64,000 nucleotides of DNA, from assembly GCF_013407925.2 (NCBI RefSeq), contig NZ_CP060201.1, forward strand, positions 1,612,001 through 1,676,000, in the 5' to 3' direction. Shown here piece by piece: positions 1 to 64,000 of this stretch (positions within the stretch are counted from its first letter, which is position 1; every line of letters starts with the position of its first letter). The translations under genes were made by a program, and so were the position numbers. Source of the stretch: Pseudomonas protegens (lineage in GTDB: Bacteria; Pseudomonadota; Gammaproteobacteria; Pseudomonadales; Pseudomonadaceae). The notes below the pieces were generated by a model. That model did not search any database and was not told where the DNA came from. It was given only the letters and a program-made list of their open reading frames with translations.

Positions 1-107
1 TGCCTGCGCCCACCCAGCGACCCGAGACGCTTGCCAAACGGCGCAAAACAGCCAAGCATGCGCCGCCCGCGCCCTGGGCGCCCCTCGCTCACGGAAGGAG
101 CCGAACC

Positions 108-395
108 TTGAAAAAACTGCTGTTCCTGCTCGCCCTCATCCTGTTGCTGCTGCTCAATGTCGGTTACTACACCGAGCTGGAAGAGGCTGAAACCCACACC
201 CGCTGGTTTCTCAAGCAAGCCCCGACCCTGCGCCTGGAGTTTTTCAACATCCACGCCAATGACGGTGATTACCGGCGCGTGGAAAAACTCAGCGACGAAC
301 AACGGCAGATGATCATCGACTACTGCAAATACCGCCTGGGGATCGACACCCAGGTCACCACCCAAGCCGATGTGGAGCGTTGCGCCAAGCTCTAG
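108..395 (+). CDS. small hypothetical exported or membrane-anchored protein
   Basis: This 95-residue protein has a short basic start (MKKLL), then a Leu-rich hydrophobic stretch over residues 3-18 that would act as a signal anchor or signal peptide. A charged soluble part of about 75 residues follows, with two cysteines (in DYCKYR and ERCAKL). The start codon is TTG, chosen because a strong GGAAGGAG ribosome site lies just upstream and no ATG sits near the hydrophobic segment. I do not recognise a family. The next gene downstream on this strand begins 254 bp later, so it is probably monocistronic. Confidence 0.6.
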   Translation: MKKLLFLLALILLLLLNVGYYTELEEAETHTRWFLKQAPTLRLEFFNIHANDGDYRRVEKLSDEQRQMIIDYCKYRLGIDTQVTTQADVERCAKL

Positions 396-649
396 GACAA
401 CGCTCTGCGGGCAATCCTAGGCCCTCGCCCGCAGCTTTGGTACTCGTCTCATGTTGCCCGGACAAACCCGCGCCTATGGTCGCAACGGCCCGGCTGCGCA
501 ACGCCCGCTATTGGCCTGCGCGCCGCTGCCCCGGCCCGCCGCGCGTCCCGGGGTGGTATGGTGGCCGGCTGCCCTGCGTGCCGGGGCTCACTGGAGGAGC
601 AATACGCTGAACGCCTGGTCGTGAAGCTTGAGGAGGTCACTGAAGAGAT
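396..649. other. intergenic region without a supported gene
   Basis: These 254 bp lie between two small envelope-protein genes. Open frames exist on both strands, but they are Pro/Arg/Gly-rich translations of GC-rich DNA and have no ribosome site. A GAGGAGG-like sequence near 630 precedes the next gene. I see no repeat or operator. Confidence 0.5.
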
Positions 650-1024
650 ATGTGTAACGCCAAAGACATCTACACAGCGGGTTGGGTCCTGGTGGTCATG
701 TCCGGGCTGGTGTCCCTGACGATCCAGGTGTACCTGGGCTATTTCAGGCTCGATGACATGGTCAGGCACCTGGCGCGCTGCCGGGTCATCGCCATCCGCC
801 TGCCACTTCTGGGCAAGGATCCCCTGAGCCGCTTCTTCATGCTGCTGTGCATCGGCGCCCTGTTCGCCATGCCCCACTTGTTCCTGCGCAGCGGCGGCAT
901 GAACGCCAAGGACTACCGGAAATTCCCCCTGGGCCTGAAGTGCCTGATCAATCTGTTCCAGCTCGCGGCCCTGGCCGCCGCAATCGCCTTCCTGGTGCTG
1001 TGGTGGGTCAGCCGTCACCTCTGA
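650..1024 (+). CDS. small integral membrane protein, unknown function
   Basis: The 124-residue product has three likely membrane spans, at about residues 8-30, 63-79 and 97-120. Basic loops (RHLARCRVIAIR) fall between the first two. I do not recognise a domain. The ATG at 650 is preceded by a purine-rich stretch (GAGGAGG about 14 nt away, GAAGAGA nearer). The gene converges on the acetyltransferase gene at 1082, with a GC-rich hairpin in between. It may be a superinfection-exclusion-type or general inner-membrane protein, but nothing seen supports a specific role. Confidence 0.6.
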   Translation: MCNAKDIYTAGWVLVVMSGLVSLTIQVYLGYFRLDDMVRHLARCRVIAIRLPLLGKDPLSRFFMLLCIGALFAMPHLFLRSGGMNAKDYRKFPLGLKCLINLFQLAALAAAIAFLVLWWVSRHL

Positions 1025-1041
1025 CGGCCACCGTCGAGCCT

Positions 1042-1068
1042 GCGGGGCACCCGCTAGCGGTGCCCCGC
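1042..1068. terminator. convergent hairpin terminator candidate
   Basis: A perfect 10-bp stem (GCGGGGCACC / GGTGCCCCGC) with a 7-nt loop lies in the 57-bp gap between two convergent genes. It has no T-tract on either side, so it is a structural candidate only. Confidence 0.5.
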
Positions 1069-1081
1069 ACTTGAACGCGCC

Positions 1082-1618
1082 TCAGCCAGCGACCGCTTGT
1101 TGCTGGAAATCCTCGCGAGTCATTGCAAAGAAGCGGCAAGGCAAGCCTTCAAAGTCGGCCTCGTGGGTGAAGCGAAAACCGATCTTGCGCGCCACCGCCA
1201 ACGACGCCGCGTTATCGACATGGGCATCGACGACGATCCGCTCCACGGCCGGATCGGCAAACGCATGCTCGACAATCCGCCGCGCGGCCTCGCTGGCAAA
1301 ACCCTGCCCCCAGGCCCGCCGTACCAGGCGCCAGCCCATTTCCAGCTCGGGCCCGACGGCGTCAAAGGGAATGAACGACACCCAGCCCAGCAATTCATCC
1401 GGCGCGTCCTTAGCGAAGATCGCCCAATAACCGCAGCGCGGACCGAAGTCCTGGGTCATGCGCGAGTGCAGGAAATCCCGGTGCCATTGGCCGCCGTCCC
1501 AGGTGCCCGGGACAAAGCGCGTGACGTCGGGGTCCAGGTCCATGCGCAGGCAGGCCTGGAAATGCTCAAGAGTGCGTGGGCGCAGCAATAGCCGGGGGGT
1601 TTCAAGGTGCAGGTTCAT
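1082..1618 (-). CDS. GNAT family N-acetyltransferase (RimJ/RimL-like)
   Basis: The 178-residue protein opens with LETPRLLLRP, the usual start of RimJ/RimL-type GNAT enzymes. It continues with EMGWRLVRRAWGQGFASEAA, the acetyl-CoA pyrophosphate-binding loop (motif A), and a C-terminal N-AASLAVARKIGF segment typical of the family. It should transfer acetyl from acetyl-CoA to an amine, perhaps a protein N-terminus or a small molecule; the acceptor cannot be told from sequence. Length is normal. It is transcribed away from the TonB receptor gene, with which it shares a 175-bp divergent promoter region. Confidence 0.85.
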   Translation of the reverse strand: MNLHLETPRLLLRPRTLEHFQACLRMDLDPDVTRFVPGTWDGGQWHRDFLHSRMTQDFGPRCGYWAIFAKDAPDELLGWVSFIPFDAVGPELEMGWRLVRRAWGQGFASEAARRIVEHAFADPAVERIVVDAHVDNAASLAVARKIGFRFTHEADFEGLPCRFFAMTREDFQQQAVAG

Positions 1619-1756
1619 CCGTGAGCGTCCAGGAAAGTCGGGCGCCTATGAAATCGCATCGGGCGAAAAAACAGAAGAGGCGCGCAGCACAGCGACGCAT
1701 ACGTTTTTCGATCCGATTGTTCAGATAACTCTGATTGAATGACATGAATTCGCACA

Positions 1757-1771
1757 TGAGAATCACTTCCA
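1757..1771. promoter_or_regulatory. candidate Fur box
   Basis: The 7-1-7 sequence TGAGAAT-C-ACTTCCA lies 23 bp before the receptor start codon. Its halves match the Fur half-sites TGATAAT and ATTATCA at 6 of 7 and 5 of 7 positions. Siderophore receptors of this family are normally Fur-repressed, so the place is right, but the match is imperfect. Confidence 0.35.
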
Positions 1772-1793
1772 AATAAATGGAGGTCTTTTCTCA

Positions 1794-3968
1794 ATGTCCA
1801 GTTCTGCCCGCCCACATTCATGGAAGTTGTGGTCCACATCCCTTGGCTTGATGGCGATTGGCGAAGCCAGTCTGGCCACCGACGCCGACCACACGGAGCC
1901 CCCGCAGGCGGCGCCGGTGACCCTGGCACCCACGGCGGTACAGGGCGTTCACCTGCCCAGTTACAAGCGTGAAGCCTCGGACTCGGTGAAGTTCACCGCC
2001 CCACTGCGAGAAACCCCAAAGTCGGTGACCATCATTACCGACACCCTGATGCAAGAGCGCGCCGTGTCCAGCCTGACCGACGCCCTGCGCAACACACCGG
2101 GCATCACCTTTGGTGCCGGCGAAGGCGGAACGCCGCTGGGCGACCGGCCCTTCATCCGGGGGTTTGAAGCCAGCACCGACATCATGATCGACGGCATCCG
2201 CGACGTCGGGCGCATGACCCACGAAGCGTTCAACGTCGAGCAGATCGAGATCGTCAAGGGCCCGGGCTCGGCCTACTCGGGACGCGGCTCCACCGGTGGC
2301 ACCATCAACCTGGTGAGCAAGGTGCCACAACAGGAAACCTTCGCCGCCGGCAGCCTGACCCTGGGCACCGATCAACTGCGGCGCAGCACCGTCGATCTCA
2401 ACCAGTACCTGCCCGAACAGCACATGGCGCTGCGCCTGAACGCCATGAAGCATGAAGCCGATACCCCCGGGCGCGACGAGGTGCAAGTGACCCGTTGGGG
2501 CTTGGCGCCGAGCGTGTCCTTCGGCCTCAACACCGAGACCCGCGCCACCTTGAGCTACTACCACCTGCAGAGCGACGACATTCCCGACCAGGGTGTTCCG
2601 GTATCGGCCATCAGCGGCAAGCCGGTCAAGGTTGACCGGGACAATTTCTACGGCTTGAGCAAACGCGACTTCCGCAAGACCTCGGCCGACCTGTTCACCC
2701 TGCAGCTGGAACACGACATCAACGACCACCTGACCCTGCGCAACAGCACCCGCCAGGGGCGCAGCATGCAGGACTACATCATGAGCCGCCCGACCTTCGG
2801 GGCGGACAGCGACAGCGTCAAGAATGAGCTGGCCGGGGTGGTACTTCGCGGCCCGGCCCGGGGGCGCAACGTGGTCAACACCTCGCTGATCAACCAGACC
2901 GACCTCTTCGGCAAGTTCGACACCGGCTCCATCGGCCACAGCTACAGCGCCGGCCTGGAATTCTCCCGCGAGCGGATCGACGTGAAGAACCGCTATGCGC
3001 CGAAAAAGACCGAGACCGACCCGGGCGACCTCAACCACCCCAACCCGCAAGACCCTTACGCCCCTGTGCCACGCGGCGACGGCAGCCACGACGTCACCCG
3101 GCACAACAACCGCGCCCTGTACGTGATGGACACCCTGGCCCTGCATGAGCAATGGGACCTGAACCTGGGAGCGCGCTTCGACAACTACCATGTGCGCGAT
3201 GACGCCCAGAGCAACCGCAACAACATCTGGACCTACCAGAGCGGCATCGTCTTCAAGCCCTTGCCCTACGGCAGCATCTACCTGTCCTACGGCACCTCGT
3301 TCAACCCATCCGGGGAAACCGCCGGGCAATCGGGCGGTGCCGACGGCGCCGCGGGCGGCCGGTTGAACAACCTGGACCCGGAAAAGAGCCACAGCATCGA
3401 ACTGGGCACCAAGTGGGACCTGTTGAACGAACGCCTGTCCCTGACCGCGGCCCTGTTCAAGACCGAGAAGACCAACGCCCGGACCTACGACCCGATCAGC
3501 AACGAGGTCACGCTGGATGGCGACGTCGAGGTGAAGGGGTTTGAAGTGGGCGCCACCGGCCATCTCACCGAACAGTGGGAAGTGATGGCGGGCTACACCT
3601 ACCTGGATGCCAAGACGGTCAAGTATGCGTCCGGAAAAAACACCAACTTCGATGGCAACCAGGCCAAGTTCATCGCCCCCAACAGCGGCTCGGTCTGGAC
3701 CACCTACGCCCTCACCGACCGCTGGAAAGTCGGCGGCGGCGCCAACTATGTGGACAAGCGCTACACCAACGATGAAAACACCCGCAGCCTCGATTCCTAC
3801 TGGCGCTACGACGCCATGGTCGCTTACCGGGTGAACAAGAACCTCGACCTGCAACTCAACGTGCTCAACCTCACCGACGAGACGTACTACGACGCCTCCC
3901 ACGTGGGGATGTTCGCCATTGTCGCGCCGGGGCGTTCCGCCGAGCTGGCGACCAACCTGCGCTTCTGA
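1794..3968 (+). CDS. TonB-dependent catecholate-type siderophore receptor (Fiu/PiuA-like)
   Basis: This 724-residue outer-membrane receptor has an N-terminal leader and a TonB-box-like region near the mature start. The plug domain spans about residues 60-180 (ETPKSVTIITDTLMQE, RGFEASTDIMIDGIRD, EIVKGPGSAYSGRGSTGG), and a beta-barrel ends in ATNLRF with the terminal Phe needed for barrel assembly. The plug wording is that of Fiu/PiuA/CirA-like monomeric catecholate receptors. There is no N-terminal STN signalling domain, so it is not a sigma-factor transducer. A GGAGG site precedes the ATG at 1794. It should import ferric catecholates using TonB-ExbB-ExbD energy; the natural ligand is not known. 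Confidence 0.88.
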   Translation: MSSSARPHSWKLWSTSLGLMAIGEASLATDADHTEPPQAAPVTLAPTAVQGVHLPSYKREASDSVKFTAPLRETPKSVTIITDTLMQERAVSSLTDALRNTPGITFGAGEGGTPLGDRPFIRGFEASTDIMIDGIRDVGRMTHEAFNVEQIEIVKGPGSAYSGRGSTGGTINLVSKVPQQETFAAGSLTLGTDQLRRSTVDLNQYLPEQHMALRLNAMKHEADTPGRDEVQVTRWGLAPSVSFGLNTETRATLSYYHLQSDDIPDQGVPVSAISGKPVKVDRDNFYGLSKRDFRKTSADLFTLQLEHDINDHLTLRNSTRQGRSMQDYIMSRPTFGADSDSVKNELAGVVLRGPARGRNVVNTSLINQTDLFGKFDTGSIGHSYSAGLEFSRERIDVKNRYAPKKTETDPGDLNHPNPQDPYAPVPRGDGSHDVTRHNNRALYVMDTLALHEQWDLNLGARFDNYHVRDDAQSNRNNIWTYQSGIVFKPLPYGSIYLSYGTSFNPSGETAGQSGGADGAAGGRLNNLDPEKSHSIELGTKWDLLNERLSLTAALFKTEKTNARTYDPISNEVTLDGDVEVKGFEVGATGHLTEQWEVMAGYTYLDAKTVKYASGKNTNFDGNQAKFIAPNSGSVWTTYALTDRWKVGGGANYVDKRYTNDENTRSLDSYWRYDAMVAYRVNKNLDLQLNVLNLTDETYYDASHVGMFAIVAPGRSAELATNLRF

Positions 3969-3982
3969 CACGAGCCGCAATA

Positions 3983-4017
3983 CCTGGGGGACGATGGAAA
4001 CTCCATCGCCCCCCAGG
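3983..4017. terminator. convergent hairpin between the receptor gene and lhpD
   Basis: A long stem (CCTGGGGG-A-CGATGGA against TCCATCG-C-CCCCCAGG, one internal mismatch, 3-nt loop) sits directly between two converging stop codons. It lacks a clear T-tract but is well placed as a shared terminator. Confidence 0.6.
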
Positions 4018-4020
4018 GCG

Positions 4021-5034
4021 TCATGGCAACAAGGCCTGGATATCGTTCCACAGCGCCCGAGGGACCTGCACTCCCTGCTCCAGGCTGCGGGCCCGGGCCG
4101 CAAAACGCCGCTGCGACGGCAACCGCGCGCCCTGTTCGGTAATCGCCGCAAACAGCCCTTCTGCCCGCTCCAGCCCCTGCTGATAGTCCTCGCCCAAAAA
4201 CACCTTGGGATCGAACGCCAGCACCAGTTCGCCGTGGCAAGGCGTGGCTCCCACACCCTCGTCGAAGGCCATGGACTCGGCACTGGTCAGGTCACCAATC
4301 AAGGCCCCGGCCAACAACTCGATCATCGCCGCCAGGGCCGAGCCCTTGTGCCCACCGAAAGTCTGCATGGCACCCTGCAGCGCCGCCCTGGCATCCGTGG
4401 TGGGCTGGCCATGGGCATCGATCGCCCAGTGCTCGGGAATCGGCTTGCCCTGGCGCGCATACAGCTCGATATCGCCGCGAGCGATGGCGCTGGTGGCGAA
4501 GTCAAAGACAAAGGGGTGAGCCCCAGGCCGCGGCCAGGCAAAGGCCAGAGGGTTGGTGCCAAACACCGGATGGCGCCCGCCGGCCGGGGCCACCCAGCTG
4601 TGGCTGGGGTTCATCGCCATACCCACCAGGCCGCAGTCGGCAATCGCCTCGACCTCCGGCCACAGCGCGGAAAAGTGAAAGCAGCGCTTGATCACCATCG
4701 CCGCAATGCCCTGGCTGCGGGCCTTGTCCGCCAGTAGCGGCAAGCCGCTGTGAAAGCCCAGCAGCGAGTAACCGTAATGGGCATCCACCTCCAGCACCGC
4801 CGGCGAAATGTGCCGCAGGCTGGGTGCAGCCCGGGGATCGATCTTGCCCTCGCGCACCGAGCGCACGCAGCCCAGCAGGCGGTACACACCGTGGGAGTGG
4901 CACTCGTCACGCTGGCCCTGGGTGATGACCTCGGCGATCACCCGAGCATGGGCCTCGGACAGACCATGATGGGTCAGGACCCGATACGACAGAGCGCGGA
5001 CTTCATCCAGTGACAGGGTGATGTATTCAGACAT
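4021..5034 (-). CDS. lhpD: delta1-pyrroline-2-carboxylate / delta1-piperideine-2-carboxylate reductase (LhpD/DpkA-like)
   Basis: The 337-residue protein belongs to the malate/L-lactate dehydrogenase-2 family (MSEYITLSLDEV, HGVYRLLGCVRS, FGTNPLAFAWPRPG, FGGHKGSALAAMIELLAGAL), which includes NAD(P)H-dependent cyclic imine reductases. In hydroxyproline loci this enzyme reduces pyrroline-2-carboxylate to L-proline, recycling the product of 3-hydroxyproline dehydration or of D-proline oxidation. The start at 5034 is preferred because AGAGGT lies just upstream; the longer open frame reaching 5571 runs through the aldehyde dehydrogenase gene and is non-coding there. It is the last gene of the leftward arm, 116 bp after lhpG. 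A generic ureidoglycolate or malate dehydrogenase role is possible but fits the neighbours less well. Confidence 0.82.
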   Translation of the reverse strand: MSEYITLSLDEVRALSYRVLTHHGLSEAHARVIAEVITQGQRDECHSHGVYRLLGCVRSVREGKIDPRAAPSLRHISPAVLEVDAHYGYSLLGFHSGLPLLADKARSQGIAAMVIKRCFHFSALWPEVEAIADCGLVGMAMNPSHSWVAPAGGRHPVFGTNPLAFAWPRPGAHPFVFDFATSAIARGDIELYARQGKPIPEHWAIDAHGQPTTDARAALQGAMQTFGGHKGSALAAMIELLAGALIGDLTSAESMAFDEGVGATPCHGELVLAFDPKVFLGEDYQQGLERAEGLFAAITEQGARLPSQRRFAARARSLEQGVQVPRALWNDIQALLP

Positions 5035-5150
5035 GCTGGAACCTCTATGGCAGGTGGGGAACGCTCCTGTGGGAGTGTCTGGGTGGATGGAGGGGGCAGC
5101 AGGGGCGGGCGCGACGGCACTCCCCGGAAGGCGCGCCGCCGTGCCCGGGA

Positions 5151-6725
5151 TCAACCCGGGAACCGACCGTCGAGCAGTTGCGGCACCTGCAACGGATTGG
5201 CCCGGTGCAGCTCGGCCGGCAACAGCGCCTCGGGCAGGTCCTGGTAGGCCACCGGGCGCAGGAAGCGCTGGATCGCCAGGCTGCCCACCGAGGTGCTGCG
5301 GCTGTCGGAAGTGGCCGGGAACGGGCCACCGTGGACCATGGCAGGGGTGACTTCGACCCCGGTGCCAAAACCATTGGCCAGCACTCGCCCGGCCTTGCGT
5401 TCCAGCAGTGGCAACAACGCCTGCACCTGCGGCTGATCGCCCTCGCTCAAATGAACGGCAATGGTCAGTTGGCCCTCCAGGCTCTGCAGGACCTGCTGCA
5501 GGGCAGTCATGTCGGCGCAGCGGACAATCAGCGAGGCCGGGCCAAAGACTTCCTCGCGTAATTCGGGGCACGCCATGAAAGCCGCGGCCGAGGTGGCGAA
5601 CAACGCCCCGCGCGCCTGCTGGCCCTGCCCTTCCGGGCCCTGGGCCAGGGTCTGCACCCGGGCATGCGCCGCGAGGATGGCCACGCCTTGGCAGTAGCTG
5701 CGGTAAATGCCCGGCGTGAGCATGGTCTGCGCCGCCACGTGGCCGAGGGCCTCAGCGGCGGCCCGCTCAAAACGCTGCAACGCCGGCCCATCGACGCCCA
5801 GGATCAACCCCGGGTTGGTGCAGAACTGCCCGGCGCCCAGGGTCAGTGAGGTAACGAATGCCGAGGCAATAGGTTCCGCGCGCTCCTCCAGGGCATGGGG
5901 CAACAGCAGCACCGGGTTGATCGAGCTCATCTCTGCATAGACCGGAATCGGTTCGGCGCGCGCCGCGGCGATCTGCATCAGCGCCATCCCGCCGCTGCGC
6001 GAGCCGGTGAAGCCCACGGCCTTGATCCGCGGGTCCGCCACCAGCCCCTGGCCGATGCTCCGGCCACTGTCGAACAGCAGTGAAAACACGCCCTCGGGCA
6101 TCCCGTGCTGCCGAGCCGCCCGAGCGACGGCCCGGCCCACCAGTTCCGAGGTGCCGGGGTGCGCCGAGTGCGCCTTGACGATCACCGGGCAGCCCGCCGC
6201 GAGGGCCGAGGCGGTATCGCCGCCGGCCACAGAAAACGCCAGGGGAAAGTTCGACGCGCCGAACACCGCCACCGGCCCCAGGCCAATCTGCCGCAAGCGC
6301 AGATCGACCCTGGGCATTGGCAGACGTTGCGGTTGCGCCGGATCGATCCGTACCCCGAGGAAACCGCCCTCGCCCAGCACCTCGGCAAACAGCCGCAACT
6401 GGCCGACGGTACGCCCGCGCTCGCCTTCCAGGCGGGCCCGGGGCAAGCCGGTTTCCAGGTGGCAGCGTTCGATCAGCTCATCACCCAATTGAAGAATATT
6501 CTCGGCAATGCCCAGCACAAACGCCGCGCGCTGCACCAGGGGCCGCTGGCGATACTCATCAAACGCCGCCTCGGCCAGGGCGCAGGCCCGCTCAAGCTCG
6601 GCCGCCCCAGCTCCGCCGAACGCCGGTTGCAGGCGCTCGCCGCTGGCCGCGGCCACTGCATGCAGCCTGCCATGGCTGCCCCACACGGCGCTCTGGCCGA
6701 TCAGCATGTGTCCTGTAACAGTCAT
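5151..6725 (-). CDS. lhpG: 2,5-dioxovalerate (alpha-ketoglutarate semialdehyde) dehydrogenase
   Basis: This 524-residue NADP-type aldehyde dehydrogenase matches the ketoglutarate semialdehyde dehydrogenase subfamily in length and motifs: [17 protein letters not shown] near residue 155, [10 protein letters not shown] near 237, general base Glu265 in [10 protein letters not shown] and nucleophile Cys302 in [10 protein letters not shown]. It oxidises alpha-ketoglutarate semialdehyde to 2-oxoglutarate, the last step of hydroxyproline breakdown before the TCA cycle. The gene lies 31 bp downstream of the permease gene in the same operon as the deaminase that supplies its substrate. The same enzyme class also serves arabinose and glucarate pathways, but no sugar genes are nearby. 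Confidence 0.9.
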
Positions 6726-6756
6726 GGATTACCTCGTCTGGTGAACGTTCTGCGGG

Positions 6757-8328
6757 TCATTGCGCCTCATCGCCGTCCAGCAGCAGCTTGGCCTCGGGCA
6801 CCCCGGTGTGGGCACCCCAGTAGTAGATGCACAGGGCCATGAGGCTGACGCTCAAGGTGTCGTAGGGATGGGTCAGGGCAGCGATGCCGCCGAAGCTGCC
6901 CAGGTAGGAAATGACCATGGTCAGGGCATAGAAGGCGATCAGCCACAGCGATGAGCGCACCTGCTCGCCGATGCTCAGGTGGTCGGTGGGGACCAGGCGC
7001 TTGCACAGCAGGTAGATCACGAACATCAGGATCTGCAACCCCAGCAGCCAGGACACCGTGCCCCAGCCGGACCAGTAGACGATCAGCGCGGCGATCACGA
7101 AGGACACCGGGCCCAGCAACGCAAACGCGCTGACCCGGAACGGCCGCGGCAGCTGCGGTGCGCTCTTGCGCAACGCCGCGACGCTGATGGGGGCCACCGC
7201 GTAACTCAGTACCAGGGCCGCCGACACCACGTTGATCAGCGCCTCCCACGAGGGGAACGGCAAGGTCCAGAACACCGACAGGCCGAAGGTCAGCCACAGC
7301 GCCGGGCGCGGGATGCCGGACTGTTCATCGATGCGGGTGAAGATCTTGAAGAAGGTCCCGGTGCGGGCCCAGCCATAGACCACCCGCGGCGTGGCGTTCA
7401 TGTAGATGTTGCCGCAGCCGCTGGGGGAGATCACCGCGTCGGCCACCACCAGATAGGCCAGCCAGCCGACCCCGAGGGTCAGGGCGATGTCGCGGTACGG
7501 CAGGGAGAACTCCTTGCTGATGCCGCTCCAGCCGTTGGCCAGCATCTCCGTGGGAATGCTGCCCAGGAACGCCAGTTGCAACAGGCCGTAGATCAGGGTC
7601 GAGAGCAGCACCGAGAGAATCAGCGCGATGGGAATGGTGCGCTGCGGATTGCGCACTTCGCTGGCCACGGAAATGATCGGCGTCAGCCCCAGGTAGGCAA
7701 AGATGATGCCCCCGGCCGACACTGCCATCTCGATCCCCGACAGGCCAAAGGGAGCAAAGCCCTGGATATGGAAGTTGTCCGGCTTGAAGAAGGTGAACAG
7801 CACCACGATCACCAGCAGCGGCACGATGAACTTGAACAGGCTGATGAAGTTGTTGGACTTGGCGAAGGTCTTGACGCTGGAGTAGTTGAGCCAGAAGAAC
7901 AGGCACAACAGGGCGAACTGCAGCAGCCAGCCGATGATGGTCGGGTTGCTGGAACCTTCGTGGGTCAATACCGGGAACCAGGCCGCGGCGTACTGCCGGG
8001 CTGCCACCACTTCGATCGCCACCAGGCTGGAAAACGCAATCAGGGTGATGAACCCCATCAGGTAGCCCAGCAGCGGGCCGTGGGAGAACACCGGGTAGCG
8101 CACCACGCCGCCGGCCCGGGGCAGGGCCGCCCCCAGCTCGCAGTAGACGATGCCCAACAGCAGCACGGCGAAGCCGCCCAGCAGCCAGGAAAAGATTCCC
8201 GCCGGCCCGGCAATCGCCGAAACGTGGCTGGCGGCGAACAGCCAGCCGGAACCGAAGATCGCACCCAGACCGATAAAGGTCAGGTCCACCAGAGAAAGTT
8301 GCTTCTTGAATTTGCCGTTGCCTGACAT
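6757..8328 (-). CDS. APC-family amino-acid permease, probable hydroxyproline transporter
   Basis: The 523-residue inner-membrane protein has about twelve spans and the APC-superfamily opening (LSLVDLTFIGLGAIFGSGWLFAASHVS, with the conserved GxG(A)IfGSGW helix-1 break). It sits between the deaminase and dehydrogenase genes of the hydroxyproline locus, so hydroxyproline or proline is the likely substrate; this is inferred from context. The start at 8328 (MSGNGKFKK) is preferred over an in-frame upstream one because the extra 41 residues are non-membrane and an AAGG ribosome site lies close by. In P. aeruginosa hydroxyproline uptake is tied to an ABC system, so a single-gene permease here is a different solution. 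Confidence 0.85.
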   Translation of the reverse strand: MSGNGKFKKQLSLVDLTFIGLGAIFGSGWLFAASHVSAIAGPAGIFSWLLGGFAVLLLGIVYCELGAALPRAGGVVRYPVFSHGPLLGYLMGFITLIAFSSLVAIEVVAARQYAAAWFPVLTHEGSSNPTIIGWLLQFALLCLFFWLNYSSVKTFAKSNNFISLFKFIVPLLVIVVLFTFFKPDNFHIQGFAPFGLSGIEMAVSAGGIIFAYLGLTPIISVASEVRNPQRTIPIALILSVLLSTLIYGLLQLAFLGSIPTEMLANGWSGISKEFSLPYRDIALTLGVGWLAYLVVADAVISPSGCGNIYMNATPRVVYGWARTGTFFKIFTRIDEQSGIPRPALWLTFGLSVFWTLPFPSWEALINVVSAALVLSYAVAPISVAALRKSAPQLPRPFRVSAFALLGPVSFVIAALIVYWSGWGTVSWLLGLQILMFVIYLLCKRLVPTDHLSIGEQVRSSLWLIAFYALTMVISYLGSFGGIAALTHPYDTLSVSLMALCIYYWGAHTGVPEAKLLLDGDEAQ

Positions 8329-8424
8329 GGGGCTGCGCCTTTTTTGGGTTATTGGAATAGGCAGGTCGTATGTCACGTCGGCGGGGTCGCCCGACGCTTG
8401 CAGCACATGCGCTGTTGCGCAGGC

Positions 8425-8446
8425 GGGCGCCCCACCCGGGGCGCCC
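8425..8446. other. GC-rich hairpin in the lhpC-permease spacer
   Basis: A perfect 9-bp stem GGGCGCCCC / GGGGCGCCC with an ACCC loop lies in the 127-bp gap between lhpC and the permease gene. It has no T-tract in either direction. It may stabilise or partly attenuate the message between the two genes; that is inference. Confidence 0.45.
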
Positions 8447-8455
8447 GGCAAGGGA

Positions 8456-9376
8456 CTACAGGCCGACGTCCGGCAGGCTTGGCCGCGTGGCCAGGGCCTT
8501 GGCGACTATGGCTTTGACCTCGTCCAGGGTTTGCCCCTGCAGCGCCAGGCGCGGCGGCCGGGTGATCGACGAGCCGCGGCCCACCAGTTCTTCGCAGAGC
8601 TTGATGCACTGCACCAGATCCGGACGGGCATCCAGGTGCAGCAGCGGCATGAACCAGCGGTACAGGGCCAGGGCCTCTTCGAAGCGCTTGGCCCTGGCCA
8701 GGCGGAACAGCGTCTCGCCCTCCCTGGGGAAGGCCACCGACATGCCCGAAACCCAGCCCTCGGCGCCCACCGCGACGCTTTCCACCACCACGTCATCGAG
8801 CCCGGCGAACAGCACGAAGCGATCGCCGACCGCGTTGCGCAGGTCGATGAAGCGCCGGGTATCACCGGAGGAATCCTTAAAGCAGACGATGTTCTCGCAG
8901 TCCTGCAAGGCGATCAGCACCTCGGGGGTGACGTCGTTCTTGTAGATCGGCGGGTTGTTGTAAACCATCACCGGCAAGTCGGTGCCGGTGGCCACGGCGC
9001 GAAAATGCGCGGCGGTTTCATGGGGCTTGGCCGAGTACACCAGCGCCGGCATCACCATCACCCCATCGGCCCCGACCCTGGCCGCCTCGCGCACCGTATG
9101 GCGGGCGAACTCGGTGGTGAACTCGGCCACCCCGGCAATCACCGGCACCCGCCCCCCGGCGGCGTCCTTGGCGACTTCGATCACCGCGAGTTTCTCGGCG
9201 GTACTCAGGGAAGTGTTTTCGCCCACGGTGCCGCACACCACCAGGCCGGACACGCCATCGTCCACCAGCTTGCGCATGACCTGGTGAGTGGCCTGCAGGT
9301 CGAGGGAGAAATCGGCTTTGAATTGCGTGGTCACGGCGGGGAACACACCGCTCCACTGGATGGCTTTACGGCTCAT
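8456..9376 (-). CDS. lhpC: delta1-pyrroline-4-hydroxy-2-carboxylate deaminase (DapA family)
   Basis: The 306-residue class I aldolase-fold protein has the DapA/N-acetylneuraminate lyase signatures: GTVGENTSLS near residue 50, Tyr139 in PVMVYNNPP and the Schiff-base Lys167 in ENIVCFKDSSGD. In hydroxyproline degradation this family converts pyrroline-4-hydroxy-2-carboxylate to alpha-ketoglutarate semialdehyde and ammonia, feeding LhpG. It is the first gene of the leftward arm and faces the epimerase gene across the 265-bp control region. Family membership alone does not fix the reaction; the neighbours do. Confidence 0.9.
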   Translation of the reverse strand: MSRKAIQWSGVFPAVTTQFKADFSLDLQATHQVMRKLVDDGVSGLVVCGTVGENTSLSTAEKLAVIEVAKDAAGGRVPVIAGVAEFTTEFARHTVREAARVGADGVMVMPALVYSAKPHETAAHFRAVATGTDLPVMVYNNPPIYKNDVTPEVLIALQDCENIVCFKDSSGDTRRFIDLRNAVGDRFVLFAGLDDVVVESVAVGAEGWVSGMSVAFPREGETLFRLARAKRFEEALALYRWFMPLLHLDARPDLVQCIKLCEELVGRGSSITRPPRLALQGQTLDEVKAIVAKALATRPSLPDVGL

Positions 9377-9481
9377 GGTCTTGTCCTTGTTTGAGGTCGG
9401 CCGGGCCGACAGGCGTTGGAGACGCTATCCAGAGTCGCCTTTTATCCCCCTTGCAGCTTGAAGCTTTTCACCCCCGCGGGA

Positions 9482-9563
9482 GACGAAATCGGCACATTCG
9501 CCGATCGCCCGCGCGGTGCCTGCCCGGGCCCGGGTGCGCACGCACAACTGTGCCGATTTCGTC
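9482..9563. promoter_or_regulatory. 15-bp perfect inverted repeat in the lhp divergent promoter
   Basis: GACGAAATCGGCACA at 9482-9496 is repeated exactly in inverted orientation as TGTGCCGATTTCGTC at 9549-9563, with 52 bp between. The pair lies between lhpC and lhpA, 106 bp and 79 bp from the two start codons. It is the obvious candidate for the LhpR operator controlling both arms, though binding is inferred. Confidence 0.7.
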
Positions 9564-9641
9564 ATCCGCGCCAGGGAAAACCCACAAGCGGCCGCCCTCT
9601 CGCCAGGGCCACTCTGTAGCTCTTTCCCCGCAGGTGCCGCC

Positions 9642-10574
9642 ATGAAAAAAATAACCGTGATCGACTCCCACACCGGGGGTGAACCCACCCGCCTGGTCAT
9701 CGACGGCTTTCCCGACCTGGGCCGGGGCTCCATGGCCGAGCGCCTGCAGGCCCTGCGCAGCGACCACGATCAATGGCGTCGCGCCTGCGTCCTCGAACCC
9801 CGGGGCAGTGACGTGCTGGTGGGCGCCCTGCTCTGCGCGCCCCAGGCCAGCGATGCCTGCGCCGGGGTGATCTTCTTCAACAACAGCGGCTACCTGGGCA
9901 TGTGCGGCCACGGCACCATCGGCCTGGTGCGCTCGCTGTACCACCTGGGGCGCATCGACTGCGGCGTGCACCGCATCGAAACCCCGGTGGGCACGGTGCA
10001 GGCCACCTTGCATGAGGACCTGTCGGTGAGCGTGCGCAATGTGCCCGCGTATCGCTACCGCCGCCAGGTGGCGCTGCAGGTGCCGGGGCACGGCACGCTG
10101 CACGGCGACATTGCCTGGGGCGGCAACTGGTTCTTCCTGATCAGCGACCACGGCCAGCGCCTGGCCCTGGACAATGTCGAAGCCCTGACCCATTACACCT
10201 GGAGCGTGCGCGCGGCGCTGGAGGCCGCTGGAATCACCGGCGCCGGGGGCGGGCTCATCGACCACATCGAACTGTTCGCCGACGACCCGGAGGCCGACAG
10301 CCGCAACTTCGTCCTGTGTCCGGGCAAGGCCTACGACCGCTCGCCCTGCGGCACCGGCACCAGCGCCAAGCTGGCCTGCCTGGCCGCTGAGGGCAAACTC
10401 GCTCCGGGCCAGACCTGGCGTCAGGCCAGCGTGATCGGCAGCCAGTTCAGCGCCCACTACGAACTGGCCGGCGATCGGATCATTCCCACCCTGCGTGGCA
10501 GTGCCCATATCAGCGCCGAAGCCACCCTGCTGCTGGACGACAGCGACCCGTTCGCCTGGGGCATCGGCTCGTGA
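9642..10574 (+). CDS. lhpA: 4-hydroxyproline 2-epimerase
   Basis: The 310-residue proline-racemase family enzyme keeps both catalytic cysteines: Cys in [12 protein letters not shown] (proton acceptor motif, near residue 88) and Cys in [12 protein letters not shown] (near residue 236). The two Cys residues distinguish epimerases and racemases from the Thr/Cys dehydratases of the same family. It interconverts trans-4-hydroxy-L-proline and cis-4-hydroxy-D-proline, the first catabolic step. The ATG at 9642 ([16 protein letters not shown]) is the family-standard start; a longer open frame from 9516 would run through the operator repeat. Its stop overlaps the GTG of lhpB. Confidence 0.93.
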
Positions 10575-11692
10575 AGGTACAGGCCGAGGCCGATGTGATC
10601 GTGGTCGGCGCCGGCATCATCGGCGCCGCCTGCGCCCACGAACTGGCCAGCCGCGGCCTGCGGGTGCAGGTACTGGACGACGCCCGTGGCGGCGCCACCG
10701 CAGCCGGCATGGGGCATCTGGTGGCCATGGACGACAACCCGGCGGAACTGGCCCTGAGTCACTACTCCATCGGCCTCTGGCGCCAGTTGCGCGACCGCCT
10801 GCCCGAAGCCTGCGCCTACCGCAACTGCGGCACCCTGTGGCTGGCCGCCGACCGCGCGGAAATGGATCTGGCCCGGATCAAGCAGCAGACCCTGGCCGCA
10901 CAGGGCGTCACCAGCCAACTGCTCGATGGCCCGGCACTGGCGGCCCTGGAACCGATGCTGCGCCAGGGCCTGGGCGGAGCCCTGCAAGTCCCCGGCGACG
11001 GCATCCTCTACGCCCCGGCCACCGCCCGCTGGCTGCTCGACAGCCAGCCGCTGATCCGCTGTCAACGCGCCCGGGTGCGCCACGTCGCCGGCAATCGACT
11101 GGAACTCGACGACGGCCGGGTGTTGCAGGCGCACAAGGTGCTGCTGGCCAACGGCTACGGCGCCCGGGAGCTGCTGCCGGCCCTGCCCTTGCGGCCGAAG
11201 AAGGGGCACTTGCTGATCACCGACCGCTACCCGCAGCAGGTAAGGCATCAATTGGTGGAGCTGGGCTATGCCGCCAGCGCCCACGCCAGCCACGGCACTT
11301 CGGTGGCGTTCAATGTTCAGCCACGGCCCACCGGGCAACTGCTGATCGGCTCATCCCGGCAGTTCGACAGCCTGGAGCCCGAGGTCGAGCCCCAGGTGCT
11401 GGCGCCGATGCTGCGGCGCGCGGTGGAGTACCTGCCGGCCCTGGCGCAGCTCAACGGCATCCGTGCCTGGACCGGCTTTCGCGCCGCCACCCCGGACGGC
11501 CTGCCGATCCTCGGCGAACACCCGCAGCAGCCGGGGCTGTGGCTGGCGCTCGGCCACGAAGGCCTGGGGGTGACCACCGCCCCCGGCAGCGCCCGGCTGC
11601 TGGTGCAGCAGATGTTCGGCGAATGCCCGGCGCTCGATCCGCGACCTTATCTGCCCGGGCGCTTCGCCCCCCTGACTGGAGAGTCCCCATGA
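10571..11692 (+). CDS. lhpB: D-hydroxyproline dehydrogenase, FAD catalytic subunit (DadA/glycine oxidase-like)
   Basis: The 373-residue flavoprotein begins with the Rossmann motif [22 protein letters not shown] and ends with the DAO-type [13 protein letters not shown] segment ([18 protein letters not shown]), so it is a D-amino-acid oxidoreductase-fold subunit. With LhpE and LhpF it should oxidise cis-4-hydroxy-D-proline to pyrroline-4-hydroxy-2-carboxylate and pass electrons to the respiratory chain. The start is GTG within the GTGA that also ends lhpA, a 4-bp overlap indicating translational coupling. HcnC-like assemblies have the same architecture, but the neighbours identify the substrate. 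Confidence 0.88.
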
Positions 11693-11922
11693 TCATCTAC
11701 CTGGATCGACAGGCACTGGCCGTGCGCCCCGGCCTCACGGTCGCCGCCGCCGTGGCCGCCAGCGGCGACCCGCGGACCCGCAGCGCCTGCAACGGCGCGC
11801 CACGGGCACCGTTCTGCGGCATGGGCATATGCCAGGAATGCCGGATGAGCATCGACGGCCTGCGCCAACTGGCCTGCCAGACCCTGTGCCGGGACGGCAT
11901 GCAGGTGGAGCGCAGCCAATGA
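11689..11922 (+). CDS. lhpF: D-hydroxyproline dehydrogenase, small [2Fe-2S] subunit
   Basis: This 77-residue protein is a Fer2_4-type ferredoxin-like subunit. Its cysteines in RSACNG, PFCGMGICQEC and LACQT form the expected [2Fe-2S] pattern of HcnA/SoxA-like subunits. It is easy to miss because it is short and overlaps both neighbours by ATGA: its ATG overlaps the lhpB stop and its TGA overlaps the lhpE start. It should carry electrons between the FAD subunits of the hydroxyproline dehydrogenase. Confidence 0.88.
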   Translation: MIIYLDRQALAVRPGLTVAAAVAASGDPRTRSACNGAPRAPFCGMGICQECRMSIDGLRQLACQTLCRDGMQVERSQ

Positions 11923-13181
11923 ACGCCCAGCGCCTGAGCTGCCAGATCCTGATTGTCGGCAGCGGCCCGGCGGGGCTGGCCGCGGCCCGGGCCGCCAGCC
12001 ACTGCGCGCGCTCGATCGTGCTCATCGACGACAACCCGCGGCCCGGCGGGCAGATCTGGCGCCAGGGTCCGACACCCTCGCCGGCCGCCGCCGAACGCTT
12101 CCAGGTTGTGCAGCACCCGGCGGTGCGCTATCTGGGCGCGACCCGCGTGATCGCCGCCCTGGGCCCGCACCGCCTGTTGCTGGAGGATGCCCGCCAGGCC
12201 TGGCAGCTGGACTTCGAACAACTGATCCTGTGCTGCGGCGCCCAGGAACTGCTGCTGCCCTTTCCGGGCTGGACCCTGCCCGGGGTCACCGGCGCCGGAG
12301 GCCTGCAGGCCCTGCTGAAAAACGGCCTGTCCCTGCGCGGCAAAACCCTGGTGATCGCCGGCAGCGGCCCCTTGCTGCTGGCCACCGCCGCCACCGCGCG
12401 CCAGGCCGGGGCGCGGCTGCTGCGGGTGCTGGAACAGGCGCCCGCCACGGCGGTGCTGGGGTTTGCCAGCCAACTGTGGCGCTGGCCGAGCAAGCTGGCC
12501 CAGGCGGTGCAACTGCTCACCCCGGCCTACCGCTGCAACGCCCACGTGGTGGAGGCCCTGGGCGACCAACAACTGCAACGGGTACGCATCCGCCAGGGCC
12601 GGCACCTCGCGGAACTGGCCTGCGACTACCTGGCCTGCGGCTTCGGCCTGGTGCCCAATACCCGGCTGGCCAGTCACTTGGGCTGTCGCCTGGAACAGGG
12701 GGCCATAGTCGTCGACCCGCAGCAACGCAGCAGCCTGCCCCAGGTCCTGGCCGCCGGTGAATGCACCGGCATCGGCGGCAGCGAACTGGCCTTGATCGAA
12801 GGCGAGATTGCCGGCTGCGTCGCCAGCGGCCAGAGTGCCCGGGCCGCCACGCTGATCGACCGGCGCCGGCACTGGCAGGACTTCGCCGCACGGCTGCAAC
12901 GGCACTTCGCACTGCAACCGCAGATCCTGCAACTGGCCCGTCCCGATACCCTGTTCTGCCGTTGCGAAGATGTGCCCTACGCCGCCGTCGCCGGCGCGAC
13001 GGACTGGAACAGCGCCAAGCTGCACAGCCGCTGCGGCATGGGCGCCTGCCAGGGCCGGGTCTGCGCCAGCGCCGCCCGGCGTCTGTTCGACTGGCCCGAA
13101 GTGGCGCCGCGTTCACCCCTGGTGCCGGCCCGAATTGCCACCTTGATGCTCGACGCCTGCCCGCCGCACGCGGCAGACTGA
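11919..13181 (+). CDS. lhpE: D-hydroxyproline dehydrogenase, large FAD/[2Fe-2S] subunit (HcnB-like)
   Basis: The 420-residue subunit opens with the dinucleotide-binding motif ILIVGSGPAGLAAARAAS, then a second nucleotide-binding motif (LVIAGSGPLLLATAATAR near residue 145). It ends in a BFD-like cysteine cluster (LFCRCEDV, then SRCGMGACQGRVC) that binds [2Fe-2S]. This is the alpha-subunit architecture of the LhpBFE and HcnABC membrane-associated dehydrogenases. The ATG at 11919 overlaps the lhpF stop; the apparent upstream extension is lhpF coding sequence in another frame. Confidence 0.88.
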   Translation: MNAQRLSCQILIVGSGPAGLAAARAASHCARSIVLIDDNPRPGGQIWRQGPTPSPAAAERFQVVQHPAVRYLGATRVIAALGPHRLLLEDARQAWQLDFEQLILCCGAQELLLPFPGWTLPGVTGAGGLQALLKNGLSLRGKTLVIAGSGPLLLATAATARQAGARLLRVLEQAPATAVLGFASQLWRWPSKLAQAVQLLTPAYRCNAHVVEALGDQQLQRVRIRQGRHLAELACDYLACGFGLVPNTRLASHLGCRLEQGAIVVDPQQRSSLPQVLAAGECTGIGGSELALIEGEIAGCVASGQSARAATLIDRRRHWQDFAARLQRHFALQPQILQLARPDTLFCRCEDVPYAAVAGATDWNSAKLHSRCGMGACQGRVCASAARRLFDWPEVAPRSPLVPARIATLMLDACPPHAAD

Positions 13182-13285
13182 AAACCGGCGCCGACGCTGG
13201 TCGGCCCCTGACCCAAGCCCTTTGCAGACCCTGGCTTTATCGACACAGATCCATCCCCCAAGCCCCCCACAGAGAGAGGCCGACG

Positions 13286-14104
13286 ATGATCGATAGCGCA
13301 CAGCTCCACCACTTGCCCAGGGCCATCGCCGCCAAATCCCCCGGGGACATCGACAGCCTGCTGGCCAACATGGCGCCCCTCGCCCCCCTGCTGGACTGCA
13401 TCCCCAGCGCGGTGTTCTTCATCAAGGATTTGCAGGCCCGCTACCTGATCGCCAACCTGACCCTGGCCCAGCGCTGCGGCTTCAAGAGCATCCGCCCGCT
13501 GCTGGGCAAGACCTCCGCCGAGGTCTTTCCCGCGGTGCTCGGACCGGTCTACACCGAGCAGGACCAACGCGTGTTGCAGCAGGGCGTGACCATCAAGGGC
13601 CAGTTGGAACTGCACCTGTACGGCAGCCGCGAACCGGGCTGGTGCCTGACCCACAAGCTGCCGCTGTATGACCGCGACGCCCGGATCATCGGCATGGCCG
13701 GGATCTCCCTGGACCTGCAGGCCGCCCATGACACCCATCCGGCCTATGCACGCCTGGCGGCGGTGGACCGGCATATCCGCGAGCACTGCAGCGAAGCCAT
13801 CCGCCTGCAGGACCTGACCCGCATCGCCAAGCTGTCCGCGGCCCAGCTGGAGCGCTACTGCAAGCGCATCTTCCACCTCACGCCGCGGCAGATGATCCAC
13901 AAGGCGCGCCTGGAACAGGCCTCACAACTGCTGCTGACCCAGGAGCCGATCACCGAGGTGGCACTGCAATGCGGCTACACCGACCACAGCGCCTTCAGCC
14001 GGCAATTCAAGGCCCTCACCGGACTCAGCCCGCGGCAGTTCCGGCAGAACGCCGCGGCCCCGCTCACGCCTGACAGAAAGTGCGGTAGTCGAACAGGGCA
14101 TTGA
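13286..14104 (+). CDS. lhpR: AraC-family regulator with PAS-like sensor, LhpR-like
   Basis: The 272-residue regulator has an N-terminal PAS-like sensor (about residues 38-145: SAVFFIKDLQARYLIANLT, LLGKTSAEVFP, DARIIGMAGISLDL). A C-terminal AraC double helix-turn-helix follows (about 165-260; LEQASQLLLTQEPITEVAL, CGYTDHSAFSRQFKALTG). It follows lhpE by 104 bp and is the only regulator in the locus, so it is the likely hydroxyproline-responsive activator of both arms. An AGAGAGAGG site precedes the ATG. Its last 41 bp overlap the convergent acetyltransferase gene. Confidence 0.85.
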   Translation: MIDSAQLHHLPRAIAAKSPGDIDSLLANMAPLAPLLDCIPSAVFFIKDLQARYLIANLTLAQRCGFKSIRPLLGKTSAEVFPAVLGPVYTEQDQRVLQQGVTIKGQLELHLYGSREPGWCLTHKLPLYDRDARIIGMAGISLDLQAAHDTHPAYARLAAVDRHIREHCSEAIRLQDLTRIAKLSAAQLERYCKRIFHLTPRQMIHKARLEQASQLLLTQEPITEVALQCGYTDHSAFSRQFKALTGLSPRQFRQNAAAPLTPDRKCGSRTGH

Positions 14105-14837
14105 AGCCGGCCTTGCGGTAGATCGACAGACCGTCGAGCGAGGCCTCCAGCACGCACCACCTGGCGCCCCGGGCCTGGGCCAAACCGAGCACCGCGTGGA
14201 TCAGCGCCGTGGCGTAGCCGCGCCCCTGGAAGCCCTGCAGCGTGCCGATATCGTCCAGCCGCGCCACCTCCGGCCCCAGGGACAGGGTCAAGGCACTCAC
14301 CGGACGCTGATCGACATACAGGCTGAAATGGTGCAAGGCCCGGCCGGCCTGCAACGCCGCCCGATGCCGCGCCAGGTACTGCTCGATGGCCGCGTCCCCC
14401 GACTCGAAGGCACTTGCCACCGGCCGCGCCCAGTCCTCTAGATGCCGATCGCTGCAGCGCACCTGGCCCAGCCCCGGCGCGACCTGGCGCGGGACGCAGG
14501 TTGCAAGATCGAGCGCCATGCAGCAGGTCTGGTCCGCCGCCAGCATCTGCTGCTGGAGCAACTGCGGGCTATAACGCGCCACCTGGGCCTGGGGCATCAC
14601 CACACAGAACGGCACGCCGGCGCCCTTGAGAAAGGCCACGCCCTCGGCCAGAGGCCCGGCGTTGTCGCGCTCGCTGCCCTGCATCAGCAGCAGGTTCAGG
14701 CTACTGGCGGCCACGCCGGTGCAATAGGCGTTCAGGTCATCGCCAAAGCGTCGATGGAACTGCGAGATGGACCCGAAGAAATAATCCTCGCCCCGATGGT
14801 ACAGATCGCTGATCGCAGCACGCGGTGCCAGCGCCAT
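14064..14837 (-). CDS. GNAT-domain acetyltransferase
   Basis: The 257-residue protein has a poorly conserved N-terminal half and a C-terminal GNAT domain (about residues 135-250). The acetyl-CoA loop is LQGFQGRGYATALIHAVLG, and the later GARWCVLEASLDGLSIYRKAGF is the usual alpha4-beta7 region. A strong AAGGAGG site is 7 nt before the ATG. The gene converges on lhpR with a 41-bp overlap of coding ends. It could modify an amino-acid-like or peptide substrate, but nothing seen identifies it. Confidence 0.8.
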   Translation of the reverse strand: MALAPRAAISDLYHRGEDYFFGSISQFHRRFGDDLNAYCTGVAASSLNLLLMQGSERDNAGPLAEGVAFLKGAGVPFCVVMPQAQVARYSPQLLQQQMLAADQTCCMALDLATCVPRQVAPGLGQVRCSDRHLEDWARPVASAFESGDAAIEQYLARHRAALQAGRALHHFSLYVDQRPVSALTLSLGPEVARLDDIGTLQGFQGRGYATALIHAVLGLAQARGARWCVLEASLDGLSIYRKAGFNALFDYRTFCQA

Positions 14838-15028
14838 GTCCTGCCTCCTTGAGCCTCGCAGCGCCAGGATCGACGCCGACTGCGGGCCACGTTAAGCCCG
14901 CAGCCCCGGCAGCTCCAGCACCATGCTGTTTTATGTGCGAAGCCAAGTATTGAGGGGTAAGCAGGCGCCGAAACGCCTGGCTCACTCATCACGACAGACT
15001 GCCGGCTGTTCTTCAGGAGGCCAATCGC
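14838..15028. other. intergenic region with two hairpins
   Basis: This gap between two leftward genes holds an 8-bp stem CTGCGGGC / GCCCGCAG (14880-14903) and a 6-bp stem CAGGCG / CGCCTG (14962-14979). Neither has a T-tract. They may end transcription of the HsdR-like gene or shield the acetyltransferase message. Confidence 0.4.
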
Positions 15029-16114
15029 CTAGTCGTAAAAACCCACGGTCTTCTTCAGATGTTCCGAATATTCATAGATCTCATCGACCGAACTGATCGG
15101 ATGACGCGTTTCAACTTTGTCCTGGTCGAAAATGCCGATGTACTTTTGGGCACGGTTGAAATGCAGACGGCAAATGGGCTTGCGATTGTTGTCGTCGAGC
15201 AAGATACCGAAATAGCTCTGGGTATCACGTTGGACAATCCGCTTGGCATCGACCACCGAACGCACCACCGCTCGCACGATGTGATAACCCTCAAGCTCCT
15301 CCAGCGTCGTGAAAATCTTTTCATCCGGGCCGTCCTCCTCGGCGACCTCACGCCCATCGTTGATGGGGGCAGAGTGCGTCGTGATGACCGTCTGATTAGT
15401 GCCACTCATGGCTGATTTGAGGCGGTCATTGATCTGGTCATTGAGAAACTGCCCGATGGCCTTGCGTGTCAGCTCAGAGAACTGCTCCCTGACTTTCTGG
15501 GTAATCACCCCCTCATACACCCGAGAAGCAAAAACCTTCACAAAGTCGTCATCAGGTTTGCTGATCTGGGAGGCAATCACTTTCTTGATCTGACTGACGT
15601 ACTTCAATTCGCCAGCTGCACTGAGTACTGAATCGACGTCAAACGCCGACTTGGTCAACTTGATCAATTCAGGAACGGAGTACTCGTCAATATCCAGCAG
15701 GTCGAGCTCAAGGAAAGGTTTCTCATCCATCTTGTTCGGTGCGTCCAGATCGGTGAAGAACTTGTACACCTGACCGTTGGTGAGAATGGAGATACGCGCA
15801 CTGGTGACATGAAAATAACGAAACAACTGAGAAGCATGATTGATGTGCAGTGGCTCACCGATTTTCTTGCACTCGATGAGCATCTGCACCTCGCCGTCCT
15901 TGATGATCGCGTAATCGATCTTCTCGCCTTTCTTGGTTCCGACATCACAGACGAATTCCGGGGTCACCTCCATCGGATCGAAAACGTCATAGCCCAAAAC
16001 CGTACTGATAAAGGGCATCACAAAAGCGTTCTTCGTAGCCTCTTCAGTTTGAATGGCTGCACCTTGCAAACGCACCTTGGCAGCAAGATTGGTTAGTTTT
16101 TCGAGAAATTCCAT
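15029..16114 (-). CDS. stand-alone HsdR N-terminal-like nuclease domain protein
   Basis: The 361-residue protein resembles the N-terminal nuclease domain of type I restriction HsdR subunits (EATKNAFVMPFISTVLGYDVFDPMEVTPEF is the family opening). It has the PD-(D/E)xK core: Asp67 in EKIDYAI and Glu81-x-Lys83 in LIECKK, plus Glu25 as a possible extra ligand. The C-terminal 150 residues are not motor-like; no helicase, HsdM or HsdS gene is nearby. Base composition is visibly lower in GC than its neighbours, suggesting acquisition. It may be an orphan defence or prophage-derived nuclease. Confidence 0.78.
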   Translation of the reverse strand: MEFLEKLTNLAAKVRLQGAAIQTEEATKNAFVMPFISTVLGYDVFDPMEVTPEFVCDVGTKKGEKIDYAIIKDGEVQMLIECKKIGEPLHINHASQLFRYFHVTSARISILTNGQVYKFFTDLDAPNKMDEKPFLELDLLDIDEYSVPELIKLTKSAFDVDSVLSAAGELKYVSQIKKVIASQISKPDDDFVKVFASRVYEGVITQKVREQFSELTRKAIGQFLNDQINDRLKSAMSGTNQTVITTHSAPINDGREVAEEDGPDEKIFTTLEELEGYHIVRAVVRSVVDAKRIVQRDTQSYFGILLDDNNRKPICRLHFNRAQKYIGIFDQDKVETRHPISSVDEIYEYSEHLKKTVGFYD

Positions 16115-16348
16115 GAGAGACCTCTGACTGATTCCGATCCGTGAGTTAGCGTGCTGGCACTTTGACCGCCATAGATACTAGTCACAAACCGTCACAAAGA
16201 CAGACATCCACATCAACGGGTGCGCACCTGGGCACCCGCCGGCAGCAAGGCAGAGAAAAACGCACCCGCTTTAGCAAACCGCCTCAAGGCTGAGGCGCCC
16301 TGGACGACTGCCTGCAACCACCACAGGCAGCCAGCAACCGCTCACGCC

Positions 16349-16873
16349 TCACCCCTCCAGCCGATCGATCGGGCGGCCGGCGCGCAGCGCCCTGGCCATC
16401 TGCAGGTGGTTTTCCAGTTTGGGCAGGGTTTCCTCGGCGAACGCCTTGAGCTCGGGAAGCTCGCTGGTTTGCGCCTGTTGGCGGATCTGCCGGATCGCGG
16501 CTTGGGTGGCCTTGATCTGGTTCGTGGCGTAGACGCGGTCGCTATCTTCGTCTGCGGGAAGTGCCCGCACCAGGCGCTTGGCCTGCTCCAGCAACTGCTC
16601 CCGGGGGGCCACCGGCAGGTCCAGCTGCCTGGCGATTTTCGCCAGGTGCTGATTGGCGGTGGTGCGATCGTCGATCACCTGGATGGTGTATTCCTTGAGC
16701 GCCTTGGATGAGCTCTGCCGATGTGCCTGGCGGCTGGCTTCGATATCGGCCATGGCCTGGGCCGAGGCCGCGTCGATGAAGGCCGCCGGGGATTGGGCCA
16801 GGGCGCGGCCGGCGCCAAGGCCGAGCAACAGGGCCAGGCCGGCGCGGCCCAGGACAGTGGCCAGCGTGTTCAT
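16349..16873 (-). CDS. DUF4142-like periplasmic protein
   Basis: The 174-residue product has a signal peptide (MNTLATVLGRAGLALLLGLGAG-type hydrophobic run ending ALAQ-S) and a helical domain of the DUF4142 kind. The features are AAFIDAASAQAMADIEASRQAHRQSS, YTIQVIDDRTTANQHLAKIARQLDLP and a C-terminal ELKAFAEETLPKLENHLQMARAL with a ferritin-like helix pattern. Function is unknown in the family. It is monocistronic, with 157 bp to the next gene. Confidence 0.75.
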   Translation of the reverse strand: MNTLATVLGRAGLALLLGLGAGRALAQSPAAFIDAASAQAMADIEASRQAHRQSSSKALKEYTIQVIDDRTTANQHLAKIARQLDLPVAPREQLLEQAKRLVRALPADEDSDRVYATNQIKATQAAIRQIRQQAQTSELPELKAFAEETLPKLENHLQMARALRAGRPIDRLEG

Positions 16874-17030
16874 GGGTGGGTTCTCCTCTTGCCAATCAAT
16901 GCGGCGGGAGCCCGCGCCCCCGCCTGCATTGGGAAAACCCTGAGCGCCAAAGGTTTACCAGGAGCGGCGCCGAGACGACGAACGGCGACGCTCCCCGGCG
17001 TGATCCCGGGGCTGGATCAGGCCGCGGGCC

Positions 17031-18380
17031 TCAGGCGTTGGAGCGGCTCTTGCGCTCGCGCTTGGCCGCATACATGGCCTCGTCGGCATGCTTGAACAGC
17101 TGCTTTTCTTCCAGGCCATGTTCGGGGTACAGGCCGATGCCGATGCTCGGCAGGATATTCAGCCAATGGCCATCCAGGCGCAGCGGTTCGTTCAGCGCAT
17201 GGCGAATTTTTTCCGCCACCTGCTGGGCATCGTCGCTGTGCTGCACGCTTTCCAGCAGCACCACGAATTCATCGCCGCCCATGCGCGCCACGGTGTCGGT
17301 TTCCCGCACGCAGCCCTTGAGGCGGTTGGCCACCGCTTGCAGCAGCATGTCGCCCACGGCATGCCCGCAGGTGTCATTGACCTCCTTGAACTTGTCCAGG
17401 TCGACGTACAGCAGGGCCATGCGTCCCGAATCGCGCCGGGCCCGGGCCAGGGCCGAACGCAAGCGCTCGCGCAGCAGCTCGCGGTTGGGCAGATGGGTCA
17501 GTTGGTCGTACTCGGCCATGTAGTGCAGGCGCGCATGCAATTGCGCGCGTTCGATGGCCGCCGCCAGCTGGGCACTGACGTACTGCAGCAGTTCCAGCTC
17601 CGCCTCACCGTAGCCTTGCGCGCCGGGGGCGCTCTTGACCATGAGCACGCCGATGGTGCCCTTCTGCGAATTCAGCGGCACCCCCAGCCAGCACCGCGGG
17701 CCTTGAATGCCCGCGAACTCGTTCCACAGATCCCGGCTCAACGGGCAGGTGGGCGCCAGCAGCAGGGACTGGCCGTGGTGCAGCACCTGGGCGCAAAAAC
17801 GACCGATCAGGGTTCCAGGCCGTTCCGGGCTGCTTTCGCAATCGTCGACGTGGTAGGGAAAGCTCAGGCTGTCGCTGCGCTCGTCGTACAGCGCCAGGAC
17901 GAAATTGACCGCCGGCAGCCACTCGCCGATGATCCGGTGCACACGCTTGAACAGCCCCAGCAGGTCTTCAGTGGCGTGGGCCGCCTCGGAGATGGCGTAC
18001 AGCGCCGCCTGTTTCGACTCGGCCAGCTTGCGTTCGGTGATGTCCCGGGCCACGGCAATGCGCAACTGGTCCACCTCCGACCAGCGCGCCGACCAGAGGA
18101 TATGCGCCACCCGCCCATCCTTGCGCAGGTAGCGATTCTCGAAGTTGGGCTTGGGCACACCGCCCATGATTTCCCGGGCGGCCTGCAGGGTGCGCTCGCG
18201 ATCATCCGGGTGCACCAGCTCGATCATCCGCCGCCCGATCAGCTCATCGGCGGTGTAGCCGAAGACCCGTTCACAGGCAGCGCTGATGAAGACGAAGCGA
18301 CCCTCGATATCCACGGCGCACACGGCATCCAGGAGCAGGTCGATGAAACTGGCCAGAGGCGCGGAGTTGTTGGTTGCCAT
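17031..18380 (-). CDS. PAS-GAF-GGDEF diguanylate cyclase
   Basis: The 449-residue protein has a PAS domain (about 8-115: IDLLLDAVCAVDIEGRFVFIS, VHPDDRERTLQAAREI, ITERKLAE), a GAF domain (about 130-280) and a C-terminal GGDEF domain (about 285-445) with an intact GGDEF active site. An RETD inhibitory I-site lies five residues before it, at the spacing seen in product-inhibited cyclases such as PleD. No membrane span or EAL domain is seen, so it should be a soluble c-di-GMP synthase responding to a small ligand or redox cue. Confidence 0.88.
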   Translation of the reverse strand: MATNNSAPLASFIDLLLDAVCAVDIEGRFVFISAACERVFGYTADELIGRRMIELVHPDDRERTLQAAREIMGGVPKPNFENRYLRKDGRVAHILWSARWSEVDQLRIAVARDITERKLAESKQAALYAISEAAHATEDLLGLFKRVHRIIGEWLPAVNFVLALYDERSDSLSFPYHVDDCESSPERPGTLIGRFCAQVLHHGQSLLLAPTCPLSRDLWNEFAGIQGPRCWLGVPLNSQKGTIGVLMVKSAPGAQGYGEAELELLQYVSAQLAAAIERAQLHARLHYMAEYDQLTHLPNRELLRERLRSALARARRDSGRMALLYVDLDKFKEVNDTCGHAVGDMLLQAVANRLKGCVRETDTVARMGGDEFVVLLESVQHSDDAQQVAEKIRHALNEPLRLDGHWLNILPSIGIGLYPEHGLEEKQLFKHADEAMYAAKRERKSRSNA

Positions 18381-18485
18381 CAGAGAAAGCTACTACCCAT
18401 GAAAAATACGCTGAGTACCCATCCCTTGAGCCTGTTCGGCCAGCGTCGAGCACCGGCCTTACACCCTCGCAACCCGCGAGCGGCG

Positions 18486-19124
18486 TTATGCCTTGTTGCC
18501 GATCAGCCCCGGCACCGCATGCAGCAGGGCATTGATCGCGAAACCGATGAACATCACCCCGCAGACCCGGGTGATCGCCAGCTCGTGACGCTGATACCAA
18601 CTGCGTACCTGCCGCGCACCGACCACGCCGATGAGAATAGCGTAAGCGCCGAGGCCACCCAGGAAGCTCAGGGCAATCAGGCCGGGCAGCATGGACCAGG
18701 TGAGCAGTTCGGCGCGGCTGGACAGCAAGGCGGTGAACGTCGCCACCGCCACCGGATAAGCCTTGGGGTTGGTCAGTCCGAAGACCACGCCGTGCCAGAA
18801 CGGATGGCGCGCGGCGCCCTGGGGTTCATCGCCGTTGCCGCGACGGGCGCGGATCGCACGTATTCCCAGCCAGAGCAGGTACAGGCCACTGAGCAGGCCG
18901 AGGACATTGAACGCATCGCTGCCGATTTCCCGGGCGCCGACAATGGCGATCAGCGCCGTGCTGCACCAGAGCACATCCCCCAGCATGTGCCCGCCAAGAA
19001 ACCCGGCGCCGGCCTTGCGGCCTCGGGACGCACCGATACCGAACACCGCCAGGACCCCGGGTCCGGGGGTGATGGCATAGATGAAACCCGAGGCGATAAC
19101 GGCCAGCAACAGCGATGAGGTCAT
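18486..19124 (-). CDS. LysE/RhtB-family amino-acid exporter
   Basis: The 212-residue membrane protein begins with the LysE-family signature FIYAITPGPGVLAVFGIGASRGRKAG and has about six spans. It should export an amino acid or homoserine-lactone-like compound from the cytoplasm. The start at 19124 (MTSSLLLAV) is chosen because the in-frame upstream extension is hydrophilic and atypical. It is alone on its strand, 126 bp from fosA. Confidence 0.85.
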   Translation of the reverse strand: MTSSLLLAVIASGFIYAITPGPGVLAVFGIGASRGRKAGAGFLGGHMLGDVLWCSTALIAIVGAREIGSDAFNVLGLLSGLYLLWLGIRAIRARRGNGDEPQGAARHPFWHGVVFGLTNPKAYPVAVATFTALLSSRAELLTWSMLPGLIALSFLGGLGAYAILIGVVGARQVRSWYQRHELAITRVCGVMFIGFAINALLHAVPGLIGNKA

Positions 19125-19250
19125 CGACAAGACTCCAGAGCGGATGCACCTCACGGGAACGCCAGGCACAGAACGAATCTGGCGGATTCTGCACGATCAA
19201 GGCACCTTGCCACCAGCAGCTTTCGTCAGCTGCTTACGGGCAGTTGCGCC

Positions 19251-19667
19251 TCAGTCGCTGGGGTAAAAGCGCATTCCCGCATAAGGATGTTCGCGACAGG
19301 CGCGTAATCGCGAGGCCAAGTCACCGACATGGGCCTCCAGTCGATGGCCATCGGGATCGAGAAAATAAAACGACGCGCCCTCGCTGCGGTTGCCGCGCCA
19401 CGCCTGCACCCGGGCCTCTCGCAGGCGCTGGACCAGCCATGGAAAATCCGCAGCACCGACACCAAAGGCGTAATGGGTGTAATCGGCAACCGCCGGTGCC
19501 TGCCGTTGCGGGTCCAGGGACAGGCACAGCCACAGTCCCGGCAGTGACAGGTAGGCTCCTGCATCCCAGGTGGCCTCCAGACGCAGTTGCAACAGCGAGT
19601 GATAGAAGGCCAGGCTGCGGGGCAAGTCGCTGACCGCCAGGGTCAGGTGATTGAGACCGGTGAGCAT
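19251..19667 (-). CDS. fosA: fosfomycin resistance glutathione transferase FosA
   Basis: The 138-residue vicinal-oxygen-chelate enzyme has the FosA sequence throughout. Metal ligands are His7 ([12 protein letters not shown]), His65 (DYTHYAFGV) and Glu111 ([10 protein letters not shown]), and the C-terminal PYAGMRFYP is as in the Pseudomonas chromosomal enzyme. It adds glutathione to the epoxide of fosfomycin, using Mn2+ and K+. It has no insertion sequence or integron context, so it is an intrinsic chromosomal gene. It is 3 bp from the next leftward gene upstream. Confidence 0.93.
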
Positions 19668-19670
19668 CGC

Positions 19671-20402
19671 TTACTGCCCTTTCAGGGCTTTGCTCAGTGC
19701 ATAGCGCTGGCCGTCATAATGCAGGGTCGCCAGCGTGTTCCTGGGCGGCAGATCGCGGCTTTCACAGCCATCACGGCCCTTGAAATGCCTGGTGCTGACT
19801 TCACGGGTACGCACGATCAGATCGGCGTAACCGTTGCGCTGGCCACTGCCGACTTCCAGGGTCCGGTGCAGGGTCCGGGAGCGGCCCTCGCATTCACCGC
19901 CCCAGCCAAACTCGCCGTTGCTCTCATCCATCACCAATCCTTCCAAAAGCGGCAGGACTTCCTTGTCTTCACGTCGATACAGGGTCAGCACGCTTTTCTC
20001 GTAGGGCATGGCACTGGAGCTGTGGTGATAGAGAACCCGCAGGCCAAAGGCCCGCTGCTCTTTATTCAAACGGTAGCGCCCGGTGTCGATCTGCAGCCCC
20101 TGCAGGGCCACGGCATCGGAGAACAGAGCGGAATCCTTGTAGTTGCTGGCCAGGGTCCAACCGGAGTCGATGTCCTGCAGCGACACGTCCAGGCTGTAGC
20201 GGCTGACGTCGCCAGCCTGGCTCTCGGGCATGGGCGTCGCCCGGGCACTGATGCTCAGTTCCGGCTCCGCGGGCCAGGGCTTGCAGACATAGAACTCTCC
20301 GGGGACATCCGTTGTGTTGTCACACCCCGCCTGCGCCGCCGTAACGCCCCCCCACCCGGCACAAAGGGCCAGGCCCAGGGCGCATGACTCAAGCCACTTC
20401 AT
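19671..20402 (-). CDS. exported hypothetical protein, tandem paralogue 1
   Basis: The 243-residue protein has a signal peptide (MKWLESCALGLALCAGWGGVTAAQA). The mature domain shares its whole layout with the product of the next gene: CKPWPAEPELSISA, IDTGRYRL, YADLIVRTREVSTR and a closing TLHYDGQRYAL. Conserved cysteines suggest disulfides in the periplasm. I do not recognise a named domain. The start at 20402 is chosen because it directly begins the signal peptide. It is 10 bp downstream of its paralogue, so the two are co-transcribed. Confidence 0.65.
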   Translation of the reverse strand: MKWLESCALGLALCAGWGGVTAAQAGCDNTTDVPGEFYVCKPWPAEPELSISARATPMPESQAGDVSRYSLDVSLQDIDSGWTLASNYKDSALFSDAVALQGLQIDTGRYRLNKEQRAFGLRVLYHHSSSAMPYEKSVLTLYRREDKEVLPLLEGLVMDESNGEFGWGGECEGRSRTLHRTLEVGSGQRNGYADLIVRTREVSTRHFKGRDGCESRDLPPRNTLATLHYDGQRYALSKALKGQ

Positions 20403-20412
20403 CAAAACTCCC

Positions 20413-21150
20413 TCAGATACCGCTGTAGCCATTGGGCAGCACGTAACGCTGGCCGTCGTAATGCAGAGTGACGAGCACCGGCTTGGCGGTCACGGACTTG
20501 GACTGGCACTGGTCGCCGACTTGCTCACTGCGGGTACTGACGCTGACCGAACGCACGATCAGGTCGGCATAACCGTGGCTGCGGGTCTTGGCGATCTCCA
20601 GGGTACGGGTGGTTTTCGTCCCCTCCCCGGCACACTGGCCATCCCATTCGCCGTTGTAGGAGTGAGCCAGGAACTTCTCCAGCACCGGGCGCAGGGTGCT
20701 GCCCTCGCGCACATACAGGCTGAGCCAGACCTGGCTGAAGGGGTTGACCCGGGACGAGCCCTCGAACCCGGCCCGGACCCCGAACGCCCGCACCTGTGGC
20801 GTCAATTGAAAGCGCCCGGTGTCGAGCTTGACGCTCTCCAGGCGAACCGCGTCGGAAACAAAGGCCGCAGGCTGCGCATAGCGAGCCAGGACCTGTCCGC
20901 TGTTGCGCTGCAGCACGGCCAGTTGCAGGTTGTAGGTGCCGTCGCCGTTGCCGGTGTCGCTGGGGTCGGGAACCATTTCCGAGAGAAGGCTGATGCTCTG
21001 GTCGGCAAACGCCGGCCAGTCCTTGCACAGGGAAAAGCCCGGGACCTCGGCATTGCGCGGTGGCGGCAGGCATTGCGCCGCCACTGAGGTGGCGCTGGCC
21101 AGCAACGCCAGGCTGCCCAGCAGCGGGATCAGGGAAGAACGACGGAACAT
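20413..21150 (-). CDS. exported hypothetical protein, tandem paralogue 2
   Basis: This 245-residue protein has a signal peptide (MFRRSSLIPLLGSLALLASATSVAAQ region) and the same fold cues as its neighbour: FSLCKDWPAFADQSISL, LDTGRFQL, RAFGVRAG, YADLIVRSVSVSTR and VLVTLHYDGQRYVLP. The pair clearly arose by duplication and has diverged to roughly one-third identity by eye. It is the first gene of the two-gene unit. Function is unknown; a periplasmic binding or structural role is possible. Confidence 0.65.
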   Translation of the reverse strand: MFRRSSLIPLLGSLALLASATSVAAQCLPPPRNAEVPGFSLCKDWPAFADQSISLLSEMVPDPSDTGNGDGTYNLQLAVLQRNSGQVLARYAQPAAFVSDAVRLESVKLDTGRFQLTPQVRAFGVRAGFEGSSRVNPFSQVWLSLYVREGSTLRPVLEKFLAHSYNGEWDGQCAGEGTKTTRTLEIAKTRSHGYADLIVRSVSVSTRSEQVGDQCQSKSVTAKPVLVTLHYDGQRYVLPNGYSGI

Positions 21151-21316
21151 TCACGACTCCTTGTGACAGGCGGATACAGCGCGATTTCAGGTCGCACTAT
21201 CCTCTGCCACGCGGGCGCTTTCAACGCTGGAAGCGGGCGTTTGGGAGTGGCAGGTGCCGGGGGAGCGGCTGCTGATACGGCGAGCTTTCCACATCAGACG
21301 GGCATGCGGGTAGAAC

Positions 21317-21375
21317 CTTCGCCGGCAAGCCGGCTCCTACAGGACCTGTGACTGTAGGCGCTGGCTCGCGAGCAA
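21317..21375. repeat. REP element pair
   Basis: A REP palindrome with core TTCGCCGGCAAGCCGGCTCC is followed by a degenerate inverted partner (GTAGGCGCTGGCTCGCGAGC). It lies in the gap between two leftward genes. Confidence 0.75.
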
Positions 21376-21388
21376 AACTCCCCCTGGC

Positions 21389-22537
21389 TCAAAACGCGCT
21401 ACGGAAAATCTCCTCGATCTGCCGTTGATCCGCCGGACGCGGGTTGGTCAGGCCGCAGGCGTCTTTCAGGGCGTTGGCCGCCAGCAGCGGAATGTCCTGC
21501 AACTTGGCCCCCAGCTCACGCAGACCGGCAGGAATCTCCACATCCCGGGCCAAGGCGCGAATCGCCGTGATCGCCGCCTGGGCGCCCTCTTCCGGGCTGA
21601 AGCCACGGATGTCCGCGCCCAGGGCATGGGCCACATCGGTCAGGCGCTGGGCACACACCGAGGCATTGAAGCTCTGCACATGGGGCAGCAGCACGGCGTT
21701 GCACACACCGTGCGGCAAGTCGTAGAAACCGCCCAGTTGGTGGGCCATGGCGTGCACAAAGCCCAGGGACGCATTGTTGAAGGCCATGCCGGCGAGGAAC
21801 TGCGCATAGGCCATGTTCTCCCGCGCCTGCAGATCGCTGCCGTCGTGCACCGCCTGACGCAGGTTGGCGCTGATCATGCTAATGGCCTTGAGCGCGCAGG
21901 CGTCGGTGATCGGGTTGGCGGCGGTGGACACGTAGGCCTCCACGGCATGGGTCAGGGCGTCCATGCCGGTGGCGGCGGTCAGGCCCTTGGGCATGGCCAC
22001 CATCAGCGCCGGGTCGTTGACCGAGAGCAACGGCGTGACGTTACGGTCGACGATGGCCATTTTCACGTGGCGCGACTCGTCGGTAATGATGCAGAAGCGA
22101 GTCATTTCGCTGGCGGTGCCGGCGGTGGTGTTGATGGCGATCAGCGGCAACTGCGGCTTGCTTGAGCGGTCGACCCCTTCGTAGTCGCCAATCTGTCCGC
22201 CGTTGGTGGCACACAGGGCAATACCCTTGGCGCAGTCATGGGGCGAACCGCCGCCCAGGGAGATGACGAAATCGCACTGCGATTGCTGCAACTGCGCCAG
22301 TCCCTGCTCGACGTTGGCGATGCTCGGATTGGGCTTGGCGCCATCGAAGATCACCGAATCGATGTCCTGCATGGCCAGCTTCTCGGCGATCATCCCGGCC
22401 ACCCCGGCCTTGGCCAGGCCGGCGTCGGTGACGATCAGCGCCTTGCGAAAGCCATAGTTGCGAATGGCCTCCATGGCTTCGTCCAGGCAGTTGATACCCA
22501 TGATGTTGACGGCGGGAATGAAGAAGGTGCTGCTCAT
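21389..22537 (-). CDS. yiaY: iron-containing alcohol dehydrogenase (YiaY-like)
   Basis: The 382-residue type III alcohol dehydrogenase closely follows E. coli YiaY. It has [15 protein letters not shown] for NAD binding, [34 protein letters not shown] with the first metal ligands, and [26 protein letters not shown] with the two His ligands. It interconverts alcohols and aldehydes with NAD(H). The start at 22537 is preferred because [11 protein letters not shown] is the family-standard N-terminus. An Anr-type box lies 84 bp upstream, consistent with low-oxygen expression. Confidence 0.9.
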
Positions 22538-22620
22538 GAGGAAGTCTCCGGGCGAAGGCCCAATGCGGGTGTCGATGCGGTGTATGCCCGACAGGATCGA
22601 CTCATCGGTCACGGGCGATC

Positions 22621-22634
22621 TTGATCTGGCTCAA
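22621..22634. promoter_or_regulatory. Anr/Dnr (FNR-type) box
   Basis: TTGATCTGGCTCAA matches the FNR-family core TTGA-N6-TCAA exactly and the Anr consensus TTGAT-N4-ATCAA at 9 of 10 positions. It lies between the divergent YiaY-like and DUF4917 genes, closer in logic to the alcohol dehydrogenase. Confidence 0.6.
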
Positions 22635-22685
22635 GGGTCGGTCGTGATAAAGTCGGCGCCCTGATCACCTTCTGCCTTGAGACCA

Positions 22686-23714
22686 ATGACCGCGATGACG
22701 GATTTCCAGGAATTTGACGCCGAACTTGAAGACTGGAACGCCCTGGGCACGAGCATGGCCTTCAACGGCCTGCTGATCGGCAATGGCGCCAGCCGCGCCG
22801 TGTGGGAAGACTTTGCCTACGACTCGCTGTTCGAAAACGCCCGCACCGTGGAAGAAAAGCCCCTGAGCCCATCCGAACTCAGCGTGTTCGAAGCCCTGCA
22901 GACCCGCAGCTTCGAACAGGTGCTCAGCGCCCTGAAAACCACCAGCCGGGTGAACAAGGCCCTGGCGGTCAGCTCGGCGGCGCCGCGCAACCGCTACTAC
23001 GCGATCAAGGAAGCGCTGATCAATACCGTGCATGCGGTGCACATCCCCTGGCGCCTGGTACAGCCGCAAAGCCTGGCGGCCATCAACCAGGAACTGCGGC
23101 GCTACCCCACGGTGTTCACCAGCAATTACGACCTGCTCAATTACTGGGCCGTGCAGCATGACAGCCAAGGCATCGACGACCTGTTCCACGGCGCCGATCC
23201 GGCCTTCGAACTGGGCACCACACCCCGTGCCGCGACCCGCATCCTCTACCTGCACGGTGGCCTGCACCTGGTGCGCAACCTTGATGGCAGCGCACGCAAA
23301 CTGACGGCCACCGAAGGCACCCTGCTGGGCAGCTTCGCCATCAACAACACCCTCAAGACCCTGGACGACGTGCCGCTGTTCGTCAGCGAAGGGCCGCTGG
23401 CGGACAAGCTCAAGACCATTCGCAGCTCGGACTACCTGTCGTTCTGCTACCAGCAACTGCTGGATCACAGCGGCGCCCTGTGCCTCTTCGGCCACAACCT
23501 CGGGCCCCAGGACCAGCACCTGGTGCAGGCGCTCCGCCAGTCGGCCGTCACGACCCTGGCGATCTCCATCTACCCGCGCAGCGCGGCGTTCATCCAGCAC
23601 CAGAAGCGCCACTACGCCAAGCTGTTCGAAGGGTTGGAGTTGAACCTGCGCTTCTTCGATGCCAAGACCCACGCCCTGGGCAACCCGGCCCTGTCGGTGC
23701 CTGTGGAGCGCTGA
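22686..23714 (+). CDS. DUF4917 family protein (SIR2-like fold cues)
   Basis: The 342-residue protein has LLIGNGASRAVWED near its start, FTSNYDLLNYW in the middle, YLHGGLHL and finally LCLFGHNLGPQDQHLVQAL. This order (G-N-G, T-N-Y-D, H-G, G-x-x-x-x-D) is that of SIR2-like NAD-binding proteins, which are frequent in defence, and the family is known as DUF4917. Start choice is uncertain: ATG at 22686 is used, with TTG at 22677 and ATG at 22695 also possible; none has a good ribosome site. It is monocistronic. Confidence 0.7.
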   Translation: MTAMTDFQEFDAELEDWNALGTSMAFNGLLIGNGASRAVWEDFAYDSLFENARTVEEKPLSPSELSVFEALQTRSFEQVLSALKTTSRVNKALAVSSAAPRNRYYAIKEALINTVHAVHIPWRLVQPQSLAAINQELRRYPTVFTSNYDLLNYWAVQHDSQGIDDLFHGADPAFELGTTPRAATRILYLHGGLHLVRNLDGSARKLTATEGTLLGSFAINNTLKTLDDVPLFVSEGPLADKLKTIRSSDYLSFCYQQLLDHSGALCLFGHNLGPQDQHLVQALRQSAVTTLAISIYPRSAAFIQHQKRHYAKLFEGLELNLRFFDAKTHALGNPALSVPVER

Positions 23715-23739
23715 CCGCGCCGGGCGCGGGCGTCCTTGG

Positions 23740-23790
23740 GATCGCCGCGGGCCTGCGGCCCGTTCGCAGCCTTCGGCAGCGGCTACAGGG
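23740..23790. repeat. REP-like palindromes
   Basis: Two short GC-rich palindromes (GCCGCGGGCCTGCGGC and GCAGCCTTCGGCAGCGGC) lie between converging genes. The second is a one-base variant of sequences at 33761 and 43791. Confidence 0.55.
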
Positions 23791-23791
23791 C

Positions 23792-24334
23792 TCATTCTTC
23801 GCTGCTGTGTACCACCACCAGCAACTGCGCCTGCTCGTCCCCCAGGGAACGAATGCGGTGGGGTTTCTGCGCGTTGAAGTGCAGCGCGTCGCCACGGTTG
23901 AGAATCACCCGCTCGTTCATGAAGTCCACTTCCACCTGGCCTTCATGGACGAACAGGAACTCCTCCCCCAGGTGTTCCTTGAAGGTCTTGTCACTGAACT
24001 CTTTGGCCGGGTAGATGATGAACGGCAGCAGGTTGCGCTCGCTGACCTGATGGGCCAGCACCGCATAGCCCGGCGTCTGGTCGTTGGCTGCCAATGACTG
24101 GCGCTCATCGCTGCGCACCAGGCTGTAGCTGTCCAGGCTGATGCTGTCCTCGGCGAACAGCTCCTCGACCTTGACGTTCAACGCCTTGGCCAGCTTCAAG
24201 GCGGCGGCGATCGACGGGGTGTTCAACCCGCGCTCGACTTTCGACAGGTAACTCTTGGTCATCCCGGATTTTTCGGCCAGCGCCTCCAGGGTCACGCCAA
24301 GTTTTTTTCTCAATAATTTCAAACGGATAGACAT
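23792..24334 (-). CDS. XRE-cupin transcriptional regulator
   Basis: The 180-residue regulator has an N-terminal HTH_XRE domain (residues about 5-60: LRKKLGVTLEALAEKSGMTKSY, LSKVERGLNTPSIAAALKLAKAL) and a C-terminal cupin_2 domain (about 105-178: KTFKEHLGEEFLFVHEGQVEV, LNRGDALHFNAQKPHRIRSLG). This layout is shared with PuuR-like regulators that sense small metabolites. It is divergent from the aldolase/DapA-like pair and the gap contains a clear operator-like repeat, so it likely controls that pair and itself. Confidence 0.88.
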   Translation of the reverse strand: MSIRLKLLRKKLGVTLEALAEKSGMTKSYLSKVERGLNTPSIAAALKLAKALNVKVEELFAEDSISLDSYSLVRSDERQSLAANDQTPGYAVLAHQVSERNLLPFIIYPAKEFSDKTFKEHLGEEFLFVHEGQVEVDFMNERVILNRGDALHFNAQKPHRIRSLGDEQAQLLVVVHSSEE

Positions 24335-24379
24335 CTGGAACGGTTAATCCATCTAGAAAACAACGATTGGCGCTTGCTA

Positions 24380-24415
24380 ATGACACAAAGTGTCATATAG
24401 CCTTTTAAGTGTCAT
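24380..24415. promoter_or_regulatory. operator-like repeat: inverted ATGACAC/GTGTCAT plus a third half-site
   Basis: ATGACACAAAGTGTCAT (24380-24396) is a perfect 7-bp inverted repeat with a 3-bp spacer. A further GTGTCAT copy starts at 24409, 19 bp after the second arm. It lies midway between the XRE-cupin gene and the aldolase gene. Confidence 0.65.
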
Positions 24416-24495
24416 CGCGACTCACCCAACGACCTCGCAAGCAGCAGGTGAAACGCAGATCCGACGTCCATTGCACTTCTCAAAGGACCTTCGAC

Positions 24496-25278
24496 ATGGC
24501 CAAGACATTAGCACTGCCCAAAGACCAGCTGGTCAAGCAAGCCCTGACCCAGATGCAAAACACCCTGGCGGATAATACGTGGACCGACCGGCAAAAGCTG
24601 GCCTTGACCTGCCGCATTCTGTTCGAGAACGGCCACGACTCGGGCCTGGCCGGGCAGATCACCGCCCGCGGCCCGCAACCGGGCACCTACTACACCCAGC
24701 AACTGGGCCTGGGCTTCGATGAAATCAGCGCCGGCAACCTGCTGCTGGTCAACGAAGACCTGGAAGTCCTCGAAGGCCACGGCATGCCCAACCCGGCCAA
24801 CCGCTTCCACAGCTGGGTGTACCGCGCCCGGCCGGACGTGAACTGCATCATCCACACCCACCCGACCCACGTTGCCGCGCTGTCGATGCTGGAAGTGCCG
24901 CTGGAGGTGTCGCACATGGACCTCTGCCCGCTGTACGAGGACTGCGCCTTTCTCGAAGCCTGGCCGGGGGTGCCGGTGGGCAACGAAGAAGGCGAAATCA
25001 TCGCCGCGGCCCTGGGCGACAAGCGCGCGATCCTGCTTTCCCACCACGGCCAGCTGTCCACCGGCGCGAGCATCGAGGAAGCCTGCGTGATCGCTCAATT
25101 GATCGAGCGCGCGGCCAGGCTGCAACTGCTGGCCATGGCTGCCGGCACCATCAAGCCGATCCTTCCGGAGCTGGGCCGCGAAGCCCACGACTGGATCTCC
25201 AGGCCCAAGCGCCACAGCGCCGCCTTCAACTATTACGCTCGGCAAAACCTGAAAAAGCACGCCGACTGCCTGAACTGA
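24496..25278 (+). CDS. class II aldolase/adducin family protein
   Basis: The 260-residue protein carries the zinc-binding aldolase motifs CIIHTHPTHVAALSML (His-x-His) and LLSHHGQLSTGASIEEACV (third His), with family-typical NRFHSWVYRARPDV before them. It probably performs a retro-aldol or decarboxylation step on a hydroxy- or sugar-acid. The ATG at 24496 follows AAAGGACC. It is followed 31 bp later by a DapA-like enzyme, so the two likely act in one pathway under the divergent XRE-cupin regulator. The substrate is unknown. Confidence 0.85.
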   Translation: MAKTLALPKDQLVKQALTQMQNTLADNTWTDRQKLALTCRILFENGHDSGLAGQITARGPQPGTYYTQQLGLGFDEISAGNLLLVNEDLEVLEGHGMPNPANRFHSWVYRARPDVNCIIHTHPTHVAALSMLEVPLEVSHMDLCPLYEDCAFLEAWPGVPVGNEEGEIIAAALGDKRAILLSHHGQLSTGASIEEACVIAQLIERAARLQLLAMAAGTIKPILPELGREAHDWISRPKRHSAAFNYYARQNLKKHADCLN

Positions 25279-25309
25279 TCCACCCCTTATGCCTTGCAGG
25301 AGTTGCACC

Positions 25310-26197
25310 ATGCCTACCCCCAAGATCCACGGCATCATCGGCTACACCGTCACCCCCTTCGGCCCTAACGGCGAAGGCCTGGACCTGGACGCCCTCGGGC
25401 GCGCCATCGACCGCATGATCGACGCCGGCGTCCACGCCATCGCGCCCCTGGGCAGCACCGGCGAAGGCGCCTACCTCGGCGACGCGGAATGGGATCAGGT
25501 CGCCGAGTTCAGCATCCGCCACGTGGCCAAGCGCGTGCCGACCATCGTCAGCGTTTCCGACCTGACCACCGCCAAGGCCATCCGCCGCGCGCGCTTTGCC
25601 GAAGCCCAGGGCGCCGACGTGGTGATGGTGCTGCCCACCTCCTACTGGAAACTCAGCGAAGCCGAGATCCTCGCCCACTACCAGGCCATCGGCGCCAGCA
25701 TCGGCGTGCCGATCATGCTCTACAACAACCCGGCCACCAGCGGCACCGACATGTCGGTGGAACTGATCCTGAAGATCTTCCACGCCGTGGAGAACGTCAC
25801 CCTGGTCAAGGAAAGCACCGGCGACATCCAGCGCATGCACAAGCTGCACCTGCTGGGTGAAGGCCAGGTGCCGTTCTACAACGGCTGCAACCCACTGGCC
25901 CTGGAAGCCTTCGCCGCCGGCGCCAGCGGCTGGTGCACGGCGGCGGCGAACCTGATCCCGCAACTCAACCTCGAGCTGTATCAGGCCGTGCTCGAGCAAG
26001 ACCTGCAACGGGCCCGGGCGCTGTTCTACCGCCAGTTGCCGCTGCTGGACTTCATCCTCCAGGGCGGCTTGCCGGCCACGGTCAAGGCCGGGCTGGAACT
26101 GACCGGGCTGAACGCCGGCGAGCCGCGCCGGCCAGTGTTTGCCCTGAACGAGGGCGGTCGCCAACAGTTGCACACGCTGCTGCAGACCCTGGGTTGA
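25310..26197 (+). CDS. DapA-family lyase/aldolase, substrate unknown
   Basis: The 295-residue enzyme has the DapA/NAL signatures: APLGSTGEGAYLGDAEW near residue 45, Tyr in PIMLYNNPATSG and the Schiff-base Lys in NVTLVKESTGDIQRMH. It should cleave or form a C-C bond next to a keto-acid, or dehydrate/deaminate a related substrate. It is clearly a different subgroup from LhpC. An AGGAG site is 8 nt before the ATG. Context pairs it with the class II aldolase. Essential lysine biosynthesis DapA is unlikely because that gene normally stands elsewhere. Confidence 0.85.
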   Translation: MPTPKIHGIIGYTVTPFGPNGEGLDLDALGRAIDRMIDAGVHAIAPLGSTGEGAYLGDAEWDQVAEFSIRHVAKRVPTIVSVSDLTTAKAIRRARFAEAQGADVVMVLPTSYWKLSEAEILAHYQAIGASIGVPIMLYNNPATSGTDMSVELILKIFHAVENVTLVKESTGDIQRMHKLHLLGEGQVPFYNGCNPLALEAFAAGASGWCTAAANLIPQLNLELYQAVLEQDLQRARALFYRQLPLLDFILQGGLPATVKAGLELTGLNAGEPRRPVFALNEGGRQQLHTLLQTLG

Positions 26198-26210
26198 AGC
26201 CCTGACAAAA

Positions 26211-26240
26211 AAGCCCGGGCGGCTGACACCGTCCGGGCTT
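26211..26240. terminator. bidirectional rho-independent terminator
   Basis: A 12-bp stem AAGCCCGGGCGG / CCGTCCGGGCTT (one G-T wobble) with a 6-nt loop is flanked on the left by a run of A. Read leftwards this gives a proper U-tract, so it best serves the lipoprotein gene and also ends the aldolase/DapA-like unit. Confidence 0.85.
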
Positions 26241-26266
26241 TGGCATGGGCCGCGTTCACGCGTGGC

Positions 26267-26803
26267 TCAGTGGCTGTTCAGCGCCACCGGGGCCTGGGCC
26301 TTGAACTGCGGGTCCTGCAGCATCTGCACAATGAACTCGTCGGTGATGCGCTGCACATGCTGGTATTGGCCGCCATCGAGATTGGCCCAACCGCGCCAGG
26401 AACGGGTGTGGTTGCTGACCCGGTACTTGGCCAGAGGCTGGTCGCCACGGCTGACGTGGAACATCACCTGGCTGTCCCAGGTGACACGGCCCGGCACGAT
26501 AAAAAAGGTCATCGCACTGAGTAGCCCCATGGGAATGTTCTGCCAGCCGAAGTAATCACTGTCGGCCATCACGATCACGTTGTAGCCATCGGCAGTGAAC
26601 CCCGACTGCACCTGTTCGAAGGTGCCGCGGCGGCGCAGTTCATCACGGATCAGGCCCCCGGGAATGGCGCCCATGACGCTGACGCTGATCGCCGGCAACG
26701 CCTGCTGATAATCCACCTCGGCCGGCTTGAGACTATGGCTGGTCTGACAACCTCCCAGCCCCAGCATCAACACCAGCAACACCCACAACCGCGTCCGCAT
26801 CAC
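26267..26803 (-). CDS. hypothetical lipoprotein
   Basis: The 178-residue protein has a lipoprotein signal peptide ending in the lipobox LGLGGC, so Cys19 should be lipidated. The mature part contains ISVSVMGAIPGGLIRDELRRRG and YNVIVMADSDYFGWQNIPMG, with a Trp-rich stretch later. I do not recognise a family. Its start overlaps the upstream lipoprotein stop by 4 bp (ATGA), showing a coupled two-gene operon of envelope lipoproteins. Confidence 0.7.
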   Translation of the reverse strand: MMRTRLWVLLVLMLGLGGCQTSHSLKPAEVDYQQALPAISVSVMGAIPGGLIRDELRRRGTFEQVQSGFTADGYNVIVMADSDYFGWQNIPMGLLSAMTFFIVPGRVTWDSQVMFHVSRGDQPLAKYRVSNHTRSWRGWANLDGGQYQHVQRITDEFIVQMLQDPQFKAQAPVALNSH

Positions 26804-27444
26804 AATTCTCCCGAGAGCATGGCCTTGAGCATCGAGGCCTTGGGCCCTTGCTCCTTGACGATCAACGGCGTCGCTTGTTCCATCTTCTCCAGGTCGACCC
26901 GTTGCAGGCTGGGCACGTGCGGGTACTTGGCACGCACCAGAGCGGCGTCGCGCTCCATATGGTCACTGTGCAAAAACACGCATTTGGCCCCCAGCGCCGA
27001 CAGGCAGGCCGCGCGGAAATCGCCGACGTAATAGGCCTTGCCGGCTTCCAGCTCCAAGGGGATGGAGAAGTCCTCGCGGCTCCAGGACTTGGCGTTGCCG
27101 CGATCGAAATGCAGGTTGTAGATCTCGTAGCGCCCAGGCTTGAGCGGCATGACGAACAGGCTGCCGATGCCGTGCCAGCTCTCGCGCACATCCCGTGGCG
27201 TGCGGCCGTAGATCTCGTTGTACAAGCGCGCCGAGGCGAACCCGTCACCGCCTCGTGGACGAATCAGCAGCATCTGTTCGTTGGCGGTGTGCACCGCCTT
27301 CGGCCAGATCCCGACCACCCCCACCACATAAGCCACCCCCGACTGCGGGTCGGGGTTCATGTTCTTGGCAATTTTCGTGGGTGACAGACTGTAGCAACCG
27401 CTCAGCGCCAGCAGCGCGGCGAGTAAAACGAAAGGGCGAATCAT
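26800..27444 (-). CDS. hypothetical lipoprotein
   Basis: The 214-residue protein starts MIRPFVLLAALLALSGC, a standard lipoprotein signal and lipobox (LSGC). The mature domain (GIGSLFVMPLKPGRYEIYNLHFD, FSIPLELEAGKAYYVGDF) resembles the beta-sandwich DUF2846-like lipoproteins that carry a PGxYE motif, but that assignment is tentative. The start at 27444 is clear, since a 50-residue upstream extension would place the signal internally. It is the first gene of the pair. Confidence 0.7.
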   Translation of the reverse strand: MIRPFVLLAALLALSGCYSLSPTKIAKNMNPDPQSGVAYVVGVVGIWPKAVHTANEQMLLIRPRGGDGFASARLYNEIYGRTPRDVRESWHGIGSLFVMPLKPGRYEIYNLHFDRGNAKSWSREDFSIPLELEAGKAYYVGDFRAACLSALGAKCVFLHSDHMERDAALVRAKYPHVPSLQRVDLEKMEQATPLIVKEQGPKASMLKAMLSGEL

Positions 27445-27696
27445 GAGGTCGCAGATCCCTTGGACAATGATCGATAACGTCACCCAAGGTGCCAGGCATG
27501 CCGAGCGCCCGGTGACGGGCGCGGAGGATAAAGCAAGTAATGTCACTTCGCCATATTTCAGTCGCCAATCGGCTGGCGCGCCAGAGACTCGCACCTGGGC
27601 TCGCCACCATTGCGCACGTCCCGCTGTCGCGGGGCAGATAACGGCGCCGCCTGGCCCCTGACCGGGCCGAGCGGCTCAGGCTTTGTCGAACCGGTT

Positions 27697-28035
27697 TTAC
27701 ACGCCCGTCAGGTCCTTGATGTTATGGCTCGGGCCGTTGGCCTTGACGCTGGCGATGCCCTTGTCCCGGGCCGCCTCCGATGAATAGGTTTCACTGCTGC
27801 CGATGATCTGGTGATTGGCCGCCTTGAGGTTGAAATAGGGCTTGCCGTCCTTGGCGCTCTTGCGCTCGTAACGCTCCTCCAGCGGGCTGTTGGCCTGCAC
27901 CGAGGCAATGCCGTTCTCGGCGGCCCCGCGCGTAGTGTACAGCTCGCTGGTGAGAATGATCTCGGCGTTGGCCGCCTTGAGCACGAAACGAAACTGGCCG
28001 CTGCTGCTTTTCTTCAACTCATACCATCCGGACAT
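27697..28035 (-). CDS. YegP/DUF1508 family protein
   Basis: The 112-residue protein contains two tandem copies of the DUF1508 motif: GWYELKKSSSGQFRFVLKAAN then RYERKSAKDGKPYFNLKAAN, each followed by IL(G)TSE-x-Y and GIASVQAN / GIASVKAN. This is the normal YegP two-repeat layout. Function is unknown; members are small soluble proteins. It is 63 bp downstream of the monooxygenase gene start side and probably separately expressed. Confidence 0.88.
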   Translation of the reverse strand: MSGWYELKKSSSGQFRFVLKAANAEIILTSELYTTRGAAENGIASVQANSPLEERYERKSAKDGKPYFNLKAANHQIIGSSETYSSEAARDKGIASVKANGPSHNIKDLTGV

Positions 28036-28098
28036 GCTGTTGCTCCTTGGGGTTTTCGATGGGCATTGCGCCTGGGGAGTAAAGCCTCTTTCGGTGAT

Positions 28099-29451
28099 TC
28101 AGCCATTGCCCCGGTGGCTGAAAAATCGGTTTTCCACCCGTGCCAGCCCCAGGTGTTCACGCAGGCTGCGCCCCGTGTAGCGCTGGCGAAACAGGCCCCG
28201 GCGTTGCAGCTCGGGGGTGATCCATTGCACAAAATCCTCGATGGCCCCCGGCAGGTGGGTGAACAGCACATTGAAGCCATCGGCGGCGTATTCCTCGTAC
28301 CAGCTGGCCATCTCGTCGACGATCTGCCCCGGCGTGCCCACCAGCACCTTGTGCCCGCTGGCGGACAGGCTGCGCAGCAACTGCGCCAGCGTTGGTCGCT
28401 CGCGGCGGACCAGCTCCACCACCAGTTGCCGACGGCTCTTGTGCCGTTCGGTGGACGCCGCATCCGCCAACAGCGGCACCCGGGCGTCCAGCGGCAGGCG
28501 CGACAGGTCGATGCCCAGGTCCAGCAGGTAGGACAGCGCCTTGAGCTGGGCCTGGGGGTCCTGCAACTCCTGCAACTGCTGATACTTTTCCTCGGCTTCG
28601 TTGAGGGTGCGGCCCACCGTGGGGGCGATGCCGGGGAAGATTTTCAACTGCCCGGCATGCCGCCCGTAAGCGGGAAGTCGTTCCTTGAGTTTGCGATAGA
28701 ACGCCTTGGCCTGCTCCAGCTCGACCTGGGCGGTGAACACCAGCTCGGCGCAGCGCGCCGCCAGTTCAGTGCCGGGGCCCGAGGAACCGGCCTGGGCGAT
28801 CACCGGCCAGCCCTGCACCGGCCGGGGTGCGTTCAATGGCCCCTGCACCTGAAAGTGCCGCCCGCGGTGCTGCAACAAGTGCATCCGCTCCGGGCGCAGC
28901 CACTGGCCGCTGGCCTGGTCCCGGGGGAAGGCGTCATCGGCCCAGCTGTCCCACAGGCCGCTGACCACGTCGAAGAATTCCTCGGCGCGGGCATAACGCT
29001 GGGCGTGGCTCATGGGCTCGGGTTGATTGAAGTTCTCGCCGCCGATCAGCCCCGTCACCAGGTTCCAGCCGGCTCGGCCCTCGCTCAAATGATCCAGCGA
29101 GGCGAACTTGCGCGCCAGATTGTAGGGCTCGTTGTAGGTGGTGCTGGCGGTGGCGATCAGGCCGATGTGCCGGGTCACCACCGCCAGGGCCGGCAGCAGG
29201 GTCAGCGGGTCCCAGCGCAAACTGTGGGAACTGCGGGCCAGCACCCGCGGATCAAGGTCCCCCACCGCCACGTTGTCGTTGAGAAACAGCGCGTCGAAAC
29301 AGCCCCGCTCCAGGGTTTGCGCGTAGTGCCGGTAGCGCTGGAAATTCAACGAGGCATCGGCATCCGCCCGGGGATGGCGCCAACTGCCGCCGTGGGCCCC
29401 GGAGCCGGAGAGAAAGGCCCCCAGCCCCATCTGCCCGCCGCGCTCAGCCAC
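28099..29451 (-). CDS. LLM-class flavin-dependent monooxygenase (NtaA/SnaA/DszA family)
   Basis: The 450-residue protein has the FMNH2-dependent monooxygenase signatures of the DszA/NtaA/SnaA group: TLERGCFDALFLNDNVAVG, STTYNEPYNLARKFASLDHLSEGRAGWNLVT split by the expected spacing, and WPVIAQAGSSGPGTELAARCAE. It uses reduced flavin supplied by a separate reductase to oxidise a sulfur- or nitrogen-containing substrate. Its start overlaps the exporter stop by 8 bp, so both are translated from one message. It could tailor the product of the neighbouring CDPS locus or belong to sulfur scavenging like genes further right. Confidence 0.88.
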   Translation of the reverse strand: MAERGGQMGLGAFLSGSGAHGGSWRHPRADADASLNFQRYRHYAQTLERGCFDALFLNDNVAVGDLDPRVLARSSHSLRWDPLTLLPALAVVTRHIGLIATASTTYNEPYNLARKFASLDHLSEGRAGWNLVTGLIGGENFNQPEPMSHAQRYARAEEFFDVVSGLWDSWADDAFPRDQASGQWLRPERMHLLQHRGRHFQVQGPLNAPRPVQGWPVIAQAGSSGPGTELAARCAELVFTAQVELEQAKAFYRKLKERLPAYGRHAGQLKIFPGIAPTVGRTLNEAEEKYQQLQELQDPQAQLKALSYLLDLGIDLSRLPLDARVPLLADAASTERHKSRRQLVVELVRRERPTLAQLLRSLSASGHKVLVGTPGQIVDEMASWYEEYAADGFNVLFTHLPGAIEDFVQWITPELQRRGLFRQRYTGRSLREHLGLARVENRFFSHRGNG

Positions 29452-30871
29452 GGCTGGCGCCCTCCTCGGCCGCCGCCACCGGCAGCGGCGCGGCGCGCAG
29501 CAACAGGCTCACCGCCGTCCACACCAGCAGCGTCGCCAGCGCCAAGAACAGCATCACCCCGCGATAACCGTTGAGAAAGGCGCCCTGGGCATCGTCCAGC
29601 GGCGTCGCGGAAAAGTGGTGGAACAAGCCCACCCCCAGCGCCAACCCGACGCCACCGCCAACGTTGTGCAGGGTCATCAGCGAGCCCATGGCCACCGAGC
29701 CCACTTCCTGAGGCACCGAGGAAATCCCCAGCACCGTCGACGGCCCGAGAATACTGGCCCAGCCCAGGCCCATGATGACGAAGGCCCCCAGCAGATAAGG
29801 CAGTGAAGTCTGGCGATCGAAACCGGCCTGCAACAGCGCCGAGAGCACGAACAGCAGCAACCCGGTCTTGATCAAGAGCGCCGGGCCCTTGCGATCCACC
29901 AACCGCCCCACCAGCGGCGACAGCAACGCCACCCCCAAGGTGGTGGGCAACAACAGCAGGCCGCTGGCCTGCACCGTTTCCCCACGGATCTGCGCCAGGT
30001 ACAGCGGCATGACGAAGAACGCCACGCAGTAGAACAGCGCCAGGCCGAAACTGGCCGCGACCCCGGCGACAAAGCGCCGGTTGGCGAACAGCTTGAGGTC
30101 GATGATCGGCGCCGCGACCCGTCGCTCCACCGCCAGGAACGCCACCAGGGCCAGCAGCGCCAGGGCGATCAGGCTCAGGGTCAGGCGTGAACCCCAGCCC
30201 CAGGCCCCGCCCTGGACGATCACCAGCACCAGGCTCGGCAAGCCGATCAGCAACAGCAAGGCGCCCCAGCCATCCAGCCGCGCACCGGCCTCGGCCGAGT
30301 GCGATTCCTGCACGCTGAAACTGCAGATGCCCAGGCTCAGCAGCACGAAAGGCACGTTGATCAGGAAGATCCACTGCCAGCCAAAACCACTGGTGATCAG
30401 CCCGCCCAGCACCGGCCCGACGGCCAGCCCCACGCCGTTGACTCCGAACAGCACGCCGAAGGCCTTGCCCTGTTCGGCGCTGTCGAAGGTGCTGGAGACA
30501 ATCGCCCCGGAGGCGGTGTAGAGCACCGCGCAGGCCAGCCCCTGGATCACCCGCGCGCCGATCAGGGCGTCGATCTGCGTCGCCAGTCCGGCCGCCAGGG
30601 ACGCCAGGCCGAACACGCTCAGGCCGATGAACAGCACCCGCTTGCGTCCATGCAGGTCGGCCAGGCGTCCCACCAGCACCATGAAACTCGACAGCGTCAG
30701 GATGAAGCCGTTGATCACCCACTGCAGGCTGTCCACCGAGGCCCCGAGATCGGCCTGTAGCGCCGGGAGCGCGGTGTTGACGATGGTGAAATCCACACAG
30801 CCGAGAAAACTGGCGATGCTCACACCGAGCAATGCCCACCACTTGCGTTGCTGTTGCGCAAAAACGCTCAT
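29444..30871 (-). CDS. DHA2-family MFS drug/metabolite exporter
   Basis: The 475-residue transporter has about fourteen spans and the DHA2 (EmrB/QacA) features: FLGCVDFTIVNTALPALQADLG in the first helix, GRLADLHGRKRVLFIG (motif A) and GLAVGPVLGGLITSGFGW (antiporter motif C). It should expel a hydrophobic compound in exchange for protons. It lies between the broken CDPS and the flavin monooxygenase and is the natural exporter or self-resistance gene of that locus; this is inferred from position. Confidence 0.88.
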   Translation of the reverse strand: MSVFAQQQRKWWALLGVSIASFLGCVDFTIVNTALPALQADLGASVDSLQWVINGFILTLSSFMVLVGRLADLHGRKRVLFIGLSVFGLASLAAGLATQIDALIGARVIQGLACAVLYTASGAIVSSTFDSAEQGKAFGVLFGVNGVGLAVGPVLGGLITSGFGWQWIFLINVPFVLLSLGICSFSVQESHSAEAGARLDGWGALLLLIGLPSLVLVIVQGGAWGWGSRLTLSLIALALLALVAFLAVERRVAAPIIDLKLFANRRFVAGVAASFGLALFYCVAFFVMPLYLAQIRGETVQASGLLLLPTTLGVALLSPLVGRLVDRKGPALLIKTGLLLFVLSALLQAGFDRQTSLPYLLGAFVIMGLGWASILGPSTVLGISSVPQEVGSVAMGSLMTLHNVGGGVGLALGVGLFHHFSATPLDDAQGAFLNGYRGVMLFLALATLLVWTAVSLLLRAAPLPVAAAEEGASRG

Positions 30872-30904
30872 GGAAACTCCTTGTCAGTCAAAAAACCGCT
30901 CTGT

Positions 30905-30990
30905 AGGCGCCCGCTTGCCAGCGAACAGGCCCTTGAGTCCTGCATCGCCGGCCAGGGCGCTTTCGCTGGCAAGCCAGCTCCTACATTGAG
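30905..30990. repeat. REP element pair between CDPS and exporter genes
   Basis: Two REP-type palindromes in opposite orientation (core GCTTGCCAGCGAAC, then TTCGCTGGCAAGCCAGCTCC) fill most of the 128-bp gap. They may insulate or stabilise the two parts of the message. Confidence 0.75.
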
Positions 30991-30999
30991 CGCGGTGGG

Positions 31000-31749
31000 T
31001 CAGATGGCGATGGCGCCGCTGGTCCAGTTGGGGTGGATGGCGCCAGGCAAGGTGAACGGAATCGGAATCCCGCGCTTCTTGAACTTCAGCGGCAGCCAGC
31101 GCACCCGGTCCGGGCTGTGGGGTTCGATCAGCAGCTCGCGGCTGGTGGCCATGGCGGTGGTCATCTGCTGCGGATAGAGCACGTAGTGGTAACCCTCGTC
31201 GGCCCACAGCGGCAGGATGATCGGGATCTCTTCCAGGATGTATTCCCGGCACTGGGCCGCCGCCCGTTCGATGTCCGCCTGCTCATCCCGCAGGCGCAGG
31301 CGCTCGGTGAACACGCTGATGGTGCTGTCGATGGCCTAGCGCAATTCCTCGCGCTGCTGATAGATCTGGTCCAGTTGCTGGCGCAGTTCGGCATAGCGGT
31401 CACTGGCCAGCTCCTGGTTCCAGCGGGTGATGTGGTAAGGCACCCGCAGGCCGTCGAGGATGCTCTGGTTGCGCGCCAGCCAGGCATCGCCGTCGCGGAT
31501 CGACGCCGACAACGCCTCGCCGGGGGATTTGCCGTGCTTGTTGTGGCGTTGCAGGGTGTCGGCCACCACCACCTTGACGTGGCTGAAGCCGGACTGGTTG
31601 ATCAGGTGGATGGTGGACCGCAGCTTCTGGTCCTCGTGGTATTCCTGGCCGACGCTGACCGCCAGGACCACGCGCTTGCCGTCGAATTCGTGCTCCTCGC
31701 CGCCCTTGTTGAAGTAGGCCTTGAGGTTGATTTCCTGCACCTTGCTCAT
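31000..31749 (-). pseudogene. tRNA-dependent cyclodipeptide synthase (XYP type), interrupted by in-frame TAG
   Basis: Read through one amber codon at 31336-31338, this frame encodes 249 residues, the usual CDPS length. Residues 1-137 carry the nucleophile region LAVSVGQEYHE (Ser32, matching AlbC Ser37) and the later part carries EYILEEIP (Tyr170, Glu174, matching AlbC Tyr178/Glu182) and YVLYPQQ (Tyr192-Pro193). Gln at the AlbC-40 position with Tyr-Pro defines the XYP subfamily. CDPSs link two aminoacyl-tRNAs into a diketopiperazine. The codon after ELR would become CAG (Gln) by one C-to-T change, so a recent nonsense mutation is likely. The gene starts 4 bp after the oxygenase stop, with GGAG before the ATG. 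Whether it makes product depends on suppression. Confidence 0.85.
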
Positions 31750-31753
31750 GAGT

Positions 31754-32530
31754 TCAGCTCCAGTAGGCCAAAGGCTGGTGTTCGCCGTAGTAACCGATAA
31801 AGACCCCGAGGGTGACCCGGGTGCTGCTGGCCGAGGGGCGGACCGCGTGGATCAGCCGCGGGTTGAGCAGGATCAGGTCGCCGGGCTCGGGCTTGACCAC
31901 GAAGTCCGGCGGCGGCAGCAGGTGGCGCTCGATGCCGTAGGCCCGTTCACCCTTGAGGCGGTTGTACTCCTGCTCGTCGGGCTCGATGCCCCAGATCTCC
32001 AGTTCACCGCCGTCCTCGGGAATCTCCAGGTAGATGTTGGTCGACAGCTGCGTCAGCAACTGCGGGCTGTGGCCCTCGGGGGCATTGCGTTCGAGCTTGT
32101 CGGTGTGGGGCGTGAGATCGACCCCCGAGCCCTGGAAGCGGGCGATGCCGACAAAGCACTTCTGCCCGTCCATCTGCAGCAGGTGCGCGCCCTGGGGCCA
32201 GACCTCGTCGAGCAACAGGCGCAGCTCGTCGATGGGCGAGGCCAGGGGCCGGAACAGGTTGCGGATCTTGCGGATGTTGGGCAGGGCCAGGGCGTGGTAT
32301 TCGGCCCGGCTCTGCTCGTCCTGGATCTCGATATAGGCCTTGCCGACCCGGACGAACTCCTGCTGCTGGCTGAAAGCGCTGCGCAGCTCCTGCCGGTACA
32401 GATGATCCCGCGCCACCTGCAAGGTGTCCGGCGGGCAGAAGCCTTTGAGCTGGACACCATAAGAACGTTTTTCCACGACATCGAGGATATGCCGCGCTTC
32501 AAGTTTGTCGGCGGTAGTGACTGTGAACAT
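31754..32530 (-). CDS. 2-oxoglutarate/Fe(II)-dependent oxygenase, probable cyclodipeptide tailoring enzyme
   Basis: The 258-residue protein shows the facial triad and co-substrate arginine of 2OG-Fe(II) oxygenases: His142 and Asp144 in DLTPHTDKLE, His228 in NPRLIHAVRP and Arg238 in SSTRVTLGVFIGY. It should hydroxylate or desaturate a small molecule using O2 and 2-oxoglutarate. It lies immediately upstream of the CDPS (4 bp gap), so a diketopiperazine substrate is likely, as for the several 2OG oxygenases of bicyclomycin clusters. It is the first gene of the operon, after an AT-rich leader. Confidence 0.85.
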   Translation of the reverse strand: MFTVTTADKLEARHILDVVEKRSYGVQLKGFCPPDTLQVARDHLYRQELRSAFSQQQEFVRVGKAYIEIQDEQSRAEYHALALPNIRKIRNLFRPLASPIDELRLLLDEVWPQGAHLLQMDGQKCFVGIARFQGSGVDLTPHTDKLERNAPEGHSPQLLTQLSTNIYLEIPEDGGELEIWGIEPDEQEYNRLKGERAYGIERHLLPPPDFVVKPEPGDLILLNPRLIHAVRPSASSTRVTLGVFIGYYGEHQPLAYWS

Positions 32531-32822
32531 GCAAGCTCCCTTAATTCCCTGGAAGTAGCGACGAAGTTGCGGTTTTGCAGAAGGTAATAATTTGTTTCAA
32601 AGCCACCTTAGGCAGTTGCGAAAGCCTTGTGAAATATCCTTTATCTCTAATCTCCAAACTTAAAAACGTATCGAAAAACAGGCAAATAGCGGCCATTACC
32701 GACACTTTCGCAAGTACCGACAGAGGATTATTAAATTCGCTGATAGTTAACTTAAAAGAAGCACATCATTGCTCTTTTTTATTCAACACCTCCCGAGCTT
32801 AATTAATAAAATCGCCATCACT
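32531..32822. other. AT-rich promoter region of the CDPS locus, no supported gene
   Basis: These 292 bp lie between two leftward units and are strikingly AT-rich compared with flanking genes. An open frame of 75 codons at 32575-32802 on the plus strand lacks a ribosome site and any recognisable motif. The region must hold the CDPS-locus promoter (leftward) and the end of the SBP transcript. I see no clear inverted repeat. Confidence 0.5.
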
Positions 32823-33809
32823 TCATTCAACTTCATTGAATGAAGCATCCATGTAAGCCGCCGCATCGAACGACTGGTGGATGATGCCTTCTTCACGGTA
32901 CAGATCAGCGGTGTGCTGCACGTCCTCGACCACGGCCGGGCCCACGGCGATGCGCCGGGGCAGCGAGTAGCGATTGGAGCGTTCATGCACCGCCAACGGC
33001 AGGCCGCTGTAACCGGCCTGGATCTTTGAAAACTCGCGCTGGTGCTGGTTGGCCCAGGCATAGGCACGGTCCAGGCGCCGGAGGAAATCGGCGATCTGTG
33101 CCGGTTTGTCACGGATCGCCTGGTCATTGGCCACCAGCAGCATGTGCCCGGCGAACAGCCCCTCGCCACTGACCAGCACCCGGGTGCCACCTTCCATCTG
33201 CACCATGCTGGTGTAGGGGTCCCAGGTCGACCAGGCATCGGCCTGGCCGTTGCTCAGCACACTGCGGGACTCGGCCGGCTGGAGAAAGATGAACTGCGCA
33301 TCCGCGCCGTGCAGGCCCACCGAACGCAGGGCGGCCAGGGCCAGGAAATGGCCGATGGAGCCGCGCGTGGTGGTGATGCGCCGGCCCTTGAGGTCGGCGG
33401 CGCCCCGTAGCGGCGAGTCGTCCTTGACCAGCATGGCCACCGCGGTGGGCGTGACCTTGAGCTTGATCACCCCCACGGTCTTGATCGGCGCCCCGGCGGC
33501 GGCGGCGAACACAAAGGGCGCGTCCCCCAGGCTGCCGATATCCACCGCCCCGGCGGCCAGGGCCTCGGCGGTGGGCGCGGCGGCGGCAAAGGACGCGAAC
33601 TCGATGGGGTACGGCACCTGCTCCAATTCGCCAGCGGCTTCGAGCAGGATCTTCAGCGACTGCTTCTGGCTGGACACCCGCAGCGCCGGCTGCGCCAGGG
33701 CATGGCTGCCGAACAGAAGCAGCGCCAGGATCGCCAGCCGCCGTCTGCTGCGCAGCCGATCGCAGCCTGCGGCAGCGGCTACAGGGTGCTCGCTCGCCTG
33801 CTTGATCAT
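32823..33809 (-). CDS. SsuA/NrtA-like periplasmic substrate-binding protein
   Basis: The 328-residue protein has a signal peptide (LAILALLLFGSHALA-QP) and the NMT1/SsuA-type fold cues: FASFAAAAPTAEALAAGAVDIGSLGDAPFVFAAAAG split over the usual positions, RGSIGHFLALAAL, QADAWSTWDPYTSMVQ. Such proteins bind sulfonates, taurine, nitrate or similar anions. It is the last gene of the exported amine-oxidase operon, 3 bp after the TonB receptor. Its first residues (about 9-17) are encoded by a REP-like sequence, and no alternative start exists between them and the signal peptide. No permease is adjacent; the ABC genes at 45984-47587 are the nearest candidates. Confidence 0.85.
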   Translation of the reverse strand: MIKQASEHPVAAAAGCDRLRSRRRLAILALLLFGSHALAQPALRVSSQKQSLKILLEAAGELEQVPYPIEFASFAAAAPTAEALAAGAVDIGSLGDAPFVFAAAAGAPIKTVGVIKLKVTPTAVAMLVKDDSPLRGAADLKGRRITTTRGSIGHFLALAALRSVGLHGADAQFIFLQPAESRSVLSNGQADAWSTWDPYTSMVQMEGGTRVLVSGEGLFAGHMLLVANDQAIRDKPAQIADFLRRLDRAYAWANQHQREFSKIQAGYSGLPLAVHERSNRYSLPRRIAVGPAVVEDVQHTADLYREEGIIHQSFDAAAYMDASFNEVE

Positions 33810-33812
33810 CGT

Positions 33813-36281
33813 TCAGAACGCCAGGCTGACGCGGCTGTAGTAGTAGCCGCCGCCCAGTCCATAAGGCGAGAACATCCCGTATTCATAGGTCCCCGCCCAG
33901 GCCTTGAGGCCGATCTTGTCCGGGTACACGTCGAACAGGTTGTTGGCGCCCACGGCCACGGTGAGGTTCTGGGTCACGTCGTAGGCCACGTCCAGGTCGG
34001 TGATCCACTTGGCGCTGTAGGTACGGTCGTTGGCCGGGATGTTCGAGCCTTCGGTGTACTCGCCAAAGCGGGTCAGCTGCAGGTTGGTGGTCCAGTCGCC
34101 GACCTTGTAGTTAGTGGAGAGGATCCACTTGTCCTTGGGCGTGGATTTAGTCAGGTCGATCTGCTGCTGACGGTCGAACAGCACATAACCGGCCCCCAGG
34201 CGCGACAGGGCCGCCGGGGTGTCCGCCAGGTCGCGGATGCTGGTCTTGTTGTGGTTGTAGGCGACGCTCCATTTGGCCGTGCCGTACTCGCCGAACGACT
34301 GGCTGTAATCGGCCACCAGGTCGACGCCCTTGGTCCGGGTATCGGCGGCGTTGGTGTAGTACTGCCCGGCGAGGTTCGGCGACAGGCCGTTCTCCACCAG
34401 GATCTGCGACACCGCCGGGCCCTTGAGGATGCCGGTCTGGAGGATGCGCTTGTCGATGTCGATCAGGTAGAAGTCGGCGGTCAGACGCAGGCGCTCGGTG
34501 GGTTCGGCGGTGAAGCCCAGGCTGTAGTTGCGCGAGGTTTCCGGCTCCAGGTCCTTGGCCCCCAGGGCAATGGCTTCCGGCGAGTTGGGGCGCATCTGTT
34601 TGGTGCGCACCGAGCTGGTGGTGCCGCCCGCGCCGAACTGGGTCACGGTGCTGGTGGTGGAGAACACGCTCTGGGCCAGGGACGGCGCGCGGAAGCCGTT
34701 GCTCACCGCCGCGCGCACCGCGTAGCCGGGGAGGAACTCGTAGCGCGTGGTCAGCTTGCCGCTGGTGGTATCGCCCACCCCGAGGTTGTACTTCTCATAG
34801 CGCGCCGCCGCGCCGACGTACCAGTTGGGGGTGATGTTCAGGCCGAAATCCACATAGGCGGCTTCGCTGTGACGCTTGAGGCTGTAGGCGTCTTCCGGGG
34901 TGGTGCCGTTGACCGAGAACAGTCCCGGGTCCGGCACCACGCCGGCGAAGGGGCCGGTGGCCGGGACGTAGCTGCCCTGGTTGTAGGAGTTGGGTTCGCC
35001 CTCCTCCAGCGCGTATTTCTCCCAGCGGTATTCGACCCCGAACGAAGTCTCCAGCGGGCTGCTCCAGCCGATGTCCAGGGCCCGGGAGAAGTCCAGGTTG
35101 TTGGTCCACTGGTCGAACACCAGATTGCCCAGGTGGAAGTCGTGCTGAGTGTAGGGGCCGTTGGAAATGTTCAGGTTGTTGGCGGTGTCCAGCACCCCGC
35201 GGTCCTTGCCATAGGTGCTCGACAGGTCCCAATCCCAGCCGCCCGCCAGGCCCTTGGCGCCACCGGCGACCTGGAAGTCGGTCTCGCGGATCTCGCGCCG
35301 CGCCTGGCCGCCGTTGGGGTACGGCGCATTGGGCACCCCCGCCAGGCTGGTGATGTCGGTGGGCTTGCGGTGGCCCAGGTTCTTGTTGCTGTTGCGGTAG
35401 CTCAGGGTCGAAAACGAATACAGCTTGAGGTCGTCGGCCAGGGGCAGCTCGGCGTTGTAGGCCAGGCTGGTGGTGCGGTCGCGGCCCAGGCCGTATTCGG
35501 TGCCCCAGCCCTGGCGATTGCTTTCTCGCGGGTCCGGCGAGCCGTCGGCCTGTTTGAAGTACAGCTGGCCGCTGGCGGCGCTGGAGCGCTCGTAGGGTTC
35601 CTGGAGCTTGGCGTCCCAGGACAGGTTGAAGAAGCCGCCGTCCTCCCCCAGCTTGTTGCCCCAGTTGAAGGCCTCGTGGCCGGTGGTGCCGTCACCGTCG
35701 TAGTACTGGCCAAGGGTGGTGTCCGAGGTCAGGCCCTCGGCGTTGCGCTTGAGGATGATGTTGATCACCCCGGCGATGGCGTCGGAGCCGTACTGCGCGG
35801 CGGCGCCGTCGCGCAGCACTTCGATGCGCTCGATGGCGGCGGTGGGAATCAGGTCCAGGTCCACCGGCACCGAGGCGTTGCCGACCCGCGCACCGTTGTT
35901 GATCAGCGCCGAGTTGTGCCGGCGCTTGCCGTTGATCAACACCAGCACCTGATCGCCGCCCAGGCCGCGCATGCTCACCCCGCGCACCAGGAACGCCGTG
36001 CCGCCGCCGTTGATGGTGGGGACGTTGAACGACGGCAGCAGGCGCCCGAGCATTTCTTTCAGGCCGTTCTGACCGATGCTGCGCAGCTGTTCGCTGTCGA
36101 TCACATCGATCGGCGCCGGGCTGTTGGTGACGGTGCGCTGCTGGCTGCCGCGCACGCCGGTGACCACCACGGTGCCGAGGGTTTCATCGGCGGCCAGCAA
36201 CTCCACCGGGGTTGCCAGGCTCAGCAGGCCAAGGCTCAGGGGCGCGGCGCCGAGGACGATTTTATGCAAGGACATACTCAT
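33813..36281 (-). CDS. TonB-dependent outer-membrane receptor, ligand unknown
   Basis: The 822-residue receptor has a signal peptide, a TonB-box-like ETLGTVVVTG, a plug domain (PIDVIDSEQLRSIG, SMRGLGGDQVLVLINGKRRH, RIEVLRDGAAAQYGSDAIAG) and a barrel ending in RVSLAF with the terminal Phe. The plug wording is that of the broad 'iron complex/other solute' group rather than of siderophore receptors. It stands in one operon with amine oxidase, RidA and a sulfonate-type binding protein, so an organic amine or sulfur compound is a better guess than iron. No Fur box is evident. Confidence 0.85.
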   Translation of the reverse strand: MSMSLHKIVLGAAPLSLGLLSLATPVELLAADETLGTVVVTGVRGSQQRTVTNSPAPIDVIDSEQLRSIGQNGLKEMLGRLLPSFNVPTINGGGTAFLVRGVSMRGLGGDQVLVLINGKRRHNSALINNGARVGNASVPVDLDLIPTAAIERIEVLRDGAAAQYGSDAIAGVINIILKRNAEGLTSDTTLGQYYDGDGTTGHEAFNWGNKLGEDGGFFNLSWDAKLQEPYERSSAASGQLYFKQADGSPDPRESNRQGWGTEYGLGRDRTTSLAYNAELPLADDLKLYSFSTLSYRNSNKNLGHRKPTDITSLAGVPNAPYPNGGQARREIRETDFQVAGGAKGLAGGWDWDLSSTYGKDRGVLDTANNLNISNGPYTQHDFHLGNLVFDQWTNNLDFSRALDIGWSSPLETSFGVEYRWEKYALEEGEPNSYNQGSYVPATGPFAGVVPDPGLFSVNGTTPEDAYSLKRHSEAAYVDFGLNITPNWYVGAAARYEKYNLGVGDTTSGKLTTRYEFLPGYAVRAAVSNGFRAPSLAQSVFSTTSTVTQFGAGGTTSSVRTKQMRPNSPEAIALGAKDLEPETSRNYSLGFTAEPTERLRLTADFYLIDIDKRILQTGILKGPAVSQILVENGLSPNLAGQYYTNAADTRTKGVDLVADYSQSFGEYGTAKWSVAYNHNKTSIRDLADTPAALSRLGAGYVLFDRQQQIDLTKSTPKDKWILSTNYKVGDWTTNLQLTRFGEYTEGSNIPANDRTYSAKWITDLDVAYDVTQNLTVAVGANNLFDVYPDKIGLKAWAGTYEYGMFSPYGLGGGYYYSRVSLAF

Positions 36282-36306
36282 GACTTCAGATCCTTTGACT
36301 GGCGCC

Positions 36307-36804
36307 TCAGCGCGCTCGGGCGGCGACGGTTTCGACTTCGATCAGGGCACCGGGCAGTACCAGCCCCGCCACTTGCACCGTGGTCCGGGCGGGTTTGAGC
36401 GGCTGTTTCTCGGTGCCGAAGAACTCGCGAAAGGCCACTTGCAGGCCGTCGAAATCCAGCTTGCCGCCCAGGGCCGGGTCGCCCACCAGGTAGATCCGCA
36501 GTTGCACCACATCCCCCAGGGTCAAACCCTGGCTGGCGAGGATCGTTTGCACCTTGCGCAGCACCTCGCGGGCCTGGCTCTCGGTGTTGCCCACGGCGTG
36601 GATCTGCTCCTTGGGCGCCTTGGGGTCCAGCGGATCCGGCAGCAGGCCGGAGAGGTAGGTCACCTCGCTGTTGGCGGGCAAGGTCACCGATTGCAGGATC
36701 GGCGAATGGGGATAGCTGGACGGCACGCGCTGGATGCCCGCGGCCCAACTGCTGCTGGCGGCGCACAACAGCCCCAGCCCTACGACGGTGTTTTTCAAAG
36801 ACAT
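36307..36804 (-). CDS. periplasmic RidA/YjgF-family protein
   Basis: The 165-residue protein has a signal peptide (MSLKNTVVGLGLLCAASSSWAA) before a RidA domain (about 25-163). It keeps the family's functional Arg140 (KPARTTVQVAG) and Glu156 (IEVETVA), so enamine/imine deaminase activity is likely. Export is unusual for the typical cytosolic RidA. The upstream gene encodes an exported amine oxidase that would produce imines, so this protein probably hydrolyses them in the periplasm. The start at 36804 is chosen because it begins the signal peptide. Confidence 0.85.
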   Translation of the reverse strand: MSLKNTVVGLGLLCAASSSWAAGIQRVPSSYPHSPILQSVTLPANSEVTYLSGLLPDPLDPKAPKEQIHAVGNTESQAREVLRKVQTILASQGLTLGDVVQLRIYLVGDPALGGKLDFDGLQVAFREFFGTEKQPLKPARTTVQVAGLVLPGALIEVETVAARAR

Positions 36805-36892
36805 GCAAAGACGCTCCAAGGTTGTGTTTGCCAGCCTCGGAGGTCCGCTACCCGGCAATGGGTGACTGCTGTTTTATGAGTGCTCGGCTTTT

Positions 36893-38470
36893 TCAGGCCG
36901 TTTGCTGTAGCGACGAGCCTTGCGCCCGTTGAAAAAGGTGCCGCACCACCCGCCGCGCGGCGCCGGCGGCGGCTTCCTGCCAGATGCCCACGCCGCTGTG
37001 GGCCAAGCCGTCGCTGGTCAGGTAGACCCGGCCCTGGGGCTGGTTGAGCAGGCTGTAGTCCGGCTCGGCCACTTCATGGCTGATCCACGGGCCGAAGTTG
37101 TAGGGGATCTTGCCCCAGGCAATCACCAGCGGCTTGCGCAGTTCATGGCTGTGGCCGGGGTGCAGCAGCTCCACCGCCTGACGGGAAATCTCGATCTGCT
37201 GGGCCAGGGTTTTCTCCCCGAAGCGGCGCGCGGTTTCACCGTTGTTGTAGGCCGCCACCAGCACCCCCTCGGCCTGGTTGAACCCGCCGCTGGGGTACCA
37301 CAGCCCGGAGGCTTCCTGGTTGATGAACGACAGCCCGCCATAGATCTGGTACTGGCTTTCCCAGAAGCGCCGCGACTGCCAGGCCACCTTGTTGGCGTAG
37401 CCGAACTGCACCGCGCCGATGGCCTGGCGCACCGGAGCGCTGAAGTTGTTCTCGACCTTGGCCAGCAGCGGCAGGGGCAAGGAACTGATCACGTAGTCGG
37501 CCTTGAGGCTCTGGGTGCGGCCGCTGCGCCGGTCCAGGTAGACCACTTCGACGCTGTCGCTGTGATTGGTGATCGAACGCACCTCGCTGTGCAGCCGCAA
37601 CTGCCCCTGCAGACGCCGGGCAAAGGCCTGGGGGATGCGGTCCATGCCGCCCACCGGCTGGAACATGGTGGGCGAGAATTCCGGGTATTCATCGATCATC
37701 AGCGCCGTGGTCAGCGCCGGGTTGAGCAGGGTCTGCAACGGCAGCGGGTCGTTCTTCTGCGCCAGCTGGTCGCCGGCACCGGGCCAGACCTTGTAGCCGG
37801 AGCGGGCCGAGCCCAGGTATTCCAGCTTGTCCGAGAGATCGCCCCAGGTTTTCAGGAAGCTCAGCAAGTTGCTGCGATCGGCCGCCGTCAGTTCCTGATC
37901 CAGGGCATGCCGGTTGACCGCCTTGGCCAGCAACTCGGAAAAGTGCCCGCGGCTGTCGTTGACCGCCTGACGGATCTGCAACGCCGGCTGGTTCAGGTCC
38001 GGGCGCACCAGGGCATTGCGACTGGTGTTGACCAGCACTTCCAGCTCCACCCCCAGTTCGCGGCAGTAGCCGAGCATCAACTGGTGGTGGCTGGGCAGAC
38101 GGCCGGCCCCGGCATTGAGGTAGAAGCCGTCATCGAACTCCGCGACCTGCACACTGCCGTCGCTGTACTCCACCCGATCGCCGCCGCGCACCGTCCAGTT
38201 GCGCCCGCCGACCCGGTCCCGGGCTTCCAGCAGCGTGACCTTGAACCCGGCCTTGTTCAGTTCATAGGCACTGACCAGGCCACCGATCCCGGCGCCGATC
38301 ACCACCACCGAAGCGCCCTTGCCCACGGCGGCTGCGGGCAGCGACGCATAGTTTTCCTCGAAGGCCTCGGCCTTGCCCGAACCGCCGAACAGGCCCATGA
38401 CCGCACTCGCCGCCTGGACCCCGCCGACAGCGGCGATACGGGCGATCAATTGTCTTCTGGTCAGTGGCAT
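36893..38470 (-). CDS. Tat-exported flavin amine oxidase (L-amino-acid/monoamine oxidase family)
   Basis: The 525-residue protein begins with a twin-arginine signal (TRRQLIARIAAVGGVQ). The FAD-binding GAGIGG motif (residues 59-64) is followed by EARDRVGGR, and the C-terminal QGRVYLTSDGLAHSGVGIWQEAA resembles the flavin-closing segment of amine oxidases. It should oxidise a primary amine or amino acid in the periplasm, giving imine, H2O2 or reduced quinone. It is the first gene of the operon with RidA, receptor and binding protein. Tryptophan 2-monooxygenase-like or LAAO roles are alternatives. Confidence 0.85.
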   Translation of the reverse strand: MPLTRRQLIARIAAVGGVQAASAVMGLFGGSGKAEAFEENYASLPAAAVGKGASVVVIGAGIGGLVSAYELNKAGFKVTLLEARDRVGGRNWTVRGGDRVEYSDGSVQVAEFDDGFYLNAGAGRLPSHHQLMLGYCRELGVELEVLVNTSRNALVRPDLNQPALQIRQAVNDSRGHFSELLAKAVNRHALDQELTAADRSNLLSFLKTWGDLSDKLEYLGSARSGYKVWPGAGDQLAQKNDPLPLQTLLNPALTTALMIDEYPEFSPTMFQPVGGMDRIPQAFARRLQGQLRLHSEVRSITNHSDSVEVVYLDRRSGRTQSLKADYVISSLPLPLLAKVENNFSAPVRQAIGAVQFGYANKVAWQSRRFWESQYQIYGGLSFINQEASGLWYPSGGFNQAEGVLVAAYNNGETARRFGEKTLAQQIEISRQAVELLHPGHSHELRKPLVIAWGKIPYNFGPWISHEVAEPDYSLLNQPQGRVYLTSDGLAHSGVGIWQEAAAGAARRVVRHLFQRAQGSSLQQTA

Positions 38471-38793
38471 GCCAGCGCTCCCTGCTGCGGATGGATAGTG
38501 CGTTCGGTTATAGCCCGCGGACTTATGCAGTCACTTGGGTCTATGGGAAGCCATCCTAGGGGCGCTCATTTAATAAGAGAAATACATTTTAAGCATATGC
38601 AAATATTACTTTGTTTCATATTCAGCCGCGTAGATATTGCACAAGACGCATGAACGACAGTGACTAGCCAGTCGCAGGACCATCCACCTTGGTCGGAGAA
38701 CCTGTACAGGAAAAAGCCGTCCGTAACATATTTATTGAACGGTAACACTGCAAATGATACCGTTCAAAAATCATGTTAAAAAGGACACCACCC
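38471..38793. other. divergent control region between amine oxidase and AbiE-like operons
   Basis: These 323 bp contain no supported gene. An AT-rich stretch at 38560-38640 includes ATATGCAAA (38595-38603) which also occurs upstream of the ABC operon at 47703. The right part holds the inverted repeat before the AbiE-like genes. Confidence 0.55.
38735..38767. promoter_or_regulatory. 10-bp perfect inverted repeat, candidate AbiEi-type operator
   Basis: TTGAACGGTA (38735-38744) and TACCGTTCAA (38758-38767) form a perfect 10-bp inverted repeat with a 13-bp spacer, 26 bp before the preferred start of the regulator gene. AbiEi antitoxins are known to autorepress through inverted repeats in their own promoters. 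Confidence 0.7.
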
Positions 38794-39813
38794 ATGAACT
38801 CCGAACTCCAGCACGCGGCCCCCCAACTGCCTGCGCTTGCTTCCTACATCGAGACCGTGCTCGGCGATACCCCAAGCTTCAGTCCCTGGGATCAGGCCCC
38901 CAGTCTTCCCTACTACCTCACCAGCCACTATTACCTTCTGCACATGACCCTGCTCGGACAAACCTGCGTGGTCTTGCTGGAGAACCCGCAGCAATCGGCC
39001 AGCTTGCCGGAGGTGAAAAAGCACATGGATACGCTGCGCAAACTGACCCAGGCCCCCCTGATCTTCGTGGCCGAGGCTCTGGCCTCCTATGAGCGCAAGC
39101 GCCTGATTGACAAAGGCGTGCAGTTCATCGTCCCCGGCAACCAGCTGTTCATCCCCGAACTGGGGCTTGATCTGAGGGAGTACTTCCGCGCCCGGCAGGA
39201 AAAAATCACGCTCATGAGTCCGGCCACCCAGGCCATGCTGATCAACCTGTTGATGAACCCCTCGCCGCCCTCGTTGCAGTTGTCCCAATCGACGCTGGGC
39301 TACCCGTTCAAGTACTCCAAGATGACCGTTTCCCGCGCCGTCAAAGAGCTGAAAGACCTGGGTTTGATCGTGGTCCACAACGACCGGCAAGCCCATATCG
39401 AGATCCAGATTTCGTCGCATCAACTCTGGGAAGACGCCAGGAAGCACATGCGCTCCCCCTTGAAAAAGACCCTGTGGCTGAACCAGATCCCGCACTTGAA
39501 TCACACGCCACTGCTGTTGGCAGGCGAGTCGGCGCTGCACGAGCACAGCCTGCTGATGGAACCCCGGCTGCCGGTTTACGCCTGCTCCAGTGAAACCCTG
39601 ACCACGCTCCTGAAGGACTCCCCGGCACTGAACGAAGTTGCCCCCGAGGACGCTGTCTGCGCGTTGCAGATCTGGTCCTACGAACCCACCGTCTATGCTC
39701 GGACAAAGGATGGCTGTGTCGATCCTTTCTCGCTGCTCCTGAGCTTGCAGGACAGCAAGGATGAACGGATCCAGATCGGCTTGAGCCAAGTGGAAGGAGG
39801 CTTGAAATGGTAA
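38794..39813 (+). CDS. AbiEi-like antitoxin/winged-helix regulator
   Basis: The 339-residue protein has a central helix-turn-helix (about 145-215; STLGYPFKYSKMTVSRAVKELKDLGL with the recognition helix SKMTVSRAVKEL) in the position expected for a MarR/AbiEi-like regulator. N- and C-terminal parts are not recognisable. The ATG at 38794 is preferred over 38773 because AAGGA lies about 10 nt before it. It overlaps the next gene by 7 bp. With an AbiEii-like nucleotidyltransferase downstream it fits a type IV toxin-antitoxin or abortive-infection pair. Base composition is lower in GC than flanking genes. Confidence 0.65.
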   Translation: MNSELQHAAPQLPALASYIETVLGDTPSFSPWDQAPSLPYYLTSHYYLLHMTLLGQTCVVLLENPQQSASLPEVKKHMDTLRKLTQAPLIFVAEALASYERKRLIDKGVQFIVPGNQLFIPELGLDLREYFRARQEKITLMSPATQAMLINLLMNPSPPSLQLSQSTLGYPFKYSKMTVSRAVKELKDLGLIVVHNDRQAHIEIQISSHQLWEDARKHMRSPLKKTLWLNQIPHLNHTPLLLAGESALHEHSLLMEPRLPVYACSSETLTTLLKDSPALNEVAPEDAVCALQIWSYEPTVYARTKDGCVDPFSLLLSLQDSKDERIQIGLSQVEGGLKW

Positions 39814-40559
39814 GGGGGCTGGATCGCTTCCGTGAGTACTTCACCGACTACACAGACCGCTACGTGATGATCGGCGGCGTGGCCGCCTACCTGAGCATGG
39901 AAGAAGCCGGCCAGGCGTTCAGAGCCACCCGAGACCTGGACATCGTCCTGATCATCGAAGCGCTGGACCCTTCGTTTGTCGCTCGGTTCTGGGAGTTCAT
40001 ACGAGCCGGCGGTTATCAGATCAAGCAACGCAATGACCAAAGGCCGATTTTCTATCGTTTCATGGCGCCGGCCGATACCCGCTTCCCTGTACAGATCGAA
40101 CTGTTCTCGCGCAGCCCGCAAGGCATCGATCTGGCAGAGGACGCGACCTTGAGCCCTATTCCTGTCGACGAAGCCGTCTCAAGCCTGTCGGCCATCTTGC
40201 TCAACGACCAGTACTACGAATTTTTACTCGCCGGCATGCAGCAGATCGACGCTATCACCCACATCGGGGCGGATCGGCTGATTCCCCTCAAGGCCCATGC
40301 CTGGCTGAACCTGACCGAGCGTCTGGGCAAAGGGGAGCGGATCGACAGCAAGAACATTCGCAAACACCGTAACGATATCTTGAGCCTCTCGGTCCTGCTT
40401 GCTCCCCACTCAACCCAGCTGCCCGGCCCGATAGCTGAAGATCTGCAGCAGTTCCTGCTGCAACTGGCCGAACAAGACGTGGATCCTGCCGCCATAGGGC
40501 TGACAGAAAGCCTGCAACAGACGATTTGGCGAATCAGACAAGCCTTTCATCTGGCCTGA
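39807..40559 (+). CDS. AbiEii/AbiGii-like nucleotidyltransferase toxin
   Basis: The 250-residue protein has the DNA-polymerase-beta-type nucleotidyltransferase core: GGVAAYLS (residues 23-30) and TRDLDIVL with Asp43 and Asp45. This matches AbiEii/AbiGii/MenT toxins, which transfer nucleotides to RNA targets such as tRNA ends. A strong GGAAGGAGG site lies inside the end of the partner gene. The later LIPLKAHAWLNLTERL (about residues 150-165) resembles the family's conserved Lys region. It is likely a defence or stress toxin neutralised by the upstream gene. Confidence 0.75.
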   Translation: MVRGLDRFREYFTDYTDRYVMIGGVAAYLSMEEAGQAFRATRDLDIVLIIEALDPSFVARFWEFIRAGGYQIKQRNDQRPIFYRFMAPADTRFPVQIELFSRSPQGIDLAEDATLSPIPVDEAVSSLSAILLNDQYYEFLLAGMQQIDAITHIGADRLIPLKAHAWLNLTERLGKGERIDSKNIRKHRNDILSLSVLLAPHSTQLPGPIAEDLQQFLLQLAEQDVDPAAIGLTESLQQTIWRIRQAFHLA

Positions 40560-40572
40560 AACAGTCAGCCTC

Positions 40573-41766
40573 CTAACCAGCGCTAGCGGCCTGCGCCGCA
40601 GCCAGCACCCGCAGCAGATTCCCACCCCAGATCTTCGCCAGATCCGCTTCGCTGTAACCCGCCGCCAGCAGGCGTTCGGTGATTTGCGGTAGCTGCGTCA
40701 CATCCTCCAGCCCCTGCACCCCGCCGCCGCCATCCCAGTCGGCACCGATGCCCACATGGTCCGGCCCCACCACGTCAAGGATGTGCAGCAGGTGGCGCAT
40801 GTAGTCGTCCAGGCTGGCCCTGGGCTGCGGGTAACGCGCCTCGACCTGACGAATCCGCTCGGCCAGGTCCGCCACCTGCGCGGGGCTCAGGCTCGCCGCC
40901 AGGCGGAACTCGCGGTACAGCGGTCCCAGGGCCTTGTCGCGCTCGGGGTTGGGCACGCGCTCGATCAGGTCGCTGGGGAAGCTGTTGACCTGCACCACTC
41001 CGCCCCTGGCCGCCAGCTGGCGCAGGCGCTGGTCATCCAGGTTGCGCGGATGGGCGGTGATCGCCCGGCTGCTGGAGTGCGAGGCAATGATCGGCGCCCT
41101 GGACAGCGCCAGGACCTGGTCGAATACCTGATCCGAGGCATGGGACACATCCAGCAGGATGCCCAGGCGATTGGCCTCGGCCACCAACTCGCGCCCCGCC
41201 GGGCTCAGGCCGTGCCACTGCGGCAGGGCGGTGGCCGAGTCGGCGAAATCGTTGTTGGCCGAGTGCACCAGGCCGAGCATGCGCAGGCCCTGGCGGTAAT
41301 AGGTGTGCAAGCGGGCCGGGTCGGCGGCCAGGGGCTCGGCGTTTTCCATGCTGATGAACACCACCCGCTGGCCACGGGCGACGATGGCCGTTACATCGCT
41401 GGCCTTGAGGGCCAGGGCGAAGTCATCGGGGTGGGCGGCGATCAGGTCGCGGATCCGCGCCAGCACCGCCAGCCCATGTTCGCTGGCCAGGGTCCGGCCC
41501 TCGGCGTTGAGCGGCCCCTGGGGGGTGAAGATGGCCCAGAAGCCGCCGTCCAGGCCGCCCTCTTTCATCCGTGGCAGATCGACCTGGGACAGATCGTCCC
41601 GGTAGTCGTGGCGCTGGGTGATGTCCCAACCGGGGCGGGCCAGTTGCATCGGGGTATCGAGGTGGCTGTCGAGCACCGTCAGGCGCTGGTGCAACGATTG
41701 CGCCGGGCTGGCGGCCAGCGCCCAGGGGCTGACCAGCGCCAGGCAGAGCAAGGTTCGAGAAAACAT
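40573..41766 (-). CDS. M19-family (membrane/renal) dipeptidase, exported
   Basis: The 397-residue protein has a signal peptide (MFSRTLLCLALVSPWALAA) and the M19 zinc site: His35 and Asp37 in DSHLDTP, Glu in SMENAEP, His in LVHSANND and His in IIASHSSSRAI. It should cleave dipeptides, including cysteinylglycine-like and D-residue-containing ones, in the periplasm. It ends the leftward sulfur/organic-acid cluster, separated from the SBP gene by a REP pair. It converges on the AbiE-like operon with a 13-bp gap. Confidence 0.88.
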   Translation of the reverse strand: MFSRTLLCLALVSPWALAASPAQSLHQRLTVLDSHLDTPMQLARPGWDITQRHDYRDDLSQVDLPRMKEGGLDGGFWAIFTPQGPLNAEGRTLASEHGLAVLARIRDLIAAHPDDFALALKASDVTAIVARGQRVVFISMENAEPLAADPARLHTYYRQGLRMLGLVHSANNDFADSATALPQWHGLSPAGRELVAEANRLGILLDVSHASDQVFDQVLALSRAPIIASHSSSRAITAHPRNLDDQRLRQLAARGGVVQVNSFPSDLIERVPNPERDKALGPLYREFRLAASLSPAQVADLAERIRQVEARYPQPRASLDDYMRHLLHILDVVGPDHVGIGADWDGGGGVQGLEDVTQLPQITERLLAAGYSEADLAKIWGGNLLRVLAAAQAASAG

Positions 41767-41807
41767 CGGGCCTCCTGGCCAATCAAAGAAATCGCCCCAC
41801 CTGACCG

Positions 41808-41888
41808 TAGGAGCTGGCTTGCCAGCGAAGGCGGCCCCGAGATCGATGCAAGGCTCAAGGGCCTATTCGCCGGCAAGCCAGTTCCTAC
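41808..41888. repeat. REP element pair
   Basis: Two oppositely oriented REP palindromes (GTAGGAGCTGGCTTGCCAGC, then TTCGCCGGCAAGCCAGTTCC) occupy the gap between the M19 dipeptidase and SBP genes. Confidence 0.75.
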
Positions 41889-41894
41889 AAGGGG

Positions 41895-42857
41895 TCAGGA
41901 CCAGTGGAAGCTGCGGTCCCACAGGCCGGAAACATCCAGTTGCTGGGGCAGGACGCCGGCTTCGAAGAACAGGTCGGCAACGTCCTGCTGGGATTTCACC
42001 GCCGCGTCGTCCACCGGTTGCAGCAATCGCGGGCCGCTTTGGGCGCGGTACTGGGCGAGGAACACTTCGCGCGGCATGCCGAGGATCTGCGCGCTCTTGG
42101 TCGCCCATTCCTCGGGGTGGCTGGCGATCCATTGCCAGGCGCGGTACTCGCGCAGGATGTAGTCGGTGATCGCCGCGTGCTTGAGCGGGTTGGCAATGCT
42201 GTTCTGGTTGGCGGCGATCACGTAGTTGCCGGACAGGTAGCCCTGGCCGGTCTTCAGCACCCGGGCCCCGGCCCGCAGTTCCGCCAGCTGGATGAAGTAG
42301 CCGAAGCTGACCCAGGCATCCAGGGCGCCGTTCTGGAAGGCGGCGAAACCGTCTTGCGGGGTCAGCGCCATGGGCACGATGTCGGCAAAGCCCAGGCCCT
42401 GTTCCTTCAGCGCCTTGAGCAGAAAGTAGTGCGAGCTGGTGGAGCGGATATAGCCGATGCGCTTGCCCTTGAGCTCGGCCACCGACTGCACCGCTGAGCC
42501 CTTGGGCACGATGAAGGCCTGGTTGTTGACGTCGCCGGTGAGCACCGCGATCAGCTTCACCGGGGCCTGGTTCTTGATGCCGAAGATCGGCGGGATCTCG
42601 CTCATCGGCGAGATGTCCAGGGTGCCGCTGACCAGGGCCTCGAAGCTCAGGTTGCCGCCGGTGAACTCGGCGTACCTGACCTTGTAGGGCGGCGGCTCGA
42701 TGCCCGCCTCGGCAAAGAAGCTCGGCGCCGCGCCCTTGTAGGTGGCGACGTTCAGGGTGACCCCGGACAGATCCACGGCGGCCCCCAGGCCCAGGCGCGG
42801 CAAGGCGGCGGCCAGACCGGCCAGGGCCGAGAGTTGGAGAAAGTGACGACGCTGCAT
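41895..42857 (-). CDS. SsuA/TauA-like ABC substrate-binding protein
   Basis: The 320-residue protein starts with a Tat-like signal (RRHFLQLSALAG) and has the NMT1/SsuA architecture (FTGGNLSFEALVSGTLDISPMSEIP in two halves, GKRIGYIRSTSSHYFLLKAL, AFQNGALDAWVSFG). It should capture a sulfonate or sulfur-containing anion for the ABC genes at 45984-47587. It is 12 bp downstream of the aldolase gene. The window holds a second such binding protein at 32823, only distantly similar, so two related ligands may be taken up. Confidence 0.85.
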   Translation of the reverse strand: MQRRHFLQLSALAGLAAALPRLGLGAAVDLSGVTLNVATYKGAAPSFFAEAGIEPPPYKVRYAEFTGGNLSFEALVSGTLDISPMSEIPPIFGIKNQAPVKLIAVLTGDVNNQAFIVPKGSAVQSVAELKGKRIGYIRSTSSHYFLLKALKEQGLGFADIVPMALTPQDGFAAFQNGALDAWVSFGYFIQLAELRAGARVLKTGQGYLSGNYVIAANQNSIANPLKHAAITDYILREYRAWQWIASHPEEWATKSAQILGMPREVFLAQYRAQSGPRLLQPVDDAAVKSQQDVADLFFEAGVLPQQLDVSGLWDRSFHWS

Positions 42858-42869
42858 GGGCCAGGATCC

Positions 42870-43679
42870 TTAATCGAGAAAATCCGCTTCTTCGCGCACG
42901 ATCCGCTCGCGGTAAGGCTGGAAACTGAACCAGCCACCGAACTCGCTGCCGACCTGGCGCGCGGTGTGGCGCGCCACCTCGTGGGGAATCAGTCGCGGGG
43001 TGCCGGCGGCTTCCGCCAGCAGTTGGGTCTGGGCGGCGTTGTCCATGGCGATGAAGCGCCACACCGCCGCTTCGACGGTTTCGCCCACGGTCAGCAGGCC
43101 GTGGTTCTGCAGGATCAGCGCCTTGTGCCCCTGCAACGCGGCGGCGATCCGCGCGCCTTCGCTGGCCTCCAGCACCACCCCGGAGAAGTTGTCGAACAGC
43201 CCGTGCCTTTCATAGAAAGCGCAGGCGTCCTGGGTCAGCGGATCCAGCAGACGGCCCAGGCTCGACCAGGCCTTGCCATGCAGCGAATGGGCATGGGCCG
43301 CGGCCACCACCTCGGGATGGGCCTCGTGCAACGCCGCGTGAATGGCGAACGCGGCGAGGTTCAGCGCGCCCTCGCCTTCGATCACCGCCCCTTGGGGATT
43401 GACCAGCAGCAGGTCCGACACTCGCACATGGCCGAAATACACCCCCACCGGGTTGACCCAGAAATGGTCCGGGCGCCCGGGGTCGCGCACGGTGATATGC
43501 CCGGCACCGCCCATGTCGAAGCCCAGCCGGGCGAACACCCGGAAAGCCGCGGCCAGGCTTTGCTTGCGCTGCCGACGCTCCAGCTCGACCGTCGCCTGCT
43601 GGGGCGGGTGCTCCCAGCGAAACACCGTATGGCCATCGCGGGGCAAGTCATACACCGCGGGACGAAAATGTGCGGTCAT
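42870..43679 (-). CDS. class II aldolase/adducin family protein
   Basis: The 269-residue protein has the metal site of the family: AAAHAHSLHGKAWSSLG (His-x-His) and LILQNHGLLTVGETVEAAV (third His). It is unlike the aldolase at 24496 outside these motifs. The start at 43679 (MTAHFRPAV) is chosen because AAGGAGA lies 8 nt upstream; a start at 43709 has no such site. It stands between the SBP and the 2-hydroxyacid dehydrogenase genes, suggesting a hydroxy-acid cleavage or decarboxylation step. Substrate is unknown. Confidence 0.85.
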   Translation of the reverse strand: MTAHFRPAVYDLPRDGHTVFRWEHPPQQATVELERRQRKQSLAAAFRVFARLGFDMGGAGHITVRDPGRPDHFWVNPVGVYFGHVRVSDLLLVNPQGAVIEGEGALNLAAFAIHAALHEAHPEVVAAAHAHSLHGKAWSSLGRLLDPLTQDACAFYERHGLFDNFSGVVLEASEGARIAAALQGHKALILQNHGLLTVGETVEAAVWRFIAMDNAAQTQLLAEAAGTPRLIPHEVARHTARQVGSEFGGWFSFQPYRERIVREEADFLD

Positions 43680-43788
43680 GTCCGCTCTCCTTGAAGTTGT
43701 CATCAACACCCTGTGCGAAAAGGCCTGCTGGGCCTTGCTTGGCGATCTCCCGCCGAACCTTTAGCGACCTCAAGCCCCCTGCGTCTCC

Positions 43789-43815
43789 TGCGCAGCCTGC
43801 GGCAGCGGCTACACG
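43789..43815. repeat. REP-like element, second class
   Basis: A short GC-rich palindrome (GCAGCCTGCGGCAGCGGC core, 43791-43813) is identical over 23 bp to the sequence inside the SBP start region at 33761-33783 and differs by one base from 23765-23787. Confidence 0.7.
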
Positions 43816-43846
43816 AAGCGCTGCAGGCCAAGGCTGGAGCCATGTG

Positions 43847-44782
43847 TCAGTAGCCACGCTGGATCTCCACCGGGTTTTCCAGGGGCAAGCCATCGCTCCA
43901 GCGCTGCAGATTGCGCCCCAGCAAGCGGGCGATATTCAGGTAGACCCGTGGCGAGTTGGCCGAGGTGTGGGGCGACAGGCGAATCCGTGGATGGCGATAG
44001 AACGCGTGGCCCGCGGGCAGCGGTTCGGGGTCGGCCACGTCCAGGCTGGCCAGGCCGATGCGCCCCCTATCCAGGGCCTGCAACAGCGCCGGCTGATCGA
44101 TCAGCGCGCCACGGGCGATATTGATCAGGTGCAGCCCGGGCTTGGCCGCCGCCAGGACATCGGTGTCGATGATCCGCCGGGTGTGCTCGGTCAGAGGCAC
44201 CGCCAGCAGCAGGTGATCGGCGCGGGCAAACAGTTGATGCAGGTCGGCCACCGGTTGAACCCCGGGCACCTCAAACGGCTGCGCCGAACGGCGCAGGGCC
44301 AGCACCTGCATGCCCAGGGCCAGGGCCTTGGGCGCCAGTTCGCGGGCAATGCTGCCAAAGCCGAACAGCCCCAGGGTGCTGCCGGCCACCGAGGCCAGCG
44401 GCCGTTGCTGCCAGTGTTCGGCGTGCTCGATCCACACCTGGGGCAGTTGCTTGGCGGCGGCGAAGATCGCCGCCAGGGCAAACTCGGCAATGCTCTCGGC
44501 GGTGCTACCCCGGGCGCTGGCCACCGGCAGATCCTGGAACAGCCACCGGGGAAAATAATCCAGGCCCGAGGTCACCAATTGCACGAAGCCCAAACCGAAG
44601 GGCCAGCCCGCGGGCGGCTCTGGCGCATCACGAAAATCAGCGTGGGGCGCGGCCAGCAGCACCTGCACATCTCCCGGCAGCGCACGGGGCAGACCCCGGG
44701 GCAGGCTCAGTACCTCGACACCCGGCAGCCACTGGCGCAGTTGCTGGTTGAAGGCTTCATCCAACTGGCTGGCAATGCGCAT
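43847..44782 (-). CDS. D-isomer-specific 2-hydroxyacid dehydrogenase
   Basis: The 311-residue enzyme has the NAD-binding STLGLFGFGSIARELAPKA region (GxGxxA variant), catalytic Arg in INIARGALID, Glu in VADPEPLP and His in LSPHTSA. It should reduce or oxidise a 2-hydroxy/2-keto acid. Its ATG at 44782 overlaps the upstream stop by one base (TGATG), proving operon structure; the upstream in-frame extension is Arg/Pro-rich and non-coding. It is likely the redox partner for keto-acids made by the amine oxidase or released by the aldolase. Confidence 0.88.
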   Translation of the reverse strand: MRIASQLDEAFNQQLRQWLPGVEVLSLPRGLPRALPGDVQVLLAAPHADFRDAPEPPAGWPFGLGFVQLVTSGLDYFPRWLFQDLPVASARGSTAESIAEFALAAIFAAAKQLPQVWIEHAEHWQQRPLASVAGSTLGLFGFGSIARELAPKALALGMQVLALRRSAQPFEVPGVQPVADLHQLFARADHLLLAVPLTEHTRRIIDTDVLAAAKPGLHLINIARGALIDQPALLQALDRGRIGLASLDVADPEPLPAGHAFYRHPRIRLSPHTSANSPRVYLNIARLLGRNLQRWSDGLPLENPVEIQRGY

Positions 44783-45987
44783 CACACCTGGGCTCCCCGG
44801 CTGGGCAAGGCAAAGGCGGCACGCCCGACGGCGCCGAGGATCGCGTCGTTCTGCGGGGTGTGGATGCGGCTGCACAGCACATCACGGTAATGCCGCTCGA
44901 TGGGGTTGCCCCGGGCCAGCCCGGGATTGCCGATGGCCTCGATGCCCAGCTCCACGGCGCTGATGGCGTTGCTGGTCACCAGGTACTTGATCTGGGTCGC
45001 CTCGCCCGGGGCGATCCGCCCTTCGGCGGCGGCATCCAGCAGCACCCGGTTGTTCAGCAACAAGGCGTCGATGCGGCCGATCAGTTCCTGAAAGCGCGGC
45101 AGGCTCGACAACGGCGCGCCGAGGTTGGCCGGAGCGCGCTGGGCCAACCAGCCCAGCAACCAGTCGCGAGCCGCGCAGGCCACGCCGTCGTAGATCGCCG
45201 ACAGCAGCACCGCCAGCCAGAGCACGCCCTTGCTGTCCAGCTCCGAGGGGCGCGGAACATTGGCCGGCTGGATGTCCACCGCCTGCTCCAGGGGCACGAA
45301 CACCTCGTCGAAGATCACGTCGTGGCTGCCGGTGGCGCGCATGCCCAGATGGTCCCAGGTTTCCTCGACGCGAATGCCGGGGCTGTCGCGGTGCACCAGC
45401 CAGGTGCCCACCTGCGGCTCGGCCTCATCGCTGCGGGCCCAGACCGCCAACCAGGTCAGCCCGGGAATGCCGGTGGAGTAGATCTTGCGCCCACTGAGCA
45501 ACCAGCCACCCTCGACCCGTCGTGCCTGGGTCGCCGGCAAGCCGCCCCGGGCCGGGGTGCCGAGGTCCGGTTCGACCCGCAGGGCATTGATCAGCGCGCC
45601 CTCGTGCACCGCCTCGCGGGCCACGCGCTGGCGCAGGTGCAGGGGCCAGGCCGTGTTCTGTTGCAGACGCGTGTGCTGCAGGTACTGCATCACCAGCACC
45701 AGCGCGGTGGAGGGCTCGCCCTGGGCCACGGCGCCGATCACCCGTCGCGCCTGGGCCAGGGTCGCCTCGCTGCCGCCCAGGGCCCGGGGCACGGTCAAGG
45801 CCAGCAGGCCATGCTGGTGCAGGCGTTGCAGGTTGGCGTGGGGAAACTCGCTGTGGCGATCGTAATGGGCCGCGGTGGCGGCGAACTCCTCGCTCAACCG
45901 CTGCAGCAGGTCGGCGAACTCGCTGGAATCCGGATCAGGCAGGGGACGGGACACGGACGGAGACGGTTGCACACTGGAAAGGCTCAT
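44782..45987 (-). CDS. acyl-CoA dehydrogenase-like flavoprotein (SfnB/DszC group)
   Basis: The 401-residue protein shows acyl-CoA-dehydrogenase-fold motifs: LLALTVPRALGGSEATL, GEPSTALVLVMQYLQH, GGWLLSGRKIYSTGIPG and DHLGMRATGSHDVIFDEVFVP. The distribution and the ABC/sulfonate setting suit the SfnB/DszC desulfurisation branch, which uses reduced flavin to oxygenate sulfur compounds. It overlaps the ABC ATPase stop by 4 bp. A classic CoA-ester dehydrogenase is less likely because the usual catalytic Glu context is not evident. Confidence 0.82.
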   Translation of the reverse strand: MSLSSVQPSPSVSRPLPDPDSSEFADLLQRLSEEFAATAAHYDRHSEFPHANLQRLHQHGLLALTVPRALGGSEATLAQARRVIGAVAQGEPSTALVLVMQYLQHTRLQQNTAWPLHLRQRVAREAVHEGALINALRVEPDLGTPARGGLPATQARRVEGGWLLSGRKIYSTGIPGLTWLAVWARSDEAEPQVGTWLVHRDSPGIRVEETWDHLGMRATGSHDVIFDEVFVPLEQAVDIQPANVPRPSELDSKGVLWLAVLLSAIYDGVACAARDWLLGWLAQRAPANLGAPLSSLPRFQELIGRIDALLLNNRVLLDAAAEGRIAPGEATQIKYLVTSNAISAVELGIEAIGNPGLARGNPIERHYRDVLCSRIHTPQNDAILGAVGRAAFALPSRGAQV

Positions 45988-46763
45988 CGGCTGGCAGTCC
46001 TGCTCAAGGGGTGGGAAAGGTCAACGGCCGGCTCGGCCTCGGTTTCGACTCCGAGCAGGTGCAGCAGCCGCGCGCGCAGTGGCTGGAAGCCCGGAGTGGC
46101 GGCCTGACGCGGACGCGGCAGGCGGATCGGCAGTTGCTCGGCGATTTGCCCGTTGGCCAGCACCAGCACCCGGTCGGCCAGCAGCAGCGCCTCGTCGACG
46201 TCGTGGGTCACCAGCAGCACCGCCGGGGTGTGCGCCCGCCACAGGCGGATGATCAGTTGATGCATGCGAATCCGGGTCAGGGCGTCGAGGGCGGCGAAGG
46301 GTTCATCCAGCAGCAACAGCTGCGGTTCGCGCACCAGGGCGCGGGCCAGGGCCACGCGCTGGGCTTCGCCGCCGGACAGGGTGCCGGGCCAGGCGCCCAA
46401 CCGATGGGCCAGCCCGACCTCGCCCAGCGCCGCCTCGGCCCGCTCGCGAACTCCAGCCCCGCGCACGCCCAGGGCAACGTTGCGCCATACGCGCTTCCAG
46501 GGCATCAGCCGTGGCTCCTGGAACACCGCGGCCATGGCCGCGGGCACCTGCAAGCGGCCCACATCGATGGGCTCCAGCCCGGCCAGGGCCCGGAGCAAGG
46601 TGGTCTTGCCCGAACCGCTGCTGCCCAGCAGGGCGACGAACTCCCCCGGGGCAATGTCCAGGTCCAGGCCGTCGAGCACCGCCTGCCCGGCAAAACGTCG
46701 GGTCACTCCGCGGCATTCGACGGCGGCGCGCACGAGGCGCGGCTGGGGCAATGACACTGTCAT
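45984..46763 (-). CDS. ABC transporter ATP-binding protein (SsuB/TauB-like)
   Basis: The 259-residue ATPase has Walker A GSSGSGKTT (about residue 48), signature LSGGEAQRVALARAL, Walker B LLLLDEP and the switch His in LLVTHDVDEALLLADR. It follows the permease gene by 2 bp and shares an ATGA overlap with the next gene. It powers uptake by the SsuC-like permease with one of the two sulfonate-type binding proteins. The start at 46763 follows AGGAACTG. Confidence 0.92.
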   Translation of the reverse strand: MTVSLPQPRLVRAAVECRGVTRRFAGQAVLDGLDLDIAPGEFVALLGSSGSGKTTLLRALAGLEPIDVGRLQVPAAMAAVFQEPRLMPWKRVWRNVALGVRGAGVRERAEAALGEVGLAHRLGAWPGTLSGGEAQRVALARALVREPQLLLLDEPFAALDALTRIRMHQLIIRLWRAHTPAVLLVTHDVDEALLLADRVLVLANGQIAEQLPIRLPRPRQAATPGFQPLRARLLHLLGVETEAEPAVDLSHPLSRTASR

Positions 46764-46765
46764 GG

Positions 46766-47587
46766 TCAGTTCCTGATAAAGGTCGGGCGCCAGGCCAGGG
46801 CGCAACGTTCGAGGCCGCGTACCAGCCCGTCGATGCCCAGGCCGAGCACGCTGTAGACCAAGAGGCAGATGACGATCACGTCGGTCCGCATGAAATCCCG
46901 GGCGTCGTTGACCAGGTAGCCGATACCGGCGCTGGCGTTGATCTGCTCCACCACCACCAGCCCCAGCCAGCTGATGCCGAAGGCGTAGCGCAGGCCGACG
47001 AAGAACGCCGGCAGGGCCCCGGGCAGGATCACGTGGACAACCAGTTCCCAGCGCTTGAGGCCGAGCAGGGTCGCCGCCTCCAGCAGCTTGGGATCCAGGC
47101 TGCGGATGCCGGAAAACAGCGTGAGGTAGATGGGAAAGGTGGTGCCCAGGGCGATCAGCGCGATCTTCGGCGTCTCGCCCACGCCGAACCAGAGAATGAA
47201 CAGCGGCACGATGGCCAGGAACGGCAGGGTACGCAGCATCTGCATCGGCGAATCGATGGCGATCTCGCCGCGCCGCGACAACCCCGCCAGCAGGGCCAGA
47301 AGCGTGCCCAGGCTGACACCGATGGCCAGGCCGCTGAGGGCGCGCTTGAGGGACACCCACAGGTGCCCGCCCAACTCACCACTGCCGAGCATCTGCCACA
47401 GGGTGTCGCCGATGGTGCTGGGCGCGGCGATGATCCGCGCCGGCAACAGCCCGCTGCGGGAGGCCAGCTCCCAGAGCAGCAGCAACAACAGCGGGCTGAT
47501 CAGGCGCAGCGACAGATTGCCCAGGAACTTCACTCCGGGGCGCTCGGTCCAGCGGGAATACAAGGAAAGCGGGGCTTGCGCAGGCAT
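46766..47587 (-). CDS. ABC transporter permease (SsuC/TauC-like)
   Basis: The 273-residue inner-membrane protein has about six spans and the BPD_transp_1 EAA loop (EAATLLGLKRWELVVHVILPGALPAFFVGL). It is the first gene of the leftward transporter/catabolic operon, 167 bp after the LysR gene. It forms the channel with the adjacent ATPase. The ssuC/tauC type is clear; the substrate is not. Confidence 0.9.
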   Translation of the reverse strand: MPAQAPLSLYSRWTERPGVKFLGNLSLRLISPLLLLLLWELASRSGLLPARIIAAPSTIGDTLWQMLGSGELGGHLWVSLKRALSGLAIGVSLGTLLALLAGLSRRGEIAIDSPMQMLRTLPFLAIVPLFILWFGVGETPKIALIALGTTFPIYLTLFSGIRSLDPKLLEAATLLGLKRWELVVHVILPGALPAFFVGLRYAFGISWLGLVVVEQINASAGIGYLVNDARDFMRTDVIVICLLVYSVLGLGIDGLVRGLERCALAWRPTFIRN

Positions 47588-47754
47588 TGCAACATCCTTA
47601 TTTCAGCGCGTTCGAGCCCCATGCTAACTACATAAAAAACGTCCGTGAAATTCGTTTTGGTTCTAACTTAATATACAAAAAATGCATTCAGCAAATAGAT
47701 ATATATGCAAACAAAGGATAAACCCGCAGGCGCCGATTTGCCCCGCACCCGCGG
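47588..47754. promoter_or_regulatory. AT-rich promoter region of the ABC/catabolic operon
   Basis: This 167-bp gap is very AT-rich and holds several ATGCAT/ATATAT blocks, including ATATGCAAA at 47703-47711, which is also found 125 bp before the amine oxidase start. It should carry the leftward operon promoter and a LysR target. Confidence 0.45.
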
Positions 47755-48642
47755 CTAGCCGACGCGAGCAGCGACCATTTCGCCAAACAGGCTCACCGGC
47801 TCCTGCAGGTTGCCAAGGAAGCGCGGGTGCACCAGCCACAGGTCGATCACCGGCTTGAAGTCGCTGACCGGCACTATCTCCAGCTTGTCCCGGTGGCTGC
47901 TGTTTTCCAGCAGCGGCAGCGGCACCAGGCCGTAGCCCAGGCCATTGGCGATCAGCCCCAGTTGCAGCTCGGTGCCGAAGGTTTCCAGGTTGATCTGCAA
48001 GGTCAGGCCCTGGGCACTCAAGGCCCGTTGCAGGCCGGCCCGGAAACCGCAGCCATCGGGGTTCAGCACCCAGCCGCGCTGGTAACAGTCGGCCAGCTTG
48101 CAGGAGCGCTTGCGCACCTCGCCCTTGGCCGCCACCACCACCAGGTTCATGCTGCCCAGGGAGCGCCCCACCACCCCTTCGGGGAACACCTTGCCGGCGG
48201 GAAACAGCGCCGCCACCACGTCCAGCTCACCGTTCTCGACCTTGCTCAGCAGGTGGCTGCCCCAGCCGGTAGCCACCGAGGTCTGCAACTGCGGATAGAG
48301 GTTCTTCAGCTGGCTCAGGGCATCCAGCAGCACCACGTCGCCAATGGTCTGCGGCACGCCGATGCGCAAGGCGCCGCTGGGGGCGCCGTCATTGGCCACC
48401 AGCTCGTTCAGGGCATCGATGCTGCGCAGCACTTCCAGGCACTGGCCGTAAACCCGCAAGCCCATGCTGGTGGGCTTGAGCGGCTTGGTGTTGCGGTCCA
48501 GCAACTCCACCCCCAGGGCTTCCTCGAAATTCTGCACCCGGCGGGTGATGGCCGGCTGGGTCAATTGCAGGGCATCGGCCGCCTGGCTGATGGTCTGGCA
48601 GCGGATCACCGCCACGAACGCGTTCAGATCATCTATCTTCAT
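47755..48642 (-). CDS. LysR-family transcriptional regulator
   Basis: The 295-residue regulator has the LysR helix-turn-helix (MKIDDLNAFVAVIRCQTISQAADALQLTQPAITRRVQ region) and an effector-binding domain (about 90-290). It is divergent from the 3-mercaptopropionate dioxygenase gene (106-bp gap) and upstream of the ABC operon, the same arrangement as in P. aeruginosa near its 3MDO gene. The start at 48642 is the LysR-standard one. It likely regulates both sides in response to a sulfur metabolite. Confidence 0.9.
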   Translation of the reverse strand: MKIDDLNAFVAVIRCQTISQAADALQLTQPAITRRVQNFEEALGVELLDRNTKPLKPTSMGLRVYGQCLEVLRSIDALNELVANDGAPSGALRIGVPQTIGDVVLLDALSQLKNLYPQLQTSVATGWGSHLLSKVENGELDVVAALFPAGKVFPEGVVGRSLGSMNLVVVAAKGEVRKRSCKLADCYQRGWVLNPDGCGFRAGLQRALSAQGLTLQINLETFGTELQLGLIANGLGYGLVPLPLLENSSHRDKLEIVPVSDFKPVIDLWLVHPRFLGNLQEPVSLFGEMVAARVG

Positions 48643-48748
48643 TCTTTTTTCGCATAATAAATGACTGGAAAAATGTTCGAGAAGAATAATACCTTTTAGC
48701 TCGCCCGTGTAGTTCGCGTCATTTGCCTTGTGTCCACGGAGGGAGCCC

Positions 48749-49378
48749 ATGCCCCACAACGCCGCAACAGTCGCTATCGATACACCCAACTTGGCCCGCC
48801 TGCGGGACTTTATCGCCGCCCTGGCCGAGCTGCTGGAGAGCCATCCCGACGAGGCCCGGATACTGGAGCACGGCGCCGATCTGCTGCAGTGCCTGGTGAG
48901 CCAGGACGACTGGCTGCCCGATGATTTCGCCCAGCCCGACCCGCAGCGCTACCAGCAATTCCTGCTGCATGCCGACTCGCGCCAGCGCTTTTCCATCGTC
49001 AGCTTTGTCTGGGGTCCGGGGCAGCGCACGCCGATCCACGATCACCGGGTCTGGGGCCTGATCGGCATGCTCCGCGGCGCCGAAGACTCCCAGGGTTTCG
49101 AACGCCTGGCGGACGGCCGCCTGCAACCTGCGGGGGCTCCGATTCGCCTGGTGCCGGGGCAAGTGGAAGCGGTGTCGCCGCGTATTGGCGACATCCATCA
49201 GGTGACCAACGCCTACGCCGACCGGGTGTCCATCAGCATCCATGTGTACGGCGCCAATATCGGTGCGGTACGCCGTGCCGTATACGCTCCGGACGGTCAC
49301 GAGAAGCCCTTTGTCTCCGGTTATTCCAACCGCTTGCTGCCTAACCTCTGGGACTTGTCGAAGGAGCCCCTGCAATGA
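48749..49378 (+). CDS. 3-mercaptopropionate dioxygenase (cysteine dioxygenase family)
   Basis: The 209-residue cupin has iron ligands His97 and His99 (TPIHDHRVWG) and His150 (GDIHQV), plus Ser163-His165-Tyr167 and Arg176. All sit exactly eight residues after the corresponding positions (89, 91, 142, 155-157-159, 168) I recall for the P. aeruginosa enzyme, which prefers 3-mercaptopropionate. It oxidises the thiol to a sulfinate with O2. The ATG at 48749 follows GGAGGGAG; an upstream TTG is not needed. It overlaps the rhodanese gene by ATGA. Confidence 0.88.
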   Translation: MPHNAATVAIDTPNLARLRDFIAALAELLESHPDEARILEHGADLLQCLVSQDDWLPDDFAQPDPQRYQQFLLHADSRQRFSIVSFVWGPGQRTPIHDHRVWGLIGMLRGAEDSQGFERLADGRLQPAGAPIRLVPGQVEAVSPRIGDIHQVTNAYADRVSISIHVYGANIGAVRRAVYAPDGHEKPFVSGYSNRLLPNLWDLSKEPLQ

Positions 49379-50958
49379 CCGATTTCCCTACCCGCAGCCC
49401 GGCGCAGATTCGTCAGGCCCTGCTCGAGCGCCAGGAGCTGGCGCTGATCGATGTCCGCGAAGAGGCGCCCTTCGCCGAAGCCCACCCGCTGTTCGCGGCC
49501 AATATCCCACTGTCGAAACTGGAGCTGGAGGTCTATGCGCGCATCCCCCGGCGCGACACCCCGATCACCCTCTATGACCAGGGCGAAGGGCTGGCCCAGC
49601 GCGCCGCGACCCGCCTGGGGCAACTGGGCTACCGCGATATCGCCCTGCTCGAAGGCGGCCTGGAGGGCTGGCGCGCCGCCGGCGGCGAGCTGTTCAAGGA
49701 CGTCAACGTACCGAGCAAGGCCTTTGGCGAACTGGTGGAAGCCGAGCGCCACACTCCGTCCCTGGCCGCCGAGGAACTCCAGGCGCTGCTCGACCAGCAG
49801 GCCGACCTGGTGGTACTGGATGCCCGGCGCTTCGACGAATACCAGACCATGAGCATCCCCGGCAGCACCAGCGTGCCCGGCGCCGAACTGGTGCTGCGGG
49901 TGCGCGAGCTGGCTCCCGATCCGCGCACCCGGGTGGTGGTCAACTGTGCCGGACGCACCCGCAGCATCATTGGCACCCAGTCCCTGGTCAACGCCGGCAT
50001 CCCCAATCCGGTGGCGGCCCTGCGCAACGGCACCATCGGCTGGACCCTGGCCGGACAGAAACTCGAGCACGGCCAGAACCGGCGCTTCCGCCCGGTCGAC
50101 GAGGAGCAGCGGGCCGAAGCGCAAAAGGCGGCGCGGGCGGTCGCGGACCGGGCCGACGTGGCGCGCATCGACCTGGCCCAGTGGCGGCGCTGGCAAGCCG
50201 ATGCCAAGCGCACCCACTACCTGTTCGATGTGCGCACTCCGGAAGAATTCGCCGCCGGCCACCTGCCCGGTGCCCGCTCCACGCCCGGCGGGCAACTGGT
50301 GCAGGAAACCGATCACTTCGCCAGCGTGCGCGGCGCACGCCTGGTGCTGGTGGACGACGACGGTGTGCGGGCCAACATGAGCGCCTCCTGGCTGACCCAG
50401 ATGGGCTGGCAAGTGGCGGTGCTCGACGGCCTGCGCGCCAGCGACTTCAGCGTGCGCGGCCCCTGGCAGGCACCGCTGTCGGACACCGCGCCGGCCGAAG
50501 AAATCAGCCCCAGGACCCTGGCCGCCTGGCTGGAGCAACCCGGCACCCTGGTGCTGGATGTCACCGCCAGCGCCAACTACGTGCAACGCCACATCCCCGG
50601 GGCCTGGTGGGTGCTGCCCAGCCAGTTGCAGGAATCCCTGGCCCGGTTGCCCCAGCCCGAACGCTATGTGCTGACCTGCGGCAGCAGCCTGCTGGCGCGT
50701 TTTGTGGTGCCCCAGTTGCAGGCCCTGACCCAGCGCCCGGTGTTCCTGCTCAGCGGCGGCACCACGGCCTGGATCGACGCCGGCCTGCCCGTCGAGGAAA
50801 GCCGCCAGCAACTGGCCTCGCCGCGGATCGACCGCTACCGCCGGCCCTACGAGGGCACCGACAACCCCCGGGAGGCCATGCAGGGCTACCTGGACTGGGA
50901 ATTCGGCCTGGTGGAACAACTGCGTCGCGACGGCACCCACGGTTTCTTCGTGATCTGA
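49375..50958 (+). CDS. four-domain rhodanese-like sulfurtransferase
   Basis: The 527-residue protein consists of four rhodanese domains (about 5-105, 125-235, 265-365, 380-480). The active-loop cysteine is present in domain 2 (Cys191, VVNCAGRTRS) and domain 4 (Cys435, LTCGSSLLA) but replaced by Asp in domain 1 (Asp68) and domain 3 (Asp327/328). It should transfer sulfane sulfur to a thiol or cyanide acceptor, probably from products of thiol oxidation. It is translationally coupled to the dioxygenase gene. A strongly palindromic REP array follows its stop. Confidence 0.88.
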   Translation: MTDFPTRSPAQIRQALLERQELALIDVREEAPFAEAHPLFAANIPLSKLELEVYARIPRRDTPITLYDQGEGLAQRAATRLGQLGYRDIALLEGGLEGWRAAGGELFKDVNVPSKAFGELVEAERHTPSLAAEELQALLDQQADLVVLDARRFDEYQTMSIPGSTSVPGAELVLRVRELAPDPRTRVVVNCAGRTRSIIGTQSLVNAGIPNPVAALRNGTIGWTLAGQKLEHGQNRRFRPVDEEQRAEAQKAARAVADRADVARIDLAQWRRWQADAKRTHYLFDVRTPEEFAAGHLPGARSTPGGQLVQETDHFASVRGARLVLVDDDGVRANMSASWLTQMGWQVAVLDGLRASDFSVRGPWQAPLSDTAPAEEISPRTLAAWLEQPGTLVLDVTASANYVQRHIPGAWWVLPSQLQESLARLPQPERYVLTCGSSLLARFVVPQLQALTQRPVFLLSGGTTAWIDAGLPVEESRQQLASPRIDRYRRPYEGTDNPREAMQGYLDWEFGLVEQLRRDGTHGFFVI

Positions 50959-51170
50959 GCCTTCGCTGGCAAGCCAGCTCCTACACTCCCGGGTTGGTTG
51001 CCACCTCCGTAGGAGCCGGCTTGCCGGCGAACTGGCCCTCCAGTCGTGCCTTGCCCTCAGGGACGCCTTCGCTGGCAAGCCAGCTCCTACAACCCGGGCT
51101 GGTTGCCGTCTCCGTAGGAGCCGGCTTGCCGGCGAACTGGCCATCCAATCGTGCCCTGCCCTCAGGAGCG
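50959..51170. repeat. tandem duplication of a 106-bp REP-pair unit
   Basis: Two copies of a unit holding an inverted REP pair (GCCTTCGCTGGCAAGCCAGC ... GTAGGAGCCGGCTTGCCGGC) follow each other with a 106-bp period, differing at scattered positions. They fill the gap between the rhodanese stop and the sigma-factor promoter. Confidence 0.85.
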
Positions 51171-51273
51171 CCGACGGCCAAGGCTGATGCTCAATCGGCT
51201 CAAGTGACAAATAGCAATAATTCTCGATATCATTTGCGACCTTGTGCTCAACGCGTCGTCAAGAAGGATATCC
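51171..51273. promoter_or_regulatory. promoter region of the Hxu-like operon with candidate Fur site
   Basis: The AT-rich stretch 51223-51245 (core AATAATTCTCGATATCATT) stands out from GC-rich surroundings and has Fur-box character, though the match is modest. It precedes the ECF sigma gene, where iron control would be expected. Confidence 0.35.
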
Positions 51274-51822
51274 ATGTCTCGCTCCAAGCCCGACTCTGCA
51301 CTGGCGGACTCCGTCCGCGGGTTCTATGCGGATATCCTGCATTTCCTGCGTAAACGCACGGACAACGCCAGCGACGCGGCGGACATGACCCAGGACGTGT
51401 TCACCCAATGGCTCGATTACCGGGACCGGGATCAGGTCGAACAGCCCCGGGCCTTCCTGTTCCAGATGGCACGCAACCTGCTGCGCGATCACTGGCGGCG
51501 CCAGCAGGTGCGCTCCAGGGTGCATCACCCGGCCCATGCCGAATCCGCCTTGGACACTGAGCCCCTGGCCGACGAACAGCACGAACCACTGCCCGCCGCC
51601 CAGCGCCTGCAACGCCTGGAACAATTGAAGGAAGTCCTCGCCCAGCTCTCGCCGCGGCGTCGCGAAGCCCTTATGCTGCACCGCTTCGAGGGGCTGAGCC
51701 AGACGCAGATCGCCGAGCGCATGGGGATTTCCGTGAGCATGGTGGAGAAGCACATCGCCTTTGCCCTGCTGCATTGCAAGCAACACCTACAACGAGAAAA
51801 TGGCAAGGAGCAGCCTGAATGA
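51274..51822 (+). CDS. hxuI: ECF sigma factor (FecI/HxuI-like)
   Basis: The 182-residue sigma factor has sigma70 region 2 (FYADILHFLRKRTDNASDAADMTQDVFTQWLDY in two parts, ending in the DWR-like motif) and region 4 (EVLAQLSPRRREALMLHRFEGLSQTQIAERMGISVSMVEKHI). It should direct RNA polymerase to the promoter of the downstream receptor gene when released by the FecR protein. AAGAAGGA precedes the ATG at 51274. The arrangement with FecR and a haem-type transducer matches the P. aeruginosa HxuIRA system. Confidence 0.85.
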   Translation: MSRSKPDSALADSVRGFYADILHFLRKRTDNASDAADMTQDVFTQWLDYRDRDQVEQPRAFLFQMARNLLRDHWRRQQVRSRVHHPAHAESALDTEPLADEQHEPLPAAQRLQRLEQLKEVLAQLSPRRREALMLHRFEGLSQTQIAERMGISVSMVEKHIAFALLHCKQHLQRENGKEQPE

Positions 51823-52781
51823 CCCGCTTTTCCGGCCCACAGGACGACCTCGACAGCGAGCAGATCGATGCCCAGGCCGCCAGCTGGTTCGCCCGTAACC
51901 GCAATGATCCGGATCGGGCCACGCGCAAGGCGTTCGACAACTGGGTCAGTGAGCCGGCCCACGCCCGGGCCTATGCCGAATTCGAACAGTTGTGGGTCGA
52001 TCTGGCGCAGTTGCAGCAACTGAGCCGCCCAATGCCGCTCCCCCAACGCAAGGCCTCCCCCTGGCGGCCGGCCCTGGCAGTGGCAGCTGCCGTAGTGTGC
52101 GCGGTGCTGGCGCTCAACCTGGGGACGCCCCTGGCGCCGTACCGGCAGCAGATCGCGGCACAGGAACAGGGCGCGCGAACCTTCAAGCTGCCGGACGGCA
52201 GCACCCTCTACGTCAATGCCAATACTCAGGTGAAGGTGGATTTCAGCGCCCGGCAACGGGATATCTACCTGCAGCAGGGCCAGCTGTACCTGGAGGTCGC
52301 CGCCGATCAGGAGCGGCCGCTGTGGGTGCACAGCGGCACGGCCAAGGTACGGGTGGTGGGCACCGCGTTCGATGTGCGCCGTGGTCAGCGCCAACTGGTG
52401 GTCAGCGTGGCCCACGGCCAGGTGGCCTTCAGTCCGGATGGCCGGCCCGGCGAGCTGACCCTGCTCGGCGCTCGCCAGCAAGCCACTTACGACCTGCAAA
52501 AAGGCACCCTGCGCCAGCAGACCCTGGACAGCGATGCAGTGGCCGATTGGCGCAGCGGGCGCCTGGCCTTTCGCAACCGCGACCTGGCCAGCCTGGTGGA
52601 CGAGCTGAACCTCTACCGGCGGCAGCCGGTGCAATTGGCCGAGGGCTCCATCGGCGCCTACAAGGTGTCCGGCAACCTCGACGTCAACGACCCGGATGCC
52701 CTGGTCAAGGCCCTGCCTGCCCTGATTCCGGTGAAAACCCGGGTTCAGGCCAACGGTCAGTTGAGGATCGAAGCCCGCTGA
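51819..52781 (+). CDS. hxuR: FecR-family anti-sigma regulator (HxuR-like)
   Basis: The 320-residue protein has the DUF4880/FecR N-terminus (AQAASWFARNRNDPDRATRKAFDNW, split), one membrane span at about residues 84-101 and a periplasmic FecR domain (KLPDGSTLYVNANTQVKVDFS, GTAFDVRRGQ). It holds the sigma factor inactive and transmits the receptor's signal across the inner membrane. Its start overlaps the sigma gene stop by ATGA. A 119-bp AT-rich gap separates it from the receptor gene. Confidence 0.88.
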   Translation: MTRFSGPQDDLDSEQIDAQAASWFARNRNDPDRATRKAFDNWVSEPAHARAYAEFEQLWVDLAQLQQLSRPMPLPQRKASPWRPALAVAAAVVCAVLALNLGTPLAPYRQQIAAQEQGARTFKLPDGSTLYVNANTQVKVDFSARQRDIYLQQGQLYLEVAADQERPLWVHSGTAKVRVVGTAFDVRRGQRQLVVSVAHGQVAFSPDGRPGELTLLGARQQATYDLQKGTLRQQTLDSDAVADWRSGRLAFRNRDLASLVDELNLYRRQPVQLAEGSIGAYKVSGNLDVNDPDALVKALPALIPVKTRVQANGQLRIEAR

Positions 52782-52785
52782 ACGA

Positions 52786-52816
52786 CATATGAGAATATTT
52801 TGCATTCGCATATGAG
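52786..52816. promoter_or_regulatory. direct repeat CATATGAG in the receptor promoter
   Basis: CATATGAG occurs at 52786-52793 and again at 52809-52816, 23 bp apart, with an AT-rich Fur-box-like sequence between. The gap to the receptor start is 84 bp, enough for a sigma-dependent promoter; the -35/-10 cannot be assigned with confidence. Confidence 0.4.
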
Positions 52817-52900
52817 GTATTTTTTCACTGCCGCGTCTTCCTCCTGTCTGCGCTCTGTGCGCAGCGCCTTTCTGGCCTTTAAGCCGCTCTGGGGGAAGTC

Positions 52901-55462
52901 ATGTTTCGCGCGTTCTTGCCTGTTCCGTTAGTCCGTACCCGCCCGACCCTGCTCGCCGCTTGCCTGGCATTCAGCCTGCAAGCCTATGCCGGGCCGCTGC
53001 ATTTCCAGCTGCCGGCGCAGCCTCTGGCCGCGTCCCTGAGCCAGATCGCCCAGCAGGCGAAGATCCAGCTGCTGTTCGATGAGCAACTGCTGCGCAACGC
53101 CAAGGCCCCGGCCCTGCAGGGCGATTACAGCCCGGAAGAGGCGATCCGCACCCTGCTGCAGGACGGCCGGTTCAACCTGATGAAAGTCGACAACACCTAC
53201 ATCGTGCGCCCTGCCGAGACCAACCTGAGCAGCGGTTCGGCCTTGCAACTGGGGGCCGTGAGCGTGATCGGCAACGGCACCGAGGTGGACGCCGCCAGTG
53301 TTGGCCGCTCGACCCTGAACCAGGCGGAAATCGATCGCCACCAGGCCACCAACGTGGTCAGCCTGATCGACACCCTGCCCGGCGTGAGCCTGGGCGGCTC
53401 GCTCAAACCCGGCGGCCAGACCATCAACATCTGGGGCCTGGGGGATGCCGAAGACGTGCCGATGAGCGTCGATGGCGCCACCAAGAGCGGCTTCGAACGC
53501 TACCAGCAGGGTTCGGTGTTCATCGAGCCGGAACTGATCAAGCGCATCGAAGTGGAAAAAGGCCCGCACTCCCCCGAGACCGGCAACGGCGGTTTCGGCG
53601 GCACCGTGCACATGGAGACCAAGGATGCCCCGGACCTGCTGCAAGACGGGCGCAACAGCGGCGCCATGGTCAAGTACGGCTACAGCAGCAACAGCCATGA
53701 ACAGGCCTACACCGGCGCGGTGTACGGCCGCACCGATGATCAGCGCTTCGATGCCCTGGCCTACTGGACCAAGCGCGACGGCGACGACATGAAGATCGCC
53801 AGCGCCCAGCCCGACCCGAAGAACGCCTACCCGATCAACCCCAAGCGCCTGCCCAACACCGCCCAGGACATGCAAGGCGAGCTGTTCAAGCTGAACATGC
53901 AACTGACTGACGAGCATCGCCTGGGCTTGAGCTACATGCGCTCCAACAGCGACATCTGGGCGCCCTTCTCGGCCAAGAGCTACCCGACGCCGCCGAGCCA
54001 GAGCGACATCAACAAGTACGGTTATGACGGCGCCACCCGGCGCTTCCTGGCCCAGCGCAATACCATCGACACCACCTGGATCGCCAAGTACCAGTACACC
54101 CCCGTGGACAATCCCTGGATCGACTTCGAGGCCAAGTACTCCGATTCCACCACCGACCAGACCGACGAACGCGGGCCGAACGCCTTCTTCCAGCCGGCCT
54201 CCGGTGGCCGCAAGATCACCGTGGGCTATGACGACAAGATCCTGGCCCTGAAAAACACCAGCCGCTTCAGCACAGGCCCGCTGGAGCACGCGCTGACCAA
54301 TGGCATCCAGATCCGCAAGCACACCCGCGAAGTCGACATGTGGATGCCGGGCAAGACCTATGAAGTGCCCAAGTACAACTACGGCCACTACCAGCCGGGC
54401 TTCATGCCCCACGGCAAGGTCGACAACAATGCCTTCTACATCCAGGACGCCATCACCCTGGGGGACTTCACCCTGACCCCGTCCCTGCGCTACGACCATG
54501 TGCGCAACCGCGGCCAGAAGAACGACGCACCGATCTACAACAGCCCCGACCCGGTGGCGGGCCACGATTACAGCGACAAGACCTACACCGGCTGGTCGCC
54601 TCGGCTGTCGGCGTTCTGGACGGTGACTCCGCAATTCGCACTGTTCGCCGACTACAGCAAGACCTGGCGCGCGCCGGTGATCGACGAGCAGTACGAGGTC
54701 CAGTCGGCCGCCTCCACCCGTTCCGCCACCAGCCGCGACCTCGACCCGGAACGCATCACCGCGTTGCGCGCCGGTAACATCACCAGCTTCGCCGACGTGT
54801 TCACCCAGGCCGACCGCGTACAGGTGCGCACCACGCTGTTCCACAACACCATCAAAGACGAAATCATGAAGAACCTCGGGATCGGCTGCCCCGAGCAACT
54901 CAGCAGCGGCAAGAGCATCAGCCAGGTGTGCAACCAGCCGACCATCGGGGTCTATCGCAACATCGGCGACCTGACCATCAAGGGCTTCGAGGTGGAAAGC
55001 TTCTACGACTCGACCTACCTGTTCGGCTCGCTGTCCTACTCGTGGATCACCGGCAAGCATGAAGGGGCCTACACCAATCCCTGGGGCCCGAACGTCTGGG
55101 CCCGGGACATTCCGCCACGCAAGTGGGTGGCCAGCCTGGGGGTGAAGATTCCACAGTGGGATGCGCAAGTGGGCTGGCAGGGCCAGTGGGTACGCCAGAC
55201 TGACCGGGTGCCCAGCGACATCTATGCCGGCGGTCCGGGCAGCGCCCTGGGCGACTCCTATTGGGACCAGTACAAGAACGACCGCTACAACGTGCACGGC
55301 CTGTTCGCCAACTGGAAACCCCAGCAGCCTTACCTCAAGGGCACCGAAGTCAACTTCACCCTGGACAACATGTTCAACCGTGACTATCGCCCACCGCTGA
55401 GCGGCGAGAACGCCTCCAGCCTGGGGCGCAACGCCAAGATCAGCGTGACCCGCTTCTTCTGA
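52901..55462 (+). CDS. hxuA: TonB-dependent haem-type transducer receptor (HxuA-like)
   Basis: The 853-residue outer-membrane protein has a signal peptide, an STN signalling domain (about 33-103: LHFQLPAQPLAASLSQIAQQAKIQ, then IRTLLQDGRFNLMKVDNTYIV), a plug (about 120-245) and a barrel ending in KISVTRFF. The barrel has a WRAP motif (KTWRAPVIDE) in place of the FRAP box of haem receptors. STN plus adjacent sigma/FecR genes show it is a transducer that reports ligand binding. Haem or haemoprotein is the likely ligand. Confidence 0.87.
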   Translation: MFRAFLPVPLVRTRPTLLAACLAFSLQAYAGPLHFQLPAQPLAASLSQIAQQAKIQLLFDEQLLRNAKAPALQGDYSPEEAIRTLLQDGRFNLMKVDNTYIVRPAETNLSSGSALQLGAVSVIGNGTEVDAASVGRSTLNQAEIDRHQATNVVSLIDTLPGVSLGGSLKPGGQTINIWGLGDAEDVPMSVDGATKSGFERYQQGSVFIEPELIKRIEVEKGPHSPETGNGGFGGTVHMETKDAPDLLQDGRNSGAMVKYGYSSNSHEQAYTGAVYGRTDDQRFDALAYWTKRDGDDMKIASAQPDPKNAYPINPKRLPNTAQDMQGELFKLNMQLTDEHRLGLSYMRSNSDIWAPFSAKSYPTPPSQSDINKYGYDGATRRFLAQRNTIDTTWIAKYQYTPVDNPWIDFEAKYSDSTTDQTDERGPNAFFQPASGGRKITVGYDDKILALKNTSRFSTGPLEHALTNGIQIRKHTREVDMWMPGKTYEVPKYNYGHYQPGFMPHGKVDNNAFYIQDAITLGDFTLTPSLRYDHVRNRGQKNDAPIYNSPDPVAGHDYSDKTYTGWSPRLSAFWTVTPQFALFADYSKTWRAPVIDEQYEVQSAASTRSATSRDLDPERITALRAGNITSFADVFTQADRVQVRTTLFHNTIKDEIMKNLGIGCPEQLSSGKSISQVCNQPTIGVYRNIGDLTIKGFEVESFYDSTYLFGSLSYSWITGKHEGAYTNPWGPNVWARDIPPRKWVASLGVKIPQWDAQVGWQGQWVRQTDRVPSDIYAGGPGSALGDSYWDQYKNDRYNVHGLFANWKPQQPYLKGTEVNFTLDNMFNRDYRPPLSGENASSLGRNAKISVTRFF

Positions 55463-55471
55463 CGATAAAGG

Positions 55472-55498
55472 GCTGCGGTGCAGCGAACGCACCGCAGC
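55472..55498 (+). terminator. hairpin terminator after the receptor gene
   Basis: A perfect 10-bp stem GCTGCGGTGC / GCACCGCAGC with a 7-nt loop starts 10 bp after the stop codon. A T-tract is absent. Confidence 0.6.
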
Positions 55499-55638
55499 AG
55501 GCCAGCCGTTGGCCATCACGGATGTATTGCAAGCCGTTAGCCCGGCCCTGCCGCCCGCACCTGCCGGGCTAAGATCGACGCCCCCCTGAAAACCGCTGAA
55601 ATGCCTTTGGGCGCTTTCAGTCAACTTCCCATTGATTA

Positions 55639-55658
55639 TGTACGACGGTTGTCGTACA
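55639..55658. promoter_or_regulatory. 8-bp inverted repeat, candidate toxin-antitoxin operator
   Basis: TGTACGACGGTTGTCGTACA is an 8-bp perfect inverted repeat with a 4-bp centre, ending 15 bp before the preferred start of the first gene of the pair. Small autoregulated toxin-antitoxin operons usually have such a palindrome. Confidence 0.55.
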
Positions 55659-55672
55659 ACCGAGAAGACATC

Positions 55673-55963
55673 ATGGACAGAGGCTTCAGGAAGGTCAGGC
55701 GGGACCTGATCAATGCACTACAGGACGGCAACTATCTGCATGCCGCGCGCGGCTCGATCGAGGTCAAGAACCTGCTAGCCACCGGCGAAGTCTCGGCTGG
55801 CCACCTGATCGAGGTCATCGGCGCCTGCAAGGGCCAGGACCACAGTTGCAGCGCCCACCACAGCGTGCCGGGCATCGCGGTCCACGTGCTGAAAAAGGCC
55901 GGCTGGTACATCAAGTTCTACTTTATCGAGCCAGATGTGTGGTTCATCAGCGTTCACCGATGA
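55673..55963 (+). CDS. small MqsR/DUF4258-like protein, candidate toxin
   Basis: The 96-residue protein has a C-terminal part (GWYIKFYFIEPDVWFISVHR) resembling the end strands of MqsR-type RelE-fold toxins, and a helical N-terminal part (RKVRRDLINALQDGNYLHAARGSIEVKNLL in two pieces). The family match is weak. The start at 55673 (MDRGFRKV) is chosen because the palindrome lies just upstream; an in-frame ATG at 55601 would place it inside the gene. It is followed 9 bp later by a Zn-finger/RHH protein. Confidence 0.45.
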   Translation: MDRGFRKVRRDLINALQDGNYLHAARGSIEVKNLLATGEVSAGHLIEVIGACKGQDHSCSAHHSVPGIAVHVLKKAGWYIKFYFIEPDVWFISVHR

Positions 55964-55972
55964 GGGCAACCC

Positions 55973-56593
55973 ATGAAACTCTTTCTGCAAGGCGACCGGG
56001 GCAAGGCGCTCTGCGAGCATTGCCAACAGGTCGTCGGCATTACCTACCTGCGGCGCGACGTCCCTTTCAGCGACGGCCATGGCCTGGCCCGGGACATCCT
56101 GGTGGGAGTCTGCGACCAGTGCGCCACCACCGTGGCCATTCCGCCTCAGTCGACACCAGCGATCAAGGAAGCGCGCCAGCAACCGCTGACCTCCATCGAG
56201 GCGCGGCTGCCCGCGGTCTATCTCGACGTTCTGGACGCCGCCATGCATTCGGTGATCGAGGATGCCGGGGTGCAGATGCGCAAACTATTCCTCAGCTACT
56301 ACTTCAACGCCCGGGTCGCCCCGTGCCTGGAGCGGGCGCATAGCGCTTTCACCGCCTACCTGGCCGAACAGGCCGAAGCCCGCCAGTTGCCGGCGGTCCA
56401 TTCAATGAAACGCCTGTCGCTGAAGGTCAACCATTATGTGGCCGAGGATCTCGCGCGCCTGCTGCAGGCGACCCGGATGACCCAGACCGAACTGCTCAAA
56501 TCGCTGATCGCGCAGATGCGCCTGGATGTGCTCGAAGGCGGCAACCCGGCGGCAATCGCCGACCTGCGCGAGATGGCGCGCCTGGGCCTTTAG
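55973..56593 (+). CDS. Zn-finger and ribbon-helix-helix-like protein, candidate antitoxin
   Basis: The 206-residue protein starts with a two-CxxC zinc-finger-like region (CEHCQQVVGITY, then GVCDQCATT) similar in layout to MqsA N-terminal domains. It ends with a segment MKRLSLKVNHYVAEDLARLL that looks like a ribbon-helix-helix DNA-binding domain followed by its helices (MTQTELLKSLIAQM). A Zn-finger that could hold the toxin and a DNA-binding tail that could repress at the palindrome is an antitoxin-like plan. The middle part is unrecognised. It is in one operon with the small protein upstream. Confidence 0.5.
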   Translation: MKLFLQGDRGKALCEHCQQVVGITYLRRDVPFSDGHGLARDILVGVCDQCATTVAIPPQSTPAIKEARQQPLTSIEARLPAVYLDVLDAAMHSVIEDAGVQMRKLFLSYYFNARVAPCLERAHSAFTAYLAEQAEARQLPAVHSMKRLSLKVNHYVAEDLARLLQATRMTQTELLKSLIAQMRLDVLEGGNPAAIADLREMARLGL

Positions 56594-56659
56594 CCGCTCA
56601 GCCCGCCTGCGGCAACTCCTCCGGCGCCGGTGAAGGCACGCAACAATGGCCTGCCTCTT

Positions 56660-56732
56660 CGCCGGCAAGCCGGCTCCTACCAGGTGTAATGCTGTAAACC
56701 TCGCAGGAGATGGCTTGCCAGCGAAGGCGCCG
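56660..56732. repeat. REP element pair
   Basis: Two opposite REP palindromes (TTCGCCGGCAAGCCGGCTCC, then GAGATGGCTTGCCAGCGAAG) lie between the candidate toxin-antitoxin operon and the convergent RHH gene. Confidence 0.7.
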
Positions 56733-56758
56733 CCACGCGCGAGACATGACGCGAGGCC

Positions 56759-57064
56759 CTATAAAGCGTTGCGCCGTACCAGGCTGAGGTCAGGGGCGGC
56801 GGTGCGGCGCTGGCTCAGGTAGCGGGTGCAGCTGACCCGCAGGAAGGAGGCGAAATTCACCACTTCGCCGCGGTAATCCATGACCTCTTCATACAGCTTG
56901 GCAATCAGCTGGTTGGTGGTCATGCCGTCAGCTTCGGCGATCTCGCTGAGGATGTCCCAGAACTGGTTTTCCAGGCGCAAGGTGGTGACCACGCCACAGA
57001 TGCGCAGCGAGCGGGAACGGGACTCGTAGAGAATCGGGTCGGCCTTGACGTACAGCTCGCACAT
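56759..57064 (-). CDS. ribbon-helix-helix domain protein (RHH_4-like)
   Basis: The 101-residue protein has SRSLRICGVVTTLRLENQFWDILSEIAEADGMTTNQLIAKLYEEV in two overlapping parts, the beta-strand plus two-helix layout of RHH_4 proteins. It is probably a small DNA-binding regulator. It is 14 bp downstream of the DJ-1/PfpI gene, so both are probably one operon. Target is unknown. Confidence 0.8.
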   Translation of the reverse strand: MCELYVKADPILYESRSRSLRICGVVTTLRLENQFWDILSEIAEADGMTTNQLIAKLYEEVMDYRGEVVNFASFLRVSCTRYLSQRRTAAPDLSLVRRNAL

Positions 57065-57078
57065 GGCGTGGTCCTCGC

Positions 57079-57660
57079 TTACAGGGTGATCTGGGTGCCC
57101 AGCAGGCCCAGGAAACCGGCAAGCCAGCTAGGGTGCGCCGGCCAGGCCGGGGCGGTGGCCAGGTTGCCCTGGACGTGGCCTTCGGTCACCGGGATATCGA
57201 TGTAGGTGCCGCCGGCCAGCCGCACTTCCGGGGCACAGGCCGGGTAGGCGCTGCACTCGCGGCCTTCGAGGATGCCGGCCGCGGCCAGCAGTTGCGCGCC
57301 ATGGCACACCGCGGCGATCGGCTTGCCGGCCTGGTCGAATTCCTTGACCAGTTGCAGCACCTTGGCGTTCAGCCGCAGGTATTCCGGAGCACGTCCGCCG
57401 GGGATCAGCAGCGCGTCGTAATCAGCGCAGCTGACCTGGGCGAAGTCGAAGTTGAGGGCAAACAGGTGCCCCGGTTTCTCGCTGTAGGTCTGGTCGCCCT
57501 CGAAGTCGTGGATCGCCGTGCGCACGGTCTGCCCGGCGCGCTTGTCGGGGCACACGGCGTGCACCGTGTGGCCGACCATCAGCAGCGCCTGGAACGGCAC
57601 CATCACTTCGTAGTCTTCGACGTAATCGCCAACCAGCATGAGGATCTTTTTCGCGGCCAT
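57079..57660 (-). CDS. DJ-1/PfpI family protein
   Basis: The 193-residue protein has the family's nucleophile elbow in [15 protein letters not shown] and the typical start [23 protein letters not shown]. PfpI-like proteins act as glyoxalases, chaperones or peptidases; which role applies here is not evident. The start at 57660 (MAAKKILML) is preferred because the upstream 37 residues are untypical. Operon partner is the RHH gene downstream. Confidence 0.87.
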
Positions 57661-57750
57661 GGAGTGGACTCCTATCAGGGCAAGACGTGGGCGGAAGAAG
57701 TACTCAAGGTAGTCCCATTGCGCCAGTCCGGGTAATAGCCGCTTACTACA

Positions 57751-57771
57751 GCGGCAAGCGGCAAGCGGCAA
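57751..57771. repeat. three tandem 7-bp repeats GCGGCAA
   Basis: GCGGCAA occurs three times in a row in the gap between the DJ-1/PfpI and methyltransferase genes, with related GCAAG words either side. It is a short sequence repeat of the kind scattered in Pseudomonas intergenic DNA. Confidence 0.6.
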
Positions 57772-57829
57772 GTGGATAGCTGCAAGTGGCTGGATGCAGG
57801 TTTCTCGCTTGCGGCTGGCCGCATGTCGC

Positions 57830-59044
57830 TTACAGCTGCTGGTCTGCCTTGAGCAGGGTTTCCAGGCAGTGCTCGCTGATCTGGTAGAAGGCCTTGAGTT
57901 CTTCGATCCTGGCCAGCAGTTGGGTCGGGTCTACCGGTTCGGCGCGCTTGACCGCGAGGATCATCTTGTTCTTGTTGGTGTGCTCCAGGGAGATGAATTC
58001 GAAGACCTTGGTTTCATAGCCGCAGGCTTCGAGGAACAGCGCTCGCAGGCTGTCGGTGACCATTTCCGCCTGCTGCCCCAGGTGCAGGCCGTACTGCAGC
58101 ATCGGCTTGAGCAGCGCCGGGCTCTGGATCTGCTGGCGGATCTGCTTGTGGCAGCACGGCGAGCACATGATGATCGCCGCGCCGGAGCGGATGCCGGTGT
58201 GGATCGCGTAGTCGGTGGCGATGTCGCAGGCATGCAGGGCGATCATCACCTCCAGCTGGCTGGGGGCCACGCTGCGCACGTCACCGCACTTGAACACCAG
58301 GCCCGGGTGTTCCAGGCGCTGCGCGGCGGCGTTGCACAGGGTCACCATGTCCTCGCGCAACTCGACGCCGGTGACTTCGCCCTCAGCCTTGAGGGTGTTG
58401 CGCAGGTAGTCATGGATGGCAAAGGTCAGGTAGCCCTTGCCGGAACCGAAGTCCGCCACTCGCACTGGCTGGTCGAGCTTAATCGGCGAGCTGCCCAGGG
58501 CGTGGCTGAAGACCTCGATGAACTTGTTGATCTGCTTCCACTTGCGCGACATCGCCGGAATCAGTTCGTGCTGCTGGTTGGTCACCCCCAGGTCGGCGAG
58601 AAACGGCCGGCTGAGGTCGAGGAAACGGTTCTTCTCCCGGTTGTGCTCGGCCGACGGCACATCGCGCTGGGTTTGCGGCTTGCCCTTGAACAGCGAACTC
58701 TTGCCCTTCTTGCTGTATTCGAGCTGCACTTCGTCGGTCAGGGTCAGCAGGTGGGCGTTCTTGAACGCAGCCGGCAGCAACTCGGCGATGGCGGCGATGC
58801 CCTCGTCCAGGGGGAAGTTCTTGGTGATATCACGGGTCTTGTAGCGATAGACGAAGGACAGGCACGGCTGCTCCTTGACCGTCAGCTGCTTGATGATCAG
58901 GCGTTGCAACTCCGCCTCCGGGCCCACGTGCTTGGCCAGTACCAGCTTGATAAAGGCGTTTTGCGCAAGGCTGGTGTCGAGCAATTGCAGGAACTGGGCG
59001 TGATGATCCGGCGCGGGGCGGGCGGAAGGTGCGGTCACAGACAT
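57830..59044 (-). CDS. class I SAM-dependent methyltransferase
   Basis: The 404-residue protein has a SAM-binding motif I ([20 protein letters not shown] at about 195-215), then [15 protein letters not shown] and [16 protein letters not shown]. The pattern is that of Methyltransf_32-type proteins, which include rRNA/tRNA-modification-like and C-methyltransferase candidates. The N-terminal 180 residues form a separate unannotated domain. Substrate unknown; it is transcribed alone. Confidence 0.83.
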
Positions 59045-59181
59045 GGGGGCAGGTGCCTCGGGCGATGCGGGGTGTGAATCAGGGAGTGGCGGGTATTTTA
59101 GGGAGCAAGCCGCGTCGGGGCACGAAGTTATTCACCCGACGGTAAAAAATCCTCGCCCGAGGGCGGTGCCAGGCTCAGGGG

Positions 59182-59300
59182 CCATTCGCCGGCCAGCCGG
59201 CTCCTGCATGAACAACACCGGTATCGCACCGCCGTAGGAGCTGGCTTGCCAGCGAAGGCGCCCTCAAGGGCGGTGCAAGACTCGGGGCCTGTTCGCCGGC
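59182..59300. repeat. three REP palindromes
   Basis: REP cores at about 59185-59205, 59232-59258 and 59288-59302 (TTCGCCGGCCAGCCGGCTCC, GTAGGAGCTGGCTTGCCAGC, GTTCGCCGGCGG) fill the gap between the methyltransferase and TPM genes. Confidence 0.7.
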
Positions 59301-59307
59301 GGCGGGC

Positions 59308-59925
59308 TCAGTTGAGCACCACCAGGCGGTTGGGCAATTCGTTGCGTACCTGGGTCAGGGGCACATGGGCCTTGAGCAGCTCGCCGCTGGCTTCGATGCA
59401 GTCGAGGAAGCCCTGCAAGGTCTGGCCCTGGCGGACTTGCTGGGTAAAGTTGCGCACGATGCCGTTCCACTGCTTGTTATCCAGACGCCTGGAAATGCCC
59501 TCGTCCACGAGGATTTCCACGTAACGCTCGGCTTCGCTGACAAAGATCAGCACCCCGGTGCCGCCCACGGTGTGGTGCAGGTTCTGTTCGAGGAACTGGC
59601 GCCGGGCCAGGTTGGAGGCGCGCCAGTGGCGCACCGAGCGCGGGATCAGCCGGGTGGTGATCCGCGGCAGGCGGAACACCAGGCACAAGACGATAAAGGT
59701 CGTCCACTGCGCCAGCAGCAACAGGTGCATGTTCAGCCAGCCGGTGGCGTAGTGCACCAGCCCCGGCACCACCAGCGCCAGCAGGCTGGCCCAGAGCAGC
59801 GGGATATAGGCGTAGTCGTCGGCCCGGGCCGCCAGCACCGTCACCAGTTCAGCGTCGGTCTGCTGTTCCACCCGGGCAATGGCTTCGGCCACTTGCCGTT
59901 GTTCGTATTCACTGAGTAATGCCAT
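59308..59925 (-). CDS. TPM-domain membrane protein, short form
   Basis: The 205-residue protein has two central membrane spans (about 42-90, interrupted) and a C-terminal TPM-like fold (GTGVLIFVSEAERYVEILVDEGI, IVRNFTQQVRQGQTLQGFLD). TPM proteins are membrane-associated beta-lactamase-unrelated alpha/beta domains of uncertain function. It is the last gene of the LemA operon, 29 bp after the next TPM gene. Confidence 0.82.
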   Translation of the reverse strand: MALLSEYEQRQVAEAIARVEQQTDAELVTVLAARADDYAYIPLLWASLLALVVPGLVHYATGWLNMHLLLLAQWTTFIVLCLVFRLPRITTRLIPRSVRHWRASNLARRQFLEQNLHHTVGGTGVLIFVSEAERYVEILVDEGISRRLDNKQWNGIVRNFTQQVRQGQTLQGFLDCIEASGELLKAHVPLTQVRNELPNRLVVLN

Positions 59926-59954
59926 GTCGTTGGATTTCCGCTTCTTATTTTGAG

Positions 59955-60719
59955 TTACCAGCCGCCGGAGGAACCGCCGCCGCCAAAGCTGCCACCGCCA
60001 CCGCTGAAGCCGCCACCGCCGCCGGACCCACCACCAAAACCACCAAAACCACCGAAGCCACCGCCTCCGTCACCGCCGCGCCCGCTGGTGGTGGTGATGA
60101 ACCCGAGCGCCTGCGCCACTATCACCACCAGGATGAACAGCAGCACCATGAAGATGAACAGCCACGGGTGACGCTGGACAAAATCGTCCTGGTCGCTGCT
60201 CTCGACGCTGTCATACACCGGGTCCGGTTGGTCCAGCGGCGTGCCGCCGAGCACCAGGAACATGGCCGAAACCCCGTCGCTGATGCCCTTGCTGAACTGC
60301 CCGGTCTTGAACGCCGGGGTGATCACCTGGTTGATGATCACCGAGGCCTGGGCGTCGGTCAGGCGCTCCTCCAGGCCGTAGCCCACTTCGATGCGCAGCT
60401 TGCGCTCGTCCCGGGCGACGATCAGCAGCGCGCCGTTGTTCTTGTCCTTCTGGCCGATGCCCCAGTGGCGCCCCAACTGGTAGCCGAACTCCTCGATGCT
60501 GACGCCTTGCAGGTTCGGCAGGGTCACCACCACCAACTGTTCGCCGGTGGCCTGTTCGTGGGCTTGCAGTTGCCGAGTCAGCAGGGCGCTGATGGTCGGC
60601 TCGATCATCTGCGCGTCGTCCACCACCCGCCCGCTCAGGGCCGGAAACCTCAGCTCGGCCTGGGCCGTGACCGCAAAGACCCAGAGCAACAGCACCAGGC
60701 CGATTTTATAAAGTCGCAT
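59955..60719 (-). CDS. TPM-domain protein with Gly-rich tail (YgcG-like)
   Basis: The 254-residue protein has a signal peptide, a TPM domain (about 30-150: RVVDDAQMIEPTISALLTRQL, GIGQKDKNNGALLIVARDERK), one membrane span near 190-210 and a Gly/Ser-rich tail ending GGGGSSGGW. It is coupled to the gene upstream and downstream. The ATG at 60719 is chosen because GAGG lies 7 nt before; a GTG two codons earlier is the alternative. Function of such tails is unknown. Confidence 0.85.
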   Translation of the reverse strand: MRLYKIGLVLLLWVFAVTAQAELRFPALSGRVVDDAQMIEPTISALLTRQLQAHEQATGEQLVVVTLPNLQGVSIEEFGYQLGRHWGIGQKDKNNGALLIVARDERKLRIEVGYGLEERLTDAQASVIINQVITPAFKTGQFSKGISDGVSAMFLVLGGTPLDQPDPVYDSVESSDQDDFVQRHPWLFIFMVLLFILVVIVAQALGFITTTSGRGGDGGGGFGGFGGFGGGSGGGGGFSGGGGSFGGGGSSGGW

Positions 60720-60752
60720 CAGCACCTCATCCTTAATGTTTGTCCGCGTGTG

Positions 60753-61673
60753 CTACCAACTGCCGGACGCCCCGCCACCGCCAAAACTGCCGCCACCCCC
60801 GCTGAAGCTGTCCGAGCTTGAACTGGAGCTGGAGCTGCTGGAGTCGAACCAGTCGAACGAACTGCTGCTCGAACCTGCGTCGCGCTCGGCCCTGGTTTCG
60901 CGCCTGGCCGAATCGTCGCTGGCAACAACCGGCGAATCATTGCCGCTGCGCCATTGGGTCAGGAACCCGAACAACGGTACACCGACGAACACCAGGTAGA
61001 ACAACCTCTCGAACCACCACATCCACTCGATGTCCTGGTACCAGCTTTTCTCCACCGAGCGGTACACCAGCCTCGGCGGGTCGGTGGACGACAGCACGTT
61101 CACGATGGACGTGGCCCCGGCGATGATCCCCGAGGAATACAGGTCGTCCTTGAAATACGGAATGATCGAACCATCGATGATGAAGTGGGCCACTATGTCG
61201 TTGAGCCGCCCCTCCAGGCCGTAACCGACCTCGATCCGCACCTTGCGATCGTCCTTGGCCACCAGCAGCAGGACGCCGTTGTTCTTGTCCTTCTGGCCAA
61301 TCCCCCAGTGCCGGCCCAGCTGCAGGCCGAACTCCTCGATGCTGTGGCCACCCAGGCTCGGCACCGTGGCCACCACCACCTGGTCGGTGGTGGTCTGCTC
61401 GAGCCGTTCCAGCATCTGCGCCAGGTAGACCTGCGCCGACGGCGTGAGCAACTGCGCGGTGTCCACCACCCGCCCGGTCAGCTTGGGAAACAGCCGTTCG
61501 ATCGGTGCCGCTGTCGCAGTGGTCGGTGCGGGCTCGACCTGGACAGCGGGTTGCGACGAACGCAACGGCACCCCATCCGTGGGTGTGGGCCCGGGTTGTT
61601 GCGCCAACACGGCGCCACTCACCAGCCATAGCCACAGCAGCGCGCCTTGCAGCACGCGCCGCCCGTGGCTCAT
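60753..61673 (-). CDS. TPM-domain protein with poly-Ser and Gly-rich tail
   Basis: The 306-residue protein has a signal peptide, a TPM domain (about 65-175: RVVDTAQLLTPSAQVYLAQML, GIGQKDKNNGVLLLVAKDDRK), a span near 220-240 and a low-complexity tail with two Ser runs and the same Gly-rich ending as its neighbour. It is a paralogue of the gene downstream. Its start overlaps the lemA stop by one base (TGATG), so it is translated with lemA. Confidence 0.87.
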   Translation of the reverse strand: MSHGRRVLQGALLWLWLVSGAVLAQQPGPTPTDGVPLRSSQPAVQVEPAPTTATAAPIERLFPKLTGRVVDTAQLLTPSAQVYLAQMLERLEQTTTDQVVVATVPSLGGHSIEEFGLQLGRHWGIGQKDKNNGVLLLVAKDDRKVRIEVGYGLEGRLNDIVAHFIIDGSIIPYFKDDLYSSGIIAGATSIVNVLSSTDPPRLVYRSVEKSWYQDIEWMWWFERLFYLVFVGVPLFGFLTQWRSGNDSPVVASDDSARRETRAERDAGSSSSSFDWFDSSSSSSSSSSDSFSGGGGSFGGGGASGSW

Positions 61674-62281
61674 CAGAATTTCACTTGCGGGGCTTTGTCG
61701 GCGTCGGGGCTGGTGGCCTCGAAGGATTCACGCACCGGCAGGTCGCTGTACATCAGGCTGTGCCACAGGCGGCCGGGGAAGGTGCGGATCTCGGTGTTGT
61801 ACTTCTGCACCGCCAGGATGAAGTCGCGACGGGCCACGGCGATGCGGTTCTCGGTGCCTTCAAGCTGGGATTGCAGGGCCAGGAAGTTCTGGTTGGCCTT
61901 CAGGTCCGGGTAGCGCTCGGAGACCACCATCAGACGGCTCAGGGCACCGCTCAACTGGTCCTGGGCCTGCTGGAACTGCTTGAGTTTTTCCGGGTTGTCC
62001 AGGGTCTTGGCATCCACCTGGATCGAGGTGGCCTTGGCCCGCGCCTCGATCACCGCGGTCAGGGTTTCTTCCTCGTGCTTGGCGTAGCCCTTGACGGTTT
62101 CCACCAGATTGGGGATCAGGTCGGCGCGGCGCTGGTACTGGTTCTGCACCTGGCCCCAGTCGGCCTTGACCTGCTCGTCCAGGGTCGGAATGTTGTTGAT
62201 GCCGCAGCCGCTGAGCAGGCTGGCAAGCAGCAACAAGGCAGCGACGGGCCAGCTCGAACGCAGGCTTTGAGTGATGTTCAT
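61673..62281 (-). CDS. lemA: LemA family lipoprotein
   Basis: The 202-residue protein has a lipoprotein signal ending in LLSGC and the LemA helical domain (VKADWGQVQNQYQRRADLIPNLVETVKGYAKHE in two parts, ERYPDLKANQNFLALQSQLEGTENRIAVARRDF split). LemA proteins are surface-exposed coiled-coil-like proteins usually encoded beside TPM proteins; the role is unknown. The start at 62281 is the lipoprotein start. It opens the four-gene LemA-TPM operon. Confidence 0.9.
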   Translation of the reverse strand: MNITQSLRSSWPVAALLLLASLLSGCGINNIPTLDEQVKADWGQVQNQYQRRADLIPNLVETVKGYAKHEEETLTAVIEARAKATSIQVDAKTLDNPEKLKQFQQAQDQLSGALSRLMVVSERYPDLKANQNFLALQSQLEGTENRIAVARRDFILAVQKYNTEIRTFPGRLWHSLMYSDLPVRESFEATSPDADKAPQVKF

Positions 62282-62664
62282 GGGTGGGGCTCCTTGCACA
62301 ACCTGATTGAAATGAAGCTTTTGCCCGGTTTCACACATCCTGTGGGCAAAATCTGCCTGCGCCACTGGAATGCATCGGGCTGATGGGCTAAAAGATGCCC
62401 AGCGCGAAAAAGAGTTCAGAAATAAGGCGGTGTGAAAACGTCGCGAGTGAAGGCAAGACAAGGCAAAAACAGGCGAGGAAGCGGAGTGTAGGGGCCTACA
62501 TGAGCATTCCGAGCCTGTTTTTAACGCCGTATTGCCGAACGCAGCAGTTTTCACACGGCCTGAAGTGTGCGGGAATTATCTGAACAACAATAGCCGCCCC
62601 TTAAATTTTGGCTGTCGGATGCGTCCCCAAAAGCATCTGTCTCGAGCCCTTGAGAACAATATTC
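62282..62664. other. intergenic region between lemA and bglX with a MITE-like hairpin
   Basis: This 383-bp region holds the leftward lemA promoter, the rightward bglX promoter and the nested hairpin element at 62425-62561. I see no supported gene in it. Confidence 0.6.
62425..62561. mobile_element. MITE-like nested hairpin, 137 bp
   Basis: The ends are 15-bp inverted repeats (AGGCGGTGTGAAAAC / GTTTTCACACGGCCT, one mismatch). Inside lie a second pair AAAAACAGGC / GCCTGTTTTT (62465-62474, 62513-62522) and a central TGTAGGGGCCTACA. This nested symmetric plan, with no coding capacity, fits a non-autonomous mobile or repeated intergenic element. Confidence 0.6.
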
Positions 62665-64000
62665 ATGAATAAGCTGTGTTTGCTGGGGCTGCTGGTCAGC
62701 CTGGCCAGTCACCCGGTGTTGGCCGACGTGGCCCCGGTCCCTCTGGAAAACAAAGAAGCCTTTATCAACGATCTGCTCAAGCGCATGACCCTGGAAGAGA
62801 AGATCGGCCAGCTGCGCCTGATCAGCATCGGCCCGGAAATGCCCCGCGAGCTGATCCGCAAGGAAATCGCCGCGGGCAATATCGGCGGCACTTTCAACTC
62901 CATCACCCGCCCGGAAAATCGGCCGATGCAGGACGCGGCCATGCGCAGCCGGCTGAAGATCCCGATGTTCTTCGCCTATGACGTGATCCACGGCCACCGG
63001 ACCATCTTCCCCATCAGCCTGGCCCTGGCCTCCAGTTGGGACATGGACGCCATCGGCCGCTCCGGGCGCATCGCCGCCAAGGAAGCCAGCGCCGACAGCC
63101 TGGACATCACCTTCGCGCCGATGGTGGATATCTCCCGCGATCCGCGCTGGGGCCGCACCTCCGAAGGCTTTGGCGAAGACACCTACCTGGTGTCGCGCAT
63201 TGCCAAGGTCATGGTCAAGGCCTACCAGGGCCAGAGCCCGGCCCTGCCGGACAGCATCATGGCCAGCGTCAAGCACTTCGCCCTGTATGGCGCGGTGGAA
63301 GGCGGTCGCGACTACAACATCGTCGACATGAGCCCGGTGAAGATGTACCAGGACTACCTGCCGCCCTATCGCGCAGCCATTGACGCCGGTGCCGGCGGGG
63401 TGATGGTGGCCCTGAACTCGATCAACGGCGTGCCGGCCACCTCCAACACCTGGCTGATGAACGACCTGTTGCGCAAGGAATGGGGCTTCAAGGGCCTGGC
63501 GGTGAGCGACCACGGGGCGATCATCGAGCTGATCCGCCACGGCGTGGCCAAGGACGGTCGCGAAGCGGCCAAGCTGGCGATCAAGGCCGGCATCGACATG
63601 AGCATGAACGACTCGCTGTACGGCAAGGAGCTGCCGGGGCTACTCAAGTCCGGCGAGATCGAGCAGAAGGACATCGACAACGCGGTGCGTGAAGTGCTGG
63701 CGGCCAAGTACGACATGGGCCTGTTCAAGGACCCTTACGTGCGCATCGGCAAGGCCGAGGACGATCCGGCCGACACCAACGCCGAAAGCCGCCTGCACCG
63801 CAGCGACGCCCGGGACATCGCGCGGCGCAGCCTGGTGCTGCTGAAGAACCACAACGACACCCTGCCGCTGAAGAAAACCGCGAAGATCGCCCTGGTCGGC
63901 CCGCTGGCCAAGGCACCGATCGACATGATGGGCAGCTGGGCCGCCGCCGGCGTGCCGGCGCAGTCGGTGACCTTGTACGACGGCATGCGCAATGTCCTGG
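62665..64000 (+). CDS. bglX: periplasmic beta-glucosidase BglX (GH3), 3' part outside window
   Basis: The frame opens with a signal peptide (MNKLCLLGLLVSLASHPVLA) and continues as a glycoside hydrolase family 3 protein: MTLEEKIGQLR, FAYDVIHGHRTIFPISLALASSWD, DPRWGRTSEGFGEDTYLVSRI, SVKHFALYG and the nucleophile region GLAVSDHGAI. About 445 codons are present and the window ends before the C-terminal domain. It should hydrolyse beta-linked glucosides in the periplasm. It is on the plus strand, 384 bp after lemA starts in the other direction. Confidence 0.92.
   Translation, partial: MNKLCLLGLLVSLASHPVLADVAPVPLENKEAFINDLLKRMTLEEKIGQLRLISIGPEMPRELIRKEIAAGNIGGTFNSITRPENRPMQDAAMRSRLKIPMFFAYDVIHGHRTIFPISLALASSWDMDAIGRSGRIAAKEASADSLDITFAPMVDISRDPRWGRTSEGFGEDTYLVSRIAKVMVKAYQGQSPALPDSIMASVKHFALYGAVEGGRDYNIVDMSPVKMYQDYLPPYRAAIDAGAGGVMVALNSINGVPATSNTWLMNDLLRKEWGFKGLAVSDHGAIIELIRHGVAKDGREAAKLAIKAGIDMSMNDSLYGKELPGLLKSGEIEQKDIDNAVREVLAAKYDMGLFKDPYVRIGKAEDDPADTNAESRLHRSDARDIARRSLVLLKNHNDTLPLKKTAKIALVGPLAKAPIDMMGSWAAAGVPAQSVTLYDGMRNVL

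Follow-up and report, generated by a model that had tools for sequence, protein, structure and literature searches.

A compact oxygenase–cyclodipeptide synthase–exporter cassette in a probable sulfur-acquisition type locus of Pseudomonas protegens, with its synthase gene interrupted by a stop codon

What does a cyclodipeptide synthase (CDPS) encoded beside a single 2OG oxygenase and an exporter make, and under what conditions would its product serve the cell? We addressed this question in a 64,000-nucleotide stretch of Pseudomonas protegens DNA (the window). ORF analysis and profile searches placed four genes on the minus strand, in the order 2OG oxygenase (OX), CDPS, DHA2/EmrB-type MFS exporter and LLM monooxygenase, exactly where a sequence-only reading of the window had put them. 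That reading was framed too narrowly: the receptor, the binding protein and the sulfur context were missed, and the cassette is broken in the present genome. The features of the locus are as follows.

28099..29451, minus strand: LLM flavin monooxygenase, NtaA/DmoA family, accessory (TIGR03860, 538 bits; cut-off 280)
29444..30871, minus strand: DHA2/EmrB-type MFS exporter (TIGR00711, 245 bits; cut-off 230)
31000-31749, minus strand: whole CDPS gene, interrupted by an in-frame TAG
31000..31335, minus strand: C-terminal CDPS remnant, which would hold the family residues Y170, E174 and Y192-P193 (89-100% identity to the CDPS of close relatives L047-L058)
31336..31338, minus strand: in-frame TAG breaking the CDPS, the one TAG within the profile match
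31339..31749, minus strand: N-terminal CDPS part, holding the catalytic Ser (TIGR04539, 24.4 bits, below cut-off; 93-100% identity to the CDPS of close relatives L047-L058)
31754..32530, minus strand: OX, 2OG-Fe(II) oxygenase of WelO5 fold (Pfam WelO5, 46.3 bits; 2OG-FeII_Oxy_3, 31.8 bits)
32531..32822, minus strand: OX operon promoter region; a block at 32626-32650 is conserved in nearer relatives (alignment); searched with up to 3 mismatches, it has a single site in the window and a single one in the genome
32823..33809, minus strand: SsuA-family substrate-binding protein, SBP (TIGR01728, 205.5 bits; cut-off 163.5)
33813..36281, minus strand: TonB-dependent outer-membrane receptor (profile match)
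36307..36858, minus strand: RidA-like protein with an apparent signal peptide (by eye)
36893..38470, minus strand: FAD amine oxidase with a twin-arginine-like N terminus (by eye) (PF01593, 131.5 bits)
40573..41766, minus strand: M19 membrane dipeptidase with an apparent signal peptide (by eye) (PF01244, 345 bits)
41895..42857, minus strand: second SsuA-like binding protein (TIGR01728, 158.9 bits, slightly below the cut-off of 163.5)
42870..43709, minus strand: class II aldolase (PF00596)
43847..44875, minus strand: D-2-hydroxyacid dehydrogenase (PF02826)
44782..45987, minus strand: acyl-CoA-dehydrogenase-fold protein, nearest SfnB (TIGR04022, 102.7 of 430.9 bits, below cut-off)
45984..47587, minus strand: ABC importer, with an SsuB-like ATPase at ~45984-46766 and a permease at 46766-47587 assigned by reading alone
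47755..48789, minus strand: LysR-type regulator (none of the best 25 of 44 families over its cut-off)
49375..50958, plus strand: four-domain rhodanese (PF00581, 4 stretches)

A neighbourhood search for the four-gene order recovered the first three genes together, in the same order and orientation, at 41 of 63 named CDPS-relative loci. These comprise 23 pseudomonads, 16 Actinomycetota and 2 Burkholderiaceae, thus spanning two phyla, and an MFS gene lies downstream of the CDPS in all 41 OX-CDPS loci. Such a gene order is far beyond chance. The LLM monooxygenase, which had been taken for a pathway enzyme, has little or no support in that role: of the pseudomonad loci, 23 in all, 16 have a near full-length match downstream, one has a remnant and six lack it, an unrelated LLM gene follows the MFS gene in 3/16 actinobacterial loci, and one of 398 genomes carries the LLM gene (72%) without the oxygenase. 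The real unit is oxygenase-CDPS-exporter, and the LLM gene is accessory. Hosts of the cassette include biocontrol pseudomonads, Nocardia, Gordonia and Mycolicibacterium.

We then considered what the CDPS makes. Among 62 CDPS rows, S32 is present in 62, Y170 in 60, E174 in 61 and Y192-P193 in 61, the misses falling in L094, whose frame is broken, and at Y170 in L128 as well. These residues match the published XYP catalytic set (S/Y/E/Y plus P203; PMC13062777, excerpt), which places the CDPS in the XYP subfamily. When ten relatives were searched directly with PF16715 (cut-off 27 bits), eight scored above the cut-off (27.4-39.8 bits), L065 reached 25.4 and the L122 fragment gave no match; because the scores straddle the cut-off (25.4-39.8 against 27), such copies are easily overlooked. 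The nearest solved chains are those of Nbra-CDPS (5MLQ; E 4.6e-79). This enzyme makes cyclo(Ala-Glu) (cAE), and its L32A and L32G variants produce cyclo(Leu-Glu) (cLE) and correspondingly less cAE (PMC13062777, excerpt); the published pocket rule assigns Ala to cLE and Leu to cAE (PMC5816076, excerpt). At the residue equivalent to Nbra L32, 20 of the 41 cassette loci have Ala and the remaining 21 Leu, and the S199 position in the Glu cleft holds Ser or Thr in all 40 readable loci (L094 is frame-broken there). Position 2 of pocket P1 is Ala in all 20 cLE-type pseudomonad rows, and the S199 position is Thr in the 19 readable ones; assignment to the cLE group was judged at these two positions of the pocket motif. 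As the key pocket residue is Ala, the change that steers Nbra-CDPS toward cLE, cyclo(Leu-Glu) is the predicted product of the CDPS of intact relatives.

In the window itself, the TAG at 31336-31338 divides the CDPS into 137 N-terminal and 111 C-terminal residues, costing the enzyme most of its catalytic residues, as those 3' of the stop are untranslated. Neither half matched any Pfam model at E 0.001 in the search of window ORFs, and in the NCBIfam search the N half alone touched TIGR04539, at 24 of 45 bits. Read through the TAG, the gene scores 30.2 bits against PF16715 (cut-off 27) with one stop, a value within the 27.4-32.2 bits reached by intact relatives. Judged by its sequence, the cassette in the present genome cannot work as it stands. 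Compared with relative L048, the two halves carry 19 synonymous and no non-synonymous differences in 248 codons, which points to a break that is recent, or else to a sequencing error.

The metal triad H142-x-D144...H228 and R238 are intact in OX, and the H-x-D...H pattern with the Arg is found in 24/24 OX rows. OX has the fold of WelO5, with 17-23% identity to WelO5 and to the N-acyl amino acid dioxygenase SadA (3W20/3W21). WelO5 has Gly at the metal triad position, with a G166D variant on record, whereas OX has Asp; for this reason, hydroxylase or desaturase chemistry is expected of OX. A WelO5-type halogenase was considered and rejected: OX shares the fold, but HxG is absent and H142-x-D144 is kept in every row. 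The substrate of OX may instead be a free amino acid; the NCBIfam search gave a weak match to isoleucine dioxygenase (40 of 500 bits).

The Cys/Met poverty of the locus was an unexpected observation. Cys and Met together make up 1.30% of residues in 16 locus entries (the CDPS counted as two pieces) versus 2.71% in 11 others nearby; the values elsewhere are 3.1% for 32 window ORFs and 3.5% for 87 ORFs from other Pseudomonas loci. Pseudomonas paralogues of OX contain 4.8-6.0% and paralogues of the MFS exporter 3.1-4.9%, and the sulfur control TauA/TauB/TauC 0.0/0.8/2.1%. Actinobacterial OX proteins have no Cys or Met residue in 12/15 cases and one in 3/15. Depletion of the CDPS is moderate in cLE-type pseudomonads (1.3%) and Actinomycetota (1.8%) and absent in cAE-type pseudomonads (3.0%), and Burkholderia OX, CDPS and MFS are hardly depleted (2.1, 3.4 and 2.7%). 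The receptor's depletion adds little, because TonB receptors at other loci, several of them of sulfur type, are equally poor (0.1-0.8% in 9/10 readings). Gordonia oxygenases that are upregulated under sulfur limitation contain 0.9-1.3% Cys+Met versus 3.0% for the proteome (PMC7661421, excerpt). The present locus also carries SsuA-, SfnB- and rhodanese-type genes. We infer that the Cys/Met poverty of most locus proteins is the mark of a sulfur-starvation regulon.

Directly upstream of OX, pseudomonads carry the outer-membrane receptor and the SBP, the latter matched in 23/23 loci (as a remnant only in L091, and split in L087). The receptor is present at at least 74% identity in 21 of 398 genomes, all of which have the OX-CDPS locus, and it flanks cLE-type and cAE-type pseudomonad cassettes alike. 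Importers of three types adjoin 29/41 cassettes, including L091 with its truncated receptor. A complete Nik/Opp-type importer lies downstream in 6/16 actinobacterial loci, and two TonB receptors surround Burkholderia cassette L122; no importer match was found near the other 10/16 actinobacterial cassettes, the N. brasiliensis type included. The TonB receptor, binding protein and LLM gene occur together without OX-CDPS in 8/10 other Pseudomonas loci fetched, so they may be neighbours of the cassette rather than its partners.

Our preferred reading, to which we assign a probability of roughly 55%, is that OX-CDPS-MFS is a small natural-product cassette for a cyclo(Leu-Glu)-derived compound, tied to sulfur shortage. 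In intact relatives, the XYP-type CDPS would couple Leu-tRNA and Glu-tRNA into cyclo(Leu-Glu), and the single 2OG-Fe(II) enzyme would oxidise it. The most economical site would be the Glu half, which is common to cLE- and cAE-type relatives. The DHA2 pump would then export the oxidised product. In Pseudomonas, the cassette appears to be embedded in a sulfur-acquisition type locus (TonB receptor, SsuA-like proteins, LLM monooxygenase and rhodanese), and the low Cys/Met content suggests that the product is made when sulfur is short. Adjoining importers might retrieve the product, or a sulfur source that it helps to win. In the present strain, the TAG would have switched production off, with the uptake genes remaining open. 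A full 'thiophore' cycle strikes us as quite unlikely: sulfur-free hydroxylated or desaturated cyclo(Leu-Glu) would be spent outside the cell under sulfur starvation, capture reduced sulfur compounds such as thiols, and return via the TonB receptor and SsuA-like binding protein (via the Nik/Opp-type importer in some Actinomycetota), whereupon the LLM monooxygenase would cut the C-S bond and free the sulfur. If true, this would be a tRNA-made counterpart of siderophores for sulfur, common to two phyla.

The importers also fit a metallophore, although we regard this as rather unlikely. An oxidised Glu-containing diketopiperazine would bind metal outside and be taken back by way of the TonB receptor and the binding protein, or by the Nik/Opp-type importer in actinobacteria. 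A 4-hydroxy-Glu side chain would suit this role, as it is an alpha-hydroxycarboxylate, a known metal ligand; the receptor and binding protein upstream of the pseudomonad cassettes, the paired receptors of L122 and the six complete actinobacterial importers would suit it as well. The idea has already been voiced for Burkholderia (PMC5767969, excerpt). However, Fur-, NikR- and Zur-like boxes were not above shuffled controls in two promoter regions (consensus sequences against single-base shuffles), and Cys/Met depletion points to sulfur rather than metal limitation. SsuA- and Nik/Opp-type binding proteins moreover have many non-metal ligands. It is likewise doubtful that the product is an antibiotic or signal merely made under sulfur stress and exported by the MFS pump, with the TonB, SsuA and LLM proteins serving organosulfur uptake only. 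The exporter is indeed conserved in all 41 cassettes, importers are unmatched near most actinobacterial cassettes, and the uptake genes mostly occur cassette-free at the other Pseudomonas loci; yet at 74% identity or more the receptor is restricted, among 398 genomes, to those with the locus, and it stands beside both cassette types in pseudomonads.

The stop codon raises the further possibility that the cassette is a decayed remnant on its way out, meaningless in the present strain. Independent breaks exist elsewhere: the CDPS is frame-broken in L059/L094 (one strain), OX is frame-broken in L067, L068 has a cut OX and no CDPS, and the OX of L116 spans two frames. We nevertheless consider decay unlikely, given that the CDPS of relatives is under purifying selection (dN/dS 0.09-0.25, ten pairs) and that halves free of non-synonymous change imply a very young lesion or an error. 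A reduced bicyclomycin-like pathway with fewer oxygenases would share CDPS, 2OG enzyme(s) and MFS with the locus, but it is very improbable: the CDPS groups with Nbra-CDPS, its predicted product is cLE rather than cIL, and OX resembles WelO5. A bicyclomycin-type cluster proper was rejected, as a scan of 20 ORF pieces across 26.3-47.4 kb found one 2OG enzyme and no P450.

Should the cassette prove to be part of the sulfur-starvation response, a CDPS natural product would be tied to sulfur nutrition in pseudomonads as well as in Nocardia, Gordonia and Mycolicibacterium; neither such a link nor a natural-product cassette inside a sulfur-starvation locus was found among the literature matches listed, and no cyclodipeptide mention was found in the text of the published sulfur-response and exudate work examined. 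The ssu, tau, sfn and msu loci share with the present locus SsuA-family SBPs, an SsuB-like ATPase, an LLM monooxygenase, an SfnB-like protein, a rhodanese and Cys/Met-poor proteins; unlike them, the present locus contains a natural-product cassette.

The diketopiperazine had been called apparently undescribed, but the gene neighbourhood is already in print: a CDPS-2OG dioxygenase neighbourhood was noted in Pseudomonas fluorescens and Burkholderia in 2010 (PMC2922099, excerpt), followed in 2018 by a CDPS/single-oxygenase/siderophore-pump operon from Burkholderia (PMC5767969, excerpt). The 2018 operon and the 2010 neighbourhoods, the latter from P. fluorescens and Burkholderia sp. 383, are probably the same cassette, whose layout in L122 (Burkholderia sp. 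D-99) is TonB-OX-CDPS-MFS-TonB. The excerpts of both papers give the neighbourhood alone, with no product or sulfur link found in them; in the literature searched, we found no published product and, for the present locus, no sulfur link, receptor or cyclo(Leu-Glu) prediction.

Nbra-CDPS of Nocardia brasiliensis (5MLQ, 9I5M, 9IAJ-9IAM) belongs, like the present CDPS, to the XYP-type, Glu-using group, and OX, CDPS and MFS genes follow one another in this order at the N. brasiliensis loci L106/L107 too, with the OX of L106 only 41% identical to that studied here. The pocket residue is Leu (cAE) there and Ala (predicted cLE) here, and no TonB/SsuA match was found at the N. brasiliensis cassette. 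In the excerpt of PMC13062777, which treats Nbra-CDPS, no mention of the oxygenase or exporter was found. The Nocardia enzyme is among the structurally best-studied of its kind, with no stated purpose of its product found in the literature searched; the conserved neighbours and the Cys/Met poverty offer a directly testable answer. The bicyclomycin cluster bcmA-G,T, found in Gram-negatives and Actinobacteria, likewise combines a CDPS, 2OG dioxygenases and an MFS exporter, but it uses five 2OG enzymes and a P450 on a cyclo(Ile-Leu) core (PMC5930311, excerpt). The proposal of a small pathway built from a CDPS, one 2OG oxygenase and an exporter, distinct from bicyclomycin and making a different diketopiperazine, is supported in its three-gene form, with cyclo(Leu-Glu) as the predicted scaffold.

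Open reading frame analysis and family searches bore out the gene order that the sequence-only reading had proposed: a 2OG-Fe(II) oxygenase with a WelO5 fold (OX), a cyclodipeptide synthase (CDPS), a DHA2-type MFS exporter, and an NtaA/DmoA-type LLM flavin monooxygenase. OX and CDPS are 4 bases apart, and the MFS and LLM genes overlap by 8 bases. The frames of OX, MFS, LLM, the binding protein, and the receptor are open, and that of CDPS is stopped by a TAG codon. The N part of CDPS retains the catalytic serine, while the equivalents of Y170, E174, and Y192-P193 fall in the C remnant, past the stop. Features of the 6.8-Mb host genome discussed here are as follows.

Features of the window (window positions)
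28099-32530, minus strand: OX, CDPS, MFS, and LLM genes
30872-30999: palindromic REP-like repeats in the CDPS/MFS gap, named by eye
31336-31338: TAG within the CDPS frame
36307-36858: RidA-like protein gene
36893-38470: amine oxidase gene
38773-40559, plus strand: two genes between the amine oxidase and M19 dipeptidase genes
40573-41766: M19 dipeptidase gene
41767-41894: palindromic REP-like repeats upstream of the M19 gene, named by eye
51819-55462, plus strand: FecR-like regulator and second TonB-receptor-like ORF, named by eye

Compared with L048 (L-numbers denote homologous loci fetched from other genomes), the two CDPS halves showed 0 non-synonymous and 19 synonymous differences over 248 codons, so the TAG either arose very recently or reflects a sequencing error. 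Close relatives hold intact CDPS copies. Damage to the pathway was also seen among relatives: CDPS is frame-broken in L059/L094 (one strain), OX is frame-broken in L067 and read in two frames in L116, the receptor and binding protein are truncated in L091, and LLM is frame-broken in L115.

The CDPS alignment was scanned against 84,980 species genomes. Two short peptide patterns yielded 104 stretches, 63 of which were confirmed as loci, a set limited to relatives carrying those patterns. In 41 of the 63, CDPS is immediately flanked by OX on its upstream side and by MFS on its downstream side, confirming that these genes co-occur as a cassette. Several loci within L047-L066 and L076-L112 share genomes, and each set was counted separately.

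Taxonomic origin of the 63 confirmed CDPS loci
Cassette loci (41): 23 pseudomonads, 11 Nocardia, 3 Gordonia, 1 Williamsia, 1 Mycolicibacterium, 1 Burkholderia, 1 Paraburkholderia
Other loci (22): 5 Photorhabdus, 4 Legionella, 13 metagenome-assembled genomes of other groups

Among 398 Pseudomonas-genus genomes, 106 had an OX match, which reached at least 47% identity in 23 and was weaker or short in the other 83. CDPS adjoins OX in 22 of these 23 genomes, the exception being L068, where OX is cut and CDPS is missing. The named near relatives of the window are Pseudomonas, including P. protegens FD6 (L076), and a search of a plasmid collection gave no near match. Many genomes of the genus carry a second WelO5-like oxygenase family, whose identity to OX is at most 39%; at L069-L072 and L074, no CDPS of the present family was found beside it. 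The genome scan with PF16715 reported at least 15 of 22 Pseudomonas loci. The idea that this profile misses part of the family was rejected, as six of the seven unreported loci (L054, L055, L056, L060, L061, and L063) scored at or over its cut-off when searched directly and the seventh is frame-broken.

In all five Photorhabdus loci (L099, L100, L102, L103, and L105), MFS is kept and the OX position is taken by an unrelated 2OG enzyme (PF03171/PF14226). A relative of this enzyme lies beside or near CDPS in two of the four Legionella loci (L120 and L121) and one of the 13 metagenome-assembled genomes (L123). Thus, the 2OG partners of this CDPS branch come from two unrelated families. L117, L120, L121, and L123 also carry AMP-binding-type and class V aminotransferase genes.

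A profile of 13 intact CDPS copies matched the Nocardia brasiliensis CDPS (5MLQ; E 4.6e-79), which, according to the accessible text of PMC13062777, couples Ala with Glu. Over 62 CDPS rows (L134 was too short for inclusion), the catalytic residues were conserved as S in 62, Y in 60, E in 61, and YP in 61; the misses belong to the frame-broken L094, with Y missing in L128 too. The residue governing the first amino acid is Ala in 20 of the 41 cassette copies, which are exactly those from pseudomonads of the same type as the window, and Leu in the other 21. In the Nocardia CDPS, substituting Ala or Gly for this Leu reportedly gained cyclo(Leu-Glu) and reduced cyclo(Ala-Glu) (PMC13062777), and the same Ala/Leu rule appears in the accessible part of PMC5816076. 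The position linked to Glu use, where a Leu substitution reduced Glu use by the Nocardia enzyme (PMC13062777, same portion), is Ser or Thr in all 40 readable cassette copies. By this rule, which draws on single pocket positions rather than the whole pocket motif, the window's clade is predicted to make cyclo(Leu-Glu) (cLE-type) and the remaining cassettes cyclo(Ala-Glu) (cAE-type).

Three pseudomonad loci (L110-L112) are of the cAE type, and we considered whether OX and CDPS had been swapped as a pair between the two types. The cAE-to-cLE distance, relative to the deepest split within the cLE set, was 3.7-fold for OX and 7.4-fold for CDPS, compared with 1.7-fold for MFS. In held-clade tests on trees that left out L094 owing to its broken CDPS, grouping the cAE set with L088-L091 was rejected by OX (p 0.001) and CDPS (p 0.0002). 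These results suggest a swap. However, trees holding all pseudomonads together were not rejected for OX (p 0.24) or CDPS (p 0.60), and a cLE clade standing apart was compatible with MFS (p 0.30), so the swap is not proved. For MFS, grouping the cAE set with Burkholderia was rejected (p 0.024). The TonB receptor test gave no rejection (p 0.21).

The proteins of the locus are poor in sulfur amino acids. Across the LLM-to-rhodanese stretch, 16 entries (CDPS as two pieces) had 1.30% Cys+Met, versus 2.71% in 11 other nearby proteins, among which the LysR gene and the 38773-40559 pair were placed. Background values, from ORFs chosen by codon-position score, were 3.1% for 32 window ORFs outside 28-51 kb and 3.5% for 87 ORFs of other Pseudomonas loci. 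OX averaged 0.70% over the 20 cLE-type pseudomonads (1.16% in the window itself), versus 4.8-6.0% in its Pseudomonas paralogues (eight of 11 readings, representing seven genes; the L040, L043, and L044 readings fell on the wrong strand and were excluded). Actinobacterial OX averaged 0.07% (n=15 of 16, leaving out the two-frame L116): 12 have no Cys or Met besides the start and three have one. The background set for this comparison, likewise chosen by codon-position score, includes importer genes and doubtful ORFs. Cassette MFS proteins had 2.1% in pseudomonads and 1.1% in actinobacteria (n=15 of 16, leaving out L108, in two pieces), versus 3.1-4.9% in six paralogues. Importer proteins of three actinobacterial loci had 0.2-2.0%, and two actinobacterial LLMs had 0 and 1 such residue. 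As a control, the genes for taurine uptake that follow the P. ovata cassette had 0.0, 0.8, and 2.1%. Little or no depletion was seen in Photorhabdus (CDPS 5.1%, MFS 4.2%), Legionella (CDPS 3.7%), Burkholderia (OX 2.1%, CDPS 3.4%, MFS 2.7%), and cAE-type pseudomonad CDPS (3.0%). According to the accessible text of PMC7661421, those Gordonia oxygenases whose expression is higher when sulfur is limiting have a mean of 0.9-1.3%, compared with 3.0% for the proteome, and such poverty is called broadly observed. We read the depletion as a sign that the Pseudomonas and actinobacterial cassettes may be expressed under sulfur shortage.

Promoter analysis did not support a sulfur-type motif in common with other genes of the genome. 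The conserved promoter blocks of OX and of the amine oxidase are each present at a single place in the genome, which left no regulon to trace. Fur-, NikR-, and Zur-like boxes, searched with consensus sequences, did not exceed shuffles in the two promoter regions.

Pseudomonad OX genes are immediately preceded by those for a TonB receptor and an SsuA-family binding protein. The binding protein was found in 23 of 23 loci (L091 has a remnant, L087 a split copy) and the receptor in 22 (truncated in L091; L078 stops at a contig end). Receptors of at least 74% identity occurred in 21 of 398 genus genomes, all 21 with the cassette, and the next class stood at 59%. The cAE-type L110-L112 keep TonB-SBP-OX-CDPS-MFS intact (SBP, binding protein) with little other neighbourhood in common. 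Elsewhere, one of the two Burkholderiaceae cassettes is flanked by two TonB receptors, and a complete Nik/Opp-type ABC importer lies downstream of six of the 16 actinobacterial cassettes; overall, an importer adjoins 29 of 41 cassettes, truncated in one (L091). Against a special meaning of this neighbourhood, relatives of TonB, binding protein, and LLM occur together without the cassette at eight of 10 other Pseudomonas loci fetched. Four of these eight (L162, L163, L165, and L168), which also have SfnB-like, rhodanese, and LysR relatives, represent a possible parent arrangement of the window's locus, lacking OX-CDPS-MFS.

By eye, the amine oxidase has a twin-arginine-like start, and the RidA-like protein and M19 dipeptidase have apparent signal peptides; this suggests a periplasmic processing set beside the receptor. 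Neither gene of the 38773-40559 pair matched a family in Pfam (at 1e-5) or in NCBIfam (at 1e-10). The pair is matched in L077 and L052/L081 (one genome) and unmatched at the same place in L076 and L079; by eye, its second gene looks nucleotidyltransferase-like, possibly making an AbiE-like pair. The 51819-55462 genes are perhaps a separate siderophore-type unit adjoining the locus.

The sequence-only reading had also treated LLM as a pathway enzyme. A near full-length match follows MFS in 16 of 23 pseudomonad loci, with a remnant in one (L080) and none in six. LLMs of at least 70% identity were found in 19 of 398 genomes, 18 with OX and one (genome G102) without. An MsnO8-subfamily LLM follows MFS in three of 16 actinobacterial loci, broken in one of them (L115, searched in part only), and no significant similarity was found between it and the pseudomonad LLM. 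Recurrence of the four-gene order with unrelated LLMs favours a linked role, but not a fixed biosynthetic step. In our model, charged tRNAs would supply a sulfur-free cyclic dipeptide that would be oxidised once and exported; a sulfur-starved cell might then use it outside, perhaps for metal binding, capture of sulfur compounds, signalling, or killing, with importers at hand.

The pathway had been called apparently undescribed. As far as the literature search reached, this holds for its product, but the CDPS-2OG neighbourhood was noted in Pseudomonas fluorescens and Burkholderia sp. 383 in 2010 (PMC2922099), and a Burkholderia CDPS/single-oxygenase/siderophore-pump operon was described in 2018 (PMC5767969), as the accessible portions of both record. 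A survey of 37 Pseudomonas genomes found CDPS clusters in two, and its accessible text goes no further than predicting an XYP cyclodipeptide (PMC8704066). The cassette product, sulfur link, and dedicated receptor with SsuA-type protein were not found among the matches listed in a literature search covering few subscription papers. The accessible main text of Gordonia/Rhodococcus sulfur-response and Pseudomonas root-exudate papers (PMC7661421, PMC8557817, and PMC8079746) makes no mention of cyclodipeptides.

A halogenase function, raised by the WelO5 match, was rejected on the OX metal triad. With a single 2OG enzyme and no P450 among the 20 ORF pieces scanned, a bicyclomycin-like pathway was likewise rejected, and the locus is, as originally proposed, unlike bicyclomycin clusters. 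Its neighbours resemble ssu/sfn-type systems, comprising SsuA-like proteins, an SsuB-like ATPase, an SfnB-like protein, a rhodanese, and LLM, a setting that fits the possible expression of the cassette under sulfur shortage.
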